Assembly (NCBI RefSeq): GCF_002119405.1
Contig: NZ_MTBG01000034.1
Coordinates: forward strand, 1-32,032
Length of the DNA: 32,032 nucleotides
Direction of reading: 5' to 3'
Source: Pseudoruegeria sp. SK021
Lineage (GTDB): Bacteria > Pseudomonadota > Alphaproteobacteria > Rhodobacterales > Rhodobacteraceae
Shown here piece after piece: positions 1-32,032 of this stretch. The stretch's first letter is position 1, and every line of letters starts with the position of its first letter. Under the pieces are notes generated by a model. The model did no database searches. It worked only from the letters and a program-made list of their open reading frames with translations, and had not been told where the DNA came from. The position numbers were made by a program, and so were the translations under genes.

Positions 1-74
1 CCTGCGCCATCCAAAACCATCCGCACGGCACGTTCGCGCACTTCAGGTGAATATTTGTTCGTTGTTTTGTTCAT
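1..74 (-). CDS. IS3-family transposase OrfA, N-terminus (partial)
   Basis: The start codon is at 74 on the minus strand, preceded by an AGGATGGAG ribosome site. The visible 24 residues begin MNKTTNKYSPEVRERAVRMV, the usual opening of the OrfA helix-turn-helix protein of IS3-family elements. In intact elements OrfA binds the IS ends and is joined to the DDE domain of OrfB by programmed frameshifting. The reading frame runs off the window edge. It is identical to the copy at the right end. Confidence 0.85.
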   Translation of the reverse strand, partial: MNKTTNKYSPEVRERAVRMVLDGA

Positions 75-127
75 GATGCTCCATCCTACTCATGAGTTGG
101 AGCCTCCGGCAAACCTGGCGCGGTTCA
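1..127 (-). mobile_element. IS3-family element, left end (partial)
   Basis: These bases are the exact reverse complement of 31906-32032. The IS terminus (TGAACCGCG on the minus strand) lies at 127, followed inward by the OrfA ribosome site and start. The rest of the element lies outside the window to the left. The inner boundary is 11 bp from the stop codon of the LysR gene. Family assignment comes from the OrfA N-terminus and the TG-starting terminal repeat. Confidence 0.85.
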
Positions 128-138
128 ATTTCAACTGG

Positions 139-1074
139 TTACTGTGTTGGCTCTGGCATGATCGGGGGAAAGAGTTTCAGGCGCTCGGTGCGCTCGATGA
201 TGATCCGGATGAACGCTTGTACCTTGGGATTTGCGCGTCGCTCGGGCAGGACATAAATGCCCATGACCGCTCTACGCACATTCATATGAGGCTGGATTTC
301 CACCGGAAAAAGTCCTTGCTGGGCAAAATGTTCGCGCAGGACGTTGCTGTGGAACAACACCGCATCGGTGGCTCGAACAAACTCGACGCATGCCTCGAGG
401 GAATTAGATGTGAATGCATAGCCGCTATGGCTGGCGCCATAGTCGCGCCCGCTTGAGACCAGTCGCTTTTGGCGCACATCGGTCGAATCGGCGACGGCGC
501 TGGGGAAGGTGTACACCGTTTTCAAATCCTTCGCGGCCCCAAGAAGCGGGTGGCCCTCACGGACGAAATAGCCCTCGGTGGCAATGCCCATAGGAATGAA
601 GTCGACCTCAAGTTCCTCTTTTAGGCTCTCGATCCGGTGTCCAATGAACAATGATGTGTCGCCCGCAATAAGTTGATCCATGCAGCGCATCATATCTCCG
701 ATGCTGACATTGATCGGTGCGGCTGGGTGGGCCTTGAAGTGTTCGAGGACATAGTCCTTCAGGATAAGAACCCACGTAGAATAACCCGTCCCAACGCTGA
801 TACCCTCGTCAAGTTCTGCCTTCAGTCTGGCGATTGTGGCAAGGGCGTTAGAATGAATCCGTTCGATATAAACGGCGCTACTGTAAAGCGTCTCGCCATA
901 AGGGGTCAGTTGCATGCCGCGTGACGAGCGCGTGAACAGTTCGACGCCAAGAGATTGTTCAAGTCGCTTCAGATTATAGCTGAGAGCCGGCTGCGAGACG
1001 TGCAGTGTTTCGGCCGCGGCCACCAGTGACCCAGCCTCGGCCACTGCAATGAACTGTTCAAGCGCCTTCTCCAT
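139..1074 (-). CDS. LysR-type transcriptional regulator
   Basis: This 311-residue protein has the LysR architecture. An N-terminal winged helix-turn-helix fills about residues 1-65, with the typical SLVAAAETLHVSQPALSYNLKRLE helix region summarised here by its core AAETLHVSQPALS. A substrate-binding domain follows. I chose the start at 1074 because a strong GGAGGGAGGG ribosome site precedes it; a longer version from 1116 lacks one. The gene is divergent from the sugar-transport operon starting at 1340, so it is the likely activator or repressor of that operon. A perfect 7-5-7 palindrome 50-70 bp upstream of its start fits a LysR binding box. The effector is unknown. An IS3-family element sits 11 bp past its stop but the protein looks complete. 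Confidence 0.9.
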   Translation of the reverse strand: MEKALEQFIAVAEAGSLVAAAETLHVSQPALSYNLKRLEQSLGVELFTRSSRGMQLTPYGETLYSSAVYIERIHSNALATIARLKAELDEGISVGTGYSTWVLILKDYVLEHFKAHPAAPINVSIGDMMRCMDQLIAGDTSLFIGHRIESLKEELEVDFIPMGIATEGYFVREGHPLLGAAKDLKTVYTFPSAVADSTDVRQKRLVSSGRDYGASHSGYAFTSNSLEACVEFVRATDAVLFHSNVLREHFAQQGLFPVEIQPHMNVRRAVMGIYVLPERRANPKVQAFIRIIIERTERLKLFPPIMPEPTQ

Positions 1075-1124
1075 CGCGGTCCCTCCCTCCGAAGGTATTC
1101 CGCCAGCAGCGGTCAATCGCTTCG

Positions 1125-1143
1125 ATATAAATGAATTTTATAT
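1125..1143. promoter_or_regulatory. Perfect palindrome, likely LysR box
   Basis: The arms ATATAAA (1125-1131) and TTTATAT (1137-1143) are perfectly complementary around a 5-bp spacer. The core contains a T-N11-A motif (T1128, A1140), the classic LysR-family recognition pattern. It lies between the divergent LysR gene and the transport operon. Binding is inferred. Confidence 0.55.
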
Positions 1144-1187
1144 AACGGCCAAAAATTTGTATTTGTCCAGAGGTTGAGGGCTGGCTA

Positions 1188-1209
1188 TGCATTTCAAATG
1201 TGAATTGCA
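1188..1209. promoter_or_regulatory. Imperfect palindrome, operator candidate
   Basis: The arms TGCATTTCA (1188-1196) and TGAATTGCA (1201-1209) match at 8 of 9 positions around a 4-bp spacer. It lies about 130 bp upstream of the transport operon start and 45 bp from the first palindrome. It could be a second site for the LysR protein or an operator for another regulator. Confidence 0.4.
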
Positions 1210-1339
1210 GTCTGGCCCCGTAAGGGTCGACGATGCGCGCTGCTGGCGTTGAGGGCGTCAATAAAAAAAGAGGATTAAGATACGTCGTTCCCGTCAAAGT
1301 CCTTGTGGCTTCGTGCGTATCTTTTTGGGGAGGATGAAC

Positions 1340-2632
1340 ATGAATACGACCTTGATCGGTCGGCGCCGTTTGCTCGGTGCCGGGTTGGCTGCTGCTAGTC
1401 TGCCACTTTTTGATTTCGGCCCGGCAATGGCCCAGCAGCCAAACAGTATCCGCATGATGTGGTGGGGCGGCGACGAGCGCGCGCGCCGGACCAATGGAGC
1501 GATCGCACTTTTCAAGGAAGCCAATCCAGAAGTGACGATTGAGTCTGAATCGATGGGCTGGGATGATTACTGGGCGCGACTAGCGACGCAGGTCGCAGGG
1601 GGGAACGCGCCCGATTTCATTCAGATGGATTACCGCTATATGGTCGAATATGCGCGACGCGGCGCAATCCGCCCATTGGACGAGTACCTTGGCAAAGAAC
1701 TGCAGATCGCGGATTTCGGGCAGGTCAATCTTGATAGCTGCTCGGTAGACGGGAAGCTGTATGGCGGGAATGTCGGTATCAACGCCTTCGCGGTCTTCAG
1801 TGATAGTGCGGCATGGGAAGAAGCCGGGCTTGAGGCACCGTCCTATGACACGACATGGGATGAATTTTCAGCTAAATGCGCCGCCTTTACGGCTGGCAAT
1901 ACGCGCACCCGTATGCGCGCTACGGCGGACGGCAGCGGCCAAGAAGGCCTGTTCGAGGTTTGGCTGCGGACCCAGGGTAAGGCGCTGTTCCATCCTGATG
2001 GGACCCTAGGATATGACGCGGCGGATGCAGGACGCTGGTTTGCCTATTGGGCGGACCTGCGCAAATCCAAGGGCTGCGTGGCGGCAGACGTGCAGGCGCT
2101 TTACAAGAACTCGCCCGAGACCTCACCTCTTGTTGTGGGCCGTGCGGCAACCGATTTTGTCTGGTCCAATGGGTTTGAATCCTATCAGAAACTCGTCGCT
2201 GCCGAACTGTCTCTGGTGGGTGCACCTGTACTGGAAGGGGGCGAACCTGGCCAGTATCTGAAGCCGTCGCAGATGTTCTCGATCTCGGAGACGTCGGAAA
2301 GCCCTGTGCAGACGGCCAGATTGATCAACTTCCTGATCAATGAACCGGCTGGTGCTAAAATTCTGGGGCTTGATCGCGGGGTTCCGGCCTCGCCTAAAAT
2401 CCGTGAAGCGATCAAGCCCGATCTGAGCGAGGCGGGTCGGAAAGTGGTCGACTTCATCTCAAAGGTGACGCCCCAGGTCGGGCCGTTGCCGCCCTCGCCT
2501 CCTCAGGGCGCGGGTGAGGTCAATGCGCTTTTGATCCGCATCAGCCAAGAGGTCGGCTTCGACGTCAGCACGCCGGAACAAGGGGGCGTTAATCTCGTGG
2601 ATGAAGCCGCCGCGATCCTGAGGCGGACATAA
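1340..2632 (+). CDS. Sugar ABC transporter substrate-binding protein
   Basis: This 430-residue periplasmic binding protein is of the family-1 (maltose/glycerol-3-phosphate, CUT1) type. The N-terminus has a twin-arginine-like signal (RRRLLGAGLAAASLP) with a probable cut after AMA. The mature protein begins with a typical lobe (IRMMWWGGDERARRT) and includes ALFKEANPEVTIE. The start at 1340 is chosen because GGGGAGG at 1327-1333 gives 6-bp spacing; the ATG at 1334 abuts that site. Two permeases and an ATPase follow in the same direction, only 3 bp from the first permease. The ligand is likely a sugar or polyol, but the sequence does not say which. Confidence 0.92.
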   Translation: MNTTLIGRRRLLGAGLAAASLPLFDFGPAMAQQPNSIRMMWWGGDERARRTNGAIALFKEANPEVTIESESMGWDDYWARLATQVAGGNAPDFIQMDYRYMVEYARRGAIRPLDEYLGKELQIADFGQVNLDSCSVDGKLYGGNVGINAFAVFSDSAAWEEAGLEAPSYDTTWDEFSAKCAAFTAGNTRTRMRATADGSGQEGLFEVWLRTQGKALFHPDGTLGYDAADAGRWFAYWADLRKSKGCVAADVQALYKNSPETSPLVVGRAATDFVWSNGFESYQKLVAAELSLVGAPVLEGGEPGQYLKPSQMFSISETSESPVQTARLINFLINEPAGAKILGLDRGVPASPKIREAIKPDLSEAGRKVVDFISKVTPQVGPLPPSPPQGAGEVNALLIRISQEVGFDVSTPEQGGVNLVDEAAAILRRT

Positions 2633-2635
2633 GGC

Positions 2636-3583
2636 ATGGCAGCCCATAACACCGTCGCGACGAGCAACGCCCGCAAGCAGGTTGCGGCGGGCGGATGGCT
2701 CTGGGGTGCGGTCAGGCGCAATGGGGCTGGATACCTGTTCCTTGCGCCCTGGCTCATCGGCTTTTTCTGCCTGACACTGGGTCCGGCGCTGGTCTCACTT
2801 TACCTTTCGTTCACCAATTATGACCTGCTGACCACGCCTGAATTCGTTGGCATGCAAAACTATGTCCGCATGGCCACCGCTGATCCGAAATTCATTGCGT
2901 CAATTCGGGTGACCCTACTTTATGTAGCGCTGTCCGTGCCGCTTAAGCTGGCATTTGCGCTGGCGGTGGCAATGGTGCTTAATCGGGGGATGCGCGGTTT
3001 GCCGTTTTATAGGGCGATCTTTTACCTGCCGTCGCTATTGGGCACCTCTGTCGCCATCGCGGTGTTGTGGCGACAGCTCTTCGCCGCAGACGGCATGGTC
3101 AACAGCCTGCTGGCACAGTTCGGGGTCGAGGGGCCAAGCTGGATCTCCAACCCCAATTACTCGCTTTACACGCTGGTCGTGTTGTCTGTCTGGCAGTTCG
3201 GATCGCCCATGATCATCTTTCTGGCCGGACTTCGCCAGATCCCGGTCGACATGTACGAGGCGGCAAGTCTGGATGGCGCATCGCCCGCACGGCAGTTTTT
3301 CCGCATCACGTTGCCGCTTCTGTCACCGGTAATTTTCTTCAACGTCGTGATCCAAACTATTGAAGCGTTCAAGGCCTTCACGCCCGCCTTCATTATCTCG
3401 GGCGGCTCGGGCGGACCGATCAACTCGACCCTGTTTTACACGCTCTACCTGTATCAGGAGGCGTTCAGCTATTTCCGCATGGGCTATGCCTCGGCGCTTG
3501 CCTGGGTGTTGGTGGTCCTTATCGCGGTCTTTACCGCTTTCTCCTTCCTGACCACAAAATATTGGGTGCATTACGATGACTGA
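2636..3583 (+). CDS. Sugar ABC transporter permease (MalF/UgpA type)
   Basis: This 315-residue inner-membrane protein has about six hydrophobic segments, beginning with YLFLAPWLIGFFCLTLGPAL. The EAA loop that docks onto the ATPase is visible as EAASLDGASPARQFFRITLP in the last third. It belongs to the binding-protein-dependent transport permease family. It starts 3 bp after the binding-protein gene and overlaps the next permease by 8 bp, so the genes are translationally linked. Its partner is the MalG-type permease at 3576. Confidence 0.92.
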   Translation: MAAHNTVATSNARKQVAAGGWLWGAVRRNGAGYLFLAPWLIGFFCLTLGPALVSLYLSFTNYDLLTTPEFVGMQNYVRMATADPKFIASIRVTLLYVALSVPLKLAFALAVAMVLNRGMRGLPFYRAIFYLPSLLGTSVAIAVLWRQLFAADGMVNSLLAQFGVEGPSWISNPNYSLYTLVVLSVWQFGSPMIIFLAGLRQIPVDMYEAASLDGASPARQFFRITLPLLSPVIFFNVVIQTIEAFKAFTPAFIISGGSGGPINSTLFYTLYLYQEAFSYFRMGYASALAWVLVVLIAVFTAFSFLTTKYWVHYDD

Positions 3584-4451
3584 CGCTGTGCACGAAGTAC
3601 CGGGTCGCGCCTCAACCCATCCCCGCCTGACGGGCACAGTGCGCCATGTGCTGCTGATCGCGATCTCGTTTGTGATGATCTATCCGATCCTGTGGATGCT
3701 GTCGGGGTCGCTGCGCCCCGCCGACGAATTGTTCGGAGGCGATGCGGGGCTGATGCCGTCACAGGTCACGCTCCAAGCCTATAGCGACGGCTGGTTCGGA
3801 CTACAGGTCACGTTCGGACGGTTTTTTGCCAATTCGCTAATTATCGCGGTACTGGCGACGGTGGGCAATGTGCTGGCGGCTTCTCTGGTGGCCTTCGCCT
3901 TCGCTAGGTTGAAGTTCTCTGGCCAGAAATTTTGGTTCGCGCTGATGCTGGGAACCTTGATGTTGCCCTATCATGTAACGCTGATCCCGCAATACGTGAT
4001 GTTTCGCAGCCTCGGCTGGGTGAACACATGGTGGCCATTGATCCTGCCCAAGTACTTTGCTGTGGATGCGTTCTTTATATTCCTGATGGTCCAGTTCTTC
4101 CGGGGCATCCCGCGCGAACTGGACGACGCGGCCCGGATGGACGGCTGCAGTCCGTGGCGGATCTATCGCAAGATCATCTTGCCACTGTCGATGCCGGTGC
4201 TGGCGACTGCCGCGATCTTTTCCTTCATCTGGACGTGGGAGGACTTTTTCGGACCGCTGATTTATATAAGCGAAATGAGCCAGTACACAGTCCAATTGGG
4301 CCTACGCTCGTTCATCGACTCAAGCGGCACGTCAAGTTGGAACGAGCTTTTCGCGATGTCGCTGCTGTCTTTGGTTCCGATCTTCCTGATCTTCCTATTC
4401 TTCCAACGGCTGCTCATTGAGGGCATCGCCACCACCGGCATGAAACGCTGA
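3576..4451 (+). CDS. Sugar ABC transporter permease (MalG/UgpE type)
   Basis: This 291-residue protein is the second permease of the heterodimer. It has six predicted membrane spans (the first near LLIAISFVMIYPILWMLSGS) and an EAA-type loop reading ELDDAARMDGCSPWRIYRKI. The C-terminal IEGIATTGMKR is a typical MalG-family ending. Its start lies inside the end of the preceding permease gene. A 70-bp gap then separates it from the ATPase gene. Confidence 0.92.
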   Translation: MTDAVHEVPGRASTHPRLTGTVRHVLLIAISFVMIYPILWMLSGSLRPADELFGGDAGLMPSQVTLQAYSDGWFGLQVTFGRFFANSLIIAVLATVGNVLAASLVAFAFARLKFSGQKFWFALMLGTLMLPYHVTLIPQYVMFRSLGWVNTWWPLILPKYFAVDAFFIFLMVQFFRGIPRELDDAARMDGCSPWRIYRKIILPLSMPVLATAAIFSFIWTWEDFFGPLIYISEMSQYTVQLGLRSFIDSSGTSSWNELFAMSLLSLVPIFLIFLFFQRLLIEGIATTGMKR

Positions 4452-4527
4452 CTCATTTGGCCAGCCTGATGCTTTGCCCTGATCATAGTGGCAAGGGATC
4501 GGACGGCCCTGAAATCCGGAAATGCGA

Positions 4528-5604
4528 ATGGCAACCACTATACAACTTAACAAAATTGAAAAGCGCTATGAGGCGCATATTGTGATTCCTGGGATCGATC
4601 TGGAAATCAAACCGGGGGCATTCACGGTTTTCGTTGGCCCTTCGGGCTGCGGAAAATCAACACTTTTGAGGATGATCGCGGGACTTGAGTCGATTTCGGG
4701 CGGAGAACTGATGATCGATGGCGTCCGGGTGAATGATGTCGCTGCCGCGAAGCGGGGCATCGCCATGGTCTTTCAGTCATATGCGCTTTACCCGCACATG
4801 AGTGTTTACAAAAACCTCGCCTTTGGGTTGGAGACGGCGGGCTATAAGCGCGACGAGATCGACCGCCGCGTCCGCGCTGCGGCAGAGACGCTGCAAATCA
4901 AAGATTACCTCCCGCGAAAGCCCAAGGCGTTGTCCGGCGGCCAGCGTCAGCGCGTGGCCATCGGGCGCTCAATCGTCCGTGATCCCAAGATTTTCCTGTT
5001 CGATGAGCCACTTTCAAACCTTGATGCCGAGCTACGGGTGCAAATGCGGGTCGAAATTACCAAGCTGCACGAGCGGTTGGGCAACACAATGATTTATGTG
5101 ACCCACGATCAGGTCGAGGCGATGACGATGGCCGATCAGATCGTCGTTCTTCGTGCCGGCCAAGTGATGCAGGCCGGCTCTCCGCTGGAACTGTACAATG
5201 CGCCCGTCGATCAGTTTGTCGCGGGGTTCATCGGATCGCCCAAAATGAACTTCGTGCCCGTGCAAATTGCCGATGCGACAGGGGTTTTGCTTGACGGGCA
5301 ACGGATCGAAACCGGGCAAGTACTCGAAGGCCCGGTGGGTACGCCACTGACAATGGGTATCCGTCCCGAGCATATTTCGGTCTCCGACGGGACGGGCCAG
5401 GCCATCGGCGAGGCCCGTGTCGAACTGGTGGAACATCTGGGCGTTAGCACCGTCTTACATGCCCGCCTAGCCGTCGGCGCTGAGACACTGATCGTCGTGC
5501 TTCCCGGCCAACAACCCTGCCGCAGTGGCGATGTCGTTTCACTTAGAACCGATCCGGGCTTGTGTCATTTATTTGCTGCTGACGGTCGGGCGCTGCGCAA
5601 CTGA
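4528..5604 (+). CDS. Sugar ABC transporter ATPase (UgpC/MsmK type)
   Basis: This 358-residue protein energises the importer. Walker A is GPSGCGKST at residues 37-45, the signature is LSGGQRQR near 135, Walker B is FLFDEPLSNLD near 155, and the switch is THDQVEA. A C-terminal TOBE/regulatory region of about 120 residues marks it as a CUT1-type ATPase. I placed the start at 4528, since the GGA ribosome site at 4518-4520 is 7 bp away. The ATG at 4522 in the same frame is the alternative. It probably serves the two permeases just upstream. Confidence 0.92.
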   Translation: MATTIQLNKIEKRYEAHIVIPGIDLEIKPGAFTVFVGPSGCGKSTLLRMIAGLESISGGELMIDGVRVNDVAAAKRGIAMVFQSYALYPHMSVYKNLAFGLETAGYKRDEIDRRVRAAAETLQIKDYLPRKPKALSGGQRQRVAIGRSIVRDPKIFLFDEPLSNLDAELRVQMRVEITKLHERLGNTMIYVTHDQVEAMTMADQIVVLRAGQVMQAGSPLELYNAPVDQFVAGFIGSPKMNFVPVQIADATGVLLDGQRIETGQVLEGPVGTPLTMGIRPEHISVSDGTGQAIGEARVELVEHLGVSTVLHARLAVGAETLIVVLPGQQPCRSGDVVSLRTDPGLCHLFAADGRALRN

Positions 5605-5720
5605 TCCCACACATCCCGATCATCTACCAAATTCTAGACATCGACCCCCTCATGGGTCGGCCAGAGCAGTATGTCCAGCCGACAACTCACCCCGGCCAGA
5701 CACGACAACAGGAGAATGAG

Positions 5721-7001
5721 ATGCGCAAGAAATACGCACTTGTGGGAACCGGTTCCCGCGCCCGCATGTTCTATGAGGCGATCGCCAAAAACTATCGCGA
5801 TAACGCTGAGCTAGTGGCGCTGTGCGACACCAATCAGACCCGGATGGATTATACCAACAAACTGCTCGGGGATGACTTCCAGATCGGGCCTTTGCCCACC
5901 TATAAGGCCGGAGATTTCGGCAAGATGCTCGACGATACCGGCGCGGATGTGGTGATCGTCACATCGATCGACCGAACCCATCATATCTATATAATTGCCG
6001 CCCTTGAGGCCGGTCGCGATGTCATCACCGAAAAGCCAATGACGACCGATGCCACCAAGTGCCAGCAGATCATTGATGCGGTCGAACGCACAGGGCGTTC
6101 GGTGCGAGTCACCTTCAACTACCGCTACGCCCCACATAATGCGGCCGTCCACGAGCTGATTTTGTCCGGGGCGATCGGGGATGTCTACTCGGTACACTTC
6201 GAATGGCTTCTGGATACCAAGCACGGTGCCGACTATTTCCGCCGCTGGCACCGCGACAAGCGGAATAGTGGCGGGCTGATGGTGCATAAATCGACACACC
6301 ATTTTGATCTGGTGAACTTCTGGCTGCAAAGCCAGCCCGAGACCGTCTTTGGCATGGGAGATCTGCGCTTTTATGGCCGTGCCAACGCCGAAGAGCGGGG
6401 CCTGTTCACTCCCTATACCCGCACGACCGGCGTTACCGCGGCCAAGGATGATCCGTTCGCGATCGACATGACCAAAAGCCCCGTGCAGAAAGCCTTGTAT
6501 TTAGATGCAGAGCATGAAGACGGCTATCAGCGCGATCAGAACGTCTTTGGCGACGGCGTCAGCATCGAGGATACGATGCAGGTCATGGTGCGCTATTGCA
6601 ACCGCGCCGTCATGACCTATTCGCTGAACGCGTATGCGCCGTGGGAAGGCTTCAACGTTAGCTTCAACGGATCGGGAGGCCGGATCGAGTTGATGGTGCG
6701 CGAGACCTCGTACATTAACGGCGGTGGCGCCTTGGATCAAGAGGGCGCGGCAGAAGGCATCCAGCTGTACTATTTCCCGCTTGATGCCGCCGCGCAAGTA
6801 ATGCCCGTGGATATGGCCGAGGGCGGGCATGGTGGCGGGGACAACCGGATGCTGGACGATATCTTCGGCAAATCCAATCCCGGCGGAGCCTATGCCGCCG
6901 GCTATCGTGACGGAGCAATGTCGATTCTGACCGGGATTGCGGCAAACCGCTCGTTCCAGACCGGCCTGCCGGTTCAGGTCTCGGATCTGGTTCGTCTTTA
7001 A
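5721..7001 (+). CDS. Gfo/Idh/MocA-family oxidoreductase
   Basis: This 426-residue NAD(P)-dependent dehydrogenase is of the glucose-fructose oxidoreductase / inositol dehydrogenase superfamily. The N-terminal Rossmann motif is VGTGSRAR (residues 8-15). The conserved EKP is at 104-106, and the catalytic-region segment is HKSTHHFD near 189-196. Family members oxidise sugars, polyols or their derivatives. The start at 5721 has an AGGAG site 6 bp upstream. It follows the ATPase by about 115 bp and is probably co-transcribed, so the imported compound is likely oxidised by it. The exact substrate is not deducible. Confidence 0.9.
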   Translation: MRKKYALVGTGSRARMFYEAIAKNYRDNAELVALCDTNQTRMDYTNKLLGDDFQIGPLPTYKAGDFGKMLDDTGADVVIVTSIDRTHHIYIIAALEAGRDVITEKPMTTDATKCQQIIDAVERTGRSVRVTFNYRYAPHNAAVHELILSGAIGDVYSVHFEWLLDTKHGADYFRRWHRDKRNSGGLMVHKSTHHFDLVNFWLQSQPETVFGMGDLRFYGRANAEERGLFTPYTRTTGVTAAKDDPFAIDMTKSPVQKALYLDAEHEDGYQRDQNVFGDGVSIEDTMQVMVRYCNRAVMTYSLNAYAPWEGFNVSFNGSGGRIELMVRETSYINGGGALDQEGAAEGIQLYYFPLDAAAQVMPVDMAEGGHGGGDNRMLDDIFGKSNPGGAYAAGYRDGAMSILTGIAANRSFQTGLPVQVSDLVRL

Positions 7002-7006
7002 TTAAG

Positions 7007-7067
7007 CCCGGCGGTGGAGTGAGGAACTGCCAGATCGCAGCGTATATTGCGGTCTGTGCACGCCGGG
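7007..7067 (+). terminator. Nested hairpins downstream of sugar operon
   Basis: Outer arms CCCGGCG (7007-7013) and CGCCGGG (7061-7067) are perfectly complementary. An inner 9-bp stem pairs 7031-7039 with 7048-7056 with one G-T pair. It begins 5 bp after the dehydrogenase stop. There is no trailing T-run, so this is a terminator or RNA-stabilising structure at best. Confidence 0.4.
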
Positions 7068-7347
7068 GTTTGAAACTTGGACACATGACGTTTCAGCGGG
7101 TGTGACAAAGCCTGCGGCTGGGGCCGCGAGCTTCAAAATTTTAGTTTCACGTTTGTGTAATCGTTTAAACTGCGCCTGAATGATGTGCGTATCCCGATTT
7201 GAATGAACCAGAATCGGGCCAAGTGGCCGTTCAAGCCATGTGCGGGCTGGTATGAGATTGTGGTTGCAGGGCCTACGAGACAGCATTGTCGTTATGGCAA
7301 GGGTCGAAGCGGGCTCGGCTGCAACGAAAACAGAGGCTGACATTGGA
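7068..7347 (+). other. Intergenic promoter region of second transport operon
   Basis: About 280 bp separate the sugar operon from the PotABCD-like operon. The stretch 7130-7175 is AT-rich and holds a LacI-type operator candidate. I see no convincing coding sequence here. The open frame upstream of 7348 lacks a ribosome site and would bury the signal peptide. Confidence 0.5.
7156..7169. promoter_or_regulatory. LacI-family operator candidate
   Basis: The 14-bp site TGTAATCGTTTAAA resembles the general LacI/CcpA pattern (TG-N4-CG-N4-palindromic A) with a central CG. Its half-sites match at 5 of 7 positions. It lies about 180 bp upstream of the operon start at 7348. The natural binder would be the LacI protein encoded at the far end of this cluster. 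This is inferred. Confidence 0.35.
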
Positions 7348-8373
7348 ATGAACTGGAAAACCGGATGGAGCGTTGCGGCGCTGGGATTGGCGCTTGGCAG
7401 TGGTGCCTTGGCGCAAGACTACTCAGGCAAGACATTGGTTGTTGGGACTTGGGGCGGAGACATTGAACGGCTTCTGCGCGAACACGCTGCAGGACCCTTG
7501 GAAGAACTAACCGGTGCAAAGGTTGAGTTTCTTTTGGGCGGTTCGGGGGACCGGATGGCAAAGATGTATGCCGAAAAGTCGAACCCGACCATGGATGTGA
7601 CCTTTCAGAATGTCTATGAGGCGCCACAGGCCCTGTCGGATGGGTTGGTCGTGGCCCCGGACGAATCCTCGGCGATCTATGGGGATTTGTGGCCGGGTAT
7701 GAACGATGGTTGCTATGCCATGTCACTGGTCGGCCTTGGAATTGCCTACAACAAGGGCATGGTAACGGAACCCGTGGAATGGGCGGATATGTGGAAGCCC
7801 GAATACAGGGGCATGATCGCAATGGCCCCCTACCCAAGCTCCGAAGGCGATGGGCTGCTGGGGGTTGCCGCGCGGCTGGTGGGCAGTGACGAGCACGATC
7901 CTGACGCCGCCTTCGCCAAGGTCAGCGAACTGGGTGCACCGGCTTTGAACTATACCTCATTGGATGAAGTTTTCGCCCTAATGGATGCGGGCGAGGTGGC
8001 GATGGCTCCGATGATCTCGGGCTATGTGCTGGCCGCTTTGAAGGAATGGGACAATATCGGGTTCGCGTTCCCGACCGATCCCGGTCCGGTACTTGTGCGA
8101 GATATGGTTTGTCAGGTCGCCAATTCTCCGAACCCGGAATTGGCGCAGATGTTTATTGAACTGGCGCTCAGCCCGGCGACGCAGCAAGCCTATGCTGAGG
8201 AATTGCTATTCGGCCCGACCAATTCCAAAGCTGAACTTAGCCATGACGCCGCCGCCGACACCATCAATACCCCCGAGGAGGTGGCATCGCTTTTGCAGCT
8301 GGATTGGCCCTATGTCATCTCGCAGCGTGCCGATTGGACTGAGCGCTGGAACAAGGATGTTCTAGGCCAGTGA
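7348..8373 (+). CDS. PotD-like ABC transporter substrate-binding protein
   Basis: This 341-residue periplasmic protein belongs to the spermidine/putrescine (PotD/PotF) and iron-type binding-protein group. The signal peptide runs to about residue 22, cutting after GALA. The mature start YSGKTLVVGTWGGDIERLL is typical of the family. The start at 7348 fits the signal peptide and has AGAGG upstream at a long 11-bp spacing. It is followed by two permeases and an ATPase. Family members bind polyamines, opines or other small charged compounds. The ligand is not clear here. Confidence 0.88.
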   Translation: MNWKTGWSVAALGLALGSGALAQDYSGKTLVVGTWGGDIERLLREHAAGPLEELTGAKVEFLLGGSGDRMAKMYAEKSNPTMDVTFQNVYEAPQALSDGLVVAPDESSAIYGDLWPGMNDGCYAMSLVGLGIAYNKGMVTEPVEWADMWKPEYRGMIAMAPYPSSEGDGLLGVAARLVGSDEHDPDAAFAKVSELGAPALNYTSLDEVFALMDAGEVAMAPMISGYVLAALKEWDNIGFAFPTDPGPVLVRDMVCQVANSPNPELAQMFIELALSPATQQAYAEELLFGPTNSKAELSHDAAADTINTPEEVASLLQLDWPYVISQRADWTERWNKDVLGQ

Positions 8374-8407
8374 TCGACGAATTCGTGTCAACAGGCGGGG
8401 TCGTGGC

Positions 8408-9259
8408 ATGATCGGGCGCGGCCCTGCCCATTTGCTGGTGGCACCGGGGCTGGCGCTGGTGGCGTTCGTGTTTCTGGCACCGTTTCTGCTGCTGGTTGCT
8501 ATGAGTTTTTGGTCGCAACCCGAGGGCTCGCTTTTGGTGGACACAACCCTGACCTTCAAAAACTACATTCGGATCTTTTCGGATGCTTATTACCTTCGCG
8601 GCCTCGGTCGGACGCTATGGTTAAGTGTGGCGACTGTGGCGTTGGCATTGGTTTTGGGGTTCCCGGTGGCCTTTTGGATCGTGCGCCGCGCCGGGCGCTT
8701 GCGGCGCTTTGTGACGGCACTGATGCTCTTGCCGATGGTGTGCGGCGCGCTCTTGCCAACGCTGGGGCTGGTGAACCTTCTATCGCCGCTTGGGATCATC
8801 AACGGCACGCTGAAGACTATGGGGCTGATCGACCGGGCCATTCCGCTTTTGGGGACTCAGATCGGCATCTTGATTGGGCTGGTGCAAGCCTTTCTCCCGT
8901 TGATGGTTTTGCCATTGGTTGCCGTGCTAGACCGCCTACCACCAAGCTTTGAGGAGGCGGCCATGTCTTTAGGCGCGCGTCCGGCTCAGGTCTGGCAGCG
9001 GGTTGTCCTTCCGTTGGCCGCTCCAGGGGTATTGGCAGGGGCAGTGCTGGTGTTCTGCGCTGCGCTGACATCGTTTGTGACCCCCCAAATTCTGGGACAA
9101 GGAAAGATCGCCACCTTCGCCACGATGACTTGGCAACAGGCCAGCTTGGTGCTGGACTGGCCGTTCGCCTCGGCCCTTGCGATGGTCATGCTAGGCTTGA
9201 TGGCGGGTCTGGGCGGACTTTTGGCCGTGTTGCGCCGGGCGAATTGGGCACAAACATGA
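8408..9259 (+). CDS. PotB-like ABC transporter permease
   Basis: This 283-residue inner-membrane permease has about six spans. The EAA loop (FEEAAMSLGARPAQVWQRVV) is near residue 180. It starts 34 bp after the binding-protein gene. Its stop overlaps the start of the next permease (ATGA), which indicates translational coupling. Together with the PotC-like protein it forms the membrane channel of the second importer. Confidence 0.9.
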   Translation: MIGRGPAHLLVAPGLALVAFVFLAPFLLLVAMSFWSQPEGSLLVDTTLTFKNYIRIFSDAYYLRGLGRTLWLSVATVALALVLGFPVAFWIVRRAGRLRRFVTALMLLPMVCGALLPTLGLVNLLSPLGIINGTLKTMGLIDRAIPLLGTQIGILIGLVQAFLPLMVLPLVAVLDRLPPSFEEAAMSLGARPAQVWQRVVLPLAAPGVLAGAVLVFCAALTSFVTPQILGQGKIATFATMTWQQASLVLDWPFASALAMVMLGLMAGLGGLLAVLRRANWAQT

Positions 9260-10035
9260 GACGCATTATTTTGTCGGGTTTCACAGCATTTGTCGTTCTG
9301 TTCACGGTCGCGCCTCTGCTGGTGCTGGTGTTTTCAAGCTTTGATGACGGCAAGTTTTTCCGCTTCCCGCCACGCGAGTTGTCGTTGCGGTGGTTTCGTG
9401 CGGCCTTTGCCAGCGCCGAGTATCGCAGTTCCCTGTTCAACAGTACCGTGGTGGGACTGTTGGCTACGGTGATTTCGGTCACGCTTGGGACAGCCGCGGC
9501 ACTGGGACTGCAGCGTGGGGTTCTAAAAACGCGCGCGTCGCTTGAGATGGTGCTGCTGGCCCCGTTGACCCTTCCTCTGGTGATCTGGGCGATTGCGCTA
9601 TTGCAGATCTATGCGTGGCTTGGAATTGGCGGCACGCTGTCGGGGCTGGTTTTGGCCCACGCCACCTTTACTCTGCCGTTTTCGGTGCGGGTGATGTTGG
9701 CGACGTTATCGTCCATTGATCCGGGGCTTGAACTGGCCGCACGGTCCCTTGGCGCCCGGCCTTGGAGGGCGTTCGCCCGTGTTACCTTGCCGTTGGCTTT
9801 GCCCGGTCTGGCGACCTCAGTTGCCTTGTCATTCTTCATCTCGTTCAACGATGTGATCGTGTCCACCTTTATCGCCGGGTCCAGTTGGATGACCTTCCCT
9901 GTGCGGTTGTATTCGCAACTGCGCGGCCAAGGGATCGACCCGACCACTCTTGCCATCGGAACCATGGTGATCTGCTCAATCCTGAGCGTCGTCATCCTGA
10001 CCGAAATTTTCAGCAGAAAGGCCTTGCGGACATGA
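9256..10035 (+). CDS. PotC-like ABC transporter permease
   Basis: This 259-residue permease starts at an ATG overlapping the previous stop by 4 bp. Its EAA-type loop reads LELAARSLGARPWRAFARVT. The N-terminal segment (IILSGFTAFVVLFTVAPLLV) and the segment FISFNDVIVSTFIAG are typical of PotC/PotI proteins. Its own stop overlaps the ATPase start by 4 bp. It completes the permease pair of the second importer. Confidence 0.9.
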   Translation: MRRIILSGFTAFVVLFTVAPLLVLVFSSFDDGKFFRFPPRELSLRWFRAAFASAEYRSSLFNSTVVGLLATVISVTLGTAAALGLQRGVLKTRASLEMVLLAPLTLPLVIWAIALLQIYAWLGIGGTLSGLVLAHATFTLPFSVRVMLATLSSIDPGLELAARSLGARPWRAFARVTLPLALPGLATSVALSFFISFNDVIVSTFIAGSSWMTFPVRLYSQLRGQGIDPTTLAIGTMVICSILSVVILTEIFSRKALRT

Positions 10036-11144
10036 CCGCCTATCTGACGATCAGGGATGTAGCCAAAAGCTATGGCCGCTCGACCGCTTTGCACTGCATC
10101 GACATGGACATCGCCCGAGGCGAATTCTTGGCGCTTCTGGGCCCGTCTGGGTCGGGCAAGACGACGCTGCTGCGCATCCTTGCAGGGCTGCTTGATCCCG
10201 GTCGTGGCACTCTGATTCTGGATGGAGTCGACATGACCAAAACGCCAGCTTGGGAGCGTGACATCGGTCTTGTCTTCCAGAATTATGCGTTATTTCCCCA
10301 TATGGATGTGCGCCAGAACGTCGGTTTCGGTCTGGATATGCGCGGCATTCGGGGCGCAGAGGCCGAACGGCGGATTGATGAGGCATTGGAGACCGTGTCC
10401 ATGCGCGAGTATGGGACCCGCCGTCCGGGCGAACTCTCGGGTGGTCAACAGCAACGCATTGCCATTGCCCGTGCTATTGCCATTAAGCCGCGTTTGCTGT
10501 TGCTGGACGAGCCGTTGTCGAACCTTGACGCCGTGTTGCGCCAGTCTGTTCGGATCGAGTTGCGCGAGTTGCACGAACGCACCGGGCTGACCACGATCAT
10601 GGTCACGCATGATCAGGTCGAGGCACTGACCCTCGCGGACCGCGTGGCACTGATGGAGCGGGGCGAGGTGATTCAGGTCGACCGCCCAGAAGACTTGTAC
10701 AACCGTCCGGCATCCGCGTTTGCGGCGGCGTTTCTCGGCAGCCCCCCGGCCAATCTCTTGCCGGTTGCGCCGGGAAATGCGCCCGGGACGGTCAGCATCT
10801 CTGGAGTGGTCTGGACCCCGGTGGGGCAGGTGGCACAAGCGGTGGCGGCACTTCGTGGTCCCGCCCGTTTGGCCCTGCGCCCCGAAACCCTTCGCCTAGT
10901 GGCCCAAGAGGTGCCGGGCGCCATTTCCGGGCGCTTGAAAGCGGTAGAATACATGGGTGGCGAACGGCTTGCTCATGTGGAACTTACTGGCGCCGATGCT
11001 CCGGCCCCGGTTGTGCTGGTGCGAAGCGCCGATGCGCTGCCCGAGACGGGGCAGGTGGTCTTTGTCCTGCCCGGGGCGGTGACTGGCCTTTACGACAACG
11101 AAAGCGGCGCCAATATCGCGCCCGCGACTGCAGGAGAATACTGA
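10032..11144 (+). CDS. PotA-like ABC transporter ATPase
   Basis: This 370-residue ATPase has Walker A GPSGSGKTT (residues 37-45), signature LSGGQQQRIAIARA, Walker B LLLLDEPLSNLD and switch THDQVEA. A C-terminal TOBE domain follows, as in PotA-type proteins. The start overlaps the PotC-like stop by 4 bp. Its stop shares one base with the start of the next gene (TGATG), which ties that unusual downstream protein to the transporter. Confidence 0.92.
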   Translation: MTAYLTIRDVAKSYGRSTALHCIDMDIARGEFLALLGPSGSGKTTLLRILAGLLDPGRGTLILDGVDMTKTPAWERDIGLVFQNYALFPHMDVRQNVGFGLDMRGIRGAEAERRIDEALETVSMREYGTRRPGELSGGQQQRIAIARAIAIKPRLLLLDEPLSNLDAVLRQSVRIELRELHERTGLTTIMVTHDQVEALTLADRVALMERGEVIQVDRPEDLYNRPASAFAAAFLGSPPANLLPVAPGNAPGTVSISGVVWTPVGQVAQAVAALRGPARLALRPETLRLVAQEVPGAISGRLKAVEYMGGERLAHVELTGADAPAPVVLVRSADALPETGQVVFVLPGAVTGLYDNESGANIAPATAGEY

Positions 11145-11926
11145 TGTGGAGCAATGCTGAAACCTGGGCGAAACGCAGCCCGGCGAAACAGGAATTACGC
11201 GAAGAAATCTGGGGCTTGCTGGAACGAACCGGTGTCGCGATCGGCCCGGCATTTGGAAATATTCCCAACTTTTCGGGGGCCGATATGGCGGCATTCCATA
11301 TCTCGTTAACGCCGGAATGGCAGGCGGCGCAGACCGTGAAGTGCAACCCTGATGCGCCCCAAATCCCCATTCGCTTAAGGGCCCTTTATGCGGGCAAAGT
11401 GCTGTATGTTCCGGTGCCAGCCCTCACACGGGATTTCCCCTATCTGCGGCTTGACCCCGTTAAGCTCGTTGAAACAGGCGTCAGCTTTGAATTGGCGGCG
11501 ACCGCTGAAGGCTATATGATGCATGGCGAACGGATCGAGTTCGAAGACGTTCCCGCTCTGGACTTCTGCATTCTTGGGTCTGTCGCTGTATCGCGCGAAG
11601 GGGGACGCACTGGCAAAGGCGCGGGCTTCGCGGATCTGGAGGCCGGTATCTTTCGCGACCTTGGCACTGTCCAACCTGACACGCCGGTCGTGACGTTGGT
11701 ACATTCCTCGCAACTGGTCGAGTCTGATCGAGTGCCGATGATGGCCCATGACAGCCCGCTATCCATGATCGCGACCGAGGCCGAACTGATCCGGACCCCG
11801 CCCGCTACTACGATCCCTGGTGGGGTCGATTGGGAGATGGTGCAGCCCGATCAGTTCCGCGACATCCCCTTCTTGGCCAAGCTGCGCGACCGATTGCTGG
11901 CCAAGGATACCGGGGGTGCAGCATGA
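11144..11926 (+). CDS. 5-formyltetrahydrofolate cyclo-ligase-like (MTHFS-domain) protein
   Basis: This 260-residue protein resembles the MTHFS-domain family. The C-terminal half has the nucleotide-binding glycine loop RTGKGAGFADLEAG, the counterpart of the cyclo-ligase G-rich loop. A conserved basic/proline N-terminal region comes before it. Classical members convert 5-formyl-THF to methenyl-THF with ATP. MTHFS-domain relatives such as this are largely uncharacterised, so an ATP-dependent step on the imported compound is only a guess. Its start overlaps the ATPase stop by 1 bp, with CAGGAGA as ribosome site. The last 76 bp overlap the convergent LacI gene. Confidence 0.75.
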   Translation: MWSNAETWAKRSPAKQELREEIWGLLERTGVAIGPAFGNIPNFSGADMAAFHISLTPEWQAAQTVKCNPDAPQIPIRLRALYAGKVLYVPVPALTRDFPYLRLDPVKLVETGVSFELAATAEGYMMHGERIEFEDVPALDFCILGSVAVSREGGRTGKGAGFADLEAGIFRDLGTVQPDTPVVTLVHSSQLVESDRVPMMAHDSPLSMIATEAELIRTPPATTIPGGVDWEMVQPDQFRDIPFLAKLRDRLLAKDTGGAA

Positions 11927-12897
11927 GGCGCGGTTGTCGCCCGCTCCACAAGGCTGACTGGCAAAACAATGGTGTGGGGCGGGGACGTGTCGCCGCCGAT
12001 GCGCTGGATCAACAAATCAACCGCGCTTCGCCCGAGGTCGATCAGAGATTGACGGACGGTGGTCAGCCCGATGAGAGGCCAAGCGCTCATTCCGATGTCA
12101 TCAAATCCGATCACCGAGACTTCGCCGGGGACGTCAATGCCAAGGTCGCGCAGGGCAGACAGCGCACCGATTGCCACCAGATCGTTGACGCAAACCACCA
12201 GCGACACGTCGCGCTGCGCCATGCGCCGCTTTGCGTCCGGACCAAGGGTCGCCGTCAGGGGAACAGTTTCTTCCCAGACCACATCGCAGAAACCAGCTGC
12301 CGCCTTAAGGAAACCCCGCCGTCGTTCGCGGCTGGAGGCGATGTCGTCTCCGCCCGACAACAGGCCGATGCGGCGGTGCCCGAGCGTGCGGATATACTCC
12401 GCGATCAGCCGACCACCGTCAGCATGAGCGGCCTGAATGCAGTCGTGACCGGGCAGGGGGCCGTCGATCGTGACCACCGGGAAACGCGGTTGACCGCCGA
12501 TGGTTTCAAATTCCGGATGCAGCACCGCGACTGCGCCATCAACCCCGTGATCAGCCAGCATGCGCAATGCTTCGGCCTCGCGGCGCGGGGTGTCGCCCGA
12601 ATTGATCAGCAGCGTTGCCAGACCACGGCTTTCGGCATGGCTTTGAACCGCTTCAGCGATCTCGGGGAAGATCGGGCTGACCAGCGTGGGCAGGATGCAG
12701 CCAATCACGTTGTGGCGCCCGGTCTTCAGCGACACGGCGGCGCGGTTGCGGGCATAGCCCAAATCCTGTGCGGCGCTTCGTACCAGACGATCAACCTCGG
12801 GCGTGACTTTGCCAAGATCGTTCATCACGTAAGATACGGTGGCCGAAGAAACCCCCGCCGCCTTTGCCACATCCCGGATCGTGACGCGTTTCTTCAT
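11851..12897 (-). CDS. LacI-family transcriptional repressor
   Basis: This 348-residue regulator has the LacI helix-turn-helix and hinge at the N-terminus (VTIRDVAKAAGVSSATVSYV). A periplasmic-binding-like effector domain follows (IGCILPTLVSPIFPEIAEAV; VIGFDDIGMSAWPLIGLTTV). I chose ATG at 12897; a GTG at 12909 is possible, and the ribosome site is not decisive. The conserved domain ends about 25 residues before the stop. That extra tail overlaps the convergent MTHFS-like gene by 76 bp. It sits between the transport operon and the divergent glycohydrolase gene, so it likely represses one or both in response to the transported compound or a product. Confidence 0.9.
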   Translation of the reverse strand: MKKRVTIRDVAKAAGVSSATVSYVMNDLGKVTPEVDRLVRSAAQDLGYARNRAAVSLKTGRHNVIGCILPTLVSPIFPEIAEAVQSHAESRGLATLLINSGDTPRREAEALRMLADHGVDGAVAVLHPEFETIGGQPRFPVVTIDGPLPGHDCIQAAHADGGRLIAEYIRTLGHRRIGLLSGGDDIASSRERRRGFLKAAAGFCDVVWEETVPLTATLGPDAKRRMAQRDVSLVVCVNDLVAIGALSALRDLGIDVPGEVSVIGFDDIGMSAWPLIGLTTVRQSLIDLGRSAVDLLIQRIGGDTSPPHTIVLPVSLVERATTAPHAAPPVSLASNRSRSLAKKGMSRN

Positions 12898-12980
12898 GCC
12901 ACCTACCACTTGTTGCGCAGTCCGATCTTAGGCCCGCTTGTTATGAGAATGCTAGCCTTTGCACCGATGCGAGGTGCGGT
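12898..12980. promoter_or_regulatory. Divergent LacI / glycohydrolase promoter region
   Basis: This 83-bp gap must hold both start regions. Arms GCACC (12961-12965) and GGTGC (12973-12977) form a small inverted repeat that includes the GAGGT ribosome site of the downstream gene. It could be an operator or a translation-masking hairpin. No clear match to the 7156 operator candidate was found. Confidence 0.35.
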
Positions 12981-14366
12981 ATGAGAGCGGCCCAGCATAC
13001 CGCACATTTGTTGCGCGAGACCGCCCCGAAATTACGCGCGGAGGAAGATCAGACATGGGATGCGTCGCAACTGATGCGGCATCAAGGCGCCGAGCTGATG
13101 CAGTTCTGGGCGTCGAATGCGCCCGGCTCTGGCGCACCAGAATGCCTGATGGCGGGTGCGTTGCAATCATTAGAAAACAAAGGGTTTATCCTAGGGGACT
13201 ATGGGCAGTTGCTTCGGCAGGGACTTGCCGCTGCAACGGACGGTGACATCGAGGCACTGCTGCGTATTGATATGCAGCTGCGGGTGCTGATGCGCGAAGC
13301 CCATCCAGATCCAGACCACCCGTCGCAACTGACCTCCCGGTTTTCGGACTGGGACAGCTTTGCCGCAGAAGTCATTTGGCCCGACGATCTGGTGATTGAC
13401 GCGGTCATTCTGCCGGACCGGATCCGGGCTGGATGGCTGGGGCAATTGGTCGGGGCGGCTGCGGGCACCGCGCTTGAAGGCTACACCGCCGAGCAAATTG
13501 CCAAAGCCTTTGGACCCGTCACCACATATTTGCGGACCCCCAACACCTATAATGACGACATTACTTTTGAGTTGGCCTTTCTTGAGGCCTATCTGGATCA
13601 CGGGCCAGCTGTGACGTCTCGCGATATCGCGGCCAATTGGGTCGGGATGATCCCGCTGGGCTGGTCCGCCGAAGGCGTGGCATTGGACCACCTGCGTCGG
13701 GGGGTGATGCCGCCGCTGTCGGGCAGTCTCAACAACCCCTTCGATGAGTGGATTGGCGCCCAGATGCGCGGCGCGATTTGCGGAATGGTGGTTCCCGGAC
13801 GTGCGAAAGAGGCCGCGCGCCTTGCGTGGTTGGATGCCGAGATCAGCCATGCGGGCAACGGAATATTGGGCGAAGTGTTCAATGCGGTGCTCTGCGCCTT
13901 GGCCTTCGCCCCCGGAGATTTGCGCGACCTTCTGGCGCGCACGGTCACCATGATTCCTGAAACAACGGAATACGGGCAGGTGATCCGCCATGCCCTGCTG
14001 TCCTGCCGGGCTGGGCCAGATTGGCAAACGGCTTGGGCCGCTTGCGATAGCTTATATCTGGATTATAACTGGATACATGCATATCCTAACGCTGCAGCTC
14101 AGGTGATTGCGCTGTGGTTCGGGGACGATGATTTCGACCGGACATTGGAAATCCTCTGTGGCCTTGGCCATGATGTGGACTGCAACGCGGCGCAGATGCT
14201 TTGCGTATTGGGTCTGCGTTATGGCAGCGGCGTGATTGATGCACGCTGGAGCGACCCGTTGCTGGCTGGCGATATCGTCACCTATATGCGTCGGCCACAA
14301 ACCCTGTCTTTTGATCGATTGGTCCGCAAAACCCTCGATGCTATTGCCCGAAGCCGTTCCAGCTAA
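12981..14366 (+). CDS. ADP-ribosylglycohydrolase-family protein
   Basis: This 461-residue protein has a C-terminal ADP-ribosylglycohydrolase (DraG/ARH) domain from about residue 147. Landmarks are GWLGQLVGAAAGTALEG, then N191-D192-D193 (the usual S/T-D-D metal site), EISHAGNGILGEVF, and GHDVDCNAAQ with D398 and D400 (usual DTDT). Both aspartate pairs that bind the two metals are kept, so catalysis is plausible. Family enzymes cut N- or O-glycosidic bonds to ribose. Residues 1-145 form an extension I do not recognise. The start has GAGGT 6 bp upstream. It is divergent from LacI, suggesting joint control with the PotABCD-like operon. The true substrate is unknown. Confidence 0.85.
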   Translation: MRAAQHTAHLLRETAPKLRAEEDQTWDASQLMRHQGAELMQFWASNAPGSGAPECLMAGALQSLENKGFILGDYGQLLRQGLAAATDGDIEALLRIDMQLRVLMREAHPDPDHPSQLTSRFSDWDSFAAEVIWPDDLVIDAVILPDRIRAGWLGQLVGAAAGTALEGYTAEQIAKAFGPVTTYLRTPNTYNDDITFELAFLEAYLDHGPAVTSRDIAANWVGMIPLGWSAEGVALDHLRRGVMPPLSGSLNNPFDEWIGAQMRGAICGMVVPGRAKEAARLAWLDAEISHAGNGILGEVFNAVLCALAFAPGDLRDLLARTVTMIPETTEYGQVIRHALLSCRAGPDWQTAWAACDSLYLDYNWIHAYPNAAAQVIALWFGDDDFDRTLEILCGLGHDVDCNAAQMLCVLGLRYGSGVIDARWSDPLLAGDIVTYMRRPQTLSFDRLVRKTLDAIARSRSS

Positions 14367-14436
14367 AAGCGGTATTGCCATTTGTGGACAGCCCCTATTT
14401 TGCAAGAGTTTTCTTAGCAACTACGATTTTTACCTA

Positions 14437-14533
14437 GGCTCAGGACCCATTAATCTGGTTGATGCTGGTATGGCTGTGTGATTCATCCCCCTCAAATCTT
14501 GGGGGAGTTATATGAGCAATCTTTACTGGCTGA
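14437..14533 (+). mobile_element. IS5-family element, 5' remnant
   Basis: The end of an IS and the first seven codons of a transposase survive (ATG at 14512, MSNLYWL, with GGGGGAG upstream). That opening is typical of small IS5-family transposases. The frame is cut at 14533/14534 where another IS terminus begins. The left boundary near 14437 is approximate. Confidence 0.6.
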
Positions 14534-15126
14534 GGACTCTGTTGCGCAAATTAGCTGACGAACGGTTCTCCCCTTTCCCGAGACGGATTTGTCCCACGGC
14601 TGTCGTGACAGGGATGCCAAGGGCGGTGTAGCCGTTCAGGATCGCAATGCGCACCTGAACCTCAGCGACTTGGCGGTCAAAGTCGCGCGCCATCAGCCGC
14701 TAACCGAGCAGTTTCATGCAATGCATCTTTGTCTCGACGCGGCTCCGGCGGTGGTATCCGCTCCAGTTTCGCCAGAGCGCCCGACCCAGTTGTCTTAATG
14801 CGCGCAATGCATCGTTCCTGGCGATGGCTCCGGCGGTGGTTGGTTTGCATGGCTGGGCATTTCGGCGTGGCGGGATGACCGCGTCCGCACCGCGGTCTGC
14901 AATGGCGTTGTGGCATCGGCGCGTGTCGTCGGCACCATCGGCAGTCACGCTGCCGATCTCCTGATTGCGCGGGATCTGGTTGAGCAGACAGGGCAACATC
15001 GGTGCATCCCCTGTGTTGCTGCCGGTGATCTCAACCGCTCTGACTTCCAACGTTTGCGCGTCTATAGCGATGTGGATCTTGCGCCAGACGCGTCGCTTGG
15101 GGGTAACCGCTCCATTGAGGCCGCGG
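14534..15126 (-). pseudogene. IS5-family transposase remnant
   Basis: The minus strand encodes the C-terminal two thirds of an IS5-family transposase: KRRVWRKIHIAID, then the DDE-region GSVTADGADDTRRCH, then RSRVETKMHCMKLLG. A TAG at 14700-14702 interrupts the frame where relatives usually have glutamine. The same frame continues beyond it as RLMARDFDRQVAEVQVRIAI and ends near VTTAVG. The 5' part is missing, replaced by the end of the IS66 gene. The terminal repeat GGACTCTGTTGCGCAAA starts at 14534. It is inactive. Confidence 0.8.
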
Positions 15127-15902
15127 TTATGCAGCTTGGCTGTTCTGCATGGCCATCGGCGTCCAATTCCATGGGAGTAATTCATCCAGCCGGTTAATTT
15201 TGTGATCGAGGATGTCAGCGAGATAGGCTTGCGGATCAAGGCCATTCAGCTTGGCTGTTTCAATGATAGTCATGGCGCGTGCGAGTGTTTCCGCACCGGT
15301 GTCAGCCCCGGCAAACAGCCAGTTCTTTCTTCCAATGCCGATGGGGCGCAGAGCGCGTTCAGCCGGATTATTGTCGATGGCCACACGACCGTCTGTCAGG
15401 AACAAGCTGAAGGCCTCCGCGCGATTGAGGCCATAGCGGAAGGCCTTGGCCAAATTGCTCTTGCCCGGAATGCGCAGGAGTTGCTGCTCGGACCACGCAA
15501 AGAAGGCCTCAACTTTTGGCTGGCTGAATTTTTGACGTGCCGCGTGACGGACGTCAGCAGGCTGGCCGCTCGCCATTGTGCTTAAACCAATGGCGCACAT
15601 TGGCTCGCTGTCGCGCTCGATGTCATAGAGTTTGCCGATCCGGTCGAGCGTCTCGCGGGCGATCTCGGACTTGGTGGATGTCCAGACATCGTGGAAGTCA
15701 CGGCGCAGGTGCGCCCAGCACGCCGCCTCGCGTAAACGGGGGGTGCCGTCCGGCTCTGGCTCATAGAGCTTGGCATAGCCTTTGTAACCGTCGGCCTGAA
15801 GGATGCCGCGGGCGTCGGCCAGATGGGTCAAGACATGCTCCTCCTTCCAGTCCGGTGCGAACCGATAGACGGCCCCGGGCGGGGATGATCCAGCCCAGGG
15901 GC

Positions 15903-15944
15903 GTTCGCCATTGGTCTCGAACATATGGCGACACAACGGCTCAC
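15903..15944 (-). repeat. 42-bp palindromic repeat, copy A, inside tnpC
   Basis: This copy is 36/42 identical to copy B at 16031-16072, and all six differences are transitions. It interrupts the IS66 TnpC motif between VR and RPWAGS. Arms 3-9/23-29 of the repeat (TCGCCAT/ATGGCGA) are identical in both copies. The outer 5-11/32-38 stem keeps pairing through a compensatory change (C10-G33 in B, T10-A33 in A). Confidence 0.7.
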
Positions 15945-16030
15945 TCGCGCACATAGGCCCAGATCCGGCCTTGTCTGACGCCTTTGCCAAGCCCCTTGTC
16001 GCGCAATGACCGGTCCAGCACACGGATCGG

Positions 16031-16072
16031 GTTCGCCATCGGTCTCGAACGCATGGCGACGCGATGGCTCAC
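16031..16072 (-). repeat. 42-bp palindromic repeat, copy B, inside tnpC
   Basis: This copy interrupts the IS66 TnpC motif between HAD and PIRVLDRS, where relatives have two codons (DT). It has perfect outer arms GCCATCG/CGATGGC and inner arms TCGCCAT/ATGGCGA, which are alternative hairpins. The two copies lie 86 bp apart in the same gene, with normal TnpC sequence between them. Confidence 0.7.
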
Positions 16073-16493
16073 CGTCTGCGTGCAGCAGATCGCTGCCCAT
16101 GATGTCAGATTCGATCCGTTCGATTAGCGGCGACAGGGTCTTCATGGCCCGTCCGCACCAACCGACAAGCGTGGTCTCGGGAATGTCCGCGCCCATGCGG
16201 GCAAAGATCTCGTGCTGGCGATACAAGGGAAGATGATCGTCGAACTTCGAGACCAGAACATGGGCCAGCAGGTTCGGCCCGGCCATGCTGCCCGGGATGG
16301 GACGGCTGGGAGCCGGCTCCTGCACGATCCGCTCGCAGCGGCGGCAGGACTTCTTAATCCGGGCGATCTGGATCACCTTCATCTGCGCGGCGATCATGTC
16401 GAGCAGTTCGCTGACATCCTCACCCACTACGCGCAGATCACCACCGCAGTCCGGGCAGCAGGCACCGGGGTCCAGTTCGCGGCGTTCGCGCGG

Positions 16494-16601
16494 CGTCGCA
16501 TCCGAGACCCCTTCTTCTTGCGACAACTGTCGCACAGGGAGGTTATTCGGCGGCAGCATCCGCTTCAGGACGGCCGCCTTACGTTCCGGTGAGTATCCCA
16601 A
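16494..16601 (-). pseudogene. Transposase OrfA fragment fused to IS66 remnant
   Basis: About 36 residues (YSPERKAAVLKRMLPP, then REEGVSDAT-type helix-turn-helix, here SQEEGVSDAT) match the start of an OrfA-type transposase of a different element. After DAT the frame passes directly into the IS66 TnpC sequence, so this is a recombination or insertion scar. A TTG at 16601 is the only possible start in frame. It is not expected to function. Confidence 0.6.
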
Positions 16602-16681
16602 ATCATCGTCCTATCCCGCCCACCTGAAAAATAGAGAAAAATCGAGCAGCAGACAACTTCCCTGACTGTGAGTGTGGTACT

Positions 16682-16858
16682 GCGGCGTGATGGTCTGACC
16701 CATTCCCTGAATGACTTCGTGTCTTCCCTGTGACCTGTCGACCATCACGCTGCCCCGGCGGCGGGCGAGATGTGACCTAATAGGAGCCTGACGGTACGTA
16801 CCTTCACAGTCCTGTCCTCTTCGAACGGTGCCCGGGCCATTTCAGTGAGGGAGCCTCC
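16682..16858 (+). ncRNA. Candidate IS110 bridge RNA region
   Basis: In IS110-group elements the 5' non-coding end encodes a bridge RNA with target- and donor-binding loops. Here a 14-bp stem (16682-16695 with 16740-16753; one G-T pair, eleven consecutive perfect pairs) encloses a 44-nt loop. A perfect palindrome GGTACGTACC lies at 16793-16802 and GCCCGGGC near 16830. The size and place match known bridge RNAs, but exact ends and guide bases are not determined. Confidence 0.45.
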
Positions 16859-17902
16859 ATGGACCAGATTATCATCGGCGTTGACACCCACAAATCCAAA
16901 CACATTGCTGTTGCGATCAGTCGTCAGGGCGCTCGTCTGGGTACCATGACACTCCCCACGACCCGCCAAGGATATCGCGATCTGGAAGTATGGGCATCAG
17001 AGCTCGGCACCTCCAAAGCATTTGGTATCGAGGGCACTGGGGCCTACGGCGCAGGCTTGTCTCGCGACCTGCTCGCCAAGGGGTATACGGTTCTGGACGT
17101 CATGCGCCCAAATCGCCAGCTGCGCTATCTTCACGGTAAGTCAGACAGCCTTGACGCGGAAAGCGCGGCCCGGTCAGTGTTGAACGGGCAAGCCACCGCC
17201 CTTGCCAAAACGCAAGCTGGAGCGTCAGAAATGATCCGGCATCTCAAGATTGCGCGCGACAGTGCGGTGAAGGCCAGGTCGCAAGCGATTATCACCTTGA
17301 AAACACTGATCATTAATGCTCCTGCCGAGCTGCGCGAGATGCTGGAGCTGATCAAGGGCCCGATCAAACTGATCCGTCACATCGCAGCACTCAGACCAGG
17401 AAAAATCGTATCGCCAACCGCTTCCGCTAAGGCAGCGATGCGCGCAATTGCCCGGCGCTGGCTGCTCTTGCACGAAGAAATCCACGCACACGATCAAGAA
17501 CTCGAACCAATGGTCAGAGAGAAGGCACCCGGTCTGATGAACACGTATGGCGTTGGCGTCATGACAGCGGCCGAAATGCTGATCGTCGTTGGCGATAACC
17601 CCGAGCGGATCAAATCCGAAGCAGCTCTGGCCAAACTCTGCGGGGTTTGCCCGATCCCGGCTTCAAGCGGCAAAACCAACCGAATGCGTCTGAACCGCGG
17701 TGGGAACCGGCAAGCCAATGCCGCCCTCTACATCGTCGCCATCACCCGAATGCGGGATCATGAAGTCACACAAAACTATGTGCTCAAACGTACCGCTCAA
17801 GGCAAAAGCAAGCGCGAGATCACGCGGTGCCTGAAGCGCTATATCATCCGCGAAATCTACCGCGAGCTCTGTGCGCCAAACGACGCAAAATGCGCGCCTT
17901 GA
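16859..17902 (+). CDS. IS110-family transposase (bridge-RNA recombinase)
   Basis: This 347-residue protein has the RuvC-like DEDD site (D9 in GVDTHK, E58 in GIEGTG, D96 and D99 in SDSLDA). Its C-terminal Tnp domain carries the serine-bearing CPIPASSGK segment (S269/S270) followed by NRGGNRQANAALY. Both catalytic parts look complete, and no frameshift or stop is seen, unlike its IS neighbours. It catalyses insertion by a serine recombinase-like route guided by bridge RNA. The start has a GAGGGAG site upstream. The short 3' flank places it in the IS110 rather than the IS1111 group, which is an inference. Confidence 0.9.
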   Translation: MDQIIIGVDTHKSKHIAVAISRQGARLGTMTLPTTRQGYRDLEVWASELGTSKAFGIEGTGAYGAGLSRDLLAKGYTVLDVMRPNRQLRYLHGKSDSLDAESAARSVLNGQATALAKTQAGASEMIRHLKIARDSAVKARSQAIITLKTLIINAPAELREMLELIKGPIKLIRHIAALRPGKIVSPTASAKAAMRAIARRWLLLHEEIHAHDQELEPMVREKAPGLMNTYGVGVMTAAEMLIVVGDNPERIKSEAALAKLCGVCPIPASSGKTNRMRLNRGGNRQANAALYIVAITRMRDHEVTQNYVLKRTAQGKSKREITRCLKRYIIREIYRELCAPNDAKCAP

Positions 17903-17922
17903 CAAACATAGGAGAGTCATAG

Positions 17923-18740
17923 GGGGGTGTTGTCACATTAAGCTTCGTTTGGTTGCACGCGTCGTGGTTTGGACATAGCTGACGGCCATGCACACGCCGA
18001 CCATCAGCTATAAACGCCACCGGTTTCCATCCCAGATCATCGCTCACGCGGTTTGGCTGTACGCCCGCTTCAACCTGAGCCTTCGCAAGGTTGAAGAGCT
18101 GTTGTTGGAGCGCGGCATCGACATATCTTACGAAAATATCCGCCGCTGGATGGTTAAGTTTGGGCCGCAAATCGCAGGGAATCTTCGACGTCGCCAGGCC
18201 CGACCGGGTGATGTTTGGCATCTGGACGAAGTCGCCCTTGAAAATCTCTGGCAGGTCATTTTGGCTCCGGCGGGCTGTCGATCAGCACGGTGTCGTTCTG
18301 GAAGAAATTCTTCAATCCAAGCGAGACAAGCAGGCGGCAACGCGGCTTTTGATCAGCCTGATCAAGCGTCATGGTTTTGTGCCAAAGTGGATCGTCACTG
18401 ACAAATTGCGTTCTTACGGTGCGGCAAACGTGAGGTCGCGTCGCACGTCGATCACTGGTCGCACAAAGGTCTCAATAATCGCGCTGAAAACAGCCATCTG
18501 CCGTTTCGAAAACGTGAGCAAACGATGCAGGGGTTCCGGTCGCCCGGAGGTCTGCAGCGCTTCGTCTCCATCCACTCATCCACCCGCAATCGCTTTACCG
18601 CGCCATCCCGTCGTCGCGCTGCCCTGACCATCCGGTACCATCGGATGGAAGCATTCGATGCTTGGAAGGCGGCAGGAATCGCTTGAATTGGCCAAATTCG
18701 CGTCCCAACTGAATGTGTTCAGTTTACGTGACAACTCCCG
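17923..18740 (+). mobile_element. IS6-family element, degenerate
   Basis: The left end (GTTGTCACATTAA after a G-run, from about 17923) and the right end (reverse complement GTTGTCACGTAAA, to about 18740) are matching terminal inverted repeats. Together with the enclosed transposase they define an IS6-type element of about 818 bp. Exact ends may differ by a few bases. Confidence 0.75.
17988..18686 (+). pseudogene. IS6-family transposase, two frameshifts
   Basis: The product would be a DDE transposase of about 230 residues: KRHRFPSQIIAHAVWLYARF, then the first Asp in GDVWHLDEV, then WLRRAVDQHG, the second Asp in WIVTDKLRSYG, and finally HWSHKGLNNRAENSH with the catalytic Glu. One extra base near 18238 shifts the frame. 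A missing base near 18421 restores it, so the middle 60 codons are out of frame. The C-terminus EAFDAWKAAGIA and its stop at 18684-18686 are intact. It is inactive as written unless the shifts are sequencing errors. Confidence 0.85.
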
Positions 18741-19113
18741 CGAACGTCATTGAATGCGTCGTTTTCCTCAGCGGCATCAAGTCATCAACCCAAGATCAAG
18801 CTGCCGCATGATGATCGCTTGGACGCCAGACTTGACAGTGGCTCGGCGCGGCATCGGCGTGGTGGGTGGAAGGCGGCTCTGGGCCGTTCGAGTTGGCCCG
18901 GAAGTCGGGGCGGCGATCAGGCGTTCTCTGCATCGCGACGAGCGCCAAAGTGGACATTTGTAAGTAGCGATGATTTCGTGGACTTTACAGTTCAGATCAG
19001 TGTAGCGACCCCGGAACCGCCAACGTTCCGGACAGTGAAACTTTGCAGAAAAGGTTTACAAAACCGATCGCGATTAGACGTCCATCAAGACTGATCAGAA
19101 GCGCCCTTCGCCG
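18741..19113. other. Unassigned intergenic stretch
   Basis: This stretch of about 370 bp separates the IS6 element from the stop of the autokinase gene. Open frames exist but have no ribosome site, low-complexity Arg/Ser composition and no recognisable motif. It may be a remnant of sequence disrupted by the IS insertions. Confidence 0.4.
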
Positions 19114-21096
19114 TCAGATGCCATTGGTTTGCGGCAGGACAGTTGTTTGGCCAGGCTCGCTGTAGCGACGACGCCTTTGGACACCTGGTTTGACCTGGTT
19201 GATGACCACGGCGACGGGAATGGGCTGGTCCGTGCCAGTTGCTCGAATATGTTGCATTGCCGTAATCCCCGCCCGCGCGTTGGTCACCCCCCACTTTACC
19301 GTCAGGATTACGCGATCCACCATTGACGCGAGAAGCCGCGTCTCAGTGGCACTAACCACAGGGCCACTGTCGATCAGGATGTAGTCATAGGTTTCCCGTA
19401 GCCGGGACAAGAGTTTGGGAAACCCGTCGCTGGTGAGCACCGAAAGCGGATCATTTCCGGTGTGCGTAACCGAAAAATAATCAATGCCGGTCCCTTTTAC
19501 TGTAAAAATTCCGGCTTCCTGCGATGCATCCCAAGGGAGGGAACCATCCGCTGGGATGTCATGGTCCTCGACTTCGCCGAGTACGCGCCGCAACCCGGGG
19601 CTGCGGAAATCTAGATCGATCACAAGGACGCGCCGTTTTAATCGTGCGGCATAGATCGCGAGACTAACAACCAGTGTGGTCTTGCCTTCACCATTGGCGC
19701 AGGAGGTAACCAAAAGCGTCGTCGGCTGGATCCCTTGCGTCGAACGCCATGTTGTTGTCACGAAGAGCCCGCGGATCGCCTCAGTGTAGGCATCGAAAGG
19801 ATGATCGTGCAGAAGGCGCCGCAACGCCGGCGCGCGCCGAATGCGTGTTACCTTCGGAACCAGGCCAATGCAGGGAACGCCGAGCGCCACTTCAATGTCT
19901 CTTTCGCCGCGAAGACGCTGGTCGAGACGCTCGACCAAGGCCGCCATCATACCGCCGACAATCAGGGATGCGACCATTGCCGGCACCACAAACAGCATCG
20001 GGTTTGGTGAGCTGGGTTCGTTCGGTATCGAGGCCGTAGTAATGAGGCGCGCCGAAGGGCGGAGGCCGCTATTGCCCGACAAATCGGCGCTACGCCGCAG
20101 CAAGCTTTCGTAATTTTGCCCGGCCGCTGCTGCCTCCCGTTCAAGCTCCCTCAGACGCGTCCAAGATTCGGTCGCCTCGAAGCTGCCGCGTCGAAATATT
20201 TCAAGTCGTCGCTCAATGTCGCGCAGGCGCGCTTCGACTAAGTCGCGGTCTAGGATCAACCCCTCAAGCTCTGCCCGATCAGTGGCCACTGTGTCATCGA
20301 CATCTGTTGACCCGCTGGCTAAATGGACGTCCATGCGGCGCTGCTCGACCCGAGCTTCACGGAGTTCGAGATCGGAACGCGCGATCATTAGCTGTCGGTT
20401 CAGATCAGCAATCTGCCGGTCTGTCATGTCTAATCCGGTCGTATCGCTTTGCCCAAATTCGATTTTGTGTGCCCTCAACGCACGTTCTGACTGATCAAAT
20501 TCGGCTTGGGCCTTGGGGATGCGATCTTCGATTAGCCTGAGGGCGTAAGCTCTCCGTTCGCGCTGGTACTTTTCCTCGAGCTCGAGAAAGAGTTCGACCG
20601 CGCGATTGGCGATAAACGCGGCGGTTTCCGGATTCGTCATGGTAAAGGTTACGGCAATCAAGCGCGACTGGCGCTCTTTATAGGCATTCAGTCCACGGTT
20701 GAGGGCTTCGTATCCGAGATCGGGCGGCGGGAGGGATGCACCGTCGGCTGTGGCTTGTGCCGAATTCACATCGGTGCCGCCCCTTGCGTCGGTTGGGATG
20801 GGGGTTGGCCCGGGGCCTTCCTTTAGACTTAGGGAAAGGCGGTGCACATGATTTGGCGAGATCAGCATCTCGACCAAAGTTTCAACGGCCGTTTCGTCGA
20901 TCACCGTGACGCCGTCCTGCACTTCGGTCTCATAGAGGATCTGCGCTTTGGCCGTATAACGGGGCTGCAGCAGGATCCCCGCGGCGGCCGCAAGACCGCC
21001 GCCCAGCAGAACCATCGTCCCAATCAGAAGCCACCGACGCCGGACAAGCGTCGCTATCTGTCGGAAGTGTAGTTCGTCTGAGTTCCGATGAATCAT
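19114..21096 (-). CDS. ExoP/Wzz-type polysaccharide chain-length protein with tyrosine-kinase domain
   Basis: This 660-residue inner-membrane protein controls polymer length and export. A Wzz domain begins at residue 8, with membrane spans near 22-43 and 367-387. A long periplasmic coiled coil occupies 180-340. A cytoplasmic BY-kinase/ParA-like ATPase has Walker A SCANGEGKTT (465-474), Walker A' VLVIDLDF (490-497) and Walker B YILIDSG (572-578). The C-terminal tail has a single tyrosine (Y645) rather than the usual Tyr cluster. Start at 21096 puts the first span at the normal place; the ribosome site is weak. It should pair with the ExoF-type protein at 28910. Confidence 0.9.
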   Translation of the reverse strand: MIHRNSDELHFRQIATLVRRRWLLIGTMVLLGGGLAAAAGILLQPRYTAKAQILYETEVQDGVTVIDETAVETLVEMLISPNHVHRLSLSLKEGPGPTPIPTDARGGTDVNSAQATADGASLPPPDLGYEALNRGLNAYKERQSRLIAVTFTMTNPETAAFIANRAVELFLELEEKYQRERRAYALRLIEDRIPKAQAEFDQSERALRAHKIEFGQSDTTGLDMTDRQIADLNRQLMIARSDLELREARVEQRRMDVHLASGSTDVDDTVATDRAELEGLILDRDLVEARLRDIERRLEIFRRGSFEATESWTRLRELEREAAAAGQNYESLLRRSADLSGNSGLRPSARLITTASIPNEPSSPNPMLFVVPAMVASLIVGGMMAALVERLDQRLRGERDIEVALGVPCIGLVPKVTRIRRAPALRRLLHDHPFDAYTEAIRGLFVTTTWRSTQGIQPTTLLVTSCANGEGKTTLVVSLAIYAARLKRRVLVIDLDFRSPGLRRVLGEVEDHDIPADGSLPWDASQEAGIFTVKGTGIDYFSVTHTGNDPLSVLTSDGFPKLLSRLRETYDYILIDSGPVVSATETRLLASMVDRVILTVKWGVTNARAGITAMQHIRATGTDQPIPVAVVINQVKPGVQRRRRYSEPGQTTVLPQTNGI

Positions 21097-22052
21097 AGCG
21101 GGAATCCAAGGCGCCCGGCCTCTGACGTAAAATGATTGTGTTGGTAGGGGAGGGAGGGAAGGATGCACCGAAGGACGTAGTTCCCCCACCACATCAGGAC
21201 CTTGCCCAAATTCCGCCGCGTAGGAATGCGATCAAAAAATGGGTTCCGATTAGGGTGCAGTGAAAAGACGTTGAGCTCGGCCACAATCTGCTTTCGATAT
21301 TCACAAGTCGGTTTTTAAGCGCACCACCACCGTTCTCTTGAGGCGTTGCCCGTGGGCCAGCGTGCGCTTGCGGCTCATGCGATAGACCGCCCGCAAGTTT
21401 GACGCATCGGTCCGAGCCTTTGACCCGACAATCACATAACAACTGATGCGGACGAAGTTCTATCTGGGAGTATCGTCTCTACCTCTAAATGGTGAGGCTA
21501 GGATTTCCCCATGGCCTAGACACGCCGGAGCAGCGCAGGGTGCCGAAGACCATCATTGTCCTTGAGGCAGAGCAATGGCTGTGTTCCGTCACGACCGCCC
21601 ATTGTGCGGCGAATGGATGCAACCCGGATCCGGGAGAACAGTTCGCTCATTGGCGCAGTCATCGCAAGAATGGCGGTCTACGTGCCGGGGGACTCATTTC
21701 CGTCCGAACGGGCTCTGCGATCTCGAAGGTCCCGGCGCCTTTTGGGCGGTCCATTTCGACCAATCAGGCAAGATGCCGCCGAAGGAACCTCGGCGGTTTG
21801 CATCTCCAGTCTTTCAAGGGCACCTTAGCGTCGCCAACACAGGTACCAGCGGAGTACGATCCGCGTCGCGCAGCGTCTAACTGCTTTCGACACCTGTTTA
21901 GAATTGAATTCGGTGCAAAAAAGGATGTCCAACTATATGCGCTACATACATGATATCGATCCAGAAATCAATAACCTCACACGAAAAAGATCATCTTGCG
22001 GGCGTGTCCCTAATCTCTGTGTTCAATCAACTTCCACAGCGGGAGTTAATCA
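21097..22052. other. Long intergenic region upstream of kinase and RTX genes
   Basis: These 956 bp lie between the divergent autokinase and RTX-protein genes. Several open frames of 60-150 codons occur but none has a ribosome site, a recognisable domain or a convincing composition. The last 100 bp before 22053 become AT-richer and probably hold the RTX-gene promoter. Otherwise I see nothing definite. Confidence 0.4.
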
Positions 22053-23681
22053 ATGAACGTTGTTACTCTGACCGGGGACTACGGCTACTCACCATATAAG
22101 ATATCCGGCCTCGAGGCCGGGACGCTCATCGACGCGGAAACCGCATCTTGGATTCATGACAATGACGATACGGACGGGAAAAGCAGCCCCTATCCCTTTA
22201 TGGTCTATGATTCGCCCGGCGCCATTTTGGACGGCGGCAGAATTATTGGGAACATCGACCAGACAAGCGCATGGCGCAGCGTGTACGACCTGGGAAATTC
22301 GGCAGGTATCAGGGCAGAGGATAGCCCCGGCGTCGTGATCCGGGACTGGCGCATAACGGACACTTGGGATGCCATTCGCGTCTCGTGGAACAGCCCCGAT
22401 TTTCTCATTGAGGACGTTTGGGTGTCGGATGCTCGGGACGATGCCGTTGAAAACGACCGCCTTCAAAGTGGCACCATCCGCGACAGTCTGTTCGACGGTG
22501 TGTTTGCTGGACTGAGCATTGACCCATCGTCGTCAAGCCCGGTCGACGGCCACAATGAGACCGTGACACTTGAAGGTGTTCTCCTGCGGCTTCAGCTTTC
22601 CAGTTATAATGGTGAGATCACGCATGGGTCTTTCATCAAGACAGATTCGGCCACTGACGGTGAAGTCACGCCGAATCTACGCTTCATAGACAACGTATTT
22701 GCTTTAGAGGATGTGAACCACCGTAGCTATCGCAGTATGTTTGACGCGTGGGATAACACCATTGAGTCCTCGGGCAACTTCTTTCTGAACTTGTCTGACA
22801 CGCCTCTTCCGAGTGACTATCCCATGCCACCGGCAGGCTGGACGATACTGCAGGGACAGGAAGCGCGCGACTACTGGCAGAATGCGCGCACGGAGTGGAT
22901 TAACGCCCATCCGGACGACGCTGGATCCTATGTCCCTGATAGTGAGGTCGTGGACCCAAGTGTGCCCGACGTTGACACAAGCGCACCCGTCATCGACACA
23001 AGCAAGCCCGACGTTGACACAAGCGCGCCCGCCATCGACACAAACAAGCCCGACGTTGACACAAGCGCGCCCGCCATCGACACAAACAAGCCCGACGTTG
23101 ACACAAGCGCGCCCGTCATCGACACAAGCAAGCCCGACGTTGACACAATCACGCCGGTGACACCTGACACACCCGACGTGCCGAGAGCGAGTATTGCAAC
23201 CTTCAGTGGTACGAAATTTAAGGGCGATGGCGCTGATGAAATCATTGTTGGAAACGCTCAGAACAACACGATTGACGGAAAGAATGGCGATGACACCATC
23301 CGCGGCGGCGATGGTGACGATATAATCCGTGGGAACGATGGGGCCGACGTCATTTGGGGCGATGCTGGCGCGGACATCTTCATATTTACGCGTCTCAGCG
23401 ACTCGCGGGATAGTTACGGCGTAGACACGATCATGGATTTTACGGCAGGCGACAGGATCAATCTTTCGATGATCGATGCCAACCGCAGTATGAGTTCCGA
23501 TCAAGCCTTTGATCTTGTTGACGGTGGGTTCACCGGCGCCCCTGGGGAGTTGACGATCGCGTATGACGCGGCCTCTGGCTTCACCGTGGTCTCGGGCAAT
23601 GTAGACAGAGACCCTGAGGCTGAATTTACCTTCATGCTCGCGGGCAATGTGGCGGTGTCAGAGACTGATTTCATGCTCTGA
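22053..23681 (+). CDS. Secreted beta-helix protein with RTX calcium-binding repeats
   Basis: This 542-residue protein has three parts. Residues 1-300 look like a right-handed parallel beta-helix (short repeats such as GIRAEDSPGVVIRDWRITDT, VSWNSPDFLIEDVWVSD), the fold of polysaccharide lyases and epimerases. Residues 305-365 are a repetitive Pro/Asp/Thr linker. Residues 386-440 hold hemolysin-type repeats (GKNGDDTIRGGDGDDIIRGN) followed by a type I secretion-like end. It lacks an N-terminal signal peptide, as expected for type I secretion. GGGAG precedes the start. Its place in the EPS region suggests an EPS-modifying enzyme or a surface/matrix protein. No catalytic residues were identified. 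Confidence 0.85.
   Translation: MNVVTLTGDYGYSPYKISGLEAGTLIDAETASWIHDNDDTDGKSSPYPFMVYDSPGAILDGGRIIGNIDQTSAWRSVYDLGNSAGIRAEDSPGVVIRDWRITDTWDAIRVSWNSPDFLIEDVWVSDARDDAVENDRLQSGTIRDSLFDGVFAGLSIDPSSSSPVDGHNETVTLEGVLLRLQLSSYNGEITHGSFIKTDSATDGEVTPNLRFIDNVFALEDVNHRSYRSMFDAWDNTIESSGNFFLNLSDTPLPSDYPMPPAGWTILQGQEARDYWQNARTEWINAHPDDAGSYVPDSEVVDPSVPDVDTSAPVIDTSKPDVDTSAPAIDTNKPDVDTSAPAIDTNKPDVDTSAPVIDTSKPDVDTITPVTPDTPDVPRASIATFSGTKFKGDGADEIIVGNAQNNTIDGKNGDDTIRGGDGDDIIRGNDGADVIWGDAGADIFIFTRLSDSRDSYGVDTIMDFTAGDRINLSMIDANRSMSSDQAFDLVDGGFTGAPGELTIAYDAASGFTVVSGNVDRDPEAEFTFMLAGNVAVSETDFML
22965..23147 (+). repeat. 42-bp coding tandem repeat
   Basis: Four full copies of a 42-bp unit (14 residues, PDVDTSAPxIDTxK) plus a partial fifth lie inside the RTX-protein gene, at residues 305-364. 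Units differ only at a few positions (Val/Ala, Ser/Asn), and the copies alternate in an ABBA pattern. Near-identity at DNA level suggests recent slippage, so copy number may vary between strains. Confidence 0.9.
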
Positions 23682-23713
23682 AAACACTCTTTCTTTGCGG
23701 GGACCGCATCGCG

Positions 23714-23740
23714 CCGGGCTCGGGTATATTATCCGCCCGG
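23714..23740. terminator. Hairpin between convergent genes
   Basis: Arms CCGGGC (23714-23719) and GCCCGG (23735-23740) are perfectly complementary around a 15-base AT-rich loop. They lie 32 bp past the RTX-protein stop and 52 bp before the convergent LuxR gene stop. This position suits a bidirectional terminator, though no T-run follows. Confidence 0.4.
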
Positions 23741-23791
23741 TGAAGGCTGCGGGACCCCGTGAGGAAGGCCCTTTATCGGACGCACCAAGCC

Positions 23792-24595
23792 TCAGCGAAT
23801 CGACGCTCGGCGAGTAAGTTCAACTACAACGGGAATTTTGGCGGGACTGCCAATGGGATTAACCGTTTCAGTCGGAAGCTTTGTCTTTCTAGGGCATGCC
23901 GACGCGGCTTCGAATGCATTGTGCTCTTGAGGGTCTTCAACCCGCAGGCCTCGTGCCAGCAGCGCGACGTCAGTGCGATTGCGCGCTCCGGTCTTGCGCA
24001 GAATTGCCTTTACGTGAACCTTCACCGTGGACTCGGATATGTTCAGTTCCCGGGCAATGATTTTGTTTGGGTATGCCTTCGCGATGAGCGCGAGAACCCG
24101 CTTCTGGCCTGCGGAGAGTTCGTCCAAGACTGGCATATCGGTCTGGATCGACTCGGCGATCTCGCCTTCCAGATCTTCCGCCTGCACTAGGTGCGCCAAG
24201 TGCGTCGCGGGAAATACCCGCTCTCCCATCAAGATCATTTCGATTGCCTTGGATACGGCCTCGGGTTGAATCGTCTCGAGAAGGAAACCGTCGATTCCTG
24301 CTTTTAGAGACTTCTGAATACGCACCAGATCGCATTTTTCTGAGATTAAAATCACGCGTGTACCGGGGTAGGTCTCGCGCAGCTGGGCTAGGCTTCGATC
24401 AGAGGGCAAGTCACCTATGGCCGAGTTGATCAAGATCGCGGCAGGGATATAGCCCGCAGGTCCCGCTTTTATGGCTTCATCAATGCGGTTCCAGACATCT
24501 TTAATTTGGAAGCGGCGTCGATCCAGAATGGATTTAAGGCCCTCGCAGGAAATAGAGCTGGAATCTATTATGGCTATGAAATCTATCTTCTTCAT
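23792..24595 (-). CDS. LuxR-family regulator with degenerate receiver domain
   Basis: This 267-residue protein has an N-terminal receiver-like domain (about 4-125) and a C-terminal LuxR/FixJ helix-turn-helix (about 158-218; LSAGQKRVLALIAKAYPNK and IARELNISESTVKVHVKAIL). The receiver appears unable to be phosphorylated: the site expected to be Asp is N57 (ILINSAIG), only one N-terminal acidic residue remains (D11), and the conserved Lys is E107 (GFLLE). A 45-residue tail after the helix-turn-helix is unusual. The start at 24595 has a GGAGGG ribosome site. It is divergent from the EPS operon and probably controls it or the RTX gene, likely independent of a histidine kinase. Confidence 0.85.
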   Translation of the reverse strand: MKKIDFIAIIDSSSISCEGLKSILDRRRFQIKDVWNRIDEAIKAGPAGYIPAAILINSAIGDLPSDRSLAQLRETYPGTRVILISEKCDLVRIQKSLKAGIDGFLLETIQPEAVSKAIEMILMGERVFPATHLAHLVQAEDLEGEIAESIQTDMPVLDELSAGQKRVLALIAKAYPNKIIARELNISESTVKVHVKAILRKTGARNRTDVALLARGLRVEDPQEHNAFEAASACPRKTKLPTETVNPIGSPAKIPVVVELTRRASIR

Positions 24596-24750
24596 TTTTT
24601 CTCCCTCCGAGTCCACGAGCATAGTAAATATCTGAAAATTAGTTTCAGGCTTTATGTGGTCTGGCTGCTCAAAATATTAAATTCAGGGAGGCAAATGGGC
24701 GAATTTTGGAAACATAGTCTCAGCCAAAGTTCAAATCCATACTGCGTGAA

Positions 24751-24781
24751 AGTTCCCAGCCTATCAACCCTTTTGTAACAC
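24751..24781 (+). promoter_or_regulatory. Bipartite motif, copy 1
   Basis: The pattern AGTTC-N8-TYAACCCTTTT-N4-CAC occurs here and again at 25071 with identical spacing. That gives 18 identical bases plus one C/T position over 31 bp. The shared part of this copy is TCAACCCTTTT. The two copies are 320 bp apart and both on the plus strand. Confidence 0.4.
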
Positions 24782-24903
24782 TTTTTTGAAGGTCGGCAAG
24801 CTTCCTTTCTAATTTATTGTGAGTACCTATTATTTAGATAAACACATAAAATCATAGATTTACGCTAAATTTTCACGTCGTCTTATATAAGGAGCCTCGA
24901 TGC

Positions 24904-25038
24904 ATGAAGGTGGAAATCGCAGATCTTATGAGTAAATGCATTAGCCGCAATCAAGTTTTGCGAATCGATTGGTGTTCTCAATTTAATTACAGTATGGCGA
25001 TAAATCATTTGACTGTTCTCAATACGAAAACCCACTGA
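24904..25038 (+). CDS. Possible 44-residue small protein
   Basis: A short open frame begins at ATG 24904, with AAGGAG at 24889-24894 (9-bp spacing). An ATG at 24900 has better spacing but stops after 11 codons. The 44-residue product (starts MKVEIADLMSKCIS) has no recognised motif or membrane span. It could be a leader or small regulator of the downstream operon, or chance. Confidence 0.25.
   Translation: MKVEIADLMSKCISRNQVLRIDWCSQFNYSMAINHLTVLNTKTH
24973..25023 (+). repeat. Direct repeat TGTTCTCAAT, 41-bp period
   Basis: TGTTCTCAAT occurs at 24973-24982 and again at 25014-25023. The 41-bp offset is about four helical turns, so both sites face the same side of DNA. This is a plausible pair of regulator sites upstream of the EPS operon, but with two copies chance is possible. 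Confidence 0.3.
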
Positions 25039-25070
25039 TTTTTAGGGGTCATTCTAACCAAAATAGGAGA

Positions 25071-25101
25071 AGTTCAAATTCCGTTAACCCTTTTAGGGCA
25101 C
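25071..25101 (+). promoter_or_regulatory. Bipartite motif, copy 2
   Basis: This is the second copy of AGTTC-N8-TYAACCCTTTT-N4-CAC. It ends about 140 bp upstream of the EPS operon start. The shared part here is TTAACCCTTTT, which with the following AGGG also forms a small CCCT/AGGG inverted repeat. Confidence 0.4.
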
Positions 25102-25243
25102 GGCCTACCCATTATTTTTTCTCTGAATTGGAAATATTCAGGATAACGTTGTGATGTAGCTATGGCCCAATGACATTAGCCTGAATGGTTGAAAGTCTTC
25201 AACCTAAACGATTCGAATGTTTATCTTTGGCGGGGGGGAGTCC

Positions 25244-25966
25244 ATGAAAGTTGTAATCCAATGTGGAGGAAAAGGAACGCGGCTGCGACCGTATACTATG
25301 GTGCTGCCAAAGCCTTTGATGCCTGTTCACTCCCAACCTGTGCTCGAGCACCTTGTGAAATGGCTCCGTCGCAACGATGTCCAAGACGTCTATATCACGA
25401 CTGGATATCTGCGGCACATCATCAAGAGTTTCTGTGGCGATGGCCGGCAGTGGGACATGCGGATCACTTATACCGATGAACCCGAACCTCTCGGTACGAT
25501 CGGGGCGCTAAGCTTGTTGCGTGAAGAAATCGACTCCACCTTCATGGTAATCAATGGGGACGTCCTGACGGACCTGAGTATCGGTGCCTTCGTGGCGTGC
25601 CATCGCAAAAGCGGCGCCATTGCAACCGTGGCGACGGCGACGCGGGAGACGCTGATGGATTTCGGTGTGATCGAAGCGGCTGATGGGCGGGTCACAAGCT
25701 TCCAAGAGAAGCCCCGTTTTCAAAATATCATGAGTATGGGCGTGTATTGCATGGAGCCCGAAATCTTCCAATACATACCCAAGGGCGTTCCTTTTGGATT
25801 CGATGATCTCGCGCATTGTTTGCTGTCTAGAGACGAGCATCTGCATATTTATCAGCATGATGGCCTGTGGCTCGATATCGGTCGGATTGAAGATTTCGAG
25901 GCGGCGCAGACGCTGACATGGGACGAACAGGCGCCGCCGCATGAGCGTTTGACCTCCGTGGCCTGA
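25244..25966 (+). CDS. Sugar-phosphate nucleotidyltransferase
   Basis: This 240-residue enzyme activates a sugar-1-phosphate with a nucleoside triphosphate. The N-terminal signature GGKGTRLRP is at residues 8-16, followed by KPLMPV (residues 23-28). INGDVLTDL (metal-binding Asp) and FQEKP are typical of the RmlA/GMP family. It is closest in style to mannose-1-phosphate guanylyltransferase or PtmE-like enzymes; the exact nucleotide is uncertain. The ATG at 25244 follows a G-rich ribosome site (GGGGGGAG). It is the first gene of the EPS operon, just ahead of the aminotransferase. Confidence 0.88.
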   Translation: MKVVIQCGGKGTRLRPYTMVLPKPLMPVHSQPVLEHLVKWLRRNDVQDVYITTGYLRHIIKSFCGDGRQWDMRITYTDEPEPLGTIGALSLLREEIDSTFMVINGDVLTDLSIGAFVACHRKSGAIATVATATRETLMDFGVIEAADGRVTSFQEKPRFQNIMSMGVYCMEPEIFQYIPKGVPFGFDDLAHCLLSRDEHLHIYQHDGLWLDIGRIEDFEAAQTLTWDEQAPPHERLTSVA

Positions 25967-26018
25967 CCGACATTTCCCGCTATCACCCACGCATTCCCTC
26001 TCTTTGAAAGGATGTTAA

Positions 26019-27155
26019 ATGTTGCTTGTTGCAGAGCCATTACTTGGCGCTGAAGAGCGTGCTGCAGCCGTGGCAGTGCTTGAAAGTGGCTGGATAACCC
26101 TTGGCGCACGCGTTCGGGAATTTGAGCGGGCCTTCGCCAACCGACACGGAGTAGAGGATGCTGTGGCGGTGGATTCCTGCACAGCAGCTCTACACCTGAC
26201 TCTTAAGGCCCTCGGAATCGGCGCTGGCGACGAAGTTCTGGCTCCGTCGCTTACCTTTGTGGCGACAATCAATGCCATCCTCTACGCTGGGGCGGATCCG
26301 GTTCTAGTCGATATCGAGGGGCTCGACTCGCCGTTGATGTCGATCGAGGATGCGGCCCACAAAATCACGCCCCGTACGCGCGCTGTAATGCTGATGCATT
26401 TCGCCGGACACATGGCAGATCCCGGACCCTGGCGCGCTTTCGCTGAACATCATGGCCTGCTTCTGATTGAGGACGCAGCGCACGCCATAGGCGTTCCCGG
26501 CGTCGGCTCTTATGGTGACGGCGCCGCGTTCAGTTTCTACGGCAACAAAAACATGACAACAGCCGAGGGCGGCATGATTTTGATGCGGGACCCAGAGTTG
26601 CTTGAGCAGGCCCGCCAGATGCGCGGCCACGGCATGACGCGCACCGTTCTACAACGCCTTGTCGCCCGGTCGCCCCATTACGATGTGGACATGCTCGGAT
26701 TCAACTACCGAATGGATGAGATCCGGGCAGCGATCGGACTTGTGCAGCTTTCCAAGCTTGACGACATGAATGCGCGACGGGCGGCACTTTTCGCGCGGTA
26801 TCAGGAGTGGCTTGGTCCAGTGATGCGGCGTCATAAGGGGCTGCAGGTTCCCACGTCGCGCAGCGGGCTGTCAGCCCATCACATCATGCCTGTGGTCCTT
26901 CCTGAGACTGCTGATCGTGATGCCGTCACCGCAACAATGCACGATGCCGGCATCCAGACGACGATCCATTATCCACCGGTCCACACGCTATCTTATTACC
27001 GGGCCCGCGCCCCCCTTATCCGCCTTCCATTAACTGAAGAATTTCACCGCCGAGAACTGACACTCCCGCTCCATCCAAAAATGGAGGATGCCGATGTCCG
27101 GCGCGTGGTCTCAGTTCTCGACAAGACGCTCACACGCGCTGAGGAGACCGTATGA
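26019..27155 (+). CDS. DegT/DnrJ/EryC1-family aminotransferase
   Basis: This 378-residue PLP-dependent enzyme transfers an amino group to a keto sugar nucleotide. The PLP-lysine is K177 in YGNKNMTTAEGG, and D152 sits in EDAAHAIG. It is of LegC/PglE/ArnB type. It follows the nucleotidyltransferase by about 50 bp, with GAAAGGA as ribosome site, and overlaps the next gene (ATGATG, TGA 27153-27155). With the LegB-like dehydratase downstream it would form a 4-amino-4,6-dideoxy sugar. Confidence 0.9.
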   Translation: MLLVAEPLLGAEERAAAVAVLESGWITLGARVREFERAFANRHGVEDAVAVDSCTAALHLTLKALGIGAGDEVLAPSLTFVATINAILYAGADPVLVDIEGLDSPLMSIEDAAHKITPRTRAVMLMHFAGHMADPGPWRAFAEHHGLLLIEDAAHAIGVPGVGSYGDGAAFSFYGNKNMTTAEGGMILMRDPELLEQARQMRGHGMTRTVLQRLVARSPHYDVDMLGFNYRMDEIRAAIGLVQLSKLDDMNARRAALFARYQEWLGPVMRRHKGLQVPTSRSGLSAHHIMPVVLPETADRDAVTATMHDAGIQTTIHYPPVHTLSYYRARAPLIRLPLTEEFHRRELTLPLHPKMEDADVRRVVSVLDKTLTRAEETV

Positions 27156-27889
27156 TGGCCCATCCCATCTCTTCGTCCTTTCACACGTATGTTGGTCGGG
27201 CGCTCGACATAGGTCTTGCAAGCATTGGGCTGATCCTGTTGAGCCCGGTAATGCTGATTATTGCAATCGCGATAGTTATAGAGTCGGGCGCCCCGGTCTT
27301 CTTTACCCAGACCCGGATTGGGCGAAACGGGCGGCTCTTCCGGATGTACAAATTCCGCAAGCTGGATGATGCGCGAGACAACGGTTGCCCGCTAACCCTA
27401 AAGAACGATTTCCGCATGACCTGGATCGGGCGGCACCTCGCTGAGACGAAGCTTGACGAACTGCCGCAACTTTTCAACATCCTGCGGGGAGACATGGCAT
27501 TCGTAGGGCCAAGGCCCGAAAGCCTGGCTTTCGCGGATTGCTTCACGGAGGGGGCCGGGCCGGTTCTTCACGAGCGGCCGGGCCTTTTCGGCCCAAGCCA
27601 AGTGGCTTTCAGGAATGAATGCAGCCTCTATCCTGTCGGGGGCGACCTGATCCAGTTCTACCGTGAGACGCTTTTTCCGGCAAAAATGGCACTTGATCTG
27701 GCCTATTATCCTAACCGGACCGTTTGGTCGGATATCGCTTGGATTGGCCGTGGGGTGCTCGCCGTCATTGGAATGATAGCCGTTGTCGGTGGGATGCCCG
27801 TATCGGGTTCAGCAAAAGCGTCGAGTCGGACCGATCCCCATCCGTCAGAGGGCGCCATCGCGACAGAATTAAGCGGAATTCGGAAATGA
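27152..27889 (+). CDS. Initiating sugar-phosphate transferase (PglC/WcaJ type)
   Basis: This 245-residue membrane protein transfers a sugar-1-phosphate from a sugar nucleotide to undecaprenyl phosphate, the first step of the repeat unit. A single hydrophobic segment (about 19-43) comes first, then the KFR-type loop YKFRKLDDARD. The catalytic-region motif KLDELPQLFN has the Asp-Glu pair at 102-103, and GDMAFVGPRPE follows. The size matches minimal PglC-like enzymes rather than the long WcaJ form. The start overlaps the aminotransferase stop (27152 or 27155) and the end overlaps the dehydratase gene by 4 bp. Confidence 0.9.
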   Translation: MMAHPISSSFHTYVGRALDIGLASIGLILLSPVMLIIAIAIVIESGAPVFFTQTRIGRNGRLFRMYKFRKLDDARDNGCPLTLKNDFRMTWIGRHLAETKLDELPQLFNILRGDMAFVGPRPESLAFADCFTEGAGPVLHERPGLFGPSQVAFRNECSLYPVGGDLIQFYRETLFPAKMALDLAYYPNRTVWSDIAWIGRGVLAVIGMIAVVGGMPVSGSAKASSRTDPHPSEGAIATELSGIRK

Positions 27890-28920
27890 ATATTGCCGTC
27901 GATCAAATCATTACACCCCTTGCGGGCCGCAACGTCCTTGTGACAGGCGCAGACGGCTTCATCGGATCGCATCTGGTCGAAGCGTTGGTCGCGACGGACG
28001 CGAACGTGACGGCGCTGTGTCTTTACAACTCCTTTGACTCTCTTGGCTGGATCGACGCGTTGCCGGAATGCATTCGTGCGAAACTTAATGTCGTGCGCGG
28101 CGACATCCGCGACGCTGCGTTCATCCGCTCTCTTACCATCCGGCAGGACACCGTATTTCACTTGGCAGCCCTAATCGCGATTCCACATTCTTACGTCGCT
28201 GCTCAATCCTATGTGGACACGAATGTTATCGGAACGTTGAACGTCCTCGAGGCGGCGCGTGAGAATGGCGTGCGGCGCGTGGTGGTCACATCCACAAGCG
28301 AAGTCTACGGCACTGCAATCACTGTTCCGATCGCGGAGACGCATCCGCTGCAAGGCCAATCGCCTTATTCAGCCTCCAAGGTCGGGGCCGACATGCTTGC
28401 GGAATCGTTTGCGCGTTCACACGACCTTCCGGTCGTTACATTACGGCCGTTCAACACCTTCGGGCCGCGCCAAAGTGAACGCGCCGTTATTCCGACCATC
28501 ATACGGCAGGCGCTGGACCCGAAAGTTCATGCTATCCGCGTCGGAGATCTGACGCCGATACGCGATTTCACCTTTGTCGAGGATACCGCCGCAGCTTTCG
28601 TACTGGCCGGGACGACCAATTCGATCGAGTTCGGTATTCCCTACAACGCTGGATCAGGCCGGGCTGTCACCGTCGGCGAAGTGGTCGAATTGGCGCGGAG
28701 GCTGACGGGGTGCGATAAGCCTATCTTGCAGGAAGAAGGGCGGATGCGCCCTCCAAAATCCGAGGTGGGAGAGTTGCTTGCCGACAGTCGTCGCTTCCAC
28801 GAAGTGACTGGGTGGCGGCCGGCTGTCGATTTCCATGAGGGAATGGAACGCACCGTCAGTTGGTGGCGTAAACAGATCCACGAGGGGCGCGTCCGGCAGG
28901 AGATAAGCTATGCGACTTGA
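27886..28920 (+). CDS. LegB-like NAD-dependent sugar 4,6-dehydratase
   Basis: This 344-residue extended short-chain dehydrogenase has the NAD loop TGADGFIGSHL (20-30). Further motifs are HLAALIAIPHSY, TSTSEVYGT and the catalytic YSASK (Y161, K165). The stretches LCLYNSFDSLGWID and PFNTFGPRQSERAVIPT match the LegB group (UDP- or GDP-GlcNAc 4,6-dehydratases of legionaminate or bacillosamine-type routes). It makes the 4-keto-6-deoxy intermediate that the DegT enzyme would aminate. Start ATG 27886 overlaps the transferase stop by 4 bp; the stop overlaps the export gene by 11 bp. The assignment to LegB is from memory of the family. Confidence 0.85.
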   Translation: MNIAVDQIITPLAGRNVLVTGADGFIGSHLVEALVATDANVTALCLYNSFDSLGWIDALPECIRAKLNVVRGDIRDAAFIRSLTIRQDTVFHLAALIAIPHSYVAAQSYVDTNVIGTLNVLEAARENGVRRVVVTSTSEVYGTAITVPIAETHPLQGQSPYSASKVGADMLAESFARSHDLPVVTLRPFNTFGPRQSERAVIPTIIRQALDPKVHAIRVGDLTPIRDFTFVEDTAAAFVLAGTTNSIEFGIPYNAGSGRAVTVGEVVELARRLTGCDKPILQEEGRMRPPKSEVGELLADSRRFHEVTGWRPAVDFHEGMERTVSWWRKQIHEGRVRQEISYAT

Positions 28921-30241
28921 AAGGAAGCAGCCCATAGCCTCACGCCGACGGTCCCGACACCAAATGACGCTTTGTATTGCCGCCGCGGCGCTGTCGGCAG
29001 CCATGGCTGCGAACAGCGTATCGGCTGACGAATATCGCCTGCAAGCCGGGGACGTGGTCGGGATGTCCGTCGCGGGTCTTCCCGATATGAACCTGCGATC
29101 CGAAATACAGATTGACGGAAGCCTGAGCTTTCCGTTGGTTGGGGTGCTCGCCGCCGCAGGCTTGACCGTGGCCGAGACACGCAGCCAGATTCAGATGGCC
29201 TTGGCGACCCGACTATTGCCAGCCTATCTTCCTGACGGGCGCGAAGTCATGCGTATGGTCGAGCGTGACCAAATTTCGGCCTCGGTGATGGAATACCGTC
29301 CGATTTTCGTCAGCGGCGATGTCGCTCAGCCGGGTGAACTGCGGTTTCGCCCGGGCATGACGGCCCGCCAAGCGATCGCGGGTGCCGGGGGCTTGGCTCC
29401 GGTCGCGATACTTGCTCCGGGCGAGAATCCAATTGACCTTCGTACCGATTATGCCGGCGCATGGTATGCTGCTACGGCGGCGAGCGCTAAGGTCTGGAGA
29501 TTGCGGCGCGCCCTCGGGGAGGACACTGATTTCAACAGTCGGACATGGCCCCCGGCACCGAGGCAGGAGGTTTCCCTCGACGAAATCCTACGTGCCGAGA
29601 CGCGCCTGCAGGATATGCTGACGCAAAGCCTCGTACGGGAACGCGCATTCTTCGAGCGGGCGCTCAACCAGATCGACGATCAAAGCGCTGTTCTGCGCAA
29701 TTTGCTTGAGGTCGAAGAAGCGAGCGAGTTGATCGATGCTGACGCCTATGCCGCCGCCACCGCCGCAAGCATGAAGGGGATTTACACGCAGGCGCGCCTT
29801 GCCGATATGCGTGCCGCTGCTCTGATTTCGTCTACCCGACGTCTGCAGACCGAAGCGCGCCTGATGGAGCTTGAACGACGCCGAACAGAGATCGCCCGAG
29901 ATCAGGAGCGGCTGGATGACAAAATGCGGTCGGATCAGTTGGCCGAGCTTCAGGAGGCGCAGGTCATTGAGGGCCGAGAACTGGCACGGCTCTCTGGAGC
30001 CGAGGAAAAATTGCGGTCCGCTGGGCTTGCGCCCCTGAGACAACCCAGCGGAGGCACCGACGCCACCGCGATGTGGATCATCCGCGGCGGGACAAGGGGC
30101 CCGAACGCCGCGAGTTACGATACAATAATTCAGCCTGGCGACGTCATCGAAGTGACGCAAGGTTTCGAATTGCTTCCCTTAAATCTCAGCGAGGTTTCGT
30201 CTGACGACCCACCGCTTCGGACGGCTGAGGCACCGCGGTAA
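28910..30241 (+). CDS. ExoF-type polysaccharide export protein
   Basis: This 443-residue periplasmic/outer-membrane protein has a signal peptide ending near VSA (about residue 39), then a poly-export domain (YRLQAGDVVGMSVAGLPDMN). A SLBB-like part follows (IFVSGDVAQPGELRFRPGMT), then a long alpha-helical coiled coil (215-355) and a C-terminal GDVIEVT segment. This is the ExoF layout, not the shorter Wza. It forms the export channel with the ExoP-type autokinase at 19114. GGAG lies upstream of the start, and the gene overlaps the dehydratase by 11 bp. It is the last gene of the operon. Confidence 0.9.
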   Translation: MRLERKQPIASRRRSRHQMTLCIAAAALSAAMAANSVSADEYRLQAGDVVGMSVAGLPDMNLRSEIQIDGSLSFPLVGVLAAAGLTVAETRSQIQMALATRLLPAYLPDGREVMRMVERDQISASVMEYRPIFVSGDVAQPGELRFRPGMTARQAIAGAGGLAPVAILAPGENPIDLRTDYAGAWYAATAASAKVWRLRRALGEDTDFNSRTWPPAPRQEVSLDEILRAETRLQDMLTQSLVRERAFFERALNQIDDQSAVLRNLLEVEEASELIDADAYAAATAASMKGIYTQARLADMRAAALISSTRRLQTEARLMELERRRTEIARDQERLDDKMRSDQLAELQEAQVIEGRELARLSGAEEKLRSAGLAPLRQPSGGTDATAMWIIRGGTRGPNAASYDTIIQPGDVIEVTQGFELLPLNLSEVSSDDPPLRTAEAPR

Positions 30242-30483
30242 CTAAAATTGTTGATCTGGGCGTCTTTCAAGACACTGAAGGTTCGGCCATTGATGGCCGA
30301 GTTCCGATCAGGGCCAATTTGAGTATGTGATCGTATTCACGAGTTGGTGGGGTCGCCGCCTCTAACACAGAGTCCCTTCGCGGTGCGCGGGCGTTCGTGA
30401 CGAATTTACGGTAACGCTTCGAGGCTTGAAGCCAAGTTTTTGGGGCGGGCCGAACGGTTCCGAGAGCGAGCTGGAGGAAACTC
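30242..30483. other. Intergenic stretch after EPS operon, with hairpin
   Basis: This stretch holds no recognised gene. A perfect hairpin (TCGGCCA, loop TTGA, TGGCCGA; 30283-30300) lies 41 bp after the export gene stop and may end the operon or protect its RNA. No T-run follows. Confidence 0.45.
30283..30300 (+). terminator. 7-bp perfect hairpin, terminator candidate
   Basis: TCGGCCA (30283-30289) pairs with TGGCCGA (30294-30300) around a 4-base loop. It follows the ExoF-type gene stop at 30241. The lack of a following T-run means it may act with Rho or as a stability element. Confidence 0.4.
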
Positions 30484-30720
30484 ATGAATCTGTGCGATCC
30501 GAAATGCGCAATTTTGCAGCTGACAATCGAGGGGGTTACACCAGACGATCTGGTGGCGAGTGTTCGTGCCGAGAGATTGGCATCTCGGGGACCTTCGTAT
30601 CGTGATCCAAACGGCCCTTGGTTGGTCCGGCACTCATTGCCACGCATTCATCCACTGTTGTTCGTTGAGGTCTGTAGAATAACTCGTTCACAATCTGCCC
30701 TACTTTCGGCGGCAAGGTAA
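30484..30720 (+). CDS. Possible hypothetical protein, 78 residues
   Basis: The only support is a good ribosome site, GGAGG at 30473-30477 with 6-bp spacing before ATG. The product (starts MNLCDPKCAILQLTIEGVTP) has no recognised domain, and its second half is irregular. It may be the broken start of a gene. Confidence 0.3.
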   Translation: MNLCDPKCAILQLTIEGVTPDDLVASVRAERLASRGPSYRDPNGPWLVRHSLPRIHPLLFVEVCRITRSQSALLSAAR

Positions 30721-30816
30721 ATACATGGAGAGGAAGTTTAGAATGATGGCGTCTCACACTCTCATAGAAGGCCCGCTTCGCCCCGCGCTCAATTTACTCT
30801 TACAAAAGCGACGCGA

Positions 30817-30836
30817 TGCAGCTTCAAGAAGCTGCA
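30817..30836 (+). promoter_or_regulatory. 8-bp perfect hairpin before small gene
   Basis: TGCAGCTT (30817-30824) pairs with AAGCTGCA (30829-30836) around a CAAG loop. It ends 16 bp before the ATG of the 80-residue gene at 30853, where it could affect translation or be a terminator of upstream RNA. Confidence 0.35.
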
Positions 30837-30852
30837 AGCAGAAGTCCGCACC

Positions 30853-31095
30853 ATGACCGACCTCAAGCAAATAGAAGTCTATGTTCTCAAGTTGCGCTCA
30901 GAGTGTGAGATAGCCGAACTTGGTTACACGCCGCGGCATGAAATATCAGCTGAAGCCTACCGCGGAGGTGAAATCGCTCTCTTGGTCGAGCAACAGCTTG
31001 TTTATACCCACTTTGGGTATGGCTCTTGGCTGGAACTTCGGAGTCCGCAGGTTCTTCGTGCCACAATAAATTACATCATGCGGGACACAAGATAG
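30853..31095 (+). CDS. Hypothetical protein, 80 residues
   Basis: This is a compact, well-composed open frame (MTDLKQIEVYVLKLRSECEI at the start, ending INYIMRDTR) with no domain I recognise. Its stop is 1 bp from the start of the second nucleotidyltransferase, which suggests co-translation. The ribosome site is weak, and a perfect hairpin lies just upstream. It may be a small accessory protein or a fragment of a longer gene. Coding status is probable, not certain. Confidence 0.4.
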   Translation: MTDLKQIEVYVLKLRSECEIAELGYTPRHEISAEAYRGGEIALLVEQQLVYTHFGYGSWLELRSPQVLRATINYIMRDTR

Positions 31096-31096
31096 T

Positions 31097-31837
31097 ATGC
31101 AAGCAGTAGTTCTATGTGCCGGAAAAGGGAGTCGGCTTCGCCCCCTGACCGACGCCACGCCAAAGCCTTTGGTAAAGATCAACGGCCGCACGATCCTATC
31201 TTCTGCTTTAGATGGCCTGTTATCGGAAGGTGTCCGTGATATTACTTTTGTCGTGAAGTATCGTGCCAACCAGATACAGGACTATGTAATCGCCAACTAC
31301 AGCGGCAACTTTACCTTTGTCGAACAAGGTGAAACTGGCGGAACTGGCGCGGCTATTCTGGCAGCAAAGCATAACGTTACCCGTGAGTTCATTATGCTAT
31401 TCGGGGACAGCGTTTTCACAAGCACCGCCGTTCGCGATATCCGTAATGGAGCGGGGCACGGCGTTGTCGGCGTAGTCCAATCTCACGAGCCGGAACGATA
31501 CGGTTGTGTCGAACTTCAGTCTAACGGTTTTGTTTCACGAATAACTGAAAAGCCAGATGTTGCGAAATCGAAGCTTGTTGTTCTTGGGGGCTATCGTTTC
31601 CCACCTTCGATAATGAACTATCTTGAACGAGTTCCTTTGAGTGGCCGAGGAGAGCTTGAGGCACCCGATGCGGTAAATTTAAGTATCGATGACGGATGCT
31701 TGTATGGTGTGGCCGACATTTCCGGATCGCATGATATCGCGTCACTTGACGATATTGTCCGTCTGGATCCGTCATTTAGGCTACTCGCAAGTTGCGCATT
31801 TATGCCGTCCATCGCAACCTCGTCCGATCCACGTTGA
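31097..31837 (+). CDS. Second sugar-phosphate nucleotidyltransferase
   Basis: This 246-residue protein has the nucleotidyltransferase opening VVLCAGKGSRLRPLTDATPK and KPLVKINGR, then GETGGTGAAIL, LFGDSVF (metal-binding Asp) and ITEKPD, which are RmlA/GlmU-like features. It is distinct from the protein at 25244, so the region makes at least two activated sugars. It probably belongs to a second operon running to the right, which is cut by the IS3-family element 68 bp past its stop. The nucleotide and sugar are unknown. Confidence 0.85.
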   Translation: MQAVVLCAGKGSRLRPLTDATPKPLVKINGRTILSSALDGLLSEGVRDITFVVKYRANQIQDYVIANYSGNFTFVEQGETGGTGAAILAAKHNVTREFIMLFGDSVFTSTAVRDIRNGAGHGVVGVVQSHEPERYGCVELQSNGFVSRITEKPDVAKSKLVVLGGYRFPPSIMNYLERVPLSGRGELEAPDAVNLSIDDGCLYGVADISGSHDIASLDDIVRLDPSFRLLASCAFMPSIATSSDPR

Positions 31838-31905
31838 TTTTCACCAGATCCGCTGGCCGAACGTTCTTCGAACGGGGGCGCACAACCTGATCCAGTAGGC
31901 AGTGG

Positions 31906-32032
31906 TGAACCGCGCCAGGTTTGCCGGAGGCTCCAACTCATGAGTAGGATGGAGCATCATGAACAAAACAACGAACAAATATTCACCTGAAGTGCGCGAA
32001 CGTGCCGTGCGGATGGTTTTGGATGGCGCAGG
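31906..32032 (+). mobile_element. IS3-family element, left end (partial)
   Basis: This is the reverse complement of 1-127, identical over all 127 bases. The terminus TGAACCGCG is at 31906, and the element reads outward to the right. Confidence 0.85.
31959..32032 (+). CDS. IS3-family transposase OrfA, N-terminus (partial)
   Basis: ATG at 31959 after an AGGATGGAG site opens the same OrfA as at the left edge. Twenty-four codons plus two bases are visible before the window ends. It is the start of a helix-turn-helix DNA-binding protein of IS3-family elements, normally joined to OrfB by frameshifting outside the window. Confidence 0.85.
   Translation, partial: MNKTTNKYSPEVRERAVRMVLDGA

Follow-up and report, generated by a model that had tools for sequence, protein, structure and literature searches.

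A LacI-associated importer, MTHFS-like and ARH-family gene block in Pseudoruegeria sp. SK021 as a candidate uptake and salvage unit

The gene block, its conservation and its predicted operator

The window, the whole 32,032-nt stretch of Pseudoruegeria sp. SK021 DNA that was analysed, carries a block of seven genes (Table 1). As the original prediction had read from the sequence, importer, MTHFS-like, LacI and ARH genes are all present, and the importer operon is tightly packed, with a 34-base gap and then overlaps of 4, 4 and 1 bases between the solute-binding protein (SBP) gene and the MTHFS-like gene. The predicted divergence of the LacI and ARH genes also stands (71 bases between their starts), with the refinement that the LacI gene is convergent with the importer operon and that its 3′ end runs 76 bases into the MTHFS-like gene. 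Genes were called with a simple, unpublished script based on codon scores. A sugar ABC and Gfo/Idh operon (1313-7001) was considered as a member of the unit and rejected; it is absent upstream of the block in three other loci (L034, L035 and L066) and was therefore treated as separate.

Table 1 Features of the gene block
Feature	Position	Strand	Remarks
Predicted LacI operator, core TGTAATCGTTTAAA	7154..7171	+	~180 bases upstream of SBP start
Solute-binding protein (SBP), periplasmic, SBP_bac_8 type	7348..8373	+	PF13416 70.5 bits, cut-off 27
ABC permease 1 (BPD_transp_1)	8408..9259	+	PF00528 37.3 bits
ABC permease 2 (BPD_transp_1)	9256..10035	+	PF00528 64.3 bits
ABC ATPase with TOBE_2 domain	10032..11144	+	ABC_tran 130.6 bits, TOBE_2 31.2
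MTHFS-like protein	11144..11926	+	PF01812 65.5 bits, cut-off 27
LacI-family regulator	11851..12909	-	kept in L034, L035, L036, L066
ARH-family protein (ADP-ribosylglycohydrolase)	12981..14366	+	PF03747 143.3 bits, cut-off 26.2

The seven-gene order, including the convergent LacI gene, is repeated in L034, L035, L036 (where the SBP is truncated by the contig end) and L066, with 71–93% protein identity; because the same order recurs in these four other alphaproteobacterial genomes, the block is not accidental. That the parts belong together, as originally proposed, is borne out by this five-genome conservation and by a predicted LacI operator before the importer, and the seven genes would form one working unit, a reading that is well supported by sequence comparison. 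In two further loci (L037 and L038) a 2OG oxygenase, and no ARH, accompanies the importer and the MTHFS-like gene, and a plasmid of Rhizobium sp. ACO-34A (L064) has the LacI gene (54% identity) and a full-length ARH gene (62%) beside a BMP-type importer, with the MTHFS-like gene absent. Judged by this gene content, the pairing of LacI/ARH with the MTHFS-like gene is modular, and the Rhizobium relative indicates that the ARH gene is not merely incidental, an incidental ARH gene being part of what the original prediction had named as its own refutation. Its expectation of a general co-occurrence of ARH and MTHFS-like genes fails outside the clade: full-length ARH of the window subfamily occurs in 2/394 genomes of the family sample and 1/385 of the class sample (the window's own), relatives of the MTHFS-like protein with 50% identity or more occur in 9/394 and 3/385, respectively, and in the family sample the two genes stand side by side only in the 2 ARH genomes.

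The operator is common to the window, L034 and L035, the three loci on which the matrix was trained, and was also recovered in L066 and L064, which had no part in the training. It lies upstream of the importer in all four block copies with covered upstream DNA (the window, L034, L035 and L066), and in L064 it stands upstream of the BMP importer. Among the 151 loci scanned (1.50 Mb, all three training loci included), a matrix score of at least 15 was reached nowhere but in these five. The window holds one match against 0.07 expected, and the whole host genome (G000) was matched once at no more than one mismatch. The LacI recognition helix is alike among the operator-bearing loci, and the combination of a LacI-type regulator with a central-CG palindrome upstream of the operon, a predicted site, is that of a LacI-regulated operon. 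No operator was found between the LacI and ARH genes in the 5 loci scanned, where the best scores ranged from −3.8 to 6.8, so that LacI control of the window ARH gene is at most conjectural. Riboswitch control was considered and rejected: the window has no Rfam match over the gathering score, the TPP riboswitch (RF00059) included, and the sole TPP element in 8 further loci (L054) lies upstream of opposite-strand thiamin genes and not of the MTHFS-like operon.

The binding protein and the two enzyme families

The original description of the importer as PotABCD-like holds for its gene content and not for its binding protein, which scored 24.4 bits against the PotD model NF007048 (cut-off 582) and 58.8 bits against the PhnS model (cut-off 395.3); as foreseen, the SBP is thus not assigned to a known substrate such as spermidine. 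The best-scoring models of the permeases and ATPase are Pot, Phn and Ugp, and that of the SBP is PhnS, which is what a polyamine or phosphonate importer with incidental neighbours would give. Every such model is missed by a wide margin, however, and in one phmmer alignment to pneumococcal PotD (4eqb) the SBP has P, S, L and R at the positions of D168, E171, W255 and D257 of E. coli PotD, residues that we take to be the polyamine ligands. Incidental neighbours would also leave the five-genome conservation unaccounted for; polyamine or phosphonate import was accordingly rejected as a candidate, and we consider it very unlikely. Remote relatives of the SBP (26–35%) adjoin amidase genes in three of five annotated regions (L071, L154 and L155; not L153 or L156).

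The MTHFS-like protein belongs to the 5-FCL (MTHFS) fold family PF01812 and scored 20.9 bits against the 5-FCL equivalog TIGR02727 (cut-off 84.9); four relatives scored 16.5–30.0 bits. It has GRTGKGAGFADLE at the place of ARLGYGKGHYDR in the host's true 5-FCL, and GKGAGFADLE instead of the glycine-rich GYGxGxYDR-type loop, which reads GYGKGHYDR in the host's own 5-FCL and GYGGGYYDR in 2jcb. Its profile gave two weak 5-FCL-family matches among solved structures (E 0.0011 and 0.0015). By its model score and its loop the protein is not a true 5-FCL, and from the missed models we infer that it is a COG0212-type 5-FCL paralog, of the kind that Pribat 2011 is reported to describe.

The genomic contexts of its relatives are varied. 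In group A (30 loci after removal of two duplicates, L043 = L122 and L054 = L127), importer genes lie within 5.5 kb in 27 loci, the importer being of window type in 7 and of BMP type in 20; in L042 and L050 the sequence runs out 56 and 559 bases away from the MTHFS-like gene, and in L048 no importer adjoins it. Differing importers beside MTHFS-like or ARH genes need not imply one substrate. In the MTHFS-like tree the window-type rows are one clade (100/96) among BMP-type rows, nested with moderate supports (93/95, 89/85). In the window lineage a BMP-type (PnrA-like) importer appears to have been replaced by an SBP_bac_8-type importer. A second subfamily has an NMT1/THI5-like binding protein nearby in 14/15 rows. 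The more distant relatives of group C (9 loci) adjoin no importer of the three reference types, which are those met here, and other types could be missed; relatives in Amycolatopsis and Halalkaliarchaeum likewise adjoin no importer. Class-sample relatives of 35–40% identity were examined with flanks in 9 of 11 cases (G772 and G621 left out).

Biuret/cyanurate-type genes are also present in 16/30 group A loci. Genes for formamidase, BiuH, AtzE, HpxZ/AtzH and allophanate hydrolase exceed curated cut-offs in L045, as does AtzD in L047. Among the open-access papers searched, none combined 'formyltetrahydrofolate cyclo-ligase' with 'biuret'. These contexts, together with the amidase genes beside remote SBP relatives, would fit plain nitrogen catabolism of biuret, triuret or a cyanurate-like ureide, with ARH as an accessory. 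Such genes are nevertheless found near none of the 7 window-type loci, no BiuH, AtzE or allophanate hydrolase occurs in the window run, and the amidase neighbours belong to remote SBP relatives with mixed contexts. In the host, BiuH (53.9 of 370 bits) and allophanate hydrolase (AtzF; 178.1 of 511 bits) are under their cut-offs; the biuret route is therefore incomplete there, and direct biuret catabolism in the host was rejected. We regard this nitrogen-catabolic explanation as rather improbable.

Thiamin-pyrimidine salvage, in which a precursor or breakdown product of thiamin would enter through the importer and the MTHFS-like protein would be the thiamin-linked COG0212 paralog, has more in its favour and is still unlikely. 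ThiC is absent from G000, versus 13/14 controls that have it, although it is commonly missing in the host's bacterial group; a group A relative (L054) adjoins a thiamin cluster, and the NMT1/THI5-like neighbours of the second subfamily point the same way. Excerpts of two papers agree, one calling COG0212 'not a 5-FCL; involved in thiamine salvage' (PMC3223725) and the other tying it to 'thiamin metabolism' (PMC5041015). Against this, the window is without a TPP riboswitch, the L054 element does not precede the MTHFS-like operon, and the LacI gene, the ARH gene and the biuret-type operons would be left unaccounted for.

The ARH-family protein carries its own 145-residue N-terminal extension. 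Five acids, E166, D192, D193, D398 and D400, are kept in 21/21 aligned relatives, among which positions 191, 194 and 401 vary; we take the one Glu and four Asp of the family to be acidic metal ligands. Its profile matched no solved structure, and among the open-access papers searched none combined ADP-ribosylglycohydrolase, LacI, ABC transporter and operon. Membership in PF03747 would allow a DraG-like role, removing ADP-ribose from a protein and so regulating a transporter or nitrogen metabolism. However, ARH is the last gene of the BMP-type importer run in L064, more distant ARH relatives accompany LacI and ABC importer genes in 5/9 loci and likewise in L065, L069 and L070 (L138, without gene calls, and the G488 copy, without flanks, were left out), and no ADP-ribosyltransferase was seen beside ARH at the locus. 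We give a DraG-like role hardly any weight.

Proposed function and comparison with known systems

We put at about even the chance that the block, under LacI control, takes up and salvages a small nitrogen-rich compound, and we infer that a ureide- or nucleoside-like substrate is the most likely class. The block order in five genomes and the operator preceding the importer support this uptake and salvage reading, as do the LacI/ARH pair beside a BMP-type importer in L064, the importer and biuret-type neighbours in group A, the single window-type clade of the tree and the conserved ARH acids. Counting against it are the ARH-less loci L037 and L038, the lack of an importer beside the MTHFS-like gene in L048, in group C and in the Amycolatopsis and Halalkaliarchaeum relatives, the LacI–ARH gap without an operator, the moderate nesting supports and the incomplete biuret route of the host. 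LacI would keep the importer operon repressed as long as neither the compound nor a product of it is present, the importer would carry the compound into the cell, the ARH-family enzyme would split an N-glycosidic bond where the compound bears a sugar, and the MTHFS-like enzyme would perform an ATP-driven step on an N-formyl, ureido or amide part. A more specific proposal, which we hold to be a long shot, is that COG0212-type MTHFS-like proteins use ATP to act on N-formyl or ureido groups carried by imported N-heterocycles, the substrate here being a damaged or ring-opened nucleoside (candidates are of formamidopyrimidine, azacytidine or cyanurate riboside type) from which ARH would remove the sugar and whose base the MTHFS-like enzyme would treat. 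The reaction could be a ring closing or opening beside an N-formyl group, as by 5-FCL on 5-formyl-tetrahydrofolate. If true, the N-formyl/ureido reading would give one reason why MTHFS-like genes occur alongside BMP-type (PnrA-like), NMT1-type and biuret-type systems. Widespread as they are, COG0212-type 5-FCL paralogs lack an explanation, and the block contexts offer fresh clues; with three importer types, biuret/cyanurate-type operons and one LacI operator, both enzyme families become testable with a short ligand list.

Among known systems, the uptake and salvage unit proposed here shares with the PotABCD polyamine importer an SBP, two permeases and a TOBE ATPase, and differs in an SBP far under the PotD cut-off with changed ligand residues. 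Like the COG0212-type paralog, the window protein is of the 5-FCL family, misses the 5-FCL models and lies near transport genes, whereas here the neighbours of such proteins are ARH and LacI, or the genes of biuret-type operons, and not only thiamin genes. The cyanuric acid, biuret and triuret operons (AtzD, AtzG, AtzE, AtzH, AtzF, BiuH, TrtA) contain MTHFS-like relatives 64–67% identical; the window is without these enzymes, and the host's BiuH and AtzF are under cut-off. An Agrobacterium operon (L069) joins LacI, a sugar-type ABC importer, two ARH genes and a ribokinase in one run, as does a Nitratireductor operon (L070) without the kinase, but their ARH proteins are ~30% identical and lack the N-terminal extension, the importer is another and there is no MTHFS-like gene. 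The E. coli yegTUV genes with YegW/GgaR, as described in the portions of PMC10819704 that concern them, likewise combine a nucleoside-type transporter and an ARH-family protein, there with a sugar kinase, under one repressor, YegW/GgaR being a single-target repressor whose effector is reported as ADP-glucose. Those portions call the function of the three genes unclear, and by what they state for yegTUV most ARH-family proteins of transport operons await characterisation (PMC10819704). In place of the MFS symporter, kinase and GntR regulator of that system, the window has an ABC importer, an MTHFS-like gene and LacI.

Layout and conservation of the block

The order of the block genes (SBP_bac_8-type binding protein (SBP), two permeases, ATPase, MTHFS-like gene, LacI and the ADP-ribosylglycohydrolase-family gene, ARH) was identical in Citreicella sp. 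C3M06 (L034), an alphaproteobacterial MAG (L035), Tropicimonas sediminicola (L036, where a contig end truncates the SBP) and genome G146 (L066), with proteins 71–93% identical, and LacI was convergent with the MTHFS-like gene in 5/5 loci including the window. The block flanks were dissimilar between loci, except that clusters 26 and 27, both gene families of the polysaccharide-type region in the right part of the window, recur in L036. The block is a real, conserved, LacI-associated uptake/salvage unit, and its parts probably work together.

Two further loci carry the importer and MTHFS-like gene with a 2OG-Fe(II) oxygenase where LacI and ARH would stand (L037; L038, where the contig start removes all importer genes except the ATPase). 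The oxygenase family, whose closest PDB match by sequence is an ethylene/succinate-forming enzyme, also occurs upstream of the BMP-type operon in L040, L045 and L049. The window is a complete contig (G000:C34, 32,032 bases); its sugar-type ABC operon was not found ahead of the block in L034, L035 or L066.

Coordinates of features in the window and compared loci
Locus	Feature	Position	Strand	Remarks
Window	LysR gene	139-1116		opposite strand to sugar-type ABC operon
Window	Sugar-type ABC operon	1313-7001		separate; MalK/UgpC-like ATPase, Gfo/Idh/MocA oxidoreductase
Window	Importer and MTHFS-like genes (five)	7348-11926	plus, all the same	34-base gap, then overlaps of 4, 4 and 1 bases
Window	LacI	11851-12909	minus	overlaps MTHFS-like gene end by 76 bases; divergent from ARH
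Window	ARH	12981-14366	plus	transposase genes directly after (14700-17902)
Window	DDE_Tnp_1	14700-15245	minus	overlaps IS66
Window	IS66	15127-16023	minus	
Window	IS110	16859-17902		
Window	Polysaccharide-type region	19114-31837		tyrosine-kinase-like gene, RTX/beta-helix protein, nucleotidyl transferases, DegT aminotransferase, sugar transferase, GDP-mannose-dehydratase-like gene, export protein
L037	2OG-Fe(II) oxygenase	10780-11733		after MTHFS-like gene
L038	2OG-Fe(II) oxygenase	1685-2638		after MTHFS-like gene
L045	BMP-type operon (also relatives)	1234-13510		formamidase, BiuH, TrtA-like, AtzG/AtzE, MTHFS-like and AtzH-like genes interspersed among importer genes; AtzF genes divergent; AtzD additional in some (L047, L051)
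L052	Group B MTHFS-like gene	7054-7791		

Predicted LacI operator and the contexts of ARH

A palindromic predicted operator, TWTAAACGTTTAAA, lies ahead of the importer in the window (TGTAATCGTTTAAA), L034 and L035. A matrix built from these three found a full-score site before the L066 importer; its site ahead of the BMP-type importer in L064, where ARH is the final gene of the operator-led run, was weaker (15.0). A score of 15 was reached in no further locus among 151, which span 1.50 Mb, overlap in part and are not independent of one another. When a single mismatch was allowed, the pattern occurred once in the host genome (backwards control, 0); a related pattern with at most two mismatches matched once in the window versus 0.07 expected, and at least once in 6/100 shuffles. 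The LacI recognition helix is similar across six proteins. Because the LacI–ARH gap held no operator site in five loci, LacI control of the window ARH is putative.

In Rhizobium sp. ACO-34A (L064), a LacI (54% identical) is divergent from a BMP-type SBP (PF02608, 190.1 bits), an ATPase, a pair of permeases and an ARH that aligns with that of the window over its full length at 62% identity; this plasmid is absent from the seven plasmid records matching the MTHFS-like protein. Distant ARH relatives (about 30%) stood with LacI and ABC genes in 5/9 loci (L140, L141, L143, L144, L145) and lacked such neighbours in L139, L142 and L146, with L138 outside the assessment; they did so too in three plasmid loci (L065, L069, L070), the plasmid contexts covering 4 of the 35 records with an ARH match. 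Glu166 and Asp192, 193, 398 and 400 were invariant in 21/21 aligned ARH sequences, with variable adjoining residues. The window group has 145–165 residues N-terminal to the ARH domain versus 0–39 in other relatives, and this extension matched no Pfam family at E up to 1.

Within the family, ARH matched in 9/394 genomes (two full-length) and the MTHFS-like protein in 18/394 (nine with at least 50% identity); the class sample gave 4/385 and 15/385. The original prediction placed both in one pathway. The two halves were adjacent in 2/394 family genomes, and co-occurrence in other genomes, the check set with that prediction, therefore holds inside one clade and fails in general.

MTHFS-like relatives and importer history

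The MTHFS-like protein scored over the PF01812 cut-off and below that of TIGR02727 (20.9 bits versus 84.9). Its loop, GKGAGFADLE, is kept in close relatives, where the host's further PF01812 protein (94.8 bits) has GYGKGHYDR. Among 30 loci of close relatives (group A), 27 had importer genes within 5.5 kb, which were of the window type in seven loci and BMP-type in 20; the others were L048 and, with contig ends cutting both, L042 and L050. In a second subfamily (group B, 15 rows: L052, L067, L068, L121 and L129–L137, with two copies in L135), an NMT1/THI5-like binding protein was nearby in 14/15, and neighbours frequently include an ATPase, a permease and an RpiR regulator. Near group C (nine rows), a comparison with the three importer types found neither an SBP nor a permease, and a lone minus-strand ATPase match in two rows; no importer is annotated near the relatives in L055 (Amycolatopsis) and L056 (Halalkaliarchaeum).

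A midpoint-rooted tree with 56 rows placed all seven window-type rows in a single clade (support 100/96), adjoined by L048 (89/85) inside an otherwise BMP-type group (93/95), with two of these supports moderate; LysR+BMP rows formed a separate branch. The simplest reading is that an ancestral BMP-type importer would later have been replaced in the window lineage.

Candidate substrates

A thiamin-linked substrate is an alternative suggested by the ties of COG0212 to thiamin described in PMC3223725 and PMC5041015 and by the missing ThiC match in the host genome (3.97 Mb, 100% completeness; found in 13/14 controls), but no TPP element was found within the window.

Biuret/cyanurate-type genes lay near group A members in 16/30 loci. 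In L045, curated models identified formamidase (573 bits, cut-off 406), BiuH (418.6, cut-off 370), AtzE (710, cut-off 461), HpxZ (199, cut-off 135) and allophanate hydrolase (755.8, cut-off 511), and Pfam identified AtzD in L047 (448.4 bits); genes elsewhere were assigned through similarity to these loci's proteins. A direct biuret route in the host is opposed by its lack of BiuH or allophanate hydrolase over the cut-off.

Amidase genes stand beside 3/5 annotated remote SBP relatives. PnrA binds purine nucleosides. Three contexts, namely importers of the BMP/PnrA-like kind, operons of the biuret type and these amidases, point to a nitrogen-rich small molecule; that it is ureide- or nucleoside-like we consider an even chance, and any individual reaction assigned to the block enzymes is an inference. 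Among the biuret-type operons, a second BiuH-like protein (49% identity to BiuH; 246 bits versus the BiuH cut-off of 370) is a putative match to TrtA as described in PMC7948467.
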